From a virus, in IMG/VR virus record IMGVR_UViG_3300033148_010409, positions 1 to 45,714 of that record: a DNA stretch of 45,714 nt. The stretch is one strand, 5' to 3'. Of this stretch, positions 1-45,714 are shown piece by piece. Below the pieces are notes generated by a model that worked only from the letters and a program-made list of their open reading frames with translations, was not told where the DNA came from and did no database searches. The position numbers and the translations under genes are program-made. Positions within the stretch are counted from its first letter, which is position 1, and every line of letters starts with the position of its first letter.

Positions 1-234
1 TTATATTCGGCCATCTCTTCTCAGCCTTTTTACCATTTCATCGTAGCTTATCAGCGGTTCCCCCGCTCTTTCGTCAAAAGCTGCGAGGTCCTCAGCATCC
101 TCAGCAAGAGCCTCTCTCACGGCTTCGTTTACAAGATCAGAAATAGACCGAGAAGTTTCTATGGCCTTTAATTTCAATGCCTTGTGCAGGTCAGGATCGA
201 GATAGATAGTGGCTCGTTTTGCGGTAGCTGTCAT
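1..234 (-). CDS. Ribbon-helix-helix antitoxin/repressor (CopG/ParD type)
   Basis: A 77-residue protein with the ribbon-helix-helix pattern: a short basic beta strand (KRATIYLDPDLHKALKLKA), two helices (about 20-45) and an acidic C-terminal tail typical of toxin-binding antitoxins. The start at 234 is chosen over an in-frame ATG at 270 because a strong AGGAGGTGG ribosome site lies just upstream of it. The gene ends at the window edge, so a partner toxin such as RelE/ParE would lie outside and downstream; that is inference. It sits on the host side of the attachment scar, so it is probably not part of the phage. The promoter overlaps a perfect palindrome (266-295). Confidence 0.8.
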   Translation of the reverse strand: MTATAKRATIYLDPDLHKALKLKAIETSRSISDLVNEAVREALAEDAEDLAAFDERAGEPLISYDEMVKRLRRDGRI

Positions 235-701
235 ATAACCACCTCCTCTGCTTCTTGGTATCTTTAACATCTTGACGTCATAACGTCAAGATGTTTTTTC
301 GCCAAAATTTAGTGCGGCCTGAAAACCCTGGCCCTCTGGGCCAGGTCAGAGGCGTTAGGCTCTGCCTGAAGAGTATTTTTGAAATCGCGATTTCGTTACT
401 CAGGAGGCTTCTATGCGCGCCGTGCTTTGAAGGGGACTCCTACCTTAGGAGGCTATGAAAGGCCATGCATCCTGACAGTCAATAGAGGAAACCGCGGCGA
501 TACGCTTGGCTCGGTCCATAAGCCACCGACATGGGCGGCTCGGTCCAAATGTGGGGAGTGGGGACGGAATGACGCTTCGGTGGTTCCACAAAGCCGATAT
601 GAAGGGCGCGGTTGAGAAACTCCAAACAAAAAGGACCACGAACGGCACCACGAAGGAAAATTTACAGAGCGAGGAGTCTGGCTAACTTACTGATCTTACT
701 T
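235..701. other. Host flank without a convincing gene
   Basis: No reading frame here has a credible protein or ribosome site. It contains an 8-bp-arm hairpin CCTGGCCC/GGGCCAGG at 327-345, a 14-bp palindrome GAAATCGCGATTTC at 381-394 and two copies of GGCTCGGTCCA near 508 and 536. It lies downstream of the tRNA 3' end and is taken as host intergenic DNA. Confidence 0.5.
266..295 (-). promoter_or_regulatory. Palindromic operator overlapping the antitoxin promoter
   Basis: Perfect 13-bp inverted repeat, AACATCTTGACGT with its complement, separated by four bases. Read leftward it contains a -35 box TTGACG followed after 17 bases by TAAAGA as a possible -10. That layout fits autorepression by the ribbon-helix-helix protein. 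Rightward it is followed by a run of T and could also act as a terminator. Confidence 0.6.
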
Positions 702-747
702 TGGTGGTCCCAACGGGACTCGAACCCGTGTCTTCGGCGTGAGAGGC
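702..747 (-). tRNA. 3' half of tRNA-Glu(CTC): attL scar
   Basis: Read on the minus strand the segment gives, in order, anticodon loop CTCTCAC (anticodon CTC), the 3' anticodon strand GCCGA, a variable loop, a T arm with GGTTCGAGTCCCG, acceptor strand TGGGACC, discriminator A and an encoded CCA. The 5' half (acceptor, D arm, 5' anticodon strand) is missing: homology stops at 747 and phage sequence begins. Integration at a tRNA 3' end duplicates this half, so an intact copy should lie beyond the integrase to the right of the window. It is a partial gene and should not be functional. Confidence 0.85.
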
Positions 748-819
748 AGATATCAGCTATCCCGGCCTTTTCCATTCCAACAATTCTTCCAGTGATTTAG
801 CCAAAATAGGTCAAAACTA

Positions 820-837
820 GGGGTACCGCTTGGGGTA
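820..837 (-). other. Putative integrase arm-type site 1
   Basis: On the minus strand reads TACCCCAAGCGGTACCCC, matching the repeat at 45661-45680 except for one missing A. It lies between attL and the first phage gene, where an integrase arm site would be. Function is inferred from position and repetition. Confidence 0.5.
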
Positions 838-872
838 TTTGGAAGCTGAATGAAGATCTTTTTCTAATGTTC

Positions 873-892
873 AGTACCCCAAACAGTACCCC
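873..892 (+). other. Putative integrase arm-type site 2
   Basis: Reads AGTACCCCAAACAGTACCCC, a direct counterpart of the copy at the 3' end of the integrase gene and inverted relative to 820-837. Two GTACCCC half-sites are spaced 12 bases apart. Confidence 0.5.
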
Positions 893-915
893 ATTTTCTT
901 GAAGGGAGGACAGCC

Positions 916-1095
916 ATGGAAGCCTCTGATCATAGATTCATCCCGATTCGAAAGGATCTCCTGGAGAAAGGTTTGAGATCCTCAACGATGACCGGCGAGG
1001 AGATGAGGGTCTTTGTCGCGTATTTCATCGCCGGAGGAAACAAGAAGGCGATATCTCAGTTGACTGATCTCCCGAAGAAACGGGGGTATTTCTAA
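916..1095 (+). CDS. Small phage protein, unknown function
   Basis: A 59-residue protein starting at an ATG preceded by GGGAGGAC. It reads MEASDHRFIPIRKDLL at the N-terminus and ends LTDLPKKRGYF. It is the first gene right of the attachment region and is 18 bases ahead of the replication initiator, so it is probably co-transcribed with it. The composition is mixed charged and helical, with no membrane segment or cysteine motif. I do not recognise a family. Reality is supported by the ribosome site and spacing only. Confidence 0.55.
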   Translation: MEASDHRFIPIRKDLLEKGLRSSTMTGEEMRVFVAYFIAGGNKKAISQLTDLPKKRGYF

Positions 1096-1113
1096 CTGGC
1101 AAGGAGGGATCAC

Positions 1114-2034
1114 ATGGGTAAACCTCCAGCATTTCAGTTCTATGTACGAGACTGGTTGAGTGATCCGCAGCTCCGGCTGGCAAGCCCATCTACGCGCGGT
1201 ATATGGATCGACCTCCTTTGCTTCATGTGGGAGGCCCCGGAGCGTGGAGTCATTGAGGCATCCTACGAACAATTAGGAAGAATGGTGGGCGCAAACAACG
1301 GTGATTTAGATCTCTTTGTCGAGGAAGCGGCCACCCTTCGCTTTTGTGACATTTTCGTGACATGTCCAGAAACGTCACAGCAAAGTCACAGGATAATTAG
1401 GATCATAAACCGTAGGATGGTCAGAGAGGAAAAAACAAGAGTAAACGATAGGTTACGTAAGCAGAGACAGCGGGAACGGGAAAAAGAACAAGGAATGTCA
1501 CCCAACGATCACGCAAATGTCACGCCCCCTTCTTCATCTTCATCTTCTTCTTCATGTCCTTCTAAAGAAGGACATATTGATTTACCTAAAGGTAAATCGT
1601 CTTCCCGCGCAAGCTCGGAAGACGAGGAATCCAATCTCCAATCCTCTCCGTGTCCCCAGCAAAAAATCATCAGCCTCTATCACGAAATTCTCCCAGAACT
1701 GCCCCAAGTGAAAAGCTGGCCCAGGCACCTGGAGAGCATTCTCAGGCAAAGGTGGCGGGAGGAACCTGAGAGGCAGAATATTGAGTGGTGGGTTAATTAC
1801 TTTAAGTTCATCAGAGCATCGCCTTTCCTGATGGGAAAAGAAACGGAGTTCGTTTGCGACCTTGAGTGGGTGATCAGGCCGAAAAACATGACGAAGATCC
1901 TGAACGGGAGGTATCACAACAAGGGGTCGCCGGAAATGAAGAAGTTCTCAGGCATAGTGTCTTGGCTGAATGTCAACAACGAAATGGAGCAGAGAACGAA
2001 TGAAGAGGAAGAAAGATCAATCGAAATTTGCTGA
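1114..2034 (+). CDS. Phage replication initiator-like protein (DUF1376-like N-terminus)
   Basis: A 306-residue protein. Residues 1-110 resemble the DUF1376-type winged-helix region of phage replication proteins (FQFYVRDWLSDPQLR, RGIWIDLLCFMWE). Residues about 135-180 are a Ser-rich, low-complexity linker. Residues 185-290 (YHEILPELPQVKSW..., WWVNYFKFIRASPFLMG, LEWVIRPKNMTKILNGRY) match the C-terminal region common in replisome organisers and helicase loaders. Start is at an ATG with AAGGAGGG upstream. It precedes a probable helicase loader, overlapping it by 35 bases. The linker-coding DNA holds three consecutive hairpins (1554-1624) that may mark the replication origin, as lambda ori lies inside gene O. 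The family is known; the exact role here is inferred. Confidence 0.75.
   Translation: MGKPPAFQFYVRDWLSDPQLRLASPSTRGIWIDLLCFMWEAPERGVIEASYEQLGRMVGANNGDLDLFVEEAATLRFCDIFVTCPETSQQSHRIIRIINRRMVREEKTRVNDRLRKQRQREREKEQGMSPNDHANVTPPSSSSSSSSCPSKEGHIDLPKGKSSSRASSEDEESNLQSSPCPQQKIISLYHEILPELPQVKSWPRHLESILRQRWREEPERQNIEWWVNYFKFIRASPFLMGKETEFVCDLEWVIRPKNMTKILNGRYHNKGSPEMKKFSGIVSWLNVNNEMEQRTNEEEERSIEIC
1554..1624. repeat. Three consecutive hairpins inside the replication gene
   Basis: Perfect inverted repeats follow one another: ATGTCCTTC-TAAA-GAAGGACAT (1554-1575), GATTTACC-TAAA-GGTAAATC (1579-1598), and CGTCTTCC with GGAAGACG around 11 bases (1598-1624). The first two share the loop TAAA. They lie in the low-complexity linker, where protein constraint is weak. 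Confidence 0.7.
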
Positions 2035-2656
2035 ACTGATGATGAGTCTCGCTGAGGTCTTCGATGACGGCAAGGGGATTTCTCCCGTAAAGACCGAGAT
2101 TTATTACAAAGCCCTGGAAGAGTTTTCAATTGAAGACGTTGAACAGGCCGTGGTCAGAACTATCAAAACAAGAACCTTCTCCAGTTTCCCGAAACCCGGT
2201 GAAATCCGGAAAGAAATTGAAGGAGATGAAGAAGAACGTGCGTTGAAAGCATGGGTCAAGGTTGAATGGGCTGTTAGGCATGTTGGCCCCTATCCGAGCG
2301 TCAAATTTGACGACCCTGTGATTCATAGCGTGATCGAAAACATGGGCGGGTGGGTTGATTTTCAGGAGCCAGGAGTCTTTCATCCCGTGTGGACCCAAAA
2401 GGAATTCATCGCCCACTACAGGGCAATAGCGAGAAGCACGAATCACCCTGAGCATTTGGAAGGCATAATCGAGATGGGAAACGCCACTAGGGGGTATCAT
2501 CGGCATATCAAACCGCCGGTTTACGTCGAAGCTTGCAATATCCCAGGGCTGGTGCCACGAGGTCGAGAAGTAAAGCAGGGGCAAAAAATCCTCGATATAC
2601 GGAAAGAACAAGCTAAGAGCAATGTCAAGAAACTCAGGAAAACAGAAATGGCCTGA
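2000..2656 (+). CDS. Probable replicative helicase loader (DUF6475/G39P-like)
   Basis: A 218-residue protein. The N-terminus (FAELMMSLAEVFDDGKGIS, TEIYYKALEEFSIEDVEQAV, RTFSSFPKPGEIRKEI) has the helical pattern of phage proteins that load or inhibit the replicative helicase, in which FPKPGEI is a recurrent signature. The C-terminal part (WVKVEWAVRHVGPYPSVKF, GGWVDF, FIAHYRAIA) follows the same family. ATG 2000 is preferred over an in-frame ATG at 1970 because a GGAG lies 10 bases upstream. It overlaps the initiator gene before it and the nuclease gene after it, indicating one replication operon. Assignment is from pattern recognition. Confidence 0.65.
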   Translation: MKRKKDQSKFAELMMSLAEVFDDGKGISPVKTEIYYKALEEFSIEDVEQAVVRTIKTRTFSSFPKPGEIRKEIEGDEEERALKAWVKVEWAVRHVGPYPSVKFDDPVIHSVIENMGGWVDFQEPGVFHPVWTQKEFIAHYRAIARSTNHPEHLEGIIEMGNATRGYHRHIKPPVYVEACNIPGLVPRGREVKQGQKILDIRKEQAKSNVKKLRKTEMA

Positions 2657-3047
2657 GAAGGACCCCAGGAGGCCACAAACTGAGGCAAAGTTGACCAGGC
2701 AGATCCTGGACATGCTGAATTACTTGCCTGGAGTGTACGCGTATAAGCACTACTCAGGAGGGCCGTTCGGTCTCTCAGGGGTCCACGATATCATCTGCTG
2801 CATGAGGGGAAAATTCGTCTCGATCGAGGTCAAAAACCCGAGGAAAAAGGCCAAATACAGCGCAAAACAGGCCGAATTTGCCCTGAAGGTGGAGAGAGCC
2901 AAAGGGATCTCGATCTGTGTAAACTCCCTGGAGGAGGTGGTGAAAAAGCTTAATCTTAACGTGATGTTATTTCCACTATTTAGCGACAGGAAAGACTTTA
3001 CTGGCTTGACCAATGCCGACAAAAAAGCAGTACAGAGAAGCGCTTAG
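2622..3047 (+). CDS. VRR-NUC domain nuclease
   Basis: A 141-residue protein of the phage VRR-NUC group within the PD-(D/E)XK superfamily. Visible elements are GVHDIICC (metal-binding Asp), FVSIEVKNP (E-x-K catalytic strand) and SAKQAEFALKVERAKG (the conserved QxxF helix). Such proteins act as structure-specific nucleases in phage DNA processing or packaging. The gene overlaps the upstream replication gene by 35 bases and the small terminase gene downstream by 35 bases. Its position beside terminase fits a Holliday-junction or branch-trimming role before packaging (inference). Confidence 0.8.
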   Translation: MSRNSGKQKWPEKDPRRPQTEAKLTRQILDMLNYLPGVYAYKHYSGGPFGLSGVHDIICCMRGKFVSIEVKNPRKKAKYSAKQAEFALKVERAKGISICVNSLEEVVKKLNLNVMLFPLFSDRKDFTGLTNADKKAVQRSA

Positions 3048-3495
3048 GCTGACAAAGGGCTGTTACGCAGAGGCCGGGAAGCTCCTCGGGGTCACGCGGC
3101 AGGCGGTGTTCGACTACGTGAAGAAACACCCTGATCTTAAAAGAATGGTCGAGGAGTTCCAGGAGATCATGCTCGACTATGTGGAGAAGAGCATATTCGA
3201 CCGGGTCATGGAGAACGACCTAGAGGGGATCCGGCTGGCAGCGAAGTACTATGGCCACAGGAGGGGGCTGATCGAAAGAAAAGAGCTGACAGGCAAGGAC
3301 GGCGAACCGCTCCTGAGTCACCAGACGCAGATTGACGCAAAGATCGCCGTTCTGCTCCACAACCCGGAAGTGCAGAAGATTTTGGAGGTGCTGGATGAAG
3401 TCAAAGGGCTTGGCTTACAGGCTGGAACAGATCAAGAGGCTGAAGGCGATAATTCATGGGCTCACGCCCTGGACGTTCGCCAAGAGACACAGTAG
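3013..3495 (+). CDS. terS: Terminase small subunit
   Basis: A 160-residue protein. Residues 5-40 form a helix-turn-helix (YREALRLTKGCYAEAGKLLGVTRQAVFDYVKKHP), which in small terminases recognises the phage packaging site. A central helical oligomerisation region (40-75) follows and the tail is acidic. The sequence GIRLAAKYYGHRRGLIERKELTGKDG is typical of terS of this group. It overlaps the large subunit by about 100 bases, a common translationally coupled arrangement. No cos or pac site could be assigned by eye. Confidence 0.8.
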   Translation: MPTKKQYREALRLTKGCYAEAGKLLGVTRQAVFDYVKKHPDLKRMVEEFQEIMLDYVEKSIFDRVMENDLEGIRLAAKYYGHRRGLIERKELTGKDGEPLLSHQTQIDAKIAVLLHNPEVQKILEVLDEVKGLGLQAGTDQEAEGDNSWAHALDVRQETQ

Positions 3496-4801
3496 CGGCG
3501 CCTGGGTGCCGTACATGCATGTGAAATACGCCTCGTGGGTGATCTCAAAGGCGATATGGCTGGCGAAGAAAACCGGGATCGGCGGGAGGATAATCGTGAC
3601 CATGCCTCCAAGGCACGGGAAGAGTGAACTGGTCTCTCACTGGACGCCTGCCTGGTATCTTCACAACTGGCCGGAAGAGAAGGTCATCCTCACGACATAC
3701 GAGGCCGACTACTCGCTCTCCTGGGGCCGGAAGGTCAGGAACACGCTCACTTACAACGACGATATTCAGACCTATCTCGCCAAGGACTCGAAGGCCGCCG
3801 GCGCGTGGGAGACCGACAGGGGAGGAGGAATGGTCACTGCGGGCGTCGGCGGACCGATCACGGGTAGGGGAGGTCACTTAGTCATCATAGACGACCCGCA
3901 CAAGAACTGGGCAGAGGCGCAGTCCAAGAAAATCCGGGAGAACATCATCGACTGGTTCAACTCGACCCTTTACACACGCTGTGAGCCAGGGGCCACGATA
4001 GTCCTCCTCCAGACACGGTGGCACGAGCGGGATCTGGCCGGGTATCTCCTCAATGAGCACAAGGATGACTGGACCGAGGTGCGTCTCCCAGCCCTGGCAG
4101 AGGAGAGCGATCCGCTAGGAAGGGCAGAGGGAGAGGCCCTGTGTCCTGAGAGATACGACAGGGAAGCCCTGCTAAAGATCAAGGAAGCGGTGGGATCCCA
4201 GGTGTGGGCCGGGTTATATCAGCAGCGCCCGGCACCTATGGAGGGGAACATCTGGAAGCTGTCCTGGTGGAAGTACTACCGGGAAAGGCCCGCATTTCAG
4301 TACTTGATCCAATCCTGGGATACGGGTTTCAAGAAGGGCGAGGAGAACTCGTATACTGTGGGCCAGACCTGGGGGATCGCAAAAAATGGATATTACCTCG
4401 TGGACCAGGTTAGGGATAGGCTGGAGTACCCGGACTTAAAACGCATGATCCAGGTCAAATACAACCGGTTTAAGCCCCGCATCATCCTGGTGGAGGACAA
4501 GGCGTCAGGGATCTCGGTCGTCCAGGACCTCAAGAGGGAGACCAGGATACCGATAACGCCCATCAAGGTCTCCTCGGAGCAGGATAAGGTCGTCCGGGGC
4601 CAGCTCGCCTCACCGGCAGCCGAGGCGGGGCTGATCTATTTACCCGAGAAAGCGCCATGGCTCGATGACTACCTCGATGAGATGACCGCCTTCCCGAACT
4701 CGGAGTTCACTGACCAGGCGGACTGCACGAGCCAGGCGATTGAATATATGCATCAGAAGAGGGCCAGGGTCATTTCCGGAGCCCGCATAATAAGCGCGTG
4801 A
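3395..4801 (+). CDS. terL: Terminase large subunit (ATPase and nuclease)
   Basis: A 468-residue packaging motor. The ATPase domain shows Walker A MPPRHGKSE at 70-78 (Lys76) and Walker B LVIIDD around 162-167, with the coupling motif TRWHERDLAGY after it. The C-terminal RNase-H-like nuclease has WDTGF (Asp309), LVEDKASG (Asp368) and a final acidic helix near WLDDYLDE. This layout matches the psiM2 ORF9-type large terminases. The start at 3395 is chosen because GGAGGTG precedes it; an earlier in-frame ATG at 3332 has no such site. Length is normal for the family and no key residue is missing. Confidence 0.95.
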   Translation: MKSKGLAYRLEQIKRLKAIIHGLTPWTFAKRHSSGAWVPYMHVKYASWVISKAIWLAKKTGIGGRIIVTMPPRHGKSELVSHWTPAWYLHNWPEEKVILTTYEADYSLSWGRKVRNTLTYNDDIQTYLAKDSKAAGAWETDRGGGMVTAGVGGPITGRGGHLVIIDDPHKNWAEAQSKKIRENIIDWFNSTLYTRCEPGATIVLLQTRWHERDLAGYLLNEHKDDWTEVRLPALAEESDPLGRAEGEALCPERYDREALLKIKEAVGSQVWAGLYQQRPAPMEGNIWKLSWWKYYRERPAFQYLIQSWDTGFKKGEENSYTVGQTWGIAKNGYYLVDQVRDRLEYPDLKRMIQVKYNRFKPRIILVEDKASGISVVQDLKRETRIPITPIKVSSEQDKVVRGQLASPAAEAGLIYLPEKAPWLDDYLDEMTAFPNSEFTDQADCTSQAIEYMHQKRARVISGARIISA

Positions 4802-4814
4802 GGAGGACAATTGG

Positions 4815-5138
4815 ATGAACTGCAAGAACTGCGGCGGTGATACCAGGGTGCTGTGGACAAAAAACATGGGTCCTTTGGTCCGGAGGGTGAGACAATGCCA
4901 GTCGTGCCTCTACGTTTTCAACACGTATGAGGAAGAGGATACCAGGAAAGAGTTTACAACAGTGAACGGGAAGCCGCCGAAGACCCGGACCCAGGAGGGC
5001 AGGACCGAAACCTCTTCGTCTTCCACGACGACGACAACAGTGCCGGTAGCTGAACTGAGAAAGGAGAAGAAAGATGGCCCAGCTCACTATAAGAAAGGCC
5101 GGTTCCTTGCCGGAGCAAAAAGAAAGGCAGCCGCTTAA
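4815..5138 (+). CDS. NrdR-like zinc-ribbon protein with Thr/Ser linker
   Basis: A 107-residue protein. Residues 1-40 carry CKNCGG(D)TRVLWT, a short arginine-rich strand RRVRQ, then CQSC and FNTYE. This closely follows the N-terminal zinc ribbon of the ribonucleotide-reductase repressor NrdR. The ATP-cone domain that follows in NrdR is absent; it is replaced by a Thr/Ser tract at about residues 66-77 and a basic C-terminus ending KRKAAA. A GAGGAC site precedes the ATG. It overlaps the next gene by 65 bases. It may bind DNA or fold into the capsid; the function is unknown. Confidence 0.6.
   Translation: MNCKNCGGDTRVLWTKNMGPLVRRVRQCQSCLYVFNTYEEEDTRKEFTTVNGKPPKTRTQEGRTETSSSSTTTTTVPVAELRKEKKDGPAHYKKGRFLAGAKRKAAA
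5009..5043 (+). repeat. Thr/Ser-codon tract 1 (zinc-ribbon gene)
   Basis: Short run of ACN and TCN codons encoding SSSSTTTTT in the linker of the zinc-ribbon protein. It uses the same codon words as the larger tracts in the virion genes downstream. Confidence 0.7.
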
Positions 5139-7602
5139 AGAGTCAACGGTGGTCCTGTTCGACAATGTGCTGGTCAAGGCCATGTCGAGGCTGAGCCTTG
5201 ATGCCATGGTCAACAAGTACAAAGACCTGATTACGAATTCGTGGAAGAAGGCATCGAGAGACGCAATCATCCAGGCGATCAACACCATCGAATCTAACCC
5301 CTGGCCGCTCACGAAGGACGAGGTCAAGATCATCCTGGACGACCTTGAGAAGGCCCTCGGGATCCCTGTCGCAGATGCAATCAAGAAACCTTTGATACAG
5401 CTCGACAAGGCCTCCTACCTGGCAGGGGCGGAGGACACTGGGCTTTCAGGCATAAAGTTCTCCTGGGGCCTGAAGGACGAGCTCGCCCTCAACGTCATAA
5501 ACCAAACGACCATGTTCTGGGTCGGCGCCTTTTACAACGACTTTCTCCAGACGCAGGTTGACAACCGGCTATGGGAGTACTTCACGGGGGGCCTCAGCCG
5601 GCGCGACCTAGCCCTCAGGTTCAGGGCCGACCTCCTGGATCTCTTCAAAAAGCCCTACTCCTACTGGGACCTCTTGGCCGACCACACTGCGACCAAGATA
5701 CGGGGGATAGGCCGAGTTGCAGGCTATGAAAAGGCAGGCGTAAGGGCGGTCAGAGTGAAGGCCCGCCTGGACGAGAAGACTACACTCTTCTGCCGCAAGG
5801 TCCACGGGCACGTGATCGCCGTGGAGGACCTCCGCAAGCAGGTCGATAAGTACCTTGATGCCTGCAAGAAGAAAGACAAAGACCTGATTAAGAAGGTGTG
5901 GCCCTGGTGGTCCGATAAAGATGCCGACAAAAAGCTCAATAACGTCAAGGACATCAATAAGTATGTCAAAAAGGGCAAGATCGGCCTGCCTCCTTATCAT
6001 GCCAGGTGCCGTACCAGGACAGTCACCGAGTTCATCGCAGCGCCGGGGTCGCATATTGTCTCAGAGAAGGACCTTGAGCTCGGCGCAATAGGAAAGCCCT
6101 ACAAGAAGCCCTATAAGCCGCCTAAAGAGAAACCAAGAAAACCGGCCTGGACAGTCATCCCCAACTCACAGCTCGGGACGAACCCTGGAGCCCAGGTAAT
6201 CGGCCCGGACGGCAGGAAATATTACGCGAAGTTCTACAAGGACCCCGCCCAGGCACGATTTGAATTCGCAGCAAACAAGATCCACGAGAAACTCGGCCTG
6301 GGGGTGCCTAAGACGAGGCTGGAAAAGCTCCCCTGGAAGGGAGAAGAGCGCCTGGCAGTCGTGACCGAGTGGATGGATGACATCAAGCCGGTCCGGTCCA
6401 TACTCCACAAGATCGACACGGGTAAGCTCACCAAGACGGAGAAGGAGCAAATCACTAAGCACTTTCTCGGCGCCGTGCTCAACAAGAACTGGGACGTGGT
6501 CGGCGCAGAGTTCGACAACCTCGTTTTCAAGGGCAGGAAGTTCTATGTAATCGACCAGGGCGGCTCATTCATATTCAGAGCACAGGGAGGCAGCAAGGAG
6601 TACCTCCATACGATCAAAGCCTGGGACTCGATGCTTTCGCCTGAGAGAAAGGCAGGGCAGGTGTTCCGCAGCGTGGTGCTGAAGGAGCTGGAGAAGAACG
6701 GCGAGAAGTATAGAGTGTGGCTGAAGAAGCTCTCAAAGATGAAGGTTAAAAACGCCTTCATGTCAGCCGGGTTCAGCCCAGTCGAGGCAGAGACCTGGAT
6801 AACCACCGTGATGGCGAGGAAAGAGGGGATGATCACCAGGATCTCCCACATGATCAGGTACGAAGCGGCGGCACAGCAGGAAGGGGCGCTCCAGGCCGGT
6901 GTGCTGTTCAAGAAGGCCGAGCACAACAGGCTCTACGAAAAGTACTTTGAGAGCTACAAATCGGAGTTCGCCCAGTATGACGACCTGAAGGCCATTGAGA
7001 GCACCATAAGGCACAAGATTAGAGATGAGTGCCCGGATATACATTCCAGGCTGGACGCTTGGCTGGGAAGCACGCAGGGCCTGAGACCGACAGCGCTCAA
7101 GTACAAGGCGGAGCAAATGGAGGCGAGAAGGCTGACGACTTATGTCAAGCCATATGCAGGCTACACCAAGCAGGACGTGGTAAGGGAGGCCGGCAGGATC
7201 CCGGACGAGGAGTACATCAAAGTCCGGGCCATAGTGAATGCCTACTTCGACAGGGCGAACAAAAAGAAGTACACTCTTTATCGAGGCATCGGAGGCTCGA
7301 CAGGGAAGAAATATAGGGACGATGCTATAGATGCATGGAACAAATACAAGAGCTCGGAAGCCCAGATTGAAATAACCGAGACCGCGCTGAGCGGGTGGTC
7401 TTCCAGCCATATGGTAGCAAAGATCCGGAAGGGCTTCGGGACAGGCCGCGGGGGCATCAACGTAAAGTGGACCCAGCCAGTCGAGGACATATTCCTCCCG
7501 GATTACCTCTGGCCGAAGAAGCAGTATAAAGGCGAGAAGGAGTGGATATGCTTTGGCTGGCCAGGGAAACATGTTAAACTTGAAAACCTCGAATTCTACT
7601 GA
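5074..7602 (+). CDS. MuF-like head protein fused to kinase-like and ADP-ribosyltransferase domains
   Basis: An 842-residue multidomain protein. Residues about 40-330 are a Mu gpF/SPP1 gp7-like minor head module ending in the hallmark GLPPYHARCRTRT (304-314). Residues about 355-500 resemble a HipA/PI3K-like kinase fold: YYAKFYK (Lys386), FEFAANK (Glu397), NWDVVGAEFDN (Asp474, Asp481-Asn482) and VIDQGGSF (Asp494). Residues about 690-842 carry an R-S-E type ADP-ribosyltransferase signature: LYRG (Arg737), WSSS (Ser776-778) and EKE (821-823). Known MuF proteins can carry C-terminal toxin domains that ride in the capsid, so injected effector activity is plausible. No immunity gene is obvious. Start has GGAGAAGAAAG upstream. 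Head module confidence is high; kinase and transferase calls are moderate. Confidence 0.7.
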   Translation: MAQLTIRKAGSLPEQKERQPLKESTVVLFDNVLVKAMSRLSLDAMVNKYKDLITNSWKKASRDAIIQAINTIESNPWPLTKDEVKIILDDLEKALGIPVADAIKKPLIQLDKASYLAGAEDTGLSGIKFSWGLKDELALNVINQTTMFWVGAFYNDFLQTQVDNRLWEYFTGGLSRRDLALRFRADLLDLFKKPYSYWDLLADHTATKIRGIGRVAGYEKAGVRAVRVKARLDEKTTLFCRKVHGHVIAVEDLRKQVDKYLDACKKKDKDLIKKVWPWWSDKDADKKLNNVKDINKYVKKGKIGLPPYHARCRTRTVTEFIAAPGSHIVSEKDLELGAIGKPYKKPYKPPKEKPRKPAWTVIPNSQLGTNPGAQVIGPDGRKYYAKFYKDPAQARFEFAANKIHEKLGLGVPKTRLEKLPWKGEERLAVVTEWMDDIKPVRSILHKIDTGKLTKTEKEQITKHFLGAVLNKNWDVVGAEFDNLVFKGRKFYVIDQGGSFIFRAQGGSKEYLHTIKAWDSMLSPERKAGQVFRSVVLKELEKNGEKYRVWLKKLSKMKVKNAFMSAGFSPVEAETWITTVMARKEGMITRISHMIRYEAAAQQEGALQAGVLFKKAEHNRLYEKYFESYKSEFAQYDDLKAIESTIRHKIRDECPDIHSRLDAWLGSTQGLRPTALKYKAEQMEARRLTTYVKPYAGYTKQDVVREAGRIPDEEYIKVRAIVNAYFDRANKKKYTLYRGIGGSTGKKYRDDAIDAWNKYKSSEAQIEITETALSGWSSSHMVAKIRKGFGTGRGGINVKWTQPVEDIFLPDYLWPKKQYKGEKEWICFGWPGKHVKLENLEFY

Positions 7603-7614
7603 GAGGAGAATAAA

Positions 7615-7866
7615 GTGAAAAAGTTCGACGACATCAAAGAGCGGATCGCCAAGAGCCCGCCCTCCAAGCCGCCCGCCTATCCAACATGGAACGAGGTCCT
7701 GGAGGCGGATATCGAGCAGATCATGGCGTGGCTTCTGTTTCTCCCTCCGGCCCAGGTGGACGACCTGGAATATTTTCGCAAGATGGCTGTCATGCATCTG
7801 ATATCGGCCAGGGGGTGGAGATATAGGGCCGAGGAAAAAGCAAAAAAAGGAGACGAGAATGTATAA
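7615..7866 (+). CDS. Small phage protein, unknown
   Basis: An 83-residue protein from a GTG start preceded by GAGAGGAG. The N-terminus is Pro-rich (SPPSKPPAYPTWNEV), followed by amphipathic helices and a basic C-terminus (WRYRAEEKAKKG). It lies 12 bases after the MuF fusion gene, so it is probably co-transcribed and might be an accessory or immunity protein for it; that is speculation. No recognisable domain. Confidence 0.6.
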   Translation: MKKFDDIKERIAKSPPSKPPAYPTWNEVLEADIEQIMAWLLFLPPAQVDDLEYFRKMAVMHLISARGWRYRAEEKAKKGDENV

Positions 7867-8029
7867 AAAAAGACTAGAATATCCAAGACTTACAGAAAAA
7901 ATTGAGAAAAGAAAATACGACAAGCCTTTGCTAAGAAAAGAAAAAATAATGAATTTTCCTCTTGAGATAATCATGCAGGGAAGGAAGATAGTTTGTCGCC
8001 AATGTTCTAGTTGCCATAATTGCAGGTAA
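7859..8029 (+). CDS. 56-residue basic protein with a CxxCxxCxxC motif
   Basis: ATG at 7859 overlaps the end of the previous gene and is preceded by AAAAGGAGACGAG. The product is strongly basic and Lys-rich in its first 35 residues and ends with CRQCSSCHNCR, four cysteines spaced by two residues each (46, 49, 52, 55). Such spacing is seen in iron-sulfur or zinc sites; which applies is unknown. The DNA here is clearly more AT-rich than the flanking structural genes, suggesting an acquired accessory gene. No family recognised. Confidence 0.55.
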   Translation: MYKKRLEYPRLTEKIEKRKYDKPLLRKEKIMNFPLEIIMQGRKIVCRQCSSCHNCR

Positions 8030-8051
8030 CTCCACAATGGGCTGTCTAAAA

Positions 8052-8270
8052 ATGGCATATCATATTAGACGTGTGAACAAACTACTGGAAGAATATCCAG
8101 ATTATCCCATTGATAAAACCTGTCACATAGCAGGCGAGATGATCGGGGCTTCTGAGTGGGATGCTGAGGTCATTATGATGCTTATGACCCATTGCAGAGA
8201 AGAAGCGATAGAATGGGCCAAAAAAATCTTTGTAAGGACAAAGAGGAAGATTGATGCCATAGAGTGGTAA
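8052..8270 (+). CDS. Small AT-rich accessory protein, unknown
   Basis: A 72-residue protein (MAYHIRRVNKLLEEYPDYP...). An ATG 15 bases earlier (8037) is an alternative start; neither has a strong ribosome site. It is mainly helical with hydrophobic patches (AEVIMMLMTHCREEAIEWAKK) but no clear membrane segment. It lies within the AT-rich accessory stretch between the MuF fusion gene and the inverted portal block. No family recognised. Confidence 0.5.
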   Translation: MAYHIRRVNKLLEEYPDYPIDKTCHIAGEMIGASEWDAEVIMMLMTHCREEAIEWAKKIFVRTKRKIDAIEW

Positions 8271-8310
8271 TATTTAAGGATAATCATCAGATGAAGGGGA
8301 ATAAATTATA

Positions 8311-8523
8311 ATGGCAAAGTGTAAAGGATGCGGTGCCGATATTCTTTGGATCGAGACCGTGAAAGGAAAGAAAATGCCCGTAGACCCAAAAGAGCTCCTG
8401 TTTGTGCATATTGAGAAGGTCTCAGGAAAGGCGGAGGTCCTAAAAGGGTATGTTCCTCACTGGGCTTCATGCCCGGTTAGCGACCAGTTCAAGAGAAAAG
8501 GAGGAATAGACCATGCCGTATGA
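8311..8523 (+). CDS. Small phage zinc-binding protein
   Basis: A 70-residue protein beginning MAKCKGCGADILWIETVKGKKMPVDP, with a CxxC pair and a later HWASCP that could complete a Cys3His or Cys-rich zinc site. Proteins of this shape are common small phage proteins of unknown role. A purine-rich site (GAAGGGGAATAA) lies upstream. It overlaps the start of the next gene by 11 bases, suggesting coupling. Confidence 0.65.
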   Translation: MAKCKGCGADILWIETVKGKKMPVDPKELLFVHIEKVSGKAEVLKGYVPHWASCPVSDQFKRKGGIDHAV

Positions 8524-9106
8524 TGATATTAATGCAAATATCGGCAGAATTCTTCAGTACATTAATAATCCTCCGCATGTTACAGAATATGATTGGTTAG
8601 TTGAAAACTTTCACCGCGTAGAGGAGGCTGATTATCAAAGAAGGTATAAGAACTACTGGAGGATGACTGGAGCGGGGTTGTGCCAAAACTATTGCCAAAG
8701 ATACTTTCAACATCTTCAGGCTGGGCTGGATGGCAATATACTCGATCCCGGAACTCTCGCCGGTGAGCTTTACAAGACGCCAATCAATAACAATCGAAGA
8801 GCACTCCAGTTTTCGTTCTGCACAAAACTATGCCACATGCTGGATCGGCGTCTTCCAATATATGATTCAAATATTAGAACATTCTATGCTTTCAGGACGC
8901 CAGGTTATGGATTGACTGTTCAACAAAGGGTCGCACAGTTTATGCGCTTCTATCAGTTTCTTGTCGTGGAATACGAAAGAGTATTGGATGAAGGGCTGCT
9001 CCAGGAGTCAATCTGGGCTTTCAGGCAACACCTTCATCCACGGCATTTTACTGACATAAAAGTGATTGACTCATTGATTTGGGCCTGGCGCCAAGTCAGC
9101 GACTGA
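8513..9106 (+). CDS. Accessory protein of unknown function, possibly HhH/DNA-glycosylase-like
   Basis: A 197-residue, AT-rich gene with AAGGAGG before its ATG. The middle (LQFSFCTKLCHMLDRRLPIYDSNIRTFY) recalls a pattern in uncharacterised proteins distantly like helix-hairpin-helix DNA glycosylases, where a conserved Lys-His pair precedes PIYDS. No catalytic site can be assigned, so this is only a hint. Aromatic and Arg-rich helices dominate and there is no signal or membrane segment. Its base composition and place suggest a moron or defence-type cargo gene (inference). Confidence 0.5.
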   Translation: MPYDDINANIGRILQYINNPPHVTEYDWLVENFHRVEEADYQRRYKNYWRMTGAGLCQNYCQRYFQHLQAGLDGNILDPGTLAGELYKTPINNNRRALQFSFCTKLCHMLDRRLPIYDSNIRTFYAFRTPGYGLTVQQRVAQFMRFYQFLVVEYERVLDEGLLQESIWAFRQHLHPRHFTDIKVIDSLIWAWRQVSD

Positions 9107-9127
9107 CCAAAAAGAAGGAATAAATAG

Positions 9128-9457
9128 ATGTGGGTCTTCACTCGTGATGGATTCTACTCGGTCGTCCATGACCGCTACTGCCAGCCAGACGAGCTAATGG
9201 TGAAGTCGCGAGACAAGAGAGATTTGATACGCCTAAGCAAAAAGATCCCTCTCGGGACGGTCCTCGAAACCAAGAAAGCGGATTACCGGTACCGCGCCGT
9301 GATCAAGCGGTCGTCCTGGGCGGCTTACGTCTCTCATGAAGCACTTGAGATAGATTATGACAATTTCAAGAGCACAGTTCACGGCATGGACGAGGACGAG
9401 ACCAGGGAGGTCGCATATATGAACGTATGGGTGGCGCTGAGGAATGCGTATATTTAA
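9128..9457 (+). CDS. Conserved hypothetical protein (MWVFTRDGF family)
   Basis: A 109-residue protein opening MWVFTRDGFYSVVHDRYCQPDELMVKSRDKRDL and containing IDYDNFKSTV and AYMNVWVAL. I recognise this pattern as a family widespread in bacteria and phages, with no established function known to me. AAAGAAGGAATAAAT precedes the start. It converges with the inverted portal block: its stop overlaps the end of the gp10-like gene on the other strand by four bases. Confidence 0.6.
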   Translation: MWVFTRDGFYSVVHDRYCQPDELMVKSRDKRDLIRLSKKIPLGTVLETKKADYRYRAVIKRSSWAAYVSHEALEIDYDNFKSTVHGMDEDETREVAYMNVWVALRNAYI

Positions 9458-9936
9458 AAAGCTATATCCATGTGGATTTTTTTTGGCAAATCTTTAACGA
9501 GCTCTTTCCCGTATTTCCTAGAGAGATCCTCTAAAAGCCATCCATAACCGATTTTCTGGAGCTCCTCCACTGCCTCCCTCAAGAATGGCTTTCCTTTCCT
9601 GGCCTTCTGCCTTACCTTTTTCCGAAATACCGCCTGTCCGCCTATCTTAAACTTCAGGGCCGCTTTTTTCGGATTCTTGTGGCGCCGATACCCGTAAGGC
9701 GGGTTCTTCCTGACGTTCGGGACGATGGTAATCGCCGGCCTGCCATCGTGGACCGCCCTGGCGTATGGGAGGTTTGAGCCGACAGTTGCCACGCCTTTGC
9801 CAACCAGGGTTGTTTGGATGGATTTCCGGAGATCCCCTGAGCGGAAAGGTATCCTGTCCTGGTCGGTGGCCAGGTCCTCGATCCTGTACCCGATCTTGAG
9901 TACAACCTCGTCAACATCCAGCTTTTTGACGCTCAC
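9454..9936 (-). CDS. HK97 gp10-like head-tail/tail-completion protein
   Basis: A 160-residue protein. The segment SGDLRKSIQTTLVGKGVATVGSNLPYARAVHDGRP is the signature of the HK97 gp10-like family, which acts in head-tail joining or tail completion. The C-terminus is basic (KKVRQKARKGKPFLREAVEE). The start is GTG at 9934-9936, overlapping the stop of the preceding gene, with GGGAGGG eight bases upstream. In most related phages this gene lies after the connectors behind the capsid gene, on the same strand. Here it travels with the portal on the opposite strand, and no second copy is seen at the usual place. Confidence 0.75.
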   Translation of the reverse strand: MSVKKLDVDEVVLKIGYRIEDLATDQDRIPFRSGDLRKSIQTTLVGKGVATVGSNLPYARAVHDGRPAITIVPNVRKNPPYGYRRHKNPKKAALKFKIGGQAVFRKKVRQKARKGKPFLREAVEELQKIGYGWLLEDLSRKYGKELVKDLPKKIHMDIAF

Positions 9937-10163
9937 AGCTCTACCCTCCCAAGATCGACGCCCTTCTTTTCCCGGATCAGCTCGATGAGCTTGTACTTGA
10001 TGGATGTGAGCTCAAGGTATGTGAAGGATGAGAGGTCCACTCCCGAGATGGTGTCCTCATTCCAGCCCAGGGCGTCTTCCACCTCCTTCCAGGTGATGCC
10101 ATGTTTCACCCGGGTGAACCGCAGCCATTTGATGAGCGGGGCCTTTTCTCTTATCACGGGCAT
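9933..10163 (-). CDS. Small protein between portal and gp10-like gene
   Basis: A 76-residue protein (MPVIREKAPLIKWLRF...). The ATG at 10163 is preferred because AAGGAGCTG sits correctly before it; a GTG at 10169 overlaps the portal stop and is an alternative. It is helical and includes WKEVEDALGWNEDTISGVDL, resembling the small unannotated proteins found in PBSX-like head modules. It is coupled to both neighbours by overlaps. Function unknown, probably structural. Confidence 0.6.
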   Translation of the reverse strand: MPVIREKAPLIKWLRFTRVKHGITWKEVEDALGWNEDTISGVDLSSFTYLELTSIKYKLIELIREKKGVDLGRVEL

Positions 10164-10165
10164 TG

Positions 10166-11446
10166 TCACAGCTCCTTATAAATCTTCTCCAGGGCATCCA
10201 CCAGTTTCTCTTCCGGCGGGGATCCGGTTTCCTGCTCCTCCTCTCGTGGTCCATAACCGAGGTCTTCCCTGGCCTCGTTGGCGTCCAGGATGCCGGCGCC
10301 GACAAGCGCGGGGTAATATTCAGAATCCTTTTCCTGGATCTTGGTGTCCAGCTCCTGGAACTTGAAGTCCGCGTCAATCCCCATGTCCTTGAGGATGGGC
10401 TGGAGCTTCGTCTCAAAAAGAGTCTGTCGGGGGTTGATGGTGACTTCCTGAAAGACTTTGAGCTGGCCATGGATCTCGCCTCCTCCCCCGAGCTGGCCCG
10501 ACACAACGATCCCTACGAGCCGGGGCGGGACCCCGTGGGCCGAGACGATATTGTCCCGGCACCTGGCCCGGAGCTTGTCAAAAGAGCCATCCCTGTCTTT
10601 CACGTCCAGGGCGAGCTTCTCGAAACGGACAGAGACTTCCTGATCGTTGATGGGGAGGTAAAGGGTCCTGTGGGCATTCTCCAGGCCCTTGAAGTTCGAT
10701 TGAAAGAACTCTACGACCTTCTTCTCGGTCTCTTCATCAAACTGTCCTCCCTCGACTACGATGGCCAGGTCCGGAACGCCTGAGTTCACGAAGAACTTCT
10801 GATTGTAAAGCACAGCATAATAGTCCACCTCGATATCGGGCACTGCGCCCCTCCAGTCCGGGAGGCCGTAATACCGTGACTTGTCGGTGTAGTTGCAGAA
10901 GTGGAGGATCTCGCCGTGCTCCGGGTCGCCGGGCTTTTCTCCGGTTTTGTATGCGTAGAAATCGACTGATTCAGCAGACCCCTGGTACACGAACGGGAAC
11001 TTTTCTCCCCGCTTCCTTCGCTTCATGAGGACAGCAGGCGCGTAGTATAACTCCTCGACCTGCCCCGCCCGATTCCGCACGATCTCAAGGTATCCATTCC
11101 CCGTGGTCTCGAAATCGAGGGACACCCTGGCTATGACCTCCTGGAACGACTGCCCCATCTCGTTCACCACGGCCAGCCGGTCCCTGGCAGCATCCTCTTT
11201 GGGCACATTAAGGATCTCCAGCCCGAGGTTGACTGTACAATCCGACTTCACGCGGAGGCACCGGGCGTGATAGGAGTTGAAATCGGTCATCCTGGAGTAA
11301 TAGGCGATGAGGTCGCCTTTCTGCTCGCTCATGGGGCGTTCGACAATGTCGCCGGTCTCTGGCTCGGCCTGCTTTGACTCCTTCTCGAATCTGGCCACGT
11401 AAATCACCTTGGCGCCTCCAAAGGCCTTCTTTGCTGTCCCTGCCAT
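10166..11446 (-). CDS. Portal protein (PBSX/HK97 type)
   Basis: A 426-residue portal. Recognisable portal features are DFETTGNGYLEIVRNRAGQVEELYYAP, ILHFCNYTDKSRYYGLPDW, FFVNSGVPDLAIVV, and the C-terminal FETKLQPILKDMG with an acidic tail. Portals form the dodecameric DNA gate at one capsid vertex. ATG 11446 follows an excellent AGGAGGGCTGAG site. It lies on the minus strand, whereas terminase, scaffold, capsid and tail genes are on the plus strand. This is unusual, because portal normally follows terL directly. Its promoter must lie in the short gap near the palindrome at 11509-11528. Confidence 0.9.
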   Translation of the reverse strand: MAGTAKKAFGGAKVIYVARFEKESKQAEPETGDIVERPMSEQKGDLIAYYSRMTDFNSYHARCLRVKSDCTVNLGLEILNVPKEDAARDRLAVVNEMGQSFQEVIARVSLDFETTGNGYLEIVRNRAGQVEELYYAPAVLMKRRKRGEKFPFVYQGSAESVDFYAYKTGEKPGDPEHGEILHFCNYTDKSRYYGLPDWRGAVPDIEVDYYAVLYNQKFFVNSGVPDLAIVVEGGQFDEETEKKVVEFFQSNFKGLENAHRTLYLPINDQEVSVRFEKLALDVKDRDGSFDKLRARCRDNIVSAHGVPPRLVGIVVSGQLGGGGEIHGQLKVFQEVTINPRQTLFETKLQPILKDMGIDADFKFQELDTKIQEKDSEYYPALVGAGILDANEAREDLGYGPREEEQETGSPPEEKLVDALEKIYKEL

Positions 11447-11508
11447 CTCAGCCCTCCTGTTTTTCTCCAATTTTTCCCCTAATCTTGGTCCGCATCCAGA
11501 CCTTTTTT

Positions 11509-11528
11509 CTCATATAGCGCTATATGAG
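11509..11528. promoter_or_regulatory. Perfect 20-bp palindrome between divergent portal and lysis genes
   Basis: CTCATATAGCGCTATATGAG is fully self-complementary and is the only conspicuous symmetric element in the gap between the leftward portal block and rightward lysis cassette. It may be a regulator-binding site or a recombination crossover. It overlaps the first possible ATG (11524) of the peptidase gene. Confidence 0.55.
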
Positions 11529-11574
11529 ACGAACCCTATTGTTTTTGCCCCTGGATAACCGAAATAATTTGCAC

Positions 11575-12000
11575 ATGGACTTGAGGGAGCTTTTCAAGGA
11601 CATCAGGCACTTCACTCCGGACGAGTTCGACCGCCCTGATATGCTCGATCGGGATGCCCTCCTGCTCCTAGATGCCATGCGTCACGAGGAGGCCAAGCAC
11701 AGGCCCATAAGGATCACGGTGAATGCCGACTATGCTTTGACGGGGCACTCGAAGAACAGCCGGCACAAATGCGGAGATGCCTTTGACATCGTGATCCGTG
11801 ATGCCAGGACTTTAGAGCCGCTCGATGTGATAACGCAGTTTATCATCGCTCTCAGGTACACCTGGGGCGGGGTAGGATTTTACCCATACTGGAACGAGCC
11901 GGGGCTCCACGTTGACCGGAGACCCTGGAGCGTCTTCGGCAGGCGGGCCTTGTGGTGGAGGGACGAGAAAGGAAAGTACCGGGCCGTTGAAGAATTTTGA
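11575..12000 (+). CDS. M15-type peptidoglycan peptidase (endolysin)
   Basis: A 141-residue protein of the peptidase M15 (VanY/CwlK-like) group. Zinc-site signatures are SRHKCGDAFDIV (His and Asp ligands) and GLHVDRRPW (third His). Members cleave stem peptides of peptidoglycan and serve as phage endolysins. The in-frame ATG at 11524 would add 17 residues, but MDLRELFKDIRHFTPDEFDRP is the usual N-terminus of the family. Neither start has a clear ribosome site. A holin and a lipoprotein follow, completing a lysis cassette. Confidence 0.8.
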   Translation: MDLRELFKDIRHFTPDEFDRPDMLDRDALLLLDAMRHEEAKHRPIRITVNADYALTGHSKNSRHKCGDAFDIVIRDARTLEPLDVITQFIIALRYTWGGVGFYPYWNEPGLHVDRRPWSVFGRRALWWRDEKGKYRAVEEF

Positions 12001-12016
12001 AAGGAGGCCGTGAGAG

Positions 12017-12415
12017 ATGACCGAGATGATCATCAAGGAGCTTGCACCCATTGTCACGTCCATTGTTGTCGCCCTGGTTGCCTGGGGACTCGCCGAGCTT
12101 TCAAGGTTGATCCGGCAGAGGACCAAGAACGAGAAGATCTCCAGCGCCTTCGACCACATCTCCAGCGCGGTAATGACCTCGGTCATGGATCTGGAGCAGA
12201 CTGCCAGGAAGGTTCTTCGGGACGGGAAGCTGTCCCAGGCCGAGGCCAGAAAGCTCAAGACCATGGCGATCAAAAACGTCAAGAACAGGCTGCCGCCTGC
12301 GGTCCTCGATGTGGTCAAGAGGGAGCTGAAGGACCTGGACGATTGGATTGGCGCGGAAGTCGAGGCGGCGCTTTATGAGATCAACTCCAGCAAGAGGAAC
12401 AAGGAGGGACCATGA
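12017..12415 (+). CDS. Holin (LLH type)
   Basis: A 132-residue protein with one N-terminal membrane segment (about 8-28, IVTSIVVALVAWGLAEL) and a long amphipathic, coiled C-terminal region containing LSQAEARKLKTMAIKNVKNRLPPAVLD. This layout matches the phage LLH holin family. Such proteins open the inner membrane so the endolysin can reach the wall. AAAGGAGGCCGTGAG precedes the ATG. It overlaps the next gene by four bases (ATGA). Confidence 0.75.
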   Translation: MTEMIIKELAPIVTSIVVALVAWGLAELSRLIRQRTKNEKISSAFDHISSAVMTSVMDLEQTARKVLRDGKLSQAEARKLKTMAIKNVKNRLPPAVLDVVKRELKDLDDWIGAEVEAALYEINSSKRNKEGP

Positions 12416-12795
12416 AAACGAGATGTTTAGTTTATTTTTTGGCCGTCGTCACTCTTCTCTTCATCTTCGTTGCGCTCTCCGGCTGCGCCACCCAAAATGC
12501 TGGGCTTTCCCGGTCACCGCTCACCGTCTATATGATCGCCCGTGCCGCTTTCAACGACTATCTGGAAACCTACCTTGACTATCGGGATGCCCTACCGAAT
12601 GGGCCTGAAAAGACTGCTCTCAGGAAGAGATTCGAGCCCCGGTTCATGCAGGCGGCTGCGCTCCTGGACCTTTGGAAAACAGCGCTAGGAAGGGCTGATG
12701 AGAATTCAGCGAGGAAGGCTTTCAACGAGGCGTTCAATGCGCTTCTCAACGAACTGATCACCGCCGGCATCATAAAGCCGGCCATGGGAGGTTAG
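12412..12795 (+). CDS. Phage lipoprotein, possible spanin component
   Basis: A 127-residue protein with a signal peptide and lipobox LSGC (lipidated Cys25), so it should be anchored in a membrane facing the periplasm. The mature part is helical and charged. Lying after the endolysin and holin, it may be an outer-membrane spanin or an accessory lysis protein; no partner i-spanin with an N-terminal membrane segment is evident beside it. The ATG overlaps the holin stop. Confidence 0.65.
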   Translation: MKTRCLVYFLAVVTLLFIFVALSGCATQNAGLSRSPLTVYMIARAAFNDYLETYLDYRDALPNGPEKTALRKRFEPRFMQAAALLDLWKTALGRADENSARKAFNEAFNALLNELITAGIIKPAMGG

Positions 12796-12797
12796 CC

Positions 12798-12959
12798 ATG
12801 GAAGAGGCGTTGGCACTGTTACTGATAGCAGCCGCCAGGAGGGCGATGAACGAGGCGGCGTACTGGGCCAAGGAGCGGTCCGAGGAGGAGATCAGGGTCA
12901 GGGCCGCCGAGGAGGAGACCCGCACTAAGAATCTGCTTATCAGGATGAAGCAAGGCTAG
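12798..12959 (+). CDS. 53-residue charged helical protein
   Basis: ATG two bases after the lipoprotein stop codon, with GGGAGG upstream. The N-terminus MEEALALLLIAAARRAMNEAA has a short hydrophobic patch, followed by a strongly charged helix (KERSEEEIRVRAAEEETRTK). It probably belongs to the lysis or head operon. No family recognised; it could be a coiled-coil partner of the lipoprotein. Confidence 0.5.
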   Translation: MEEALALLLIAAARRAMNEAAYWAKERSEEEIRVRAAEEETRTKNLLIRMKQG

Positions 12960-12972
12960 GGAGGACCGGATC

Positions 12973-14124
12973 ATGCCGAACTTTCTCAAAAACATGAAGA
13001 TCACCTTCATCTCCCTCGTCAAGCGCGGGGCGAACAAACGGACCATCATTATCAAGACAGGGGAAGAGGCCCCGGTTTTCCAGAGGGACATCGAGATCCG
13101 GAAGGTGGACGAGGAAAACCGCAGGTTCTACTCCATAGTCTATGCGCCTCACGAGGAGGACGCGCAGGGCGACTTCTCCACGCCGGAGGAGATCAAGAAG
13201 GCTGCTTATGACTTCATGAAGAATCTCCGCCTCCTGAACGTGGACAGATTCCACAATGAGAAACCCGAGAAGGCGTTCATCGCCGAGAGCTGGCTCCTGC
13301 GGAAGGACGATTCCCTATTTCCTGACGAGCCGGAGGGTTCCTGGGCCGTGGGTATTGTAGTCGAGGACGATGAGCTCTGGGCCGACGTCAAGAAGGGAGA
13401 GATCAACGCCCTTTCTATGGGCGGAATTGGAGAGAGGGAGCCTGCACAGGGCATCTCAAAGGTGTGGGAAACTACCGAGAACCAGATTAGACACAGGCTC
13501 AGAGATCCTGGTGATTTCATCCAAGAATCTTTCCGCACGGTGAAAATCTCCAGCAAGAAGGGCGGAATATTCCTCGTAACCGGGAAGCTCAAAGGCGGCA
13601 GCGGCTCCATGGTCGCCCAGGCCATCCGTTTCGCGCTAAAGACTAACGACAACCCAAGCGGCTGGACCGTGGAGGAGGCTAAAGCCTGGTTCGAGGAACA
13701 CAAGGACCAGTTTAAGAAGACTTGGGGCGAGGCAGAAGTATCAAAGGCAATCCTCAATGACGATCCGGGCATATTGGATCTGGATCTGGATAATGGCCTC
13801 ATGCAGGCCATATACAAGGCCCTGGAAAAGTTGGGGCTCAAATCCAACAGGAGAGGAGGTGACGACATGGACGAAAAGGAAACCAGGGAGCTGATCAACA
13901 AGGTAATCGAACCCATCAAGAAAAAGGTGGATGAGATGGCGAAACCTTTGACAAAGGAGGAGATGGCTGAAGTGGTAAAAGTTGCCATAAAGCCTTTGTC
14001 TGAGCGCGTGGAGAAGCTGGAGAAGTCAACCAAGGGATCTCAGCAGGACCCGGACGACATCACCAGGGACGCGGATCTCCAAAAGATCGGGACTGAGATC
14101 GCCAAGATGGTCAACGAGGCATAG
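12973..14124 (+). CDS. XkdF-like capsid maturation protease/scaffold
   Basis: A 383-residue protein. Residues 40-170 match the XkdF/peptidase S78_2 group: FYSIVYAPHEEDAQGDFSTPEEIKKAAYDFM, LLNVDRFHNE, FIAESWLLRKDD, GSWAVGIVVEDDELW and INALSMGG. His and Ser of the likely catalytic site are in VDRFHNE and ALSMGG. Residues 215-250 carry a small insert (GWTVEEAKAWFEEHKDQFKKTW), and 290-383 form a charged coiled coil suited to scaffolding. It directly precedes the decoration and capsid genes. The protease role is known for the family; the scaffold role is inferred from shape. Confidence 0.8.
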   Translation: MPNFLKNMKITFISLVKRGANKRTIIIKTGEEAPVFQRDIEIRKVDEENRRFYSIVYAPHEEDAQGDFSTPEEIKKAAYDFMKNLRLLNVDRFHNEKPEKAFIAESWLLRKDDSLFPDEPEGSWAVGIVVEDDELWADVKKGEINALSMGGIGEREPAQGISKVWETTENQIRHRLRDPGDFIQESFRTVKISSKKGGIFLVTGKLKGGSGSMVAQAIRFALKTNDNPSGWTVEEAKAWFEEHKDQFKKTWGEAEVSKAILNDDPGILDLDLDNGLMQAIYKALEKLGLKSNRRGGDDMDEKETRELINKVIEPIKKKVDEMAKPLTKEEMAEVVKVAIKPLSERVEKLEKSTKGSQQDPDDITRDADLQKIGTEIAKMVNEA

Positions 14125-14163
14125 GCCCCGGAGATCATGATTACAATGAGGAGGTGAAACGTA

Positions 14164-14646
14164 ATGACCTTAGATTTCGGAAGGACGGACACCGTCCAGA
14201 CCCAGGACAATCTCATTGCAGGCCCCATGCCGAGGGCGGAGGTGGGGATCGTCCTCCAATCGGGACAAAATCTGCTCCGAGGCGCCCCGCTCGGCAGGGT
14301 CACAACGACTGGGAAATACAAGGAGTGGGACCCCAACGCCAGCGATGGATCCCAGAATTTCAGGGCCATCCTGGCAGAGGACTGCGACGCCTCGGGAGGA
14401 GACGAGAACTGTGTCGCCTACTTCTCAGGACAGTTCAACTATGACGGGATTCAGTGGGACGATGACAAGCACCAGAAAGACGACCGGCTCGATGCGATCC
14501 TGGAGGGCCAGGACAGGGGGATCTATATCCTCGGTCACGACATAGGCGTCACTGAGGCTGCATGGACATCCACATCAACCACAACCACGAGCTCGACATC
14601 CACCACGACTTCGTCCAGCTCGTCAACAACCACGACGACAGCCTAA
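14164..14646 (+). CDS. Head decoration protein (lambda gpD-like) with Thr/Ser tail
   Basis: A 160-residue protein. Residues 1-130 resemble the lambda D family that trimerises on the capsid surface (AEVGIVLQSGQNLLRGAPLGRV, FRAILAEDCDASG, VAYFSGQFN). The last 26 residues consist only of Thr and Ser apart from a final Ala. Such a tail is not part of lambda D and would protrude from the capsid in many copies. GAGGAGGTGAAACGT gives a very strong ribosome site. It precedes the major capsid gene, as in lambda. The tail is a candidate substrate for the glycosyltransferase island downstream (inference). Confidence 0.8.
   Translation: MTLDFGRTDTVQTQDNLIAGPMPRAEVGIVLQSGQNLLRGAPLGRVTTTGKYKEWDPNASDGSQNFRAILAEDCDASGGDENCVAYFSGQFNYDGIQWDDDKHQKDDRLDAILEGQDRGIYILGHDIGVTEAAWTSTSTTTTSSTSTTTSSSSSTTTTTA
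14566..14643 (+). repeat. Thr/Ser-codon tract 2 (decoration protein tail)
   Basis: Degenerate repeat of ACN, TCN and AGC codons such as ACCACGAGCTCGACATCC, encoding the surface tail of the decoration protein. No exact unit length; it reads as codon-level low complexity. Confidence 0.9.
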
Positions 14647-14683
14647 TGGCTGTTAAAGGGAAAAGACAAGGAGGTGCTGCTAA

Positions 14684-15715
14684 ATGAGCCTTTTAAACTT
14701 CGATGAATTCAAATGGAGGGCGATGACCGCCGCCATAAATCAGATCAAGCGTGCGTCCAAACTGGTCAAGGACTTGATCTTCCCGGACGCCCCTCCGACT
14801 CCGTCAGAATATATAGACGTGGATGTGGTGATCGGCGGGAGGAAAATAGCCCCGTTTGTCTCTCCGGTACAGGGCGGTATTGTCGTCGAGAAGATGGGAA
14901 GGGAGATGAGGTCCATCAGGGTGCCGCGGATCAGGCTGAAGAAGCCCTTCACGGCAGAAGAACTCCTGACCACGAGATCTCCAGGTGCAGGCTTCTATGC
15001 GACAGGCGGGTCGGATCTCCAGGCCTATAGGAGAAAGAAAATCGGACAGGAGCTAAACGACCTCAAGAACAACCGCATCATGAACACGGTCGAGTGGATG
15101 TGCTGCCAGGCCTTGACCGGCTCCCTCATCTACGAAGGGGAAAATATCTCCTTCCAGATCGATTACCAGATGCCGTCCAGCCACAAGATCACCCTGACCA
15201 AGACGGACCTGTGGTCGGACGCGGACAATTCCGACCCGATCAGTAACCTGGACGACTGGGCAAACCTGATCATCAACGCCCTCGGCTACGGCCCTAACCT
15301 GATGATCATAGGGACGAACGTAGCCAAGGCGTTGAGGAAACACTCAGAGATAAGGGAGATCCTCGACAACAGGCGGCAGAACCTGGGTCAGTTCACCTGG
15401 AGGGCCACCTCGAATTACATCGGGAACCTGGACGGGATAGATATCTTCCGCTACGGGACCAAGTACGACGACCTCAACGACGCAGAGCAGAACTTCTGGA
15501 ACCCGAACTATATCGCGCTCGTGGCAACCCAGGCCAGGTTTACCACCGAGTACGCGATGATTCTGGACCTCAAGGCAAACGCCAGGGTGGTGGACAAATA
15601 CTTCTCCAAGTCCTGGGAGGAGGAAGACCCGAGCAATCTATGGATCTTGGCCGAGTCCAGGCCCTTGCCTGTATGCTGGGAGCCCGAGGCCATAGTCTAT
15701 GCCAAAGTCACATAG
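14684..15715 (+). CDS. Major capsid protein (lambda gpE-like)
   Basis: A 343-residue protein of the phage major capsid protein E family, an HK97-fold shell protein. Indicators are VDVVIGGRKIAPFVSP, MRSIRVPRIRLKKPFTAEELL, ELNDLKNNRIMNTVEWMCCQALTGSL and a C-terminal region rich in beta strands ending LPVCWEPEAIVYAKV. Length fits the family. AAGGAGGTGCTGCTAA precedes the start. Its place after protease and decoration genes matches lambda-type head modules. Confidence 0.9.
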   Translation: MSLLNFDEFKWRAMTAAINQIKRASKLVKDLIFPDAPPTPSEYIDVDVVIGGRKIAPFVSPVQGGIVVEKMGREMRSIRVPRIRLKKPFTAEELLTTRSPGAGFYATGGSDLQAYRRKKIGQELNDLKNNRIMNTVEWMCCQALTGSLIYEGENISFQIDYQMPSSHKITLTKTDLWSDADNSDPISNLDDWANLIINALGYGPNLMIIGTNVAKALRKHSEIREILDNRRQNLGQFTWRATSNYIGNLDGIDIFRYGTKYDDLNDAEQNFWNPNYIALVATQARFTTEYAMILDLKANARVVDKYFSKSWEEEDPSNLWILAESRPLPVCWEPEAIVYAKVT

Positions 15716-16120
15716 ATGATGCCTGAAGCGTATGTCTCAACCATTGACTGGGCTCTGAAGCTTTTCCTGACCGCGTTCATCGGCGGTATCGGCATATGGG
15801 CTCTCAAAGCATACATCAAGGAGCGGACGACTCTTCCCAAGGCCAAGAACGGGTTCCTGACGCTACAAGATCTCAAGGCGCACTGCTCGGCGGTCCAGGA
15901 GCAGTGCCTGGGGAATCTGATCCAGAAGATGGACGCGATTGCCCATGTGATCGACCAGCGGCTCGGCCATGGAGACAGAATGTTTAATGAGCACGCGAAG
16001 CGGTTGAGGGAAATCGAAAGAAACATGGTCAAGCTCATGGAGGACTTCAACCAGTTCGAGAAAGGGTTATGTGACCGCATAGTCGCGGTCATGGTCAAAC
16101 ACCAGAAACGGGAGCCTTGA
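15716..16120 (+). CDS. Membrane-anchored coiled-coil phage protein
   Basis: A 134-residue protein beginning directly after the capsid stop codon (two tandem ATGs). One membrane segment lies at about 9-31 (IDWALKLFLTAFIGGIGIWAL), followed by a coiled coil with HAKRLREIERNMVKLMEDFNQFEKG. It is embedded in the head operon, yet a membrane protein is unexpected there; it could be a second holin-like or an injection-related protein. Family not recognised. Confidence 0.55.
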   Translation: MMPEAYVSTIDWALKLFLTAFIGGIGIWALKAYIKERTTLPKAKNGFLTLQDLKAHCSAVQEQCLGNLIQKMDAIAHVIDQRLGHGDRMFNEHAKRLREIERNMVKLMEDFNQFEKGLCDRIVAVMVKHQKREP

Positions 16121-16123
16121 GCC

Positions 16124-16519
16124 ATGGGGTTTGCATCGCTCAACGATGTGCGGAGCATAGGCAACCTGCCTGACAGCACCAAGCTGGACGATACTGTCCT
16201 GGAGCCGCACCTGCGCTCGGCCCAGAGGCTCCTGACAAAGTGGATCGGCACGTATTCTGGGGCCACTGGAGACAAAAAAAACCGGTGCATAGAGGCCGAG
16301 GCATGCCTGACCATGTACTATGCGTTGCCAGCGCTAAACACCTTTTTCACTCAAGGCGTGACAACTCTCCAGAAGGAAATAGGCGAGATGGAGTTCCAGT
16401 TCCATTCTCCAGAAGAACTGGAGGCGATCAGGCAGGCATGGAAAGACCGCGCCATGGAAGCAGTGGCCGAGTGGATATCCGGGGGTGATCGGCATCCCAT
16501 AGGGTGGTACGCGGTATGA
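16124..16519 (+). CDS. Head-tail connector protein (gp6-like)
   Basis: A 131-residue protein in the standard connector position behind the capsid gene. Its helical pattern (FASLNDVRSIGNLP, LEPHLRSAQRLLTKWIG, CIEAEACLTMYYALPALN) fits head-completion adaptors of the HK97 gp6 type, which plug onto the portal. Coupled by ATGA to the next gene. Assignment rests on position and overall pattern. Confidence 0.6.
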   Translation: MGFASLNDVRSIGNLPDSTKLDDTVLEPHLRSAQRLLTKWIGTYSGATGDKKNRCIEAEACLTMYYALPALNTFFTQGVTTLQKEIGEMEFQFHSPEELEAIRQAWKDRAMEAVAEWISGGDRHPIGWYAV

Positions 16520-16896
16520 CGGCGGTAGATGACGCGATAGAGGAGCATGTCAGGGCCAAAGTCCAGGAGGCCTATCCAGACCTGGAGGAAGATCAGGTCA
16601 TCGTAAAATTCCCAGAGGCCAGGGCGAATTTCACCCGGCCTCACAACATGAGGGACAACTCCGGCAAATGGGCGGTATGCGAGGAGACCGTCACCTGCAT
16701 GGTCGCCATTGCATCGGAAGACAAGCTGAACCGGGCGACGCTTATCAGAAAGCTCCCAAGGAAGACATACCAGCTTGGCGGATACAAGGTCCTCCAGGAA
16801 TACCAGAGGGCAGTAAATGCCGACCTGGTGGAGGTTATCAACATGAAAGGGCTGGTCTTTTACATCAGCTACACATATGTCGTTTACTCTGAATAA
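16516..16896 (+). CDS. Probable tail terminator/minor structural protein
   Basis: A 126-residue protein whose ATG overlaps the stop of the connector gene. It is mixed alpha/beta (VIVKFPEARANFTRP, CMVAIASEDKLNRATLIRKLPRK, LVFYISYTYVVYSE). It sits where tail-terminator genes occur, between connectors and tail tube. No sequence signature recognised, so the call is positional. Confidence 0.5.
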   Translation: MTAVDDAIEEHVRAKVQEAYPDLEEDQVIVKFPEARANFTRPHNMRDNSGKWAVCEETVTCMVAIASEDKLNRATLIRKLPRKTYQLGGYKVLQEYQRAVNADLVEVINMKGLVFYISYTYVVYSE

Positions 16897-16913
16897 CAAG
16901 GAGGTGTTTTAAC

Positions 16914-17489
16914 ATGCCTTTAAGTCCTCACAACACTGAATTACATGAGCTCGGACGGGGCAAGCTCTATATCGCGGAGTGGTCTGGCGGTTCGCCGGGA
17001 AGTTACGAGGAAGTCGGGAACTGCCCGCGATTCGAATTCGAGGTGACAGAAGAGAGCCTGCCGCACAAGGAAAGCCGCGGAGGAATCAGGACCCAGGACA
17101 AGATCGCAACGATTGAGGCTGGGTATACCCTTTCCTTTGACCTGGACGAGATCGCGGCGGCGAACCTGGCAAAATATGTCCGGGGAGAAGTAGACGCCTC
17201 TGACCCTTACTTGATCCATGGAGTAACCACAGACGGCCTCAATAAGGAGTATGCGGTTAAGTTCGTCCAGGACAACCAGGAAGGTCCGAATAAAACCCTT
17301 GAGTTTTGGAAGTGCAAGCTGAAACCGGGAGGGGCCTACTCGGTCATAGGCGATGACTGGTCCGTGCTTCCCTTCAGCGGAGAAGGGCTGAGCGATAAGA
17401 CGAATCACCCCAGCTCGCCCTACTTTGACGTGAAATACCACAGCACGACGACCACGTCGTCCAGCACAACCACGACAACAACAGCTTAA
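16914..17489 (+). CDS. Major tail (tube) protein with Thr/Ser tail
   Basis: A 191-residue protein. Its beta-rich body (LYIAEWSGGSPGSYEEVGNCPRFEFEVTE, IATIEAGYTLSFDLDEIAAANLAKYVRGE) is typical of siphovirus tail-tube subunits and it lies directly before the G/GT chaperone genes. The final 15 residues are Thr/Ser with a terminal Ala, like the decoration protein tail. That would decorate the whole tail shaft in hundreds of copies. AAGGAGGTGTTTTAAC is a strong ribosome site. Confidence 0.8.
   Translation: MPLSPHNTELHELGRGKLYIAEWSGGSPGSYEEVGNCPRFEFEVTEESLPHKESRGGIRTQDKIATIEAGYTLSFDLDEIAAANLAKYVRGEVDASDPYLIHGVTTDGLNKEYAVKFVQDNQEGPNKTLEFWKCKLKPGGAYSVIGDDWSVLPFSGEGLSDKTNHPSSPYFDVKYHSTTTTSSSTTTTTTA
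17442..17486 (+). repeat. Thr/Ser-codon tract 3 (tail tube protein)
   Basis: ACN/TCN/AGC codon run encoding the C-terminal Thr/Ser tail of the tail tube protein, using the same words as tracts 2 and 4-7. Confidence 0.9.
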
Positions 17490-17517
17490 TTATCAACCTC
17501 AAGCGAAAGGAGTCCGT

Positions 17518-17907
17518 ATGATCCAGACCGGAACCGTAGAGCTCGGCCAGGAAGACAACAAAAAGACCGTGACGGTCAAGGAGCTCACAGTGAGCCAGGT
17601 CCTGTCAGTCTTCAACAGGTTCGCAAAACCCGAAGAGGAGGCCAGGGGCGTAGAGGATATGCTGGCCGAGGCAAAGGAACTTTTTTCCATGTCAATCGAG
17701 GGCCTCCAGTGGGAAGAGCTCAAGGACTTTACCCCATCAGAGCTGAAGATGCTTTATGACAAGTTCAGGGAGGTCAATGCTGTTTTTTTCGACGTGGCGC
17801 GCTCCCTGGGGATCGAGGAGGCCCTGGGAGAGATCACACGCGCACTAAGAAACGACTTTATAAGCATATTTGCCGCCTCCTCGAAAGAGGCCACACGGAC
17901 GTCCTGA
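17518..17907 (+). CDS. Tail assembly chaperone (lambda G-like)
   Basis: A 129-residue protein between tail tube and tape measure, the fixed place of the G/GT chaperones. It begins with a beta strand region (TGTVELGQEDNKKTVTVKELTVSQVLSVFNRF) and is otherwise helical. These proteins coat the tape measure during tail assembly and are absent from the virion. A second open frame in the -1 register continues past its stop to 18122. Confidence 0.7.
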   Translation: MIQTGTVELGQEDNKKTVTVKELTVSQVLSVFNRFAKPEEEARGVEDMLAEAKELFSMSIEGLQWEELKDFTPSELKMLYDKFREVNAVFFDVARSLGIEEALGEITRALRNDFISIFAASSKEATRTS

Positions 17908-18122
17908 ACTACGGTTACCGCTATTTCCTGATCTGCCTTGAGGTCACAGCCGAGCTGGATCTTGAGAGGGAGCTGGATCTGGCGACCGCCTTTCGCATGT
18001 CGCAGTTAGACAACAAAGCATGGAAGGAGTACGTGAGACATGCCAGCCGGTTCAAAGAGCGACACGTTAGACGTGATTATCCGGGTAAAGGACGCCGCCA
18101 CGAAAAACCTAAAAAAGGTTGA
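17518..18122 (+). CDS. Predicted -1 frameshift product (lambda GT-like)
   Basis: The -1 frame stays open from upstream of the G stop through 18122 and encodes HTDVLNYGYRYFLICLEVTAEL and KAWKEYVRHASRF, a helical T-type extension of about 80 residues that overlaps the tape measure start. It has no start codon of its own with a ribosome site. No canonical slippery heptamer is evident: AAGAAAC near 17850 and the CCTCCTCGAAAG stretch near 17876 are candidates. A G/GT frameshift is near universal in this tail type, which supports the call. Confidence 0.55.
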
Positions 18123-20478
18123 TCAGGGCCTCCAGAAGATCCAAAACCGTTTAAGATCACTTCCCCGCGCCGTTTTCAACCTGAAGACGGCCTTCGCCGG
18201 CCTTGGGCTTACACTGTTAGCCCGGCAGTTCACCCAGGCCGCCTCCACAGCCGAACAATACCAGACACGCCTCAACGTCCTCCTGGGGTCGGCCAAGGAA
18301 GGGAATCGCCTCTTCCAGGAAATGGCCGACTATGCCGGGAAGGTGTCCTTCCGCTACGAGGAAATCATGGGCGCCGCCACAAACCTCGCCGGAGTCATGA
18401 GGGGAGGCGTTGACGAGGTAAAGGAATGGATGCCCCTGATCGGGGACCTCGCAGCCGCCACCGGTCTTTCAATTCAGGAGACCACGGGCCAGATCATCAG
18501 GATGTACAGCGCGGGCGCTGCGTCAGCAGACATGTTCCGGGAGCGCGGGGTCTTGGCAATGCTCGGTTTTCAAGCAGGGGTCTCGTATTCGGCGGAGGAG
18601 ACGAGGAAGCGCCTGCTAGCCGCTTGGAAGGATCCCGCGTCCCAGTTCCGGGGGGCTGCGGGAGAGCTGGGCAAGACCTGGGAGGGGCTCCTGTCCATGC
18701 TCTCTGACAGATGGTTTCAGTTCAGGAACATGGTGATGGAGGCGGGGCTGTTCGACTACCTCAAGGCACTGGTCTCCACGTTCCTGGACTTTCTCGCCAG
18801 GCTCAAGAAGGAAGGCAGGCTTGACGATTATGCGAAGAGGATGGCCAAGGGCGTGCTCAGGGCCATCAACGTGATCATCAAGGGGGGCGCGGTCGCCTTG
18901 GAGACCATAACGCTCATGAAAAGGGGCTTCGAGGGCATCAAGTTCGTTCTCAACGCCATAGTCCTGGTCTACGCGAAGATGCTGGAGAAGATCACGGGAG
19001 GCCTGGCAAAGCTCGCAGGCCTTGTGGGTCAGAAGGGCCTCGCAGGGCGCCTCCAGGGGATCTCGGAGGGTTTCCGGGCAATAGGCGAGGTCTCCGTTCA
19101 GGAGATGAGCAAGTCAGAGAAAAAGATGGCGGAGCTGGCGAAGAAGCAGGGGGACTACTGGAAGGGCGTCTCCAAGTTCATCGAGGATGTGAAACAGAAG
19201 GCCGAAGAGCTAGGGAAAGTCCAGGAGAAGGAAGAGAGGCGGATAAAACTCAAGCCGCCGGTCGATCTCAAAAAGCTGGAGGCGGAGCAGAAATCGTATG
19301 TCTCCCGCCTTTCAGAGACCACGAAGACAGCGCTCCTGGTCCTGGAGAACGCCTACAAGAACGGGACCATCGCTCTGAAGGACTACTTTGACGAACGGAA
19401 GGCCCTGATATCCAGGCAATACGAGGCTGAGATAAAGCTCGCGGAGAAGCTGGCGGAGCAGGAGGCGGACCCCGCCAAGAAGATCGCCCTCCAGGACAAG
19501 GTGTTCAAGCTTAGGGCCGAGTTCAACCGGGCTCTGATCGCCCTGGAACAGGAGCGCTTCGAGAAGACCAAAGAGCTGGACGAGAAGGAACTGGACCGCA
19601 AAAAGATCCTTGAGTCATTAAAGCTCAGGATAGCCACCGATTTTGCCGGGACCCTTCAGGCCCAGTTTCAGCGCGAGCTCGCGGAGATGGACCAGCGGCA
19701 CCAGGAGGAGATAAAGCGCCTCCAGGAACTCAATGCCAAGAAGGAGGAGATCGAGGAGGCATACAGGCTCCAGAAACATGAAAAAGACAAGCTCATGCTC
19801 GACCAGGAACGGAGGCTCAACGAGTACAGGCTCCAGCTCGCCTCAGATACTGCAAGGGGCATGTCGGATATATTCAACGAGGTCTATGAGCTGTCGGGAC
19901 AGAAGCGCAAGGAATTCTTTTACCTCTCAAAAGCTGCGGCACTGGCAGAGGCCATAATCAACACGAGCCAGGCGATTACCAAAGCCATGGCCCAGGGCGG
20001 GATATGGGGGATTGCCCAGGCAGCCGTAATCGGTGCAAAGGGGGCTATACAGATAGCGAAGATCAGCTCCCAGACGCTGGGATCCGGAGGACTGGTCCTC
20101 GGGAAATCGCCTTCTGCCACTGCGGACGACAAGCTCGTGGCTGCCACGTCAGGGGAGTTCATGCAGCCGGTCGATGCGGTCAAGCATTACGGCCTCGGCG
20201 TCATGGAGGCTATACGCCAGAAGGCCATCCCAAAATCCATCCTCTCAGAATTCTCGGTCCCTGGTTGGAGCCGACCGAGGTTTGCATTTGCGACCGGCGG
20301 CGCGGTTACAGGGGCAACCGTCCCGGCAGGACAGGGGGTGACAGTCGAGGCGAGCATCTTCAACCTCCAGGACCCGCGAGAGTTTGAGCGACAACTCGCG
20401 TCCGCCAGGGGCAAGAATGCCCTGATAAATTTCATGGGACAGAACAGGCAGACCATACGGCGAATACTGAGGGGATAG
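18040..20478 (+). CDS. Tape measure protein
   Basis: An 812-residue protein, the longest in the tail module. The N-terminal tape-measure domain includes QYQTRLNVLLGSAKEGNRLFQEMADYA and MPLIGDLAAATGLSIQETTGQIIRMYSAG. A hydrophobic stretch lies at about 310-345, then a long Lys/Glu-rich coiled coil at about 400-620, and an Ala-rich region (AAALAEAIINTSQAITKAMAQGGIWGIAQAAVIG) before the C-terminus. It sets tail length and later forms part of the DNA channel. Its size predicts a tail of roughly 120 nm by the usual residue-to-length rule. AAGGAG precedes the ATG. Confidence 0.9.
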   Translation: MPAGSKSDTLDVIIRVKDAATKNLKKVDQGLQKIQNRLRSLPRAVFNLKTAFAGLGLTLLARQFTQAASTAEQYQTRLNVLLGSAKEGNRLFQEMADYAGKVSFRYEEIMGAATNLAGVMRGGVDEVKEWMPLIGDLAAATGLSIQETTGQIIRMYSAGAASADMFRERGVLAMLGFQAGVSYSAEETRKRLLAAWKDPASQFRGAAGELGKTWEGLLSMLSDRWFQFRNMVMEAGLFDYLKALVSTFLDFLARLKKEGRLDDYAKRMAKGVLRAINVIIKGGAVALETITLMKRGFEGIKFVLNAIVLVYAKMLEKITGGLAKLAGLVGQKGLAGRLQGISEGFRAIGEVSVQEMSKSEKKMAELAKKQGDYWKGVSKFIEDVKQKAEELGKVQEKEERRIKLKPPVDLKKLEAEQKSYVSRLSETTKTALLVLENAYKNGTIALKDYFDERKALISRQYEAEIKLAEKLAEQEADPAKKIALQDKVFKLRAEFNRALIALEQERFEKTKELDEKELDRKKILESLKLRIATDFAGTLQAQFQRELAEMDQRHQEEIKRLQELNAKKEEIEEAYRLQKHEKDKLMLDQERRLNEYRLQLASDTARGMSDIFNEVYELSGQKRKEFFYLSKAAALAEAIINTSQAITKAMAQGGIWGIAQAAVIGAKGAIQIAKISSQTLGSGGLVLGKSPSATADDKLVAATSGEFMQPVDAVKHYGLGVMEAIRQKAIPKSILSEFSVPGWSRPRFAFATGGAVTGATVPAGQGVTVEASIFNLQDPREFERQLASARGKNALINFMGQNRQTIRRILRG

Positions 20479-21045
20479 GTGTCCATCATCAATACATACC
20501 TCCTGAAGAAACCCGATTGGTCCTCCCCGGTGAAGGTGCTCAAGAGCTGGAGGACAGGCGTCCAGAAATCCATCCAGTCAGCAGAGAAAAGAGGTCGGAT
20601 ATACTCCAGGGCAAGGATCGGCATCAGATTCATTCTCAGGGCCGCTGACTACGCCGAGGCGGCCTATATCCACAGGAAGGTATACAAGTACCAGGGCGGC
20701 ATCGTGGGAATCCCCCTGTGGCCGTACCTGGCCAGGATAGAGGCCCAGGCATCGGCGGGGCAGAAGGACGTCCAGGTAGAGTCAACCGTCAACACCTTCT
20801 TCACCCCAGGCCGCACCGTGGTGCTCATGGACCCGGCCAACCCGGAAAATTACGAATCAGGTGTCATAGCGTCTGTCATAGCAACTGTCATAACACTTGA
20901 AAATAACCTCGATAATACCTGGGACGCAGGAGATGAGATCGTCCCGGTGATCCCATGCAGGATCGGGGACTCTAACTCGTTCACGTGGGCAACTGACAGG
21001 AATCTTTCCATCAGCATAGAGGCAAGAGAGGCGATAGCTGACTAA
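20479..21045 (+). CDS. Minor tail protein (distal tail region)
   Basis: A 188-residue protein from a GTG start directly after the tape measure stop. Beta-rich C-terminal part (VVLMDPANPENYESGVIASVIATVITLENNL, IPCRIGDSNSFTWATDRNLSISIEA). Its place after the tape measure suggests a distal tail or hub component. Its stop and the next start overlap (TAATG). Confidence 0.6.
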   Translation: MSIINTYLLKKPDWSSPVKVLKSWRTGVQKSIQSAEKRGRIYSRARIGIRFILRAADYAEAAYIHRKVYKYQGGIVGIPLWPYLARIEAQASAGQKDVQVESTVNTFFTPGRTVVLMDPANPENYESGVIASVIATVITLENNLDNTWDAGDEIVPVIPCRIGDSNSFTWATDRNLSISIEAREAIAD

Positions 21046-23084
21046 TGGCATTTGAGGACTTCACAATATTCACTGAAGTCGATGAAGACGGCGACATAAC
21101 CGTATCCCAGAACCTGATCCAGGTCGATACGATGCGCCGGGATGTCCGGAGCTACGTCTATAAGGATTATGGCCCTGATTACTTCGGTGATTTCACCCAT
21201 GACATTGACATTGACTGGACGGCAGTTTCCGCAACCGCTGCGACGGCGGTGGTTTGGGCGCTGACGAACAACTCCTACACGATTACCGAAATGGACTCTA
21301 ATTCCGATGGAATTAGGGTTTTTGTGCACTTTGACGGCACGGATTACGTTATCTGGCTCAGCGATAGAGTCGATGGTGTTTATGATTCTTACACTTTTGG
21401 TTCTTCTCTTCCCGGCAAGAGGTATCTCACAATTGAGCGGTCTGGGACCAGCATTACCTGCAAGATATACACGGATTCTGCACGCACGAACCTCGAAGCC
21501 ACCCTTTCCATCACTGGGACATCTAACGCCTTTAGGAACCTTTTCGGGCTGATGTCCGCAGAGAGCGAGTCTACTCCTGCCTCCACGATAACAATTGATG
21601 TAAGCAACCTGGAGCTCGATGCAGGCGGAACCACTACGACCACCACACAGAGCACGACCACGAGCTCAACGACGACATCATCGAGCACGACAACGACGGG
21701 GACGCAATCAACCTCAAGCACCACCACAACGACCGTGGGTCCCTTCCCCTGTGACAGTTACCCGGACCACTGGGCCTACGATGCGCCCCAAGAGTGGACC
21801 CACAACGAGAGCAACTGGGCCGGGCGGACCTTGAGGTATGTCATCCCCGCCTCCAGCTTGAGGGCGGGCGGGGCCGAGGTATCCATCTACTTCCCCTGGC
21901 AGGGGCTCGACTACCAGATCGGAAAATGCTACATCGGCCACCAGGCCGCCTCCGGCCACGAGTACGATTTTGACGGGAACCAGGTCCAAGTGACCTTTGG
22001 CGGAGGCAATGCCGGCGTCACGGTCACCTCTCCCGGAGAGTGGTCAGATCAGGTCGCCTTTGACCTGGACCCGTCCAAAAGCCTGGTCATCGCTGTTTAC
22101 TTTGTTGACAACGGCATCCCCAGGGGGCCGCTTGAACCTAATGTCACAGGGTACTGGAAGGATGGGGATGATGCGGCGACACAGGATGCCATGGGGTATT
22201 CGCTCCTGCCGAACTACACAGCGCAGAGGGCCATAGACATCATTTGCGTGTCCTCGGGCCTTACGACCACGAGCACCACAACGACTTCATCGACCACATC
22301 GAGCACTACCACCTCCACCGGGCCTGGCACGACCGCCACGACCACGAGCTCCTCAACCACTACATCCACACAGTCGACCACTTGCACGACCACAACGTCA
22401 GGGCCTTACTGGTCATGGTACCAGGACAGGCCGGTCTTCCTGGTGCACCCCAATTGGATTTCGCCCATTGACTCAGGAATAGACGATCCGACAGACATCA
22501 CCGTCTTTTATGGGAAGGAGTATGCCTACGGGCACTACAAGGAGGGGGAAACTACGCTCCAGGCCGAGTACCTGCGGGCAGACAGGGAGGAGGTCATGTC
22601 CGTGTTCGACTTCTTCGATCTGGTCCGGGGCAGGCACATTAGCTTCTGGTTCCCCACCTGGCGGTCTGACATAGTCGTCAATACGGCCTTCGGGGCAGCG
22701 GACGTTACCCTGAGCGTCGAGGACTTCAAGTGGGAGGAGTATTTCGAGCACAAAGCCACAGCACAGTATCTATTCTTTGCGTTCCCGGACGGGACAACGA
22801 CTATAAGGAAGCTCATCTCAGCCACGGCCACTTCAATCACGCTGGACCAGGCTATCGGCAAGAGCGTGTCGGCGGAGGAACTCGGTCAGCTCCTGGTCTC
22901 ATTCCTCCTCTATGGCCGGTTCGACCAGGACGAGGTGGAGGTAGAATTCATGAGCTCCGAAGCCGCAAAGGTCAATCTGAGCTTCCGCTCGCTGCCCTAC
23001 GAGACGCCAGGGGTGATAACCAGCACATCCACCACGACCACGAGCTCCTCGACATCAAGCTCCACCACGAGCACGACATTGTAG
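21045..23084 (+). CDS. Modular tail protein with three Thr/Ser linkers
   Basis: A 679-residue protein built as domain-linker-domain-linker-domain-tail. Residues 1-195 form a beta-sandwich, LamG-like region (DGIRVFVHFDGTDYVIWLSDRVDG, RYLTIERSGTSITCKIY). Residues about 240-405 form a second beta domain. Residues about 455-655 resemble a distal tail protein core (YGKEYAYGHYKEGETTLQAEYLRADREEV, GRHISFWFPTWRSD). Thr/Ser-only tracts lie near 195-232, 406-454 and 658-679. Mobile adhesion modules on a mucin-like stalk are a natural reading. It ends in a tract like the other virion proteins. Confidence 0.65.
   Translation: MAFEDFTIFTEVDEDGDITVSQNLIQVDTMRRDVRSYVYKDYGPDYFGDFTHDIDIDWTAVSATAATAVVWALTNNSYTITEMDSNSDGIRVFVHFDGTDYVIWLSDRVDGVYDSYTFGSSLPGKRYLTIERSGTSITCKIYTDSARTNLEATLSITGTSNAFRNLFGLMSAESESTPASTITIDVSNLELDAGGTTTTTTQSTTTSSTTTSSSTTTTGTQSTSSTTTTTVGPFPCDSYPDHWAYDAPQEWTHNESNWAGRTLRYVIPASSLRAGGAEVSIYFPWQGLDYQIGKCYIGHQAASGHEYDFDGNQVQVTFGGGNAGVTVTSPGEWSDQVAFDLDPSKSLVIAVYFVDNGIPRGPLEPNVTGYWKDGDDAATQDAMGYSLLPNYTAQRAIDIICVSSGLTTTSTTTTSSTTSSTTTSTGPGTTATTTSSSTTTSTQSTTCTTTTSGPYWSWYQDRPVFLVHPNWISPIDSGIDDPTDITVFYGKEYAYGHYKEGETTLQAEYLRADREEVMSVFDFFDLVRGRHISFWFPTWRSDIVVNTAFGAADVTLSVEDFKWEEYFEHKATAQYLFFAFPDGTTTIRKLISATATSITLDQAIGKSVSAEELGQLLVSFLLYGRFDQDEVEVEFMSSEAAKVNLSFRSLPYETPGVITSTSTTTTSSSTSSSTTSTTL
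21629..21738 (+). repeat. Thr/Ser-codon tract 4 (first linker)
   Basis: About 110 bases of ACN/AGC/TCN codons between the first and second domains of the modular tail protein. Confidence 0.9.
22261..22406 (+). repeat. Thr/Ser-codon tract 5 (second linker)
   Basis: About 145 bases of Thr/Ser codons with a few Gly, Pro and Ala codons and one Cys codon, between the second and third domains of the modular tail protein. Confidence 0.9.
23019..23081 (+). repeat. Thr/Ser-codon tract 6 (C-terminal tail)
   Basis: Thr/Ser codon run that closes the modular tail protein; the product ends in TSTTL. Confidence 0.9.
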
Positions 23085-23096
23085 AGGAGGAGAGGC

Positions 23097-23918
23097 GTGA
23101 AGAACCAAACACAGAGCTATATCAGCAAGGAGGAGGCGGTCGAGGCAAGGCCCGTCGAGCTTTACCATTTCTGGAAGGCGGACGGGTCTCAGCACTGGAG
23201 ATACACCTCCCATGACGCGGACGTGGAATACCAGGGGAAGACCTACCAGGCCGCCGCGATCAACAGGGGGCCGGTGCAGTACGATTCAGACGTCGAGGTC
23301 TCAACCCTTCAGGTCTTCGGCGTGTTTCAGGATGACCCCGTGGTGGAATACCTGGCCCAGAACCCGGTAGAAATCGTGTGGGCAGAGGTAATCCGGGTTC
23401 ACAAGGATCTGCCGGACCAGGGATCTAACGTATTCATCGGCCAAATTTCAGGCGTCGCGTTCCAGGGCCAGGAGGCGATTGTCAACTGTGTGGGGTTCGA
23501 GTTCCACCTCCGCCAGCCCGCGCTGTCATTGAGGTACCAGCCCAGGTGTAATCATTTTGTATACGATGAGATCATAGACGGGGTTGGGTGCGGCGTCGAT
23601 AAAAGTGCACACAAACTCACAAAGCTTGTGACCGTAAATGGGCTGAGCCTCACCAACGCTGACCTTGCGTCCTACTCGGACGGGTACTTCAAGTACGGCT
23701 GGGTCGAGTGGCAAGGGCACAGGAGGATGATCGTCTCTCACGAGGGGCAGGAGATCAAGATCCGGTATCGGATACCCGGCCTAATGTCGGGCGCCACAGT
23801 GGACATATATCCAGGGTGCGACGGCAGGGCGGAGACGTGCAGGGACAAGTTTTCCAATATTAACCAGTTCCTGGGGTTCACACAGATCCCCGTGGATAAC
23901 CCGGCGACAAAGTACTGA
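23097..23918 (+). CDS. Tail hub protein, DUF2163/BR0599 family (GTA gp13-like)
   Basis: A 273-residue protein from a GTG start with GAGGAGGAGAG upstream. N-terminal YHFWKADGSQHWRYTSHDADVEYQGKTY is the DUF2163 signature. The C-terminal VDIYPGCDGRAETCRDKFSNINQFLGF is the BR0599 signature. Related proteins form the baseplate hub in gene transfer agents and lambda-like tails. It is followed by the NlpC/P60 peptidase and the large hub protein, the same order as in gene transfer agent tails. Confidence 0.85.
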   Translation: MKNQTQSYISKEEAVEARPVELYHFWKADGSQHWRYTSHDADVEYQGKTYQAAAINRGPVQYDSDVEVSTLQVFGVFQDDPVVEYLAQNPVEIVWAEVIRVHKDLPDQGSNVFIGQISGVAFQGQEAIVNCVGFEFHLRQPALSLRYQPRCNHFVYDEIIDGVGCGVDKSAHKLTKLVTVNGLSLTNADLASYSDGYFKYGWVEWQGHRRMIVSHEGQEIKIRYRIPGLMSGATVDIYPGCDGRAETCRDKFSNINQFLGFTQIPVDNPATKY

Positions 23919-23925
23919 GAGGGCA

Positions 23926-24378
23926 ATGGAGGAATATTTCGGGAATAGGGAGAACGTCAAGCGCCTCAAGGAGGTCCTCGAAAGCTGGGAGGGAACACCC
24001 TGGAGGCATAGGACAGCCGTGAAGGGCCTGGGCGCCGACTGCATCCACTTCGTCCTGGGGGTCCTCGATGAATTGAACGTCCTGGATCTCAGGCAGATCC
24101 CCGTTCCGGACTACCCCCCTGACTGGCACCTCCACAATACGAGGGAGCTCCTCTACGAGGGGCTTCACCGATATTTGAATGTGACGGACGTCCCGGTCTC
24201 CGGGGTGAAAAACGGCGACATAGTCCTGGTCCACTTCGGGAAGGCGGCGAGCCATGCGGCATTTTACCTGGACGGGTTCATTTACCACTGCGTGCGGCCC
24301 GGAGGTGTGTCCAAGGGATCTTTCAGCGATCCCACGTGGAGGAAGAGGATGAAGATCGCAGTGAGGCTAATGTCATGA
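23926..24378 (+). CDS. NlpC/P60 cell-wall peptidase of the tail tip
   Basis: A 150-residue protein. GTPWRHRTAVKGLGADCIHFV gives the catalytic Cys39 and SHAAFYLDG the catalytic His110. These peptidases cut peptidoglycan locally during DNA entry, as in gene transfer agent gp14 and lambda K. Its stop overlaps the next start (ATGA). Confidence 0.85.
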   Translation: MEEYFGNRENVKRLKEVLESWEGTPWRHRTAVKGLGADCIHFVLGVLDELNVLDLRQIPVPDYPPDWHLHNTRELLYEGLHRYLNVTDVPVSGVKNGDIVLVHFGKAASHAAFYLDGFIYHCVRPGGVSKGSFSDPTWRKRMKIAVRLMS

Positions 24379-26510
24379 GTGTGGGAGGCCTGATAGGGGG
24401 TGCAGTCGGGGGCGCTGTAGGCTTCCTGATAGGCGGGCCTGTCGGGGCCGCCATAGGCGCCGGGATCGGCGCAGGGATAGGCATGATGGTCGATCCTGTC
24501 CAGCCCGACATGCCTGCTCCTGGTGATCCGGGGGCTGCGGCTGTAAACCTGGCCAAGGAAGGAACCCCGGTCCAGGACGTCCTTGGCACAGTGAAGGTGA
24601 ACGGGAACATCATATGGTCATGCTGCTCCAGGTCTGTCGAGGTCAAGGAAGAGCAGGGCGGCAAGGGCGGAGGCTCCCAGGAGGTGACGACCGGGTACGA
24701 GTATTATCTCACCTGGGCCATCGGCATTTGCAGGGGGCCGGTGGACAGGCTCTACACCGTGTATGCCAATGACAAGGTGGTCTGGTCCGGGGAGCTTGAA
24801 AGGCCCGCATCGGGCGGGATGGTGACAATATCCCTCGAAGGGATGGGAGCCTGCGACTTCTACTTTGGGACCGAGGACCAGGAGCCCAACAGCTACATGG
24901 GAGCAAGGCTCCGGGACTCCTCCCTCAACCCTGCGTACAGGGGCATCTGTTACGCCGTCCTCAAGGACTGCGCCCTGGGAAGCTACAACAGGGCTCCGAG
25001 CCTTTACTTCGTGGTCCAGAAATCTCCATCCATAGAGGCCTTGGAGAGCGGCTACAAGGATATAGAGACATACGATTACAACCCTGCGCACGCTGTATAC
25101 TACGTCCTTAACAGGATGGCAGATATTGACGTCCAGTATTTGGACGCAGACGATTTCAACGAAGCAGCCCGGATACTCCAGGGAGAGGCGAGGGGAGTCT
25201 CCATCGGGTTCAGCCAGTCTTCCGATGTACTGACCTACGTCGAGTCCATCTTAAAGCACATATCCGGCGGCATCCGCTGGGGAGGAGATTCGAAGCTTCA
25301 CCTGTTCCTGTACCGCGAGTCACAGGACACTGATTCACTCCCGTCCTTCGGTCCTGAAGACTTCCTTGAAAAGCCGAGGATCGACCGGAAGTCGTGGCTC
25401 GACACCATCAACGAGTTCAAGGTCCAGTATTCCAGGAGGATCTTGCGGGAGCCGGGATGCCCCACGGGGTGCGACAACTTCGCCATCTCCTCACAGGCCG
25501 AGATAGGAAACAACGAGACGCGCCAGTTCACGGTCCAGAACGATGACTGGACTGAGGAGAACTGCTCAGACCTTTCCTTCCTGAGCGACGGGCTGCCTGA
25601 AGGTCGGAAAGGCGAGTTCTGGGGCCTGGTATACCAGGGAGGCGGCAAGTGGCAGGGCAACTACACGACCAACAAGGACCTCTGCACGGGCCAGGACCCT
25701 AACGACCCGGACTGCCCCATCATCTGCGGGATCAGGATACCATGCTGCACCTGCGAGACGGTGGATGACTTGGCATGGGATAGCGTCAGCAACCCTGAAA
25801 CCATGGCACCTGGCGACAGTGAGACGATCTACGTTACAGGAGGCAGAGGACCGTTTATATGGACCATTAAACAGGGATCCGGCTTTGGTTTTGACGCTGC
25901 TGGCACGTTGAAAAGCATTCAGACCGCTCAGGAAGCAAGAAGCGTTCAGCTATATACAAATGGTGCAGCCTGCGGGTCATGCGAAATTGAAGTTCTGGAT
26001 TTCTGCGGACAAACTGCCACCGGCTATATCCGGTGTACGACCGGTGTGTGGAAGCTAAAAGGACGGTATTGCGGCCTGAAGGGGAGCGTATCATGTTACG
26101 GAAACTATGGAGGCGACATCACCTATTACGAATACATCTTTGGAAACAAGAAACAAGTGCAGGCTACCAAACTTCCGGACGAGCAAAAAATACATCCTCC
26201 GAATCATTGCCAATGGTGTCAGAATATGGCGGATGCTTACCCGTGCGGAGATGCTCGTTGGCCCAATACCTGCAATGAATCGAACTGTATCGACGGCGAT
26301 CATCCAGATCTGCCGGGGCTGTTCGAGTGCAAATCAACGGATGACTGGAGTTGCCACTGGCAAGATACCTGCTACACGGATCTCGGAGGAGATCGATGTT
26401 ACGAATGCGATAACGGTGATATCCACTGGCAGGCTGATATGAGGATGGCCTGTGTGTACCATGACGGATCAGACCCCGGGTTGTGGTACTACGAATGGGA
26501 ATGCTCATAG
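24375..26510 (+). CDS. Tail hub protein, N-terminal half, fused to a Cys-rich adhesin-like region
   Basis: A 711-residue protein. Residues 3-37 are a Gly/Ala zipper. Residues 40-357 match the N-terminal half of the phage-tail_3/J-like hub (EYYLTWAIGICRGPVDRLY, NPAHAVYYVLN, WLDTINEFKVQYSRR). From about 358 the expected continuation is absent. Instead comes a Cys-rich stretch, an immunoglobulin-like repeat (ETIYVTGGRGPFIWTIKQGSGFGF, ACGSCEIEVLDFCG, about 475-550) and a Cys/Trp-rich terminal part. The missing half is encoded separately at 26989-28374. The 3' portion is more AT-rich than its surroundings. ATG 24375 overlaps the peptidase stop. Confidence 0.75.
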   Translation: MSVGGLIGGAVGGAVGFLIGGPVGAAIGAGIGAGIGMMVDPVQPDMPAPGDPGAAAVNLAKEGTPVQDVLGTVKVNGNIIWSCCSRSVEVKEEQGGKGGGSQEVTTGYEYYLTWAIGICRGPVDRLYTVYANDKVVWSGELERPASGGMVTISLEGMGACDFYFGTEDQEPNSYMGARLRDSSLNPAYRGICYAVLKDCALGSYNRAPSLYFVVQKSPSIEALESGYKDIETYDYNPAHAVYYVLNRMADIDVQYLDADDFNEAARILQGEARGVSIGFSQSSDVLTYVESILKHISGGIRWGGDSKLHLFLYRESQDTDSLPSFGPEDFLEKPRIDRKSWLDTINEFKVQYSRRILREPGCPTGCDNFAISSQAEIGNNETRQFTVQNDDWTEENCSDLSFLSDGLPEGRKGEFWGLVYQGGGKWQGNYTTNKDLCTGQDPNDPDCPIICGIRIPCCTCETVDDLAWDSVSNPETMAPGDSETIYVTGGRGPFIWTIKQGSGFGFDAAGTLKSIQTAQEARSVQLYTNGAACGSCEIEVLDFCGQTATGYIRCTTGVWKLKGRYCGLKGSVSCYGNYGGDITYYEYIFGNKKQVQATKLPDEQKIHPPNHCQWCQNMADAYPCGDARWPNTCNESNCIDGDHPDLPGLFECKSTDDWSCHWQDTCYTDLGGDRCYECDNGDIHWQADMRMACVYHDGSDPGLWYYEWECS

Positions 26511-26523
26511 AGAGGGAAATGTT

Positions 26524-26982
26524 ATGGATTATCAAAGATTCAAAGAATTGGACATATTGCTGGGCGCCTTTGAAATCAAGGTGAGACGGCAATTCAGAAC
26601 ATTTTTGAAGCTGATGGACATTCTCGAAATATCGCGGGAGGAATATGATGCTTACATTGATGAATGCATCCGGCAATACAGGCAGGATACGGAAAAATGG
26701 GGCGATGCAAAGCGGGAAAAGAGAAATAGGGAAATAGAACACAGAAAGCAGCTATTGACGGCACTTTTGCCCAAGTGTCCAATATGCGGCGAGATTTTAA
26801 ATTTTCAAGAGCTCTCGTGCACGCAAAAGAAAAGGACCAAGAAGCCCGGACTGTGGTTTTGCAAGCGGGGCTGGAACAGCGAAGATCCGAAGGAATGGTG
26901 CGGGTTCGAGCAGTTTTCCCAGTTCGACAATGAAGACATAACGGGGTTCATCGTATTGGAAAAACCAATTCCCTTGGAGTAA
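26524..26982 (+). CDS. Zinc-ribbon protein inside the hub insertion, unknown
   Basis: A 152-residue protein. The first 85 residues are charged and helical. The C-terminal part has CPICGEILNFQELSC, then WFCKRGW and EWCGFEQF, a possible four- to five-cysteine zinc site. GAGAGGGAAATGTT precedes the start. It lies between the two halves of the tail hub and has the same AT-rich composition as the adhesin insert, so it probably arrived with it. It may be a folding or assembly factor for the Cys-rich region (speculation). Confidence 0.55.
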   Translation: MDYQRFKELDILLGAFEIKVRRQFRTFLKLMDILEISREEYDAYIDECIRQYRQDTEKWGDAKREKRNREIEHRKQLLTALLPKCPICGEILNFQELSCTQKKRTKKPGLWFCKRGWNSEDPKEWCGFEQFSQFDNEDITGFIVLEKPIPLE

Positions 26983-26988
26983 GTAGAA

Positions 26989-28374
26989 ATGACAATCATT
27001 GACTACCGTGAAGCCATAGCTCCCGTGAACGACCCCGCTAACAGGGAAATCGTCCGGAGGCTAAACTCTAGGACAGTCAAGCTAAGCATGTTCACAATGC
27101 CCAGGAACGCGACCTGGGCTGCTGACCGGGGGCTGAAGGTCGAGGCTTATCCCCTGGCGAACATATCCTTCCCGGCCAACAGGAATTTCTTCAGGGTCGA
27201 GCCGGGAGACCAGTTCAAGTTCAATTACCCGCAATGGGGCATATCGGACATGATCTGCCGCGTAGTCCGGATCACGGAGGAGGACCTGGAGACCGGGGCG
27301 ATCCAGGTGACGGCCATAGAGGACATAGATCACATATCCGCGGAAGCTTTCGGCGAGGCGGCAAGAGGAAAGTGGCCGATTGAGACAGAGACGTTATCAG
27401 CCCTGGACCATGTCCGCGTCATCGAGGCGCCTTTTGTCCTGGCGGGGGACGCCATCAAGATTATACCTCTCGCGGCAAAGAAGGCGGGGACCGAGGCCGG
27501 ATACTATCTATACATGTCCATAGACGCCGGGGCCTCCTACCAGAAGATCGGGACAATAGGCTCTTACCAGCTCTATGGCACGCTGGCGGAGGACTATACC
27601 TCGGACACATACCAGATCGATGAACAGACAGAGGGGATCTTGGTCGATTTCGATGTGGCCAGGGATGAAGACCTCGACTTGGTTCAGTCCATCACCAGAA
27701 GCCAGATGGTGTCGGGGCAGAACCTGGCTCTCATGGGGGACGAAATAATCACCTTTCAGAACGCAACGCCCGTGACCGCGACCAGGTACCGCCTGAGCGG
27801 AATCTTCAGGGGACGGTACGACACAGAAAAAACTGGCCATGCAGCGGGCGAAAGTTTCTGGTTCATAGGGACCGACCTGTTTCGGGTCATATCCCACAGC
27901 GAGCTCAGCATCGGGACCAACAGGAAATTCAAGATGGTGCCGTTCACGTCCAAGAGGTCTGGGGATATCTCGGAGGCCACCGCGGTGGATTACACGGTCA
28001 CAGGAAGGGCGAAGAAACCCTATCCGCCGGGGAGCCTCAAGGCCAATGGTTCATGGATAGGAAGGTACAGCAACGACATAGTTCTAACATGGACGGCTAG
28101 GTACAGGGGAGAGGGCGCTGGGATCGGAGATCCCCAGACGGTCCTCGACGCGGCGCCTTCCTTTGAATATTCCTTCGAGATCGAGGTGTGGGTCGGGGGC
28201 GTGCTCAAAAGGACGGCAAAGGGCATCGAGGACGACACCTGGACGTACACCGAGGCCATGAACATCGCGGACAATGGCGCCCTGGCCGACTCGCTCACAT
28301 TCAAGATCCGGCACATACGGACGGAAAACTATATCGAGTCGGACCCGGCAGAAATAACGGTTTACAAGGAGTGA
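26989..28374 (+). CDS. Tail hub protein, C-terminal half
   Basis: A 461-residue protein. It starts where a phage-tail_3 type hub normally continues: PVNDPANREIVRRLNSRTVKLSMFTMPRNATW, FPANRNFFRVEPGDQFKFNYPQWGISDMICRVVRITEEDLETGAIQVTAIED. Later come YRLSGIFRGRYDTE and a fibronectin-like end (WTARYRGEG, FSFEIEVWVGG). It has its own GGAG and ATG, so it is translated separately, and it presumably reassembles with the product of 24375-26510 in the baseplate. GC content returns to that of the structural genes. Confidence 0.75.
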   Translation: MTIIDYREAIAPVNDPANREIVRRLNSRTVKLSMFTMPRNATWAADRGLKVEAYPLANISFPANRNFFRVEPGDQFKFNYPQWGISDMICRVVRITEEDLETGAIQVTAIEDIDHISAEAFGEAARGKWPIETETLSALDHVRVIEAPFVLAGDAIKIIPLAAKKAGTEAGYYLYMSIDAGASYQKIGTIGSYQLYGTLAEDYTSDTYQIDEQTEGILVDFDVARDEDLDLVQSITRSQMVSGQNLALMGDEIITFQNATPVTATRYRLSGIFRGRYDTEKTGHAAGESFWFIGTDLFRVISHSELSIGTNRKFKMVPFTSKRSGDISEATAVDYTVTGRAKKPYPPGSLKANGSWIGRYSNDIVLTWTARYRGEGAGIGDPQTVLDAAPSFEYSFEIEVWVGGVLKRTAKGIEDDTWTYTEAMNIADNGALADSLTFKIRHIRTENYIESDPAEITVYKE

Positions 28375-28378
28375 TACC

Positions 28379-29002
28379 ATGACAGACACGCAAAAGTATG
28401 ACCTGATCGAGATCGACTACAGCCACGAGGGCTGGAACGGGGACCTCACCACAAACATGCAGAAGCTAGACGACCACCTCCATACCAGGGTATTGGTCAC
28501 CCTGGGCGAGGCGGTCAACCGGGGCGACGCCCTTTACCAGGACACGGACGGGAAGTGGTACAAGGCTCTCGCAGACGGAAACAAGCAGCCGGCCAGGGGG
28601 CTTGCTGTCGAGGGCGGATCGGCGGGACAGCAAATCAGGATGCAGAGGATAGGGCCGTTCCAGAAGACAGGCTGGAGGTTCAAGGTCCCGTACAAATTGT
28701 GGCTTGACGACACGGTGGCGGGTGTGTTAAGTCATCATAAGCCCGCATCAGACGCCCAGTGCATGGGCCACGCCATAGCGTCCGACACGATCTTCCTTGA
28801 CATACAGGACCAGGAGGAGGTCGGCCCCGCTTTTTTCGGCACCACGACGACACAATCAACGACATCGTCATCGACGACCAGCTCCGGCACAAGCACGTCA
28901 TCTTCAACATCATCAACCACGACTGAGAGCACGACAACGTCGTCCAGCATGACTACGACTACGCAGTCGTCCACCAGCACCACGACGACCACGACGGCGT
29001 GA
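28379..29002 (+). CDS. Tail fibre/tip protein with a long Thr/Ser tail
   Basis: A 207-residue protein. Residues 1-150 include NMQKLDDHLHTRVLVTLGEAVNRGDALYQD and ADGNKQPARGLAVEGGSAGQQIRMQRIG, a small beta domain of the kind seen in fibre and DUF2190-like surface proteins. The final 53 residues are Thr/Ser with a few Gln, Glu, Gly and Met residues and a terminal Ala. It is the last tail gene and immediately precedes the glycosyltransferase island. A GGAGTGATACC site precedes the ATG. Confidence 0.65.
   Translation: MTDTQKYDLIEIDYSHEGWNGDLTTNMQKLDDHLHTRVLVTLGEAVNRGDALYQDTDGKWYKALADGNKQPARGLAVEGGSAGQQIRMQRIGPFQKTGWRFKVPYKLWLDDTVAGVLSHHKPASDAQCMGHAIASDTIFLDIQDQEEVGPAFFGTTTTQSTTSSSTTSSGTSTSSSTSSTTTESTTTSSSMTTTTQSSTSTTTTTTA
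28841..28999 (+). repeat. Thr/Ser-codon tract 7 (fibre tail)
   Basis: The longest uninterrupted tract, about 160 bases of ACN/TCN/AGC codons, ending 22 bases before the first glycosyltransferase gene. Confidence 0.9.
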
Positions 29003-29020
29003 CGTGCAGAAGGAGCAGGC

Positions 29021-30286
29021 ATGAAGATAGCGATCATGACAAACTTCCAAGAGTTTCTCCCCGGCTACAGCCTTACCGGGATCGTCAAGGACCAGGTCAT
29101 CATGCTCAGGCGGCACGGGCACGAGGCCCATCTCTATGTGTCCGAGAAGTACAATGGCGAGGAGTTCTCCCCTGGGATCCCCGTCCACAAGAAGGTCCCC
29201 TTTGCCCACCTCAGAGACTATGCCTCCATAAAAGAACTCTCGGAAGACCATAGGAAGATAGCAGAGGCGACTGCAAAGATGCTCGTGGAGGAGCTTTTCG
29301 AGTTCGACATGGTGTGGACCCATGACTGGATATTCACGGGCTGGAACGTCCCCTACGGGCTGGGCTGTCAGCTCGCCTGGCCGAACATGGCGAAGCCGGC
29401 ATGGCTCCACTGGATTCATTCAGTGCCGTCGAACAGCCGCGACTACTGGCAGATTAGGGCATATGGCCCCAGGGCCAAAATAGTGTTCCCCAACAGGACA
29501 GACGCGCTGCTCGTGGCAGAGCAGTTCAGGGGCGAGATAGATGACGTGAGGCCCATCCACCATATCAAGGATTTGCGGACCTTCTATGACTTCCACGCGG
29601 ACACATGGCGCTTGATCGACCTCGTGCCGCAGATCATGAGCGCAGATGTGGTTCAGATCCTTCCGGCATCGGCGGACCGGCTCAGCGCGAAGAGGGTCCG
29701 GGAAGTGATCACCATATTCGGGCATATCAATCGGCGCGTCAACGAGGTGTGCTTGGTGATCGCCAACCAATGGGCCACGGAGAGGCAGCACAGGGAGGAT
29801 ATCGGGAAATACTACGAGCATGCAAAGGAATGCGGTCTTGAACCGGGCCGTGACGTGGTGTTCACGAGTGACGTGATGCCGGAATACAGCGTGGGGATCC
29901 CCAAGCGGATGATCAGGGAGCTTTTCCTGTGCTCCAACCTTTTCATCTTCCCGACCAGGGAAGAGTCCTTCGGCCTGGTAGTGCCGGAGGCGGCGCTCCA
30001 CGGGGTCCAGCTCGTGCTCAACCGATCCTTGATCCAGCAATACGAGGTGGCGGGGCACAATGCGCTTTTTTTCGACTTCGGTTCATACCGGCATAAGCAC
30101 CACAACAAGATGGGAGACAGGTACTACGCGGAGATAGCGGTCATCACCCTCGGCATGATGGCCAAATCGGATGTGATCCGCTCCAAGACCTTCGCCAGGA
30201 AGTGCTACAACATGGATTACCTCTACCGGGCGGAGTACGAGCCCGTGATGGGCGAGTCGTTGATCTGGGGGAGGAAAGCGGCATGA
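29021..30286 (+). CDS. Glycosyltransferase, GT4-like
   Basis: A 421-residue GT-B type protein. The N-terminal half opens MKIAIMTNFQEFLPGYSLTGIVKDQVIMLRRHGHEAHLY, the acceptor domain pattern. The C-terminal half has FIFPTREESFGLVVPEAALHG, the E-x7-E nucleotide-sugar motif of GT4 retaining enzymes. Cytoplasmic, with no membrane segment. AGAAGGAGCAGGC precedes the ATG. It is the first of seven tightly coupled sugar and methyl-transfer genes. Donor and acceptor cannot be told from sequence. Confidence 0.85.
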   Translation: MKIAIMTNFQEFLPGYSLTGIVKDQVIMLRRHGHEAHLYVSEKYNGEEFSPGIPVHKKVPFAHLRDYASIKELSEDHRKIAEATAKMLVEELFEFDMVWTHDWIFTGWNVPYGLGCQLAWPNMAKPAWLHWIHSVPSNSRDYWQIRAYGPRAKIVFPNRTDALLVAEQFRGEIDDVRPIHHIKDLRTFYDFHADTWRLIDLVPQIMSADVVQILPASADRLSAKRVREVITIFGHINRRVNEVCLVIANQWATERQHREDIGKYYEHAKECGLEPGRDVVFTSDVMPEYSVGIPKRMIRELFLCSNLFIFPTREESFGLVVPEAALHGVQLVLNRSLIQQYEVAGHNALFFDFGSYRHKHHNKMGDRYYAEIAVITLGMMAKSDVIRSKTFARKCYNMDYLYRAEYEPVMGESLIWGRKAA

Positions 30287-31401
30287 GGCTGGTGTTCTTC
30301 TACTATTCGTACAAGCACGGGTACGGCCAGGGCCAGGCATGGGACCCGTGTGCCGAATCGAATAACTACTATGCCGCGCGCTTTACCCAGGAGGGCTACT
30401 ATAGGCTGATCCAATACATGGCCGACCTGCGGATAATCGACGAGGCCCTGGTGGTCATAGAGTCGAGGGAAAGCCCAGGGTACCGGGTTTACAGCGAGAA
30501 AGTGCATTGCCTTGTCATGCCCGATATAACGGCTCTGACCGGGCTTATCAAGGCCGGCAATGATGTCATATGGGTCAGGGGAGGCTTCAAGCACTGGCAT
30601 GACTGGCTCTTTGACCTGCATAAGCAGGGGTTCTGGCTCATGATCTATGCTGCCAATACCGGCAGGCAGAAGTGGAAGTTCTGGGACGTGGTGTTCAACG
30701 ACCTGGACGGGAAAGACCATGTCGATGGCATCGGGAGGGTGCACCTGGACTTCAGGAAACCCATCAACGATGAAATCTTTTACCTGAACCCCGTGCGCGA
30801 CAGGTGGGACGTCATGATCGGCGCGAGCCGGGTCCACGACAAGAAAGGCCAGTGGCGGGCTATAGACGCCTTGGCAACATACAAGGAGCTTTATAAGGAG
30901 CCTTTGCGGGCAGTCGTGCCGGGGCCGTTCTCGCGGGGCGTGCAAACCAACAGGATCAGAGAGAAGGTCCTTTTTCACAACCTGCCAGTGGATATCCTTG
31001 GCGAGGTGCCCAGGGAAGATCTGGCTGTTGTAATGAACTCGACAAAGATTTTTGTTGGCCTGGGCTCTCATGGCCAGGGGGACCGGGGACCCATGGAAGC
31101 CATGGCGTGCGGATGCCCGCTTCTGATCGGGTATCCCTGGTACCACGCGCCATGGGTGACGGCAGACGAGAGATATGCCGCGGTCTCTGAGAACCCGGAC
31201 AACCCAATCGTTGTGGCTACCGAGATAAACAAGATGTTGAGCGAATACACGCCGGCGCTGAGGCAGGAGGTCAGCCGCTACAGGGAGGAGTGCGCCGGCA
31301 TAGAAAGGCATGCGCTGCCTCTGATGGCCAGGCTCTTCTCCTGGTTCAAAGAGAACCCGCGGGCAAACAGGAAAGCGCTGGCGAAGGAGCTGGGGTTGTG
31401 A
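30283..31401 (+). CDS. Glycosyltransferase, GT-B fold
   Basis: A 372-residue protein whose ATG overlaps the previous stop (ATGA). The C-terminal region FVGLGSHGQGDRGPMEAMACGCPLLIGYPWYHAPWV is a typical GT-B donor-site loop with a Glu-containing motif (PMEAMACG). The N-terminal region MRLVFFYYSYKHGYGQGQ may bind the acceptor. No membrane segment. Strict coupling to its neighbours implies coordinated, near-equal synthesis. Confidence 0.7.
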   Translation: MRLVFFYYSYKHGYGQGQAWDPCAESNNYYAARFTQEGYYRLIQYMADLRIIDEALVVIESRESPGYRVYSEKVHCLVMPDITALTGLIKAGNDVIWVRGGFKHWHDWLFDLHKQGFWLMIYAANTGRQKWKFWDVVFNDLDGKDHVDGIGRVHLDFRKPINDEIFYLNPVRDRWDVMIGASRVHDKKGQWRAIDALATYKELYKEPLRAVVPGPFSRGVQTNRIREKVLFHNLPVDILGEVPREDLAVVMNSTKIFVGLGSHGQGDRGPMEAMACGCPLLIGYPWYHAPWVTADERYAAVSENPDNPIVVATEINKMLSEYTPALRQEVSRYREECAGIERHALPLMARLFSWFKENPRANRKALAKELGL

Positions 31402-32099
31402 ACTATGGGAAATTCTCAGTCGTGATCCCGATGGTAAACCGGAAGATGGCAGAAAGGCTTCTTGGTTCAATTGAATCTATTGAAGACCATTCATACGGCC
31501 TGGAAAGGATGATTATCATCGACAATACCGGCCAAAACAAACCCCTGGACATAGGATTATCTTTCTCCGATGTCCTGGTTTTGAAGCCCTCAAAACCTCT
31601 CCCTGTCAACCCCTCATGGGAAATAGGGATCAGGCTGTCTGGCGACGTCGATTACGTGAGCATCCTCAACGATGACGTTATCCTTTGGCCTCGTTTCTTC
31701 GAGCGGGTTGCATCTGTTTTTAGGCAGTATCCTGACGCTGGCGCAGTTTGCCCCCATACTTTGACGCCGCATAATGCTGACAGGCCTGCTCCTCGCATCC
31801 ATCGCATGAAGAGAAAAGAGGGCTGGGCATTCACCATGCGGAAGGCCCTCCTCGACAATATCCCCCCGATCCCGGAGGGATGCCGGTATTTCTTCGGGGA
31901 CAACTGGTTCTGGTGGTTCACATACCGCAAGTTCAACATGTTCTGGTATAAGGACACGGGGAACGTAATATGGCACGAGATCGGGGCATCTATCAAAGAA
32001 ATCGATGGATACCGCAGAATCAAGGAGGAAGAGAAGGAGGCCTGCTCCAGGGCATTGAGGAAATACTTCCCCGACCCCAAAAGGGAGGGTACGACATGA
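31398..32099 (+). CDS. Glycosyltransferase, GT2-like (GT-A fold)
   Basis: A 233-residue protein from a GTG that overlaps the preceding TGA. N-terminal KFSVVIPMVNRKMAERLLGSIES and YVSILNDDVILWPRFFERV show the GT-A nucleotide-binding strand and an NDD metal motif. Later FFGDNWFWWFTYRKFNMFWY resembles an acceptor-side segment. It is shorter than average for GT2 but has both key regions. Same operon. Confidence 0.75.
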   Translation: MNYGKFSVVIPMVNRKMAERLLGSIESIEDHSYGLERMIIIDNTGQNKPLDIGLSFSDVLVLKPSKPLPVNPSWEIGIRLSGDVDYVSILNDDVILWPRFFERVASVFRQYPDAGAVCPHTLTPHNADRPAPRIHRMKRKEGWAFTMRKALLDNIPPIPEGCRYFFGDNWFWWFTYRKFNMFWYKDTGNVIWHEIGASIKEIDGYRRIKEEEKEACSRALRKYFPDPKREGTT

Positions 32100-32662
32100 A
32101 GCCCAGGAAGTTCAGGCAAATGGAGTTTCGGGACCTCTTGGTAGAGCTGATACGGCTGCTCCAACCAAGCGTGTATTGTGAGGTCGGGGTCAAGCGCGGG
32201 TACACCTTCAATACAATAGCTCCTTTGGTCGATCTAGCCATTGCCGTGGACATAGCACCACTCAATTGCATCGAAGGGCCTTTGCCGGGCCGGAAGATAA
32301 AGAAATACCAGATGAGATCGGACGAGTTCGCAAAAAGATACAGGGGTCCTTCCATAGATTTCCTGTTCATCGATGGGGATCATTCCCGCGACCAGGTCAT
32401 CAAGGACGTGTTTGAAATAGGCAGGAAGCACGTCAGGGACCAGACTGGGCTTATCTTCCTCCATGACACCTATCCCGCCGTTCCAGAGCTTGCGGTTCCG
32501 GGGTATTGTCATAACGCCTGGGAAGCAGCCGAGTATTTCCACAAGCACGGCAGTGAGTACAAGTTCGAGGTCGTGACACTGCCCGGTCCTTGGGCCGGGC
32601 TTTCCATCATGAGGAAGGTCGAGGCAGGACACCTTCACTGGAGGAGCAATGAAGCCGCTTGA
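32096..32662 (+). CDS. SAM-dependent methyltransferase (class I, Methyltransf_24-like)
   Basis: A 188-residue protein with ATG overlapping the preceding stop. YCEVGVKRGYTFNTIAPLV is the SAM-binding glycine loop, AIAVDIAP the acidic end of strand two, and IDFLFIDGDHSRDQVIKD the IDGDH motif typical of small sugar O-methyltransferases. The context suggests methylation of a glycan made by the adjacent glycosyltransferases (inference). Confidence 0.8.
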   Translation: MKPRKFRQMEFRDLLVELIRLLQPSVYCEVGVKRGYTFNTIAPLVDLAIAVDIAPLNCIEGPLPGRKIKKYQMRSDEFAKRYRGPSIDFLFIDGDHSRDQVIKDVFEIGRKHVRDQTGLIFLHDTYPAVPELAVPGYCHNAWEAAEYFHKHGSEYKFEVVTLPGPWAGLSIMRKVEAGHLHWRSNEAA

Positions 32663-33254
32663 GGACATATACGGCGAGAGGTTCTTCAAGTTAAGACACC
32701 GTCTGAATTGGCGCGCCCCGATAGTTTGCAGCGCCATTCAAGAGGTTTTTGACCCCCGCTCGGTCATCGATGCGGGGTGCGCGACCGGGGACTTGGTCGC
32801 AGAATTCATGACCATGGCGGTTGACGCCTACGGTATCGAGGGCTCCAGGGCCGTCATGCCATACCTTGAGTGCTCAGCAGGGAGGGTATTCTTCTATGAC
32901 CTCCGGAAGCCCCTCCCAGGCCCTTCCAGGCGGTACGACCTTGCAATATGCTTTGAGGTGGCGGAGCACATCGAGCCGGAACATACAGAACAGTTCGTCT
33001 TGAACTTAGTTAGCCTCTCAGACCGCATCCTTATGTCAGCGGCGCCTCCGGGCCAGGGGGGACACCACCATGTCAACTGCCAGCCGCCGGGATACTGGGT
33101 GCAGAAGTTCTGGCAGTACGGCTTTTTTAGGAACCTCAGCCCGGAAAACAAATTTAAAGCGCGGCTTTCGCCATGGGCCTGGAAGAAGGGCATCAAGGCA
33201 TACTACGAGAATAGCCTCCACTTTGAACGAAACAAGGAGTTCGCCCATGATTGA
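32649..33254 (+). CDS. SAM-dependent methyltransferase (class I)
   Basis: A 201-residue protein. SVIDAGCATGDLVAEF is motif I and YDLAICFEVAEHIEPEHTEQFVLNL is the post-motif II signature of the Methyltransf_11/23 groups. A Gly/His loop (PPGQGGHHHVNCQPPGYW) follows. It overlaps the preceding gene by 14 bases and the next by eight. A role in capping or modifying the same glycan is inferred. Confidence 0.8.
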   Translation: MKPLEDIYGERFFKLRHRLNWRAPIVCSAIQEVFDPRSVIDAGCATGDLVAEFMTMAVDAYGIEGSRAVMPYLECSAGRVFFYDLRKPLPGPSRRYDLAICFEVAEHIEPEHTEQFVLNLVSLSDRILMSAAPPGQGGHHHVNCQPPGYWVQKFWQYGFFRNLSPENKFKARLSPWAWKKGIKAYYENSLHFERNKEFAHD

Positions 33255-33984
33255 GATCCTGATGACGGCGACCAAGAGGCCGGAGGTCATCGAGAGGACC
33301 TTGAGATCGTTCAAGGCCAATCTGTTCCGAAACATTCCGGCGAAGGTGATAATAAACATAGACCCGGTGGGACCTGCTAAGACAAAAGATACCCTCGACG
33401 TGGTGGGCGAGTACTTCCGGGTCAAGTCGGTCAACCTGCCGGAGGTGCCGCACTTCGGCAAGGCCTTCAAGTGGGTGTGGTCGCAGGCTGAGGCGGAGCT
33501 CTGCTTCTGGCTAGAGGACGACTGGGAGCTGATACGGCCCCTTAGTCTCCTCGATATGATGGAGGTTATGTTTGAAACCCCGGACCTGGCGTCTCTTAGG
33601 CTTAACTGGAAGCCCACGAAACAGTGGGCCATGAAGAACTGGAAATTTTACTTTTTGTGGGTCCAGATAACCAAGTCGGGCCTTTTCGAGTGCCCCAGGA
33701 AGGACCGCCAGGAGGTCGGATTCTGCGGGCACCCCTCCCTTCTTCGGGGCACGTTTGTGAGAAAGTGCGCTCGGTGGATAGACCCGGAGCTCAACCCCGA
33801 GAAACAGTTCCATGCCGGGAACGAGAAGCTGATCAAAGAGATCCTCAAGTGGAAGTACGGCGTCTATGGAGGGCAGAACCAACCGCCTTCGGTGAGAGAC
33901 ATCGGCAGGGAATGGATGGTCAGGCAGGGCTATAGGAAGAAGGGTAGCAAGGCCTGGTTCGTGCAGTGGGAGGAGGTGGCTTGA
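33247..33984 (+). CDS. Glycosyltransferase, GT2-like
   Basis: A 245-residue protein. MIEILMTATKRPEVIERTLRSFKANLF is the GT-A N-terminal strand-helix, and CFWLEDDWELIRPLSLLD supplies an EDDW metal motif. GFCGHPSLLRGTFVRKC may frame the acceptor site. AACAAGGAGTTCGCCC precedes the ATG. Its stop overlaps the next start. Confidence 0.75.
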   Translation: MIEILMTATKRPEVIERTLRSFKANLFRNIPAKVIINIDPVGPAKTKDTLDVVGEYFRVKSVNLPEVPHFGKAFKWVWSQAEAELCFWLEDDWELIRPLSLLDMMEVMFETPDLASLRLNWKPTKQWAMKNWKFYFLWVQITKSGLFECPRKDRQEVGFCGHPSLLRGTFVRKCARWIDPELNPEKQFHAGNEKLIKEILKWKYGVYGGQNQPPSVRDIGREWMVRQGYRKKGSKAWFVQWEEVA

Positions 33985-35021
33985 TGGTCAAACTGTCCGT
34001 GATCATACCTTTCTGCAACGAGTATCCCCAAGTAATATTCAGCATCCGGGCCATCGCCGAGGAGCTAATAGGCCGGGTCGACTTCGAAGTCATCGCGGTG
34101 GACAACTATTGCACCGAGCTTCACAACCAGAAGAAGACCGTCAAGGTCAGGCGGGACGGAGAGGAGCTAGAGGACGTTGAGTCAAAGCAATACCCGGACC
34201 GGGGAGGGGAGGTTATCGAGGGGTCTCAGAGGGCGTGTTCTCCCTGGCTGAAATATGTGAGATACAATAAGAAACTCTCCCACTGGAACGCCAAGAACGT
34301 GGGGCTCCGAGTTGCCACGGGTGAGTTCTTCTACTTCGTGGACGCCCACGTCGTCCCCAGCCGGGATTCAATCTCCCGGATGTTCTTCTACTACGAAAAG
34401 CGCTGGCAGGACCTTAACGGCACCATTGCCCTTCCTTTGACCTACAAGATCCTGGAAAGCCGGCGGTTGATCTACAAGCTATTCATCGAAGACGACGGGA
34501 CGGTCCATTACAAGTTCACGCCTCTCCGGAAGACAGATGGGCCTTTCCGTGTCCCATGCATGTCCGCCTGCGGGGTCATGATGCACAGGTCCTTCATAAT
34601 GGAGGGCCTGGGCGGGGGATGGCCTGAGCACCTGGGGATCTACGGCGGCGGGGAGAACTTTCTCAACTTCGTCCTGGCGACCCAGGGTAAGACTGTCAAC
34701 GTCTACCCCTTCGGCACTCTGTACCACCACGGGGATCCGCGGGAGTACTATTGGAACTGGGTGGATTACACCAAGAACCGGGCCGTGGCCAACTACATGA
34801 TCGGCGGGGAGGAGTATATGGACCAGTTCCTTGACAGAAGAAAGGGCGACCGAGGAGTGTTAAACAGAATCAGGACTGAGATCTTGGAGTCATGCAGAGA
34901 TCATAGGGAAAAGATCCGAAAAACTCAGAAGATGTCCATCCAAACGTGGGTGGAGAAGTGTATCCTAGAAGGATGGTTGGAGGATGAGCAGATGATAAGG
35001 AAATTTAGGATGATATATTAG
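33984..35021 (+). CDS. Glycosyltransferase, GT2-like (large)
   Basis: A 345-residue protein. VKLSVIIPFCNEYPQVIFSIRAI and FEVIAVDNY give the GT2 nucleotide-sugar site, and GEFFYFVDAHVVPS an aspartate/His metal motif (DAH) as in several GalNAc-transferase-like GT-A enzymes. GGGWPEHLGIYGGGENFL matches the catalytic GGG(E)N-type segment of such enzymes. GGAGGAGGTGG precedes the ATG. It is the last gene of the island and converges on the minus-strand membrane gene four bases later. Confidence 0.75.
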   Translation: MVKLSVIIPFCNEYPQVIFSIRAIAEELIGRVDFEVIAVDNYCTELHNQKKTVKVRRDGEELEDVESKQYPDRGGEVIEGSQRACSPWLKYVRYNKKLSHWNAKNVGLRVATGEFFYFVDAHVVPSRDSISRMFFYYEKRWQDLNGTIALPLTYKILESRRLIYKLFIEDDGTVHYKFTPLRKTDGPFRVPCMSACGVMMHRSFIMEGLGGGWPEHLGIYGGGENFLNFVLATQGKTVNVYPFGTLYHHGDPREYYWNWVDYTKNRAVANYMIGGEEYMDQFLDRRKGDRGVLNRIRTEILESCRDHREKIRKTQKMSIQTWVEKCILEGWLEDEQMIRKFRMIY

Positions 35022-35025
35022 CTTG

Positions 35026-35835
35026 TTATCGTTGTTTCAATATTTGAAGCACATTACCATCCAAATCAACTTTTGCTTTTACGGAATTCGTAACAATTCC
35101 CCCAAAAGCGTTCTTGCCTCGAAAGGTTGTTTGGACAATGAGATAATCACCCATGTCCCAGTAAACTGTTTCAACGTGCTTGTAGCTGTCTGGATCATTC
35201 ATCAGTTTCTTAATGACCTTTTCGAGGTTTCTGTGTGCGCCATTCCAGGCGCTGAATTGACTCTTGATCCTTTTCTGCCGCTCTCTGGCGAGCCGCTCTT
35301 TTTCCTGCTGCTCTTTGAGTTTACGCGAATAATAAGCATGCTTCTGTTTGTATCGGGCATTTTCAGGCCTTAATGAGATCAATTCAGCATAGAGATTTTT
35401 ATTTTTTTCATATTCTCTTGCGGGTATTCTTTTGAGCTGGGCCAAAATTTCCTTTTCCCTTTTCTCCCGCCTAATTTGATCCACTACAGCCTTTGATTTC
35501 TCATATAATGCCCGAAGTTGCGGATCATTACTTGCTAGATATTTTTTTGCAATAGAAACAGCTTCTTGATATTTCCCTTTTTGATATTGATCATGAATCT
35601 GTGTCAGGATAGAGGATCTATTGTTTTTGAAATATTCAATTGCTTCACGCCTTAATCGTGCTCGTCTCTCTGCTGCCTCCTTCGCCTTCTGTTCGGCGAT
35701 CCTGGCTTGTTCTTTAAGTTTTTTCTGTTCAGATCGTTTTTCAAGAAAATCAAAAAAGGCGCCAATCGCTGCCAAAAGCACAACAATGATTATTATGGTA
35801 CCGAGACAACCAATTCTAGATTTTTTTGATGCCAT
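35026..35835 (-). CDS. Membrane-anchored coiled-coil protein (probable moron)
   Basis: A 269-residue, AT-rich gene. A membrane segment at about 9-30 (CLGTIIIIVVLLAAIGAFFDFL) is followed by an alternating-charge coiled coil, a short helical-repeat region (YQKGKYQEAVSIAKKYLASN) and a C-terminal beta domain (YLIVQTTFRGKNAFGGIVTNSVKAKVDLDGNVLQIL). The composition and opposite strand suggest an acquired gene expressed in the lysogen, for example in superinfection exclusion or envelope function. I recognise no named family. Confidence 0.6.
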   Translation of the reverse strand: MASKKSRIGCLGTIIIIVVLLAAIGAFFDFLEKRSEQKKLKEQARIAEQKAKEAAERRARLRREAIEYFKNNRSSILTQIHDQYQKGKYQEAVSIAKKYLASNDPQLRALYEKSKAVVDQIRREKREKEILAQLKRIPAREYEKNKNLYAELISLRPENARYKQKHAYYSRKLKEQQEKERLARERQKRIKSQFSAWNGAHRNLEKVIKKLMNDPDSYKHVETVYWDMGDYLIVQTTFRGKNAFGGIVTNSVKAKVDLDGNVLQILKQR

Positions 35836-35839
35836 GATT

Positions 35840-36025
35840 TTACTCCGGCAAACTATCGAGAGGAACTAGCTTCTCTCCTTCCATCCGCTTCAGCTCCTCC
35901 GCAGCCTTCTTGTCTCCCTTCTCGGCGGCCCTCTGGAGCCTGGCCGCCCTGATCCAGTCGTCATTGAGCTCGTCTGTCAGGTCGATGATCATGACCGGCT
36001 CATCTCTCAGTTTCTTTTTTGCCAT
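35840..36025 (-). CDS. Small acidic/basic helical protein, unknown
   Basis: A 61-residue protein (MAKKKLRDEPVMIIDLTDELNDDWIRAARLQRAAEKGDKKAAEELKRME...). GAAGGAGAATCAAT precedes the ATG. It starts the pair with the membrane gene, four bases apart, so the two are probably co-transcribed leftward. Confidence 0.6.
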   Translation of the reverse strand: MAKKKLRDEPVMIIDLTDELNDDWIRAARLQRAAEKGDKKAAEELKRMEGEKLVPLDSLPE

Positions 36026-36070
36026 ATTGATTCTCCTTCATGAAAACTCTAGCAGATTTGCGCCAATTTG

Positions 36071-36241
36071 TCAACTTTGTGACAAAGATTGATTTCTTGA
36101 TGCCTCCTCCAACGCCATAAAAAGCTCCATACCGATCGCCTCGATGAGATTCCGCCTCTGATCCTCGGCGAGGTCGTAACCGTTCTTGGGAGGCTGGGCA
36201 ATCACCTCATAAGGATCGCGGTCATCATGGTAGGGCGTCAC
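36071..36241 (-). CDS. 56-residue acidic protein
   Basis: GTG start at 36239-36241 overlapping the stop of the upstream gene (GTGA), with GGAAGGATAT before it. The sequence runs MTPYHDDRDPYEVIAQPP and then NLIEAIGMELFMALEEAS, mostly helical. Its ribosome site and coupling support it. No family recognised. Confidence 0.55.
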   Translation of the reverse strand: MTPYHDDRDPYEVIAQPPKNGYDLAEDQRRNLIEAIGMELFMALEEASRNQSLSQS

Positions 36242-36519
36242 TTGATATATCCTTCCAACCTCTTCTCAACCACGACCCACGCGGGCAACAGCAGCTCATT
36301 CGCTTCCTCATCTTCCCAGAGTATCTGACTTTCCGGAATCCACACCTTGTCATCACCGAACTTGAACAGGCGTGCCCTCCCAGTATCCCGGAGCTGGCCG
36401 TCATAAATGACAATTAATTCTTTTGGGGTCATTTTATCCTCCAAGTCCCTAGGGCATTTTTCGCCGTTATATGTGGCCCAAACCTCTAAGGCATTAGGAT
36501 GAGCACATTCATACTCCAT
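36238..36519 (-). CDS. Small phage protein, unknown
   Basis: A 93-residue protein (MEYECAHPNALEVWATYNGEK...). ATG 36519 is favoured because AGGGAG precedes it and it follows the stop of the upstream 40-residue gene. A TTG at 36567 would overlap that gene. It contains short beta strands (LIVIYDGQLR, RARLFKFGDDKVWIPESQI) and no cysteine cluster. Part of a leftward string of tiny coupled genes. Confidence 0.55.
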   Translation of the reverse strand: MEYECAHPNALEVWATYNGEKCPRDLEDKMTPKELIVIYDGQLRDTGRARLFKFGDDKVWIPESQILWEDEEANELLLPAWVVVEKRLEGYIK

Positions 36520-36532
36520 AATCTCCCTATCA

Positions 36533-36655
36533 TCATGAGGGAAGTGAGTAATAGCAAATTGAGGCAAATTCCGGATCTGCGCCTTTCAAGTCGTCCGGGA
36601 TTTTCGCTACCTTGAGCCTGCCGTGCCTTTCACAATGAATGGCTAGTTCCATCAT
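36533..36655 (-). CDS. 40-residue protein
   Basis: Tandem ATGs at 36655 preceded by GAGGAGACA. The product MMELAIHCERHGRLKVAKIPDD is small, basic and has one CxxH pair. It overlaps the stop of the preceding gene, indicating coupling. Likely a real early phage microprotein. Confidence 0.5.
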   Translation of the reverse strand: MMELAIHCERHGRLKVAKIPDDLKGADPEFASICYYSLPS

Positions 36656-36966
36656 TGTCTCCTCGCCTTCCGGGCGTGCCTGATCAGCGCATTCCCAAGG
36701 TCAATCGCCTGGTTGGGATTCATGCCTAGCCAGTGGACAGGGCTCCCGAAATCGATGATGACCTTGCCCTCTTTCCTGCCCAGGGCAAAAGCGATTTCGC
36801 CTTCATCGTGCTTGGTGAGCCTGCCTTCTGGGAACCGCCCCGTTGGTCCTAGGCGGTCGGCAAGCGCGTCTTGCAGCGCGCCATCTGCCTTTTTGGTTGC
36901 TTCTTTGTAGCGCTTCATCAGTTCTTCCGCCATTTGCGGGTCGTGCTCCCTTGAATGATGCGACAT
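36652..36966 (-). CDS. Small phage protein, unknown
   Basis: A 104-residue protein (MSHHSREHDPQMAEELMKRYKEATKK...). AAAAGGAGGCAAGCAT gives a strong ribosome site. Helical first half, then EGEIAFALGRKEGKVIIDFGSPVHWLGMNPNQAIDLGNALIRHAR, which looks like a folded alpha/beta unit common in phage early regions. Function unknown. Confidence 0.65.
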   Translation of the reverse strand: MSHHSREHDPQMAEELMKRYKEATKKADGALQDALADRLGPTGRFPEGRLTKHDEGEIAFALGRKEGKVIIDFGSPVHWLGMNPNQAIDLGNALIRHARKARRQ

Positions 36967-37091
36967 TATGCTTGCCTCCTTTTTTGGGTATCGCGATCTT
37001 TTACTTCTGCCTCTTGTGACTTCCTTTCCTTTTCTATCTCCTTTTCAAGAAAGTGGGGGCTGCGTAATTTGTACTTCCATCTGAGGCCCAA
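36966..37091 (-). CDS. Possible 41-residue basic coiled protein
   Basis: TTG start with GGAGGG upstream; the stop overlaps the next ATG as TAATG. The product MGLRWKYKLRSPHFLEKEIEKERK is basic and helical. The frame is open further upstream but lacks an ATG. The overlap geometry is the main support. Confidence 0.35.
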   Translation of the reverse strand: MGLRWKYKLRSPHFLEKEIEKERKSQEAEVKDRDTQKRRQA

Positions 37092-37204
37092 GAGACGGCA
37101 GACCCTCCGAATGAGACCCAGTCACTTGGAAGGGTGTTCTTGATGCAATCTCCTGAATTCGCCTGGCGGCTACTGCATGATCCTGGAAGACCTCGACCAG
37201 TGCT

Positions 37205-37261
37205 TCACTCGATCTCTTTAACTTCCGGGATCTTGAATTTCAGCAATGGCTTTTCTGGCAT
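37205..37261 (-). pseudogene. Truncated fourth member of the MPEK tandem paralogs
   Basis: ATG within the end of the upstream paralog, preceded by GGAGGTTGGAAG. It encodes MPEKPLLKFKIPEVKEIE and stops after 18 residues. The start region copies that of its neighbours, but the helical body is gone. It looks like a decayed or abbreviated repeat unit, or a leader peptide. Confidence 0.45.
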
Positions 37262-37415
37262 CTTCCAACCTCCTTTCCGCCCGCCCGATATAGTCCAGGG
37301 CATTGTCGTATTTCTCTTTTTCAACGAAGTTTAGCACATAATCTAAAGCACTCAGTGCAGCGCTAACATCAATCACCGCTCCGATCTTGAATTTTAGCAA
37401 GGCTTTCTCTGGCAT
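37218..37415 (-). CDS. MPEK tandem paralog 3
   Basis: A 65-residue helical protein opening MPEKALLKF and ending EDARKAIAEIQDPGS. Its start lies inside the 3' end of paralog 2 in another frame, with GGAGGTGAAGA as ribosome site. The body has FVEKEKYDNALDYIGRAERRL, a helical hairpin-like pattern. Function unknown; the family is a repeat of small helical proteins. Confidence 0.6.
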   Translation of the reverse strand: MPEKALLKFKIGAVIDVSAALSALDYVLNFVEKEKYDNALDYIGRAERRLEDARKAIAEIQDPGS

Positions 37416-37590
37416 TCTTCACCTCCATCTGTAAAAAATGCAATGAATCCTCTAGTGCAGAATACTGGAGGTAAGCTCCCTCTACTGCCGCTCTGCCACC
37501 CCAGTAGTTGATTTTGCATATTGTATCACACAGTGTCTTTCCTAATTCTAGCAATGGTTTTTCTGGCATCCTTCGTACTCCTTTCTATCT
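37240..37590 (-). repeat. Three copies of a 40-base dual-frame repeat, period about 155
   Basis: Copies on the minus strand starting near 37580, 37425 and 37270 share GGAG, a short spacer, then GATGCCAGAAAA-CCATTGCT with a few changes. Each copy codes the tail of one paralog (DARKxIAxI) and, one frame over, the head of the next (MPEKxLL). Confidence 0.7.
37369..37569 (-). CDS. MPEK tandem paralog 2
   Basis: A 66-residue protein opening MPEKPLLELGKTLCDTICKINYW and ending KNARESLAKIQDRSGD. Its first 15 codons overlap the last codons of paralog 1 in a different frame, and its own last codons overlap the start of paralog 3. GGAGTACGAAGG is the ribosome site. Confidence 0.6.
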   Translation of the reverse strand: MPEKPLLELGKTLCDTICKINYWGGRAAVEGAYLQYSALEDSLHFLQMEVKNARESLAKIQDRSGD

Positions 37591-37726
37591 CATTAATCAT
37601 GGACGGAATACTTTCAAAAAAATCTGTTAGCACTTCCTGTTGTGCGTATACCGCCCAGCGAATTATTTCGGTGAGGTAATGCAAGAGGTCAAGACTTAAC
37701 GACGAAATCTCCCCTGTCCGCTGCAA
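37526..37726 (-). CDS. MPEK tandem paralog 1
   Basis: A 66-residue protein from a TTG start (MQRTGEISSLSLDLLHYLTE...) ending KDARKTIARIRKDTV, which aligns with the ends of the two following paralogs. The N-terminus differs from MPEK because the unit upstream is unrelated. It overlaps the preceding gene by 38 bases. Confidence 0.55.
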   Translation of the reverse strand: MQRTGEISSLSLDLLHYLTEIIRWAVYAQQEVLTDFFESIPSMINEIERSTKDARKTIARIRKDTV

Positions 37727-37901
37727 GGATCTTTACCTCCTTTCCGGTTACTTTGTCCCTAACGACCTGACCAGGTCTGAACGCAAAGCCCAGGACCTCC
37801 TCTTTAATCGGTTCCAGGGCTTCAGCCGGTTTCCTGGTCTCCTCCATCTCCTGTTTTGTCGGCACTAGCGTGTCTAACACTTTCCTGGGGTTGAACGGCA
37901 C
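37689..37901 (-). CDS. Small phage protein, unknown
   Basis: A 70-residue protein. GTG at 37901 is preferred because AAGGAG lies seven bases upstream; a TTG six bases earlier is too close to it. The first 40 residues are helical and charged; the rest (GFAFRPGQVVRDKVTGKEVKILAADRGDFVVKS) resembles a small SH3-like beta barrel. Function unknown. Confidence 0.55.
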   Translation of the reverse strand: MPFNPRKVLDTLVPTKQEMEETRKPAEALEPIKEEVLGFAFRPGQVVRDKVTGKEVKILAADRGDFVVKS

Positions 37902-38088
37902 AATCAAGCTCCTTTCTTGTCATAAGGTATTCGTATTCCAGGGCGTCAATAAACGCCCGGAGTATCGCCAATTTCTCGATACTGGGCTTGGTCCTCTGCG
38001 CGATAGTGACAGCCTTGTGATAATAGTGGTTTCCAAGCTCCAGGGTCCAGTCAGGGAACCTATTCTTGTCAGGGTGATGTTCGGGCAT
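37822..38088 (-). CDS. Small helical phage protein
   Basis: An 88-residue protein (MPEHHPDKNRFPDWTLELGNHYYHKAVTIAQ...). ATG 38088 has AAAGGATTTCA upstream. It is helical with an unstructured C-terminus that overlaps the next gene by 80 bases. A strong hairpin whose loop can pair with the ribosome-site region lies just upstream (38105-38125). Confidence 0.55.
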   Translation of the reverse strand: MPEHHPDKNRFPDWTLELGNHYYHKAVTIAQRTKPSIEKLAILRAFIDALEYEYLMTRKELDCAVQPQESVRHASADKTGDGGDQETG

Positions 38089-38089
38089 C

Positions 38090-38125
38090 CTGAAATCCTT
38101 TACTGGCGCGCCATTTCAGCGCGCC
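38090..38125 (-). promoter_or_regulatory. Hairpin with possible pseudoknot over a ribosome site
   Basis: On the minus strand GGCGCGC and GCGCGCC form a seven-pair GC stem with loop TGAAATG. Twelve bases downstream AAAGGATTTCAGG precedes the ATG at 38088. The loop TGAAAT is complementary to ATTTCA beside the ribosome site, allowing a translational switch (inference). Confidence 0.35.
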
Positions 38126-38179
38126 TTTCATATTTGGCCGAGAATCAACGATCTCTTGCCGGTCTATACCTAACTACCC

Positions 38180-38347
38180 CTATCCGTCTATCCAATAACC
38201 ATATTCGCAAATTTTCTCAGCTTCCCTTCTTTCATATTCTGCTGCTTCTCGTTCTTGCCGCATACACTCTTCGCAAATGGCCCACTTGAGGCCACCCTCT
38301 GACCATGATCCATCTGTCATTTCGCCGCATCTTGGACACTCGTGCAT
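38180..38347 (-). CDS. Small zinc-ribbon protein
   Basis: A 55-residue protein beginning MHECPRCGEMTDGSW with a second pair CEECMRQE, giving a four-Cys zinc knuckle, then a charged helix. ATG 38347 is chosen because AAAGGAGGCGTAGT lies before it; an upstream in-frame ATG at 38371 has none. Typical of phage early microproteins; role unknown. Confidence 0.65.
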   Translation of the reverse strand: MHECPRCGEMTDGSWSEGGLKWAICEECMRQEREAAEYERREAEKICEYGYWIDG

Positions 38348-38348
38348 A

Positions 38349-38498
38349 CTACGCCTCCTTTCCTCTACCATTCAACCACGCAACGCGCTCAGCAGCCTCG
38401 TTGGGCGATGTATGGTCCGACTCAGGCATCCACTTGCCATCTGGGGTATAAAATCCTACCGTCCACAATCCCGGTTCTGATTGAATATACACGTACAT
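38349..38498 (-). CDS. 49-residue phage protein (MYVYIQSEPGLWTVGFY type)
   Basis: ATG 38498 follows GAAAGGAGGAGAGCTAAT. The product MYVYIQSEPGLWTVGFYTPD continues GKWMPESDHTSPNEAAERVAWLNG, a compact beta hairpin plus helix seen in many phages. Its stop is one base from the next start codon. Function unknown. Confidence 0.65.
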   Translation of the reverse strand: MYVYIQSEPGLWTVGFYTPDGKWMPESDHTSPNEAAERVAWLNGRGKEA

Positions 38499-38576
38499 AT
38501 TAGCTCTCCTCCTTTCTAGGACCAGGGCTCGGTTTCTGGCCCTGGCTCCGGTTCGGGTTGTTCATTCCGCCATTCC

Positions 38577-39794
38577 TCACTTCGCCACGTATATCCTGGG
38601 CTTTTGAAGTTCCACGTTGACGGCCCCAAACTTCTCCAGTAGCTCACGGTGGTGCCTCTGGGCCTTGTGGTTCTTGAGCAGGCTGTAAAGGGCGGTCTTG
38701 GATATACCGGTGGAGGCCAGGATGTCGGATGGATGGATCCCGTAGTCCATGAGCGCCCTCTGGAGGCCGTATGGGTCAGTCAGGAGCCATTTCTCCTGCT
38801 CCCTCTGCTCCATGACCTTGCCTGCGGCCTTGACCGGGCCGTGCTCCGCGATCCAGTCGCCCAAGGCTTTTTCCAACTCCTTGAGCCTGCTCTGGACCAG
38901 GACAAGTAGTTCCAGAGCCTTCTCGGCTTTTTGTGGTGAGTCGATGGTGAACGCTTCGGTCGGCGTGACCTTGTTACCCGAGATCTCAAGCCAGGAGGAA
39001 TTGACGGCGGGACACTCAACGGTGAACCCGCAGTATGAGCACTGAGCCCCAGGCTTCGGGTCCCAGTTTTCGTTGAACGCGATCTCCCGGATTGTGCTGT
39101 AGATATCGTCACGTATTTGGAACAGGTCATTCGGGTTGTAAAATCCTCCTTCTTCGATCTTCGCGCCCTTGGCCAGGAAGTTCAGCTTGACCGAGACGCG
39201 GTTGATGCCGTGTTCCTTTCCCAGGCCCACATATCCTGCCCAGGCGTAATAAGGGAGCTGTGCAGGGTCCGGATCTCCCCAGCCTGACTTGTGGTCAACC
39301 ACGACCAGGGTGTTCTCATCATAGGGGACCCATGCCCAGTCTATTATCGCCCTGAAGTACACCTCTTTCTCAAACCAGGCATCTTCCGGGAGAAGGTTCC
39401 AACGCCGGTCAAAGGCGAGCCTTTGCTCTGTCCAGTAGGCCCTGACGTTAGGGTCGATCTTGAATTCAGCGCCTTCAAGCTCTTCTACCAGATTATCTAT
39501 GGTCTCCATGACTTTCTGTTTATCTTCTTCATTGAAATTGGAGGGCCACTTGTTTTGCCTATCCATCCCGGTGCAAACGCGGGCTGCGCATTGGTTGAGG
39601 ACGGCCTGGCTGAGCATTCTCCTGTTCTCATAAAGCCACGAGAGGTATTCCTTCATGATCTCGTGGGCGATCTGGCCCACCACCGCGACGACAGAGGGCG
39701 GTTCATAGGCCTTCTCGATATAAAGCTTCCGGAACCGGAACGGGCACGCGAAGGCCTGAATCCTGCTGAAGCTGTAACTCAGATTTAGCGGCAT
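38577..39794 (-). CDS. RecB/Cas4-like PD-(D/E)XK nuclease
   Basis: A 405-residue protein. The N-terminal part has SRIQAFACPFRFRKLYIEKAYE (Cys17) and VVGQIAHEIMKEYL with the conserved His. The core IIDWAWVPYDENTLVVVDHKSGWG supplies D...DHK catalytic residues, QLPYYAWA the QxxxY motif, and CSYCGFTVECP the C-terminal cysteines of the Cas4/AddB-type iron-sulfur site. In phages such nucleases act as 5'-3' exonucleases paired with a RecT/Bet annealing protein, which is the adjacent gene. The C-terminal 110 residues form a charged coil plus a helix-turn-helix-like ISKTALYSLLKNHKA. Length exceeds a bare Cas4. Confidence 0.8.
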   Translation of the reverse strand: MPLNLSYSFSRIQAFACPFRFRKLYIEKAYEPPSVVAVVGQIAHEIMKEYLSWLYENRRMLSQAVLNQCAARVCTGMDRQNKWPSNFNEEDKQKVMETIDNLVEELEGAEFKIDPNVRAYWTEQRLAFDRRWNLLPEDAWFEKEVYFRAIIDWAWVPYDENTLVVVDHKSGWGDPDPAQLPYYAWAGYVGLGKEHGINRVSVKLNFLAKGAKIEEGGFYNPNDLFQIRDDIYSTIREIAFNENWDPKPGAQCSYCGFTVECPAVNSSWLEISGNKVTPTEAFTIDSPQKAEKALELLVLVQSRLKELEKALGDWIAEHGPVKAAGKVMEQREQEKWLLTDPYGLQRALMDYGIHPSDILASTGISKTALYSLLKNHKAQRHHRELLEKFGAVNVELQKPRIYVAK

Positions 39795-39808
39795 GGCGCC
39801 TCCTTTCC

Positions 39809-40990
39809 TTACTCATTGAAGTGTTTGCAGGTGGAATCGCTGTACTTGGGGCAATGGTCCTGGCACCAGGCGAACTCGACCTCTATGCCGCCCCTATCAG
39901 GGCAGGGCACAGACTCCGGCTCTTCCGGCTCCTGGCTCCGCTCTTCCCAGGGCGGACTTGCGTCCGCTTGGGCCTTTTCTTCCTCCTGCTCAAGTTCCGG
40001 CTGCTTCTGCTCTTGAGGAGCCTCCGCCATTGCCCTGGAAAGGATCTCGACCAATTCTTTGCCCTCTTCCTTGCGGAGGAAGGTCGGGTCGGCGACTCCC
40101 ACGGATTTGAGGTACTCGTCCACGACCTTCACATACCCCTTTTCTTCTGCGTTCTTGATCGCATTCAGGTGGACCCCGTCGATTCCGCAGGTCTTGATGT
40201 TCTCCCCGTTGAACTGGATCACGTTCCTCCGGAGCCGTTTTTTCGGCTCCTCCTTCCCGGCTTCCTGCTCCTGATCCTGAATGACTTCGCCCGTATCCTT
40301 GTCGATGTCCAACACCTCGCCCTCCAGGGAGGTGGCTTCGACATCGGAGGCCTCTGGGATCTCCTCCTGGGTGTAGAGGCCGCCGAAGAGATCCGGGAAC
40401 GCCTCCCTCTGCGCGGCCACCAGGGCGCACTTCCTGATCATGGTGGCAGGCTTCATGTCCCACATGCGGGATATCTCCCCGCTCTTCTTCCTCCCCACGT
40501 ATTCGTTAAAGTCCACCTCAGCCCTCACGGGGAACTTTTTGCCCCTGACGTACACCTCGGCCCATCCGCCGACTAGGTCCTGGCTGAAGGTGATGGACCC
40601 CTCCTGATAGATGGGCTTAGGCAGTTCTCCGGTCTCCTTGAACTTGTTCTCCCAGTTTCTGGGCAGGAGGATCACGCCAGCCTTGAATCCCTCGTAGCGG
40701 TCGCCCGCCTTGTCGGCCCGCTTCATCCAGGCGTACTTGGAGATCACCATCTGGCATTCGTCCCCGAACTTCACCAGGAAGGCGTCCCCCACCCAGGGAT
40801 TGAGGCCGTTGAACTTGCACATCTGGATGAACTCGACGGCCTCATTCACCGTGATGTCCTTGTTCCCCCTTGCGAGGAACTTCTTTACCTGGTTGACCGT
40901 AATGGTGACCTCTCCGGCCTCGGTCCTGATGGTGACCGGCTTCTCCATGATGTCGCTCACGGAGCTCTTCTTCGTAATTGCAGTCGTCAT
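39809..40990 (-). CDS. RecT/Bet single-strand annealing protein with Cys-rich tail
   Basis: A 393-residue protein. Residues 1-215 match the phage Bet/RecT family: VNEAVEFIQMCKFNGLNPWVGDAFLVKFGDECQMVISKYAWMKRA, WAEVYVRG, WDMKPATMIRKCALVAAQREAFPDLFGGLY. It anneals complementary strands after exonuclease resection. From 215 on it is acidic and low-complexity, then ends in a Cys-containing segment (CPDRGG, CQDHCPKYSDSTC). Several family members carry variable tails, but this cysteine cluster is not part of the core. AAAAAGGAGGTCAATGC precedes the start. Confidence 0.85.
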   Translation of the reverse strand: MTTAITKKSSVSDIMEKPVTIRTEAGEVTITVNQVKKFLARGNKDITVNEAVEFIQMCKFNGLNPWVGDAFLVKFGDECQMVISKYAWMKRADKAGDRYEGFKAGVILLPRNWENKFKETGELPKPIYQEGSITFSQDLVGGWAEVYVRGKKFPVRAEVDFNEYVGRKKSGEISRMWDMKPATMIRKCALVAAQREAFPDLFGGLYTQEEIPEASDVEATSLEGEVLDIDKDTGEVIQDQEQEAGKEEPKKRLRRNVIQFNGENIKTCGIDGVHLNAIKNAEEKGYVKVVDEYLKSVGVADPTFLRKEEGKELVEILSRAMAEAPQEQKQPELEQEEEKAQADASPPWEERSQEPEEPESVPCPDRGGIEVEFAWCQDHCPKYSDSTCKHFNE

Positions 40991-41259
40991 GCATTGACCT
41001 CCTTTTTGAAGTTGAATGAGACTTGCTCAGCATCGACATAGTCGGTGACCGAGTCTTTGACCTTATCCTTCACGAAGCTGATCGAGGTTTCTACTTTGAA
41101 GCGGCCGTTGTCGGTTTCCTCGATCTTTGTTCCCAGCGCTATGGAGAACTTCTTCTCGTCGCATTTGAGATAGGCTTCATCCAGCTCGTTTATGTATTCC
41201 GACAAGAGCCTGGTTACGTTCTCCTCGATCTTTTGAATGACCTCTTGGTTCAGTCTCAT
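40987..41259 (-). CDS. Small protein coupled to recT
   Basis: A 90-residue protein (MRLNQEVIQKIEENVTRLLSEYINE...). Helical N-terminus, then beta strands (FKVETSISFVKDKVKDSVTDYV) and an amphipathic end. Its stop overlaps the RecT start (four bases), so the two are co-translated. Such small genes before recT are common, but the role is unknown. Confidence 0.65.
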   Translation of the reverse strand: MRLNQEVIQKIEENVTRLLSEYINELDEAYLKCDEKKFSIALGTKIEETDNGRFKVETSISFVKDKVKDSVTDYVDAEQVSFNFKKEVNA

Positions 41260-41263
41260 GGCC

Positions 41264-41353
41264 TTACCCCACCAAGAAATAGATGATCAGCACCAGGGCG
41301 CTCCCGCAGAGCATCCCCAGCATGAGGCAGCAGAAGTTTATGATCGCCCTCAT
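41264..41353 (-). CDS. 29-residue membrane peptide
   Basis: ATG 41353 overlaps the stop of the upstream gene and has GAGGCATACTG before it. The product is one hydrophobic helix (MRAIINFCCLMLGMLCG...LIIYFLVG), long enough to cross the membrane. Probably a real single-pass phage microprotein. Confidence 0.5.
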   Translation of the reverse strand: MRAIINFCCLMLGMLCGSALVLIIYFLVG

Positions 41354-41544
41354 CAGTATGCCTCGCCTTCCACTTCGACCGTGAACACGGCTTTCGTGTC
41401 TATGCCGTCCGTCCGTTCAAGCTGTTTGAAGCACTCAGCCGGGGTCTCGCCCACGCAGAGGACCCTGGACAGCGTCCCGTTCTGCTCCACGCCGACCCAG
41501 CGCCGCACGGCCATGGAATATTGGATGTTGTAAGTCTTCTCCAT
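41353..41544 (-). CDS. Small phage protein, unknown
   Basis: A 63-residue protein (MEKTYNIQYSMAVRRWVGVEQNG...). ATG 41544 has AAGGAGATGAGGGGA upstream; an ATG at 41553 lies inside that site. Beta-rich with the pattern of a small ferredoxin-like fold. Function unknown. Confidence 0.6.
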   Translation of the reverse strand: MEKTYNIQYSMAVRRWVGVEQNGTLSRVLCVGETPAECFKQLERTDGIDTKAVFTVEVEGEAY

Positions 41545-41549
41545 TCCCC

Positions 41550-41732
41550 TCATCTCCTTATTTTCTCGATCTCGAATGGGCCTTCCGCCATCTGGCTGAG
41601 CGCCTTGACGACGTAGGCGGCGAAGGAGGCGCTGTGAAAGCGCCTGGCCCTGTGCCTGGGCCCGAACTCGTACTTGCCGACAAGGTAAAGGCCCGTCTTT
41701 TTATCCTTAACGGCGTATTGCTTGGTCATCAT
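41550..41732 (-). CDS. Small basic phage protein
   Basis: A 60-residue basic protein (MMTKQYAVKDKKTGLYLVGKYEFGPRHRARRFHSASF...). It has the form of a short beta sheet followed by helix. Its start overlaps the end of the DUF6166-like gene by 26 bases. Part of the leftward early operon; role unknown. Confidence 0.55.
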   Translation of the reverse strand: MMTKQYAVKDKKTGLYLVGKYEFGPRHRARRFHSASFAAYVVKALSQMAEGPFEIEKIRR

Positions 41733-42030
41733 TGAACCTCACTTTTGCAGGGTTAGGGATTTCAACATCAAAATCAGACTGTGGCAACGTGGCAATATGC
41801 TTCCACTTATAATCCTGGTATATGGGCCATACTTTTTCAATCGGAAGGAACTTCATGCAGATTGCGAAGGCTAATTGTGCCGGGCCTGACCCGCCATAAC
41901 CCCAATTGAATCCATTAGGGCTATGGTTGCATACCTTGAGGCTTGGTCCAGGATGAAGCTCTTCACCATTAAGCCATACGCGCTTTGAGCCCCATTCACC
42001 CTTAAGTCTTATGGTATTGTTAGCTGTCAT
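41707..42030 (-). CDS. DUF6166-like phage protein
   Basis: A 107-residue protein containing HSPNGFNWGYGGSGPAQLAFAI and KFLPIEKVWPIYQDYKW, the pattern of DUF6166 proteins found in many phages and plasmids. No biochemical role is known to me. It overlaps the next upstream gene by 11 bases. Confidence 0.7.
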   Translation of the reverse strand: MTANNTIRLKGEWGSKRVWLNGEELHPGPSLKVCNHSPNGFNWGYGGSGPAQLAFAICMKFLPIEKVWPIYQDYKWKHIATLPQSDFDVEIPNPAKVRFNDDQAIRR

Positions 42031-42232
42031 TTCCCCGCCTCCTTAGCCACTCGTCCCGCCTGGCTCTGGCGGTCTCCATGTCCGGGACGACGCAGCAGAA
42101 AAGTTTTCCATCATGATGCCTGTAGTCGTAATGGATCATAGCGGACAGCCCGCTTATGCGGTCTATCCAGAATATCTCCGCCTGTTCCTGCCCCGTGAGG
42201 CACGTTGAGCAACCGTTTACGTCCGTCTTCAT
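42020..42232 (-). CDS. DUF3873-like small protein
   Basis: A 70-residue protein: NGCSTCLTGQEQAEIF, IHYDYRHHDGKLFCCVVPDMETARARRDEWL, matching the DUF3873 pattern. CCAAGGAGGAGTGA precedes the ATG. Function unknown. Cysteine pairs suggest metal binding or a compact fold. Confidence 0.65.
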   Translation of the reverse strand: MKTDVNGCSTCLTGQEQAEIFWIDRISGLSAMIHYDYRHHDGKLFCCVVPDMETARARRDEWLRRRGNDS

Positions 42233-42428
42233 TCACTCCTCCTTGGTCTTTTGGGGCCTCCCGGAGAGGGCATTGAAGCCCGTCCCTGGGAGGCAGAGGA
42301 AAGAGTTAATGATTGTTTGTCGATTCGACCCCCGCCCCCGGCTCCAATCCGTCCGCAATTCGGCGGACATGGCGAACAATGGCGGTATTTCCCAAGCCCC
42401 GGGGCCTCGACACGGTTAACGCCCGCTC
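42233..42428. other. GC-rich gap without a supported gene
   Basis: A minus-strand frame of 45 codons (42370-42233) exists but has no ribosome site. An inverted repeat around CCTCCCGG/CTGGGAGG is the only structure I see. Probably leader sequence of the DUF3873-like gene. Confidence 0.4.
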
Positions 42429-42656
42429 TCAGCTTGCCGACACAAGCTTGCCTTTGCCGCCGGGCCTCCCCAGCCCGTTTCGGGAGATACCACCTCCTTT
42501 CTTAATGTCAGGGACCTCGACGCCCCAGGACTCCAGGGTCTTGTCCGAGACGGTCGAGCCATCATATGGCCCACCCACCACGTTGAACAGGGGAAACAGG
42601 GGCTCGCCCTCGATTCCCGTCTGCCAGCCGATGAATTGGATTTGTTTAAGATGCAT
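42429..42656 (-). CDS. First leftward early gene, unknown
   Basis: A 75-residue protein (MHLKQIQFIGWQTGIEGEPLFPLFNVVGGPYDGSTVS...). AAAGGAGACCATCC gives a strong ribosome site. The pattern FNVVGGPYDGSTVSDKTLESWGV occurs in small phage proteins. It is the first gene behind the leftward repressor-controlled promoter, so it would be expressed at induction. Confidence 0.6.
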   Translation of the reverse strand: MHLKQIQFIGWQTGIEGEPLFPLFNVVGGPYDGSTVSDKTLESWGVEVPDIKKGGGISRNGLGRPGGKGKLVSAS

Positions 42657-42684
42657 GGATGGTCTCCTTTGAGGATTTAAATAT

Positions 42685-42735
42685 ATTAAACGACAAATTG
42701 TCGTCAATGTCAAGCTAAAAACGACAAATTGTCGC
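42685..42735 (-). promoter_or_regulatory. Leftward early promoter with two repressor operators
   Basis: On the minus strand: -35 TTGACA (42708-42713), 17-base spacer, -10 TTTAAT (42685-42690). Operator ACGACAAATTGTCGT (42690-42704) sits in the spacer and touches the -10; a second copy, ACGACAAATTGTCGC, lies just upstream at 42721-42735. Repressor bound there would block polymerase. Confidence 0.8.
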
Positions 42736-42749
42736 TTCATAGGGCAAAA

Positions 42750-42788
42750 AAATTCCCGGCCAAAATTAACTATTAGAACCGGGAATTT
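42750..42788 (-). terminator. Rho-independent terminator of the repressor gene
   Basis: Ten-base arms AAATTCCCGG and CCGGGAATTT with a 19-base loop; on the minus strand the stem is followed directly by a T run. It lies just behind the repressor stop codon and in front of the operators of the leftward promoter. Confidence 0.75.
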
Positions 42789-42812
42789 AATTAGCTATTT
42801 TGATAGGTTATA

Positions 42813-43307
42813 TCATTGCATTTCTAGAATACCTTTCATAAGCGAATATATTTTTCTTCTTTCTTTCGTAGGCCATACTTCCTTTGAAAAGGCATCTCTT
42901 ATTAAATTCAGTTTTATTTCCAACTGTAGTTTTTCTCTCTCCCTTTTGCTTATTTCCTCAATGATTAGTGCCGTATTTTCTAATATTTTTTGTTTGAAAT
43001 CGCCGTTGCCTTTGTTGATTGCAATATCAAAGACTTTCATGAGTTCATTATCTGATTGTCGCCGTAATAACTGATCATACGAAATGTTCATGCCATATGT
43101 CCTGAATCCCTCAATCACCTTATCGATGAACTCAATTTTCCATCGACGTTGGCCTTTTAACAACTTCTGAAAGTGTGTCGAGCTTATTCCGGCCCTTCTA
43201 CTGAATTCCGCTGCTTTCACATTTTCAGGGAGCAAAGACAAAATGCGATTACCGATATCCCTATCTCGTTCACTTACCTTTTCTTTGGATTCTGGCTCTT
43301 TTGTCAT
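42813..43307 (-). CDS. Prophage repressor (XRE-family HTH)
   Basis: A 164-residue protein. The helix-turn-helix is ENVKAAEFSRRAGISSTHFQKLLKGQRRW (about residues 26-55). The C-terminal region is a long charged helix likely to dimerise; there is no S24/LexA-type peptidase domain, so induction must differ from lambda CI cleavage. ATG 43307 is used; a TTG at 43349 would lie within the operator. No clear ribosome site. It is flanked by three copies of one operator, which supports the repressor role. The gene is AT-rich. Confidence 0.75.
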   Translation of the reverse strand: MTKEPESKEKVSERDRDIGNRILSLLPENVKAAEFSRRAGISSTHFQKLLKGQRRWKIEFIDKVIEGFRTYGMNISYDQLLRRQSDNELMKVFDIAINKGNGDFKQKILENTALIIEEISKREREKLQLEIKLNLIRDAFSKEVWPTKERRKIYSLMKGILEMQ

Positions 43308-43332
43308 TCTGAATACACAACGTATTTTTTGC

Positions 43333-43368
43333 TTGACTTTAGAAGACAAATTGTCGTTTAATGTTTTT
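43333..43368 (+). promoter_or_regulatory. Rightward promoter with internal operator and leaderless start
   Basis: -35 TTGACT (43333-43338), 18-base spacer, -10 TTTAAT (43357-43362). Operator AAGACAAATTGTCGT (43343-43357) fills the spacer. The ATG at 43369 is only six bases after the -10, so transcription would start on the start codon. Confidence 0.7.
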
Positions 43369-43557
43369 ATGCTAATCCAAAAGCTTCACAAACTCGAAGA
43401 ACACTACAGGAGCCAGACCAAGGTCGCCAAGGAGCTGGGGATTTCCTACCGGCATTACCAGAGGATCAGGAAGGCCTGCCATGCCACCAAATCCATGGAA
43501 ATGCTGATTGACTACAAGCTCCAGGAAATCGAGTTTCAAAAAGCGGCCTGCCAATAA
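43369..43557 (+). CDS. Cro-like HTH regulator (leaderless)
   Basis: A 62-residue protein: LEEHYRSQTKVAKELGISYRHYQRIRKACHA is a helix-turn-helix, followed by a short C-terminal helix. Divergent from the repressor, it occupies the cro position. There is no ribosome site, and the ATG coincides with the expected transcription start, as in lambda cI from PRM. Confidence 0.7.
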   Translation: MLIQKLHKLEEHYRSQTKVAKELGISYRHYQRIRKACHATKSMEMLIDYKLQEIEFQKAACQ

Positions 43558-43598
43558 CGGCCGAGCTGCTTTCTTGTGCCCGGCGGAGAGGGAGTTCT

Positions 43599-43808
43599 AT
43601 GCCAAAAGAATCGTGCCTTCTTGTGTCGGCTGAAAAGGACCTATGTATTAAGGTCTACGGCCAGAGGATGACGAAAGATAGAACTCTGGAACCTTTTCCT
43701 GTGCTCCATTTGTTTGAAATCGACAGCGAGCTTATTCAGAAACATGGCATCGTTGATCTGCTCGTCAGCGTTGAAAAAACTCCCAGAGCGGGCAAAGGTC
43801 CCAGTTGA
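43599..43808 (+). CDS. Small protein, unknown
   Basis: A 69-residue protein (MPKESCLLVSAEKDLCIKVYGQRMTKD...). GAGAGGGAGTTCT precedes the ATG. The pattern of short beta strands could be a small folded domain. It converges on the gene at 43983 with a 44-base overlap of the 3' ends. Family not recognised. Confidence 0.5.
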   Translation: MPKESCLLVSAEKDLCIKVYGQRMTKDRTLEPFPVLHLFEIDSELIQKHGIVDLLVSVEKTPRAGKGPS

Positions 43809-43983
43809 ACGTGTACGATCCGGCTCTGGATTCCCTGGAGACAGCATAGTTGAGTTCTTCTGAACACCCAGCCATAGATCGGACTTCCTTTTGGCCTGAC
43901 GGATGCCGGTTGACCTCGATTCCGACGGTCACGTCCCAGCCGGTTTTGGGACAGAACATTTTTTGATGCTCAGTCCACCTCAT
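43765..43983 (-). CDS. Small Cys-containing protein (FCPKTGWDVTVGIE family)
   Basis: A 72-residue protein with FCPKTGWDVTVGIEV, a central AGCSEE and a final LCPLWEFF. This layout recurs in small proteins of sulfate reducers and their relatives as far as I recall, and suggests a zinc or iron-sulfur site. Its ATG lies inside the palindrome 43972-43993, so the HTH encoded next door could repress it. Confidence 0.5.
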   Translation of the reverse strand: MRWTEHQKMFCPKTGWDVTVGIEVNRHPSGQKEVRSMAGCSEELNYAVSRESRAGSYTFNWDLCPLWEFFQR

Positions 43984-43993
43984 AAAGTGGACT
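43972..43993. promoter_or_regulatory. Palindrome between divergent genes
   Basis: AGTCCAC and GTGGACT separated by eight bases. It covers the start of the leftward gene and precedes a TTATAA that could be the -10 of the rightward HTH gene. Probable operator. Confidence 0.5.
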
Positions 43994-44013
43994 TATAACA
44001 CACAGTCAACAAC

Positions 44014-44253
44014 GTGACAACTGAAAAAGAACATATATTCAAGCTCTTGATAAGAGAAGGATACGGCTTCTCCGAGACCGTCGCCTTCTTTCTGAGGGAC
44101 ACGGGCGTAACCATGTCCGACATCGCCCGCACCGCGGGCGTTGACAGGTCATATGTCAAAAGGGTGATCGATGGAAAACGGAATTCCGAGAAGATCAGGC
44201 GGAGCATTGCAAGGGCGCTCAGATTCGACCCCTGGAGATACCGGCATGCATGA
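44014..44253 (+). CDS. HTH transcriptional regulator
   Basis: A 79-residue protein from a GTG start. FLRDTGVTMSDIARTAGVDRSYVKRVIDGKRNSEKIRRSIARAL is an XRE-type helix-turn-helix. No ribosome site is visible; TTATAA lies about 15 bases upstream. It may control the excisionase/integrase genes that follow and itself through the palindrome at 43972-43993. Confidence 0.7.
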   Translation: MTTEKEHIFKLLIREGYGFSETVAFFLRDTGVTMSDIARTAGVDRSYVKRVIDGKRNSEKIRRSIARALRFDPWRYRHA

Positions 44254-44455
44254 TGTTTGCAGCGAAAACGAGTCGTTCGAGACTTCAAAGCTGAATTCCC
44301 TGTACACGATAAGGATACCCGACGGTACGAAGGCTATGATCGACAAGCTGTCCCCCCTCTGGAAAAAGAAGCTGAACGAAGCGCTCCGGCTGACCGTCGC
44401 CAAGGTTCTCCACGAGGCCAACTTCGACCCGAACGTATACCTGAACGACGACTGA
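44246..44455 (+). CDS. Small protein, possibly ribbon-helix-helix
   Basis: A 69-residue protein (MHDVCSENESFETSKLNSLYTIRIPDGTKAMIDKLSPLWKKKLNEALRLTVAKVL...). YTIRIPDGTKAMIDKLS followed by a helix resembles the ribbon-helix-helix layout. Overlaps the preceding HTH gene by eight bases. A DNA-binding accessory role is inferred. Confidence 0.5.
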   Translation: MHDVCSENESFETSKLNSLYTIRIPDGTKAMIDKLSPLWKKKLNEALRLTVAKVLHEANFDPNVYLNDD

Positions 44456-44489
44456 GGGCAACGTAAACCTTGTTTGTGTATGGATTACC

Positions 44490-44810
44490 ATGTCAACCAC
44501 TTTCATAAGCCCGAAAGAGATAGCCTCCAGACTTAACAGGTCCCTTAAATGGGTCTATAATCATGCAGCCGATTTGGGTGGCGCCCGGATAGGCGGGTCA
44601 TGGATCTTCACGGAGGAGGGCCTGAGAGATGCCATACAGGCAGGGCAGGAAATGGCGAGGAGTCGTCAAGATAGGCGGGGTCCGGGTGGAGCAGAAGCTC
44701 TTCAGGCTAAAGAGAGAGGCCGCAGCGTGGGAAAACGAAACCCGGCAGAGATACTTAGAGAGCGAGAAGAGGGCGCGAGGAGGCACGGACTTGACGACCT
44801 TCTGTATTAA
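44490..44810 (+). CDS. xis: Excisionase-like protein (HTH_17)
   Basis: A 106-residue protein. Residues 1-50 (FISPKEIASRLNRSLKWVYNHAADLGGARIGGSWIFTEEGLRDAI) are the winged-helix excisionase/HTH_17 domain that binds the attachment region and directs excision. The rest is Arg/Glu/Gly-rich and overlaps the integrase start by 182 bases in another frame. The conserved domain ends near where the overlap begins, so the tail may be unconstrained. Confidence 0.7.
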   Translation: MSTTFISPKEIASRLNRSLKWVYNHAADLGGARIGGSWIFTEEGLRDAIQAGQEMARSRQDRRGPGGAEALQAKERGRSVGKRNPAEILREREEGARRHGLDDLLY

Positions 44811-45714
44811 ATACCTGGACTATGCGCTCCAGTTCCGGCCAAAGACTTATGCGGAAAAGAGGTTCCTCACCCGGCGGCTAATCAAAGCGTGGGGCGGCGA
44901 CACCCTGGTGGAAGAGATCACCTCAGAGATGCTCCTTTCTTTCCTGGCAGAGAGGGCGAAACAGGTATCGAACAATGCCTTCAACAAGGACAGGAAGAAC
45001 CTCATGGCCATGTTCAACTGGGGCAGGGAAATACTGGGCCTTGAGTCCAACCCTGCTGCCAGGATCAAGAAAAGGCCTCATGACCGGTCCCCGCAATATG
45101 TACCTCCTACGGCGGACGTGCTGAAGGTCCTGGCCGTCGCCTCCAGGGACGAAAAAGCGTTCTTGGACTGTTTCCTCCTCACCGGCGCCAGGCGCTCGGA
45201 AATCCTCTGCTGGAACTGGATCGAGGACATCAACTTTGAACAAAGGCTGTATCGGCTCGGCACGAGGAAGACCAGGGACGGATCCATGGAGTATGAATGG
45301 TTTACCATGAGCGATGAGCTCTACGGGTCGCTATGGTGGCTGTGGGAGCACAGGAGGGACAGGACAAGCCCCTACCTGTTCCCCCAGTATTGCTGCCCTG
45401 ACGAGAAGGGGAACAACTGGATCGGGGAGCAGAGGGCCAATCGGTGGATAAAAGCCTTGTGCAAGAGGGCAGGGATTATATCCTTCGAGTTCCACGCGCT
45501 GAGGCGCTACGTGGCCTCTGTGCTTGCGGACGAGCACAAGGTCAGCGCCAAGAGGATACAGCGGATTTTGAGGCACAAGAGCCTCTCGACCACGGAGAGG
45601 TACATCAGGCTCCTGAACGAGGACCTGAAAGAGACGCTGGAACTGCTTTCTGAGAGGTCAGTACCCCAAAGCGGTACCCCAAGGAAGGACGTGAAGGATG
45701 GAGAATCTGGATAA
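44629..45714 (+). CDS. int: Tyrosine recombinase integrase
   Basis: A 361-residue protein. Residues 1-45 are the arm-binding N-terminal domain (MPYRQGRKWRGVVKIGGVRVEQKLF), 50-140 the SAM-like core-binding domain, and 160-335 the catalytic domain. Catalytic residues: Arg188 (TGARRSE), probable Lys214, His289 and Arg292 (FHALRR), His316 (LRHKS) and Tyr325 (TERYIRL). GGAGGG precedes the ATG. The last 18 residues (SVPQSGTPRKDVKDGESG) are encoded partly by the arm-site repeat. It points towards the expected attR/tRNA just outside the window. Confidence 0.95.
   Translation: MPYRQGRKWRGVVKIGGVRVEQKLFRLKREAAAWENETRQRYLESEKRARGGTDLTTFCIKYLDYALQFRPKTYAEKRFLTRRLIKAWGGDTLVEEITSEMLLSFLAERAKQVSNNAFNKDRKNLMAMFNWGREILGLESNPAARIKKRPHDRSPQYVPPTADVLKVLAVASRDEKAFLDCFLLTGARRSEILCWNWIEDINFEQRLYRLGTRKTRDGSMEYEWFTMSDELYGSLWWLWEHRRDRTSPYLFPQYCCPDEKGNNWIGEQRANRWIKALCKRAGIISFEFHALRRYVASVLADEHKVSAKRIQRILRHKSLSTTERYIRLLNEDLKETLELLSERSVPQSGTPRKDVKDGESG
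45658..45681 (+). other. Putative integrase arm-type site 3, inside int
   Basis: GTACCCCAAAGCGGTACCCC with flanking TCA matches the copies beside attL at 820-837 (inverted) and 873-892 (direct). It codes VPQSGTP near the integrase C-terminus. Confidence 0.5.

Follow-up and report, generated by a model that had tools for sequence, protein, structure and literature searches.

A transferase island linked to Thr/Ser tails of virion proteins is a candidate O-glycosylation system in a temperate tailed phage

Introduction

What is the role of seven transferase genes placed directly behind the tail genes of a phage, next to a protein that ends almost entirely in Thr and Ser? The question is raised by a virus record of 45,714 nucleotides from IMG/VR, analysed here over its whole length and called hereafter the window. 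Virion O-glycosylation by phage-encoded transferases was reportedly described in mycobacteriophages by Freeman in 2023. The original prediction for the present locus was that the island builds a methyl-capped glycan on exposed Thr/Ser tails of head and tail proteins, the main alternative being a modification of the host surface glycan.

Results

Thr/Ser tails on four virion proteins

Gene annotation identified the window phage as a temperate tailed phage, with genes for a terminase, a portal, a protease, a gpD-like decoration protein, a major capsid protein of the E family, a tail tube, a tape measure, tail-tip proteins and a tyrosine integrase (44629-45714), the latter marking it as temperate. 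Comparison with the related record G002 suggests that the genome is circularly permuted.

Thr/Ser tracts are present on four virion proteins, all encoded on the + strand. The lambda gpD-like head decoration protein (14164..14646; PF02924 HDPD, 4.2e-19; phrog_49) has a C-terminal tail of about 28 residues (about residues 133-160), which comes after the HDPD match, as this spans residues 24-120 only. In a phage whose capsid protein is 63% identical (L006), the decoration-protein homologue stops just before the tail. The major tail tube protein (16914..17489; phrog_807, 4e-31) ends with 14 Thr/Ser followed by Ala, and a phrog_1082 tail protein (21045..23084; 7.5e-26) contains an internal tract at about residues 406-450. 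These three confirm the predicted presence of the same kind of tract on further virion genes. The fourth protein (28379..29002, 207 aa), encoded where the tail genes end, lies directly before the island, whose first gene starts 18 bases downstream; as predicted, its 53-residue tail is nearly pure, with Thr or Ser at 47 of the last 53 positions. Its earlier designation as a fibre is unproven, as the protein has no fibre signature and a homologue gives a weak match to Phage_cement_2. The tail is predicted to be disordered, and the AlphaFold model is of low confidence (pLDDT 44.7), too poor for a structure search.

The codons of the four tracts are mixed, with all four kinds of Thr codon and both families of Ser codons. 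Between the window and related phages (G002 or G001), 8 of 28 codons differ in the decoration tail and 11 of 16 in the tube tail, without any amino-acid change, and 12 of 38 differ in the pre-island tail, with one amino-acid change. Such synonymous change argues against a neutral microsatellite and, together with the mixed codons, rules out that the tails arose by chance or from a DNA repeat. These codon comparisons show that the tails are conserved as protein, with selection on their amino acids.

The seven-gene island

The island is intact, sits directly behind the tail genes and is joined to the late tail operon. Its seven genes, all on the + strand, overlap their neighbours by 1-14 bases once starts are refined. 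The first, GT1 (29021..30286), is a GT-B/GT4-type glycosyltransferase (weak Pfam GT-B matches; phrog_2170, 1.8e-8) and the proposed initiating enzyme. It is followed by a GT-B glycosyltransferase of the Glycos_transf_1 family (30283..31401; PF00534, 2.4e-9), a GT2-family glycosyltransferase (31398..32099; PF00535, 2.2e-8), two SAM-dependent methyltransferases (32096..32662, Methyltransf_24, PF13578, 6.3e-8; 32649..33254, Methyltransf_23, PF13489, 6.1e-7), a GT2-like glycosyltransferase (33247..33984) that is weak by Pfam (PF00535, 0.022 only), and a last GT2-family enzyme (33984..35021; PF00535, 7.4e-11). The reading of the island as five glycosyltransferases and two methyltransferases is thus supported by Pfam and PHROG, weakly so for the GT2-like gene.

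Homologues of several partners recur among the tail/GT1 records analysed: 30283..31401 has one in 25 of them, 33984..35021 in 23, and 32649..33254 and 33247..33984 in 21 each. The 116 genes found downstream of GT1 in other phages include many glycosyl-, methyl-, acyl- and sulfotransferases, and they vary from phage to phage: methyltransferases, GT-A and GT-B enzymes and hexapeptide acyltransferases are common, sulfotransferases, radical SAM proteins and NDP-sugar epimerases occasional. Such variability after GT1 is what one would expect if the first step is constant and elongation and capping vary.

GT1 is a divergent GT-B enzyme of phages

The AlphaFold model of GT1 is of high confidence (pLDDT 94.7). 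Its nearest structures are BshA/MshA (E about 1e-13, Z about 16-17), which share with it the GT-B fold and the EX7E motif; the two glutamates of this motif, E315 and E323, are invariant in 49 sequences. Identity to BshA/MshA, enzymes that act on malate or inositol phosphate, is 13-20%, and the chains superpose poorly over their whole length (rmsd about 17 A), perhaps because the domains are oriented differently. Other structural neighbours include TarM and SdgB, a glycosyltransferase for staphylococcal Ser-Asp repeats (Z about 15); GtfA was absent among the structural matches listed. No significant match came from searching PDB sequences with the GT1 profile. The Pfam scores are below the curated cut-offs (22.1 versus 27 for PF13692, 19.4 versus 26.4 for PF00534), which are practical thresholds and carry no biological necessity, so that GT1 is modelled as an intact but divergent member of the GT4/GT-B retaining glycosyltransferases.

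In viral contigs, a search with the GT1 alignment detected at least 125 relatives, the best 80 of which were kept. Only 3 of 84,980 prokaryote species genomes had a GT1, all three being metagenome-assembled bins, and among the 291 genomes of the order of the Desulfobacteraceae MAG it was found in that MAG only. None of the 50,697 deposited phage records had one. In these collections the family appears near phage-exclusive.

Linkage of tails and GT1 across phages

According to the original prediction, tails and cassette should occur together in related phages, and neither should be kept alone. The association was examined from both ends. Viral contigs were scanned, blind to the enzymes, with a DNA pattern of 11 Thr/Ser codons, four Thr, Ala and stop. 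This returned 22 contigs, and in most of them between one and four proteins have a Thr/Ser tail. G008, G014/G023 and G018, which are among the longer contigs, encode GT1 relatives of 53-54% identity although their capsid proteins bear only a remote resemblance to that of the window. Further island enzymes were found in G006 and G008; the former, a truncated contig of 11.6 kb, has tails and other island enzymes and no GT1. The L038 record, a 20 kb fragment, likewise has a tail and no GT1.

Conversely, a Thr/Ser tract was found within 10 kb in 55 of 79 GT1 loci (the newly fetched L122-L200, genome hits included), versus 1 of 65 control loci picked by capsid similarity to the window (Fisher p 2e-19); these counts include related, non-independent sequences, and many records are fragments. 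With a stricter pattern of 12 consecutive Thr/Ser codons applied to whole records, 29 of 50 GT1 records matched, versus none of 46 control records, one antisense acidic repeat being set aside. A second control set, built from an unrelated phage glycosyltransferase, gave two loci only and was not usable. The co-occurrence that was predicted is therefore borne out by a survey in which recovery worked both ways.

Some GT1 records deviate from this pattern. Three (G062, G074 and G092) have no tract near GT1 but one elsewhere in the record, and G086 has short Thr/Ser tails such as PPTTTTEPPPTTTTTV. No Thr/Ser tract was found in four GT1 records (G071, G073, G088 and G089), G071 and G088 among them being fragments of less than 23 kb; the GT1 cassette of G073, a record of 47.7 kb, adjoins DNA-metabolism genes.

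Joint gain and loss within capsid lineages

A scan with a capsid protein of 440 aa gave 39 loci, in which the protein either has a Thr/Ser tail at its end or stops precisely before it. GT1 was present in all eight long records with a tailed capsid protein (G008, G018, G064, G066, G067, G069, G091 and G420), and in none of the four with a tail-less one (G419, G423, G424 and G429; exact test p 0.002, the tail-less records representing about three lineages). Nowhere in the 279 kb of these four records was a Thr/Ser tract detected, with 13 in 20 residues as the threshold, nor any relative of GT1 or of the other island glycosyltransferases. G419 and G008 share 60% identity in the capsid protein, so the tail and the enzyme seem to have come or gone as a pair. 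As to phages that would keep the cassette without the tails, or the reverse, the linkage was thus strong within this one capsid family as well.

In the 340-aa capsid lineage (the window, G016, G062 and G082), the capsid protein is tail-less and the decoration protein is tailed where examined. Judged from the two lineages, the tail follows the outer surface and not the gene family, being on the capsid protein in the first and on the decoration protein in the second. Across divergent phages, these comparisons of gene content show a tight linkage between GT1 and the tails in their gain and loss.

Could tails and GT1 simply travel together because one mosaic tail module or one lineage holds both, the tails being no substrate of the enzyme but disordered spacers or adhesive brushes? 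Thr/Ser-rich linkers can be spacers, and tails and GT1 are physically close in most phages. However, in several records the capsid or decoration tails are separated from GT1 by well over 10 kb, and yet they are missing together with it, as in G419 compared with its tailed relatives (about 60% capsid identity); co-inheritance of neighbours is therefore insufficient. Moreover, tails are found on several unrelated proteins of single phages, and the tail label changes at least three times on the capsid tree. We regard mere co-travel as unlikely.

Host surface or phage DNA as the target

Lysogenic conversion is the other account to be weighed: the transferases would alter the host surface glycan and block adsorption of related phages, and the tails would be unrelated. 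Prophage islands of glycosyltransferases and methyltransferases often alter host polysaccharides, and the window phage, with its integrase, is temperate. Against this, no tyrosine integrase, the only type searched, was found in 25 of the 27 long GT1 records. By hydropathy, the seven island proteins all lack membrane segments, so that the island has no flippase or membrane transferase of the gtrABC type, and the position of the island in the late tail operon also speaks against conversion, which in addition leaves the linkage of GT1 with virion tails unexplained. The alternative retained by the original prediction is thus disfavoured, and we judge it improbable.

Glycosylation of modified bases in the phage DNA, for which GT-B enzymes are also used and to which one viral structural neighbour of GT1 points (annotated DNA alpha-GT, rank 42), is very improbable, because a match to a hydroxymethylase of the thymidylate-synthase family is absent in 24 of the 27 long GT1 records, window included, and because it gives no reason for the link with Thr/Ser tails.

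Discussion

Glycosylation of the virion tails, as originally proposed, is the reading supported by the enzyme-tail linkage (55 of 79 versus 1 of 65 loci, 8 of 8 versus 0 of 4 records) and by the two-way recovery. In our judgement it is probable that the island encodes a pathway that O-glycosylates the virion late and in the cytoplasm, in which GT1 would start the glycan, its partners extend it and the methyltransferases cap it. Most likely, GT1, as a retaining GT4-type enzyme (29021-30286), would use a host nucleotide-sugar to place the first sugar on Thr/Ser of the tails. The putative acceptors are the disordered tails of the decoration and tail tube proteins and of the proteins encoded at 21045-23084 and 28379-29002. 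The four other glycosyltransferases would then extend the glycan, in an order that we infer, and the two methyltransferases would cap it. The outcome would be a coat of methylated glycan across head and tail. Its role is the least certain part: it may be a variable surface coat that alters recognition, adhesion or stability of the particle.

How does this candidate system relate to known ones? Staphylococcal SdgB and streptococcal GtfA/GtfB are GT4-type enzymes that act on Ser/Thr-rich low-complexity protein acceptors, with several transferases encoded beside the acceptor gene. Their acceptors are secreted Ser-rich adhesins, whereas the acceptor proposed here is the virion, and GT1 is only about 12% identical to SdgB, its structural neighbour. 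Among phages, papers that cite Freeman 2023 describe mycobacteriophages such as Che8 with O-glycans on the C-termini of capsid and/or tail tube proteins and with phage-encoded transferases (PMC12619734, PMC11256854, PMC11652166). The statement that no described phage has such tails with such a cassette thus needs qualifying in that virion O-glycosylation as such is known from mycobacteriophages, although the Che8 system is not homologous. Both have several phage-encoded glycosyltransferases in a row. In Che8 there are three (gp108-110), near the right end of the genome, and they gave no significant match to the island enzymes with HMM and phmmer searches at maximum sensitivity. Thr/Ser tracts are missing from the capsid and tail proteins of Che8, where Thr/Ser make up at most 7 and 5 of 20 residues, whereas the window has long tracts on four proteins, and methyltransferases in addition. 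No work closer than that on mycobacteriophages emerged from a search of the literature for phage Thr/Ser or mucin-like tails together with glycosyltransferases, and in the portions of the literature searched, mycobacteriophages were the only phages for which virion O-glycosylation surfaced as experimentally shown. The kind of system is known; as far as genomes tell, what is new here is that it has its own enzymes, a proposed acceptor that is distinctive and can be recognised, and a broad distribution in uncultured phages.

We lean towards a wider reading, in which the window exemplifies a widespread and phage-exclusive mucin-type O-glycosylation. A dedicated initiating GT4 family, with 125 or more relatives among viral contigs, would act on tails grafted onto outward-facing virion proteins, and interchangeable elongating, methylating, acylating and sulfating enzymes would diversify the coat. 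Its origin would be independent of the mycobacteriophage system, and it would have gone unseen in deposited phage genomes.

Whether the tails are the substrate can be tested directly in naturally occurring relatives with and without them, and the island enzymes may serve as O-glycosyltransferases that accept simple Thr/Ser peptides. If the proposed reading is right, a Thr/Ser tail together with GT1 would be a simple sequence mark for recognising the system in any genome, and the sugar coating of phages would be a module that can be transferred, that occurs in divergent environmental phages and that has an initiating enzyme family of its own.

Thr/Ser-rich domains and transferase islands in other phages

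Very long, mucin-like Thr/Ser domains were seen, at the level of whole records, in the tail proteins of six viruses that carry GT1, the first glycosyltransferase of the window's transferase island (G008, G064, G066, G067, G077 and G080). Ala, Leu, Phe or His is often interspersed in the long domains of these phages, and the largest total for a single phage, roughly 1,970 residues in such tracts, is that of G066. At six loci fetched by similarity to GT1 (L166, L186, L190, L195-L197), where the GT1 relatives are distant (25–33% identity), short proteins of about 96–150 aa are found in tandem upstream, each with one Thr/Ser tail.

G419 is a phage of the 440-aa capsid family that has neither Thr/Ser tails nor GT1. 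Its capsid gene is followed instead by another kind of transferase island (locus L352, 44724-55229), in which methyltransferases and radical SAM proteins accompany a GT-B/GT9-like fusion.

Head and tail genes

In L006, a close relative of the window by its capsid, inspection by eye alone points to an apparent diversity-generating retroelement (2779-5445), consisting of a repeated WNNGTHCGSRSR-type region and a reverse-transcriptase-like gene.

In the window, the portal gene (10166-11446, minus strand, PF04860) and a gp10-like gene lie together on the minus strand (9454-11446), the rest of the head operon being on the plus strand; this inversion is common to the window and its relative G002. 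The phrog_807 relatives of the tube protein (16914-17489) are annotated in isolates as containing an Ig-like domain, in place of which the window protein may carry its Thr/Ser tail.
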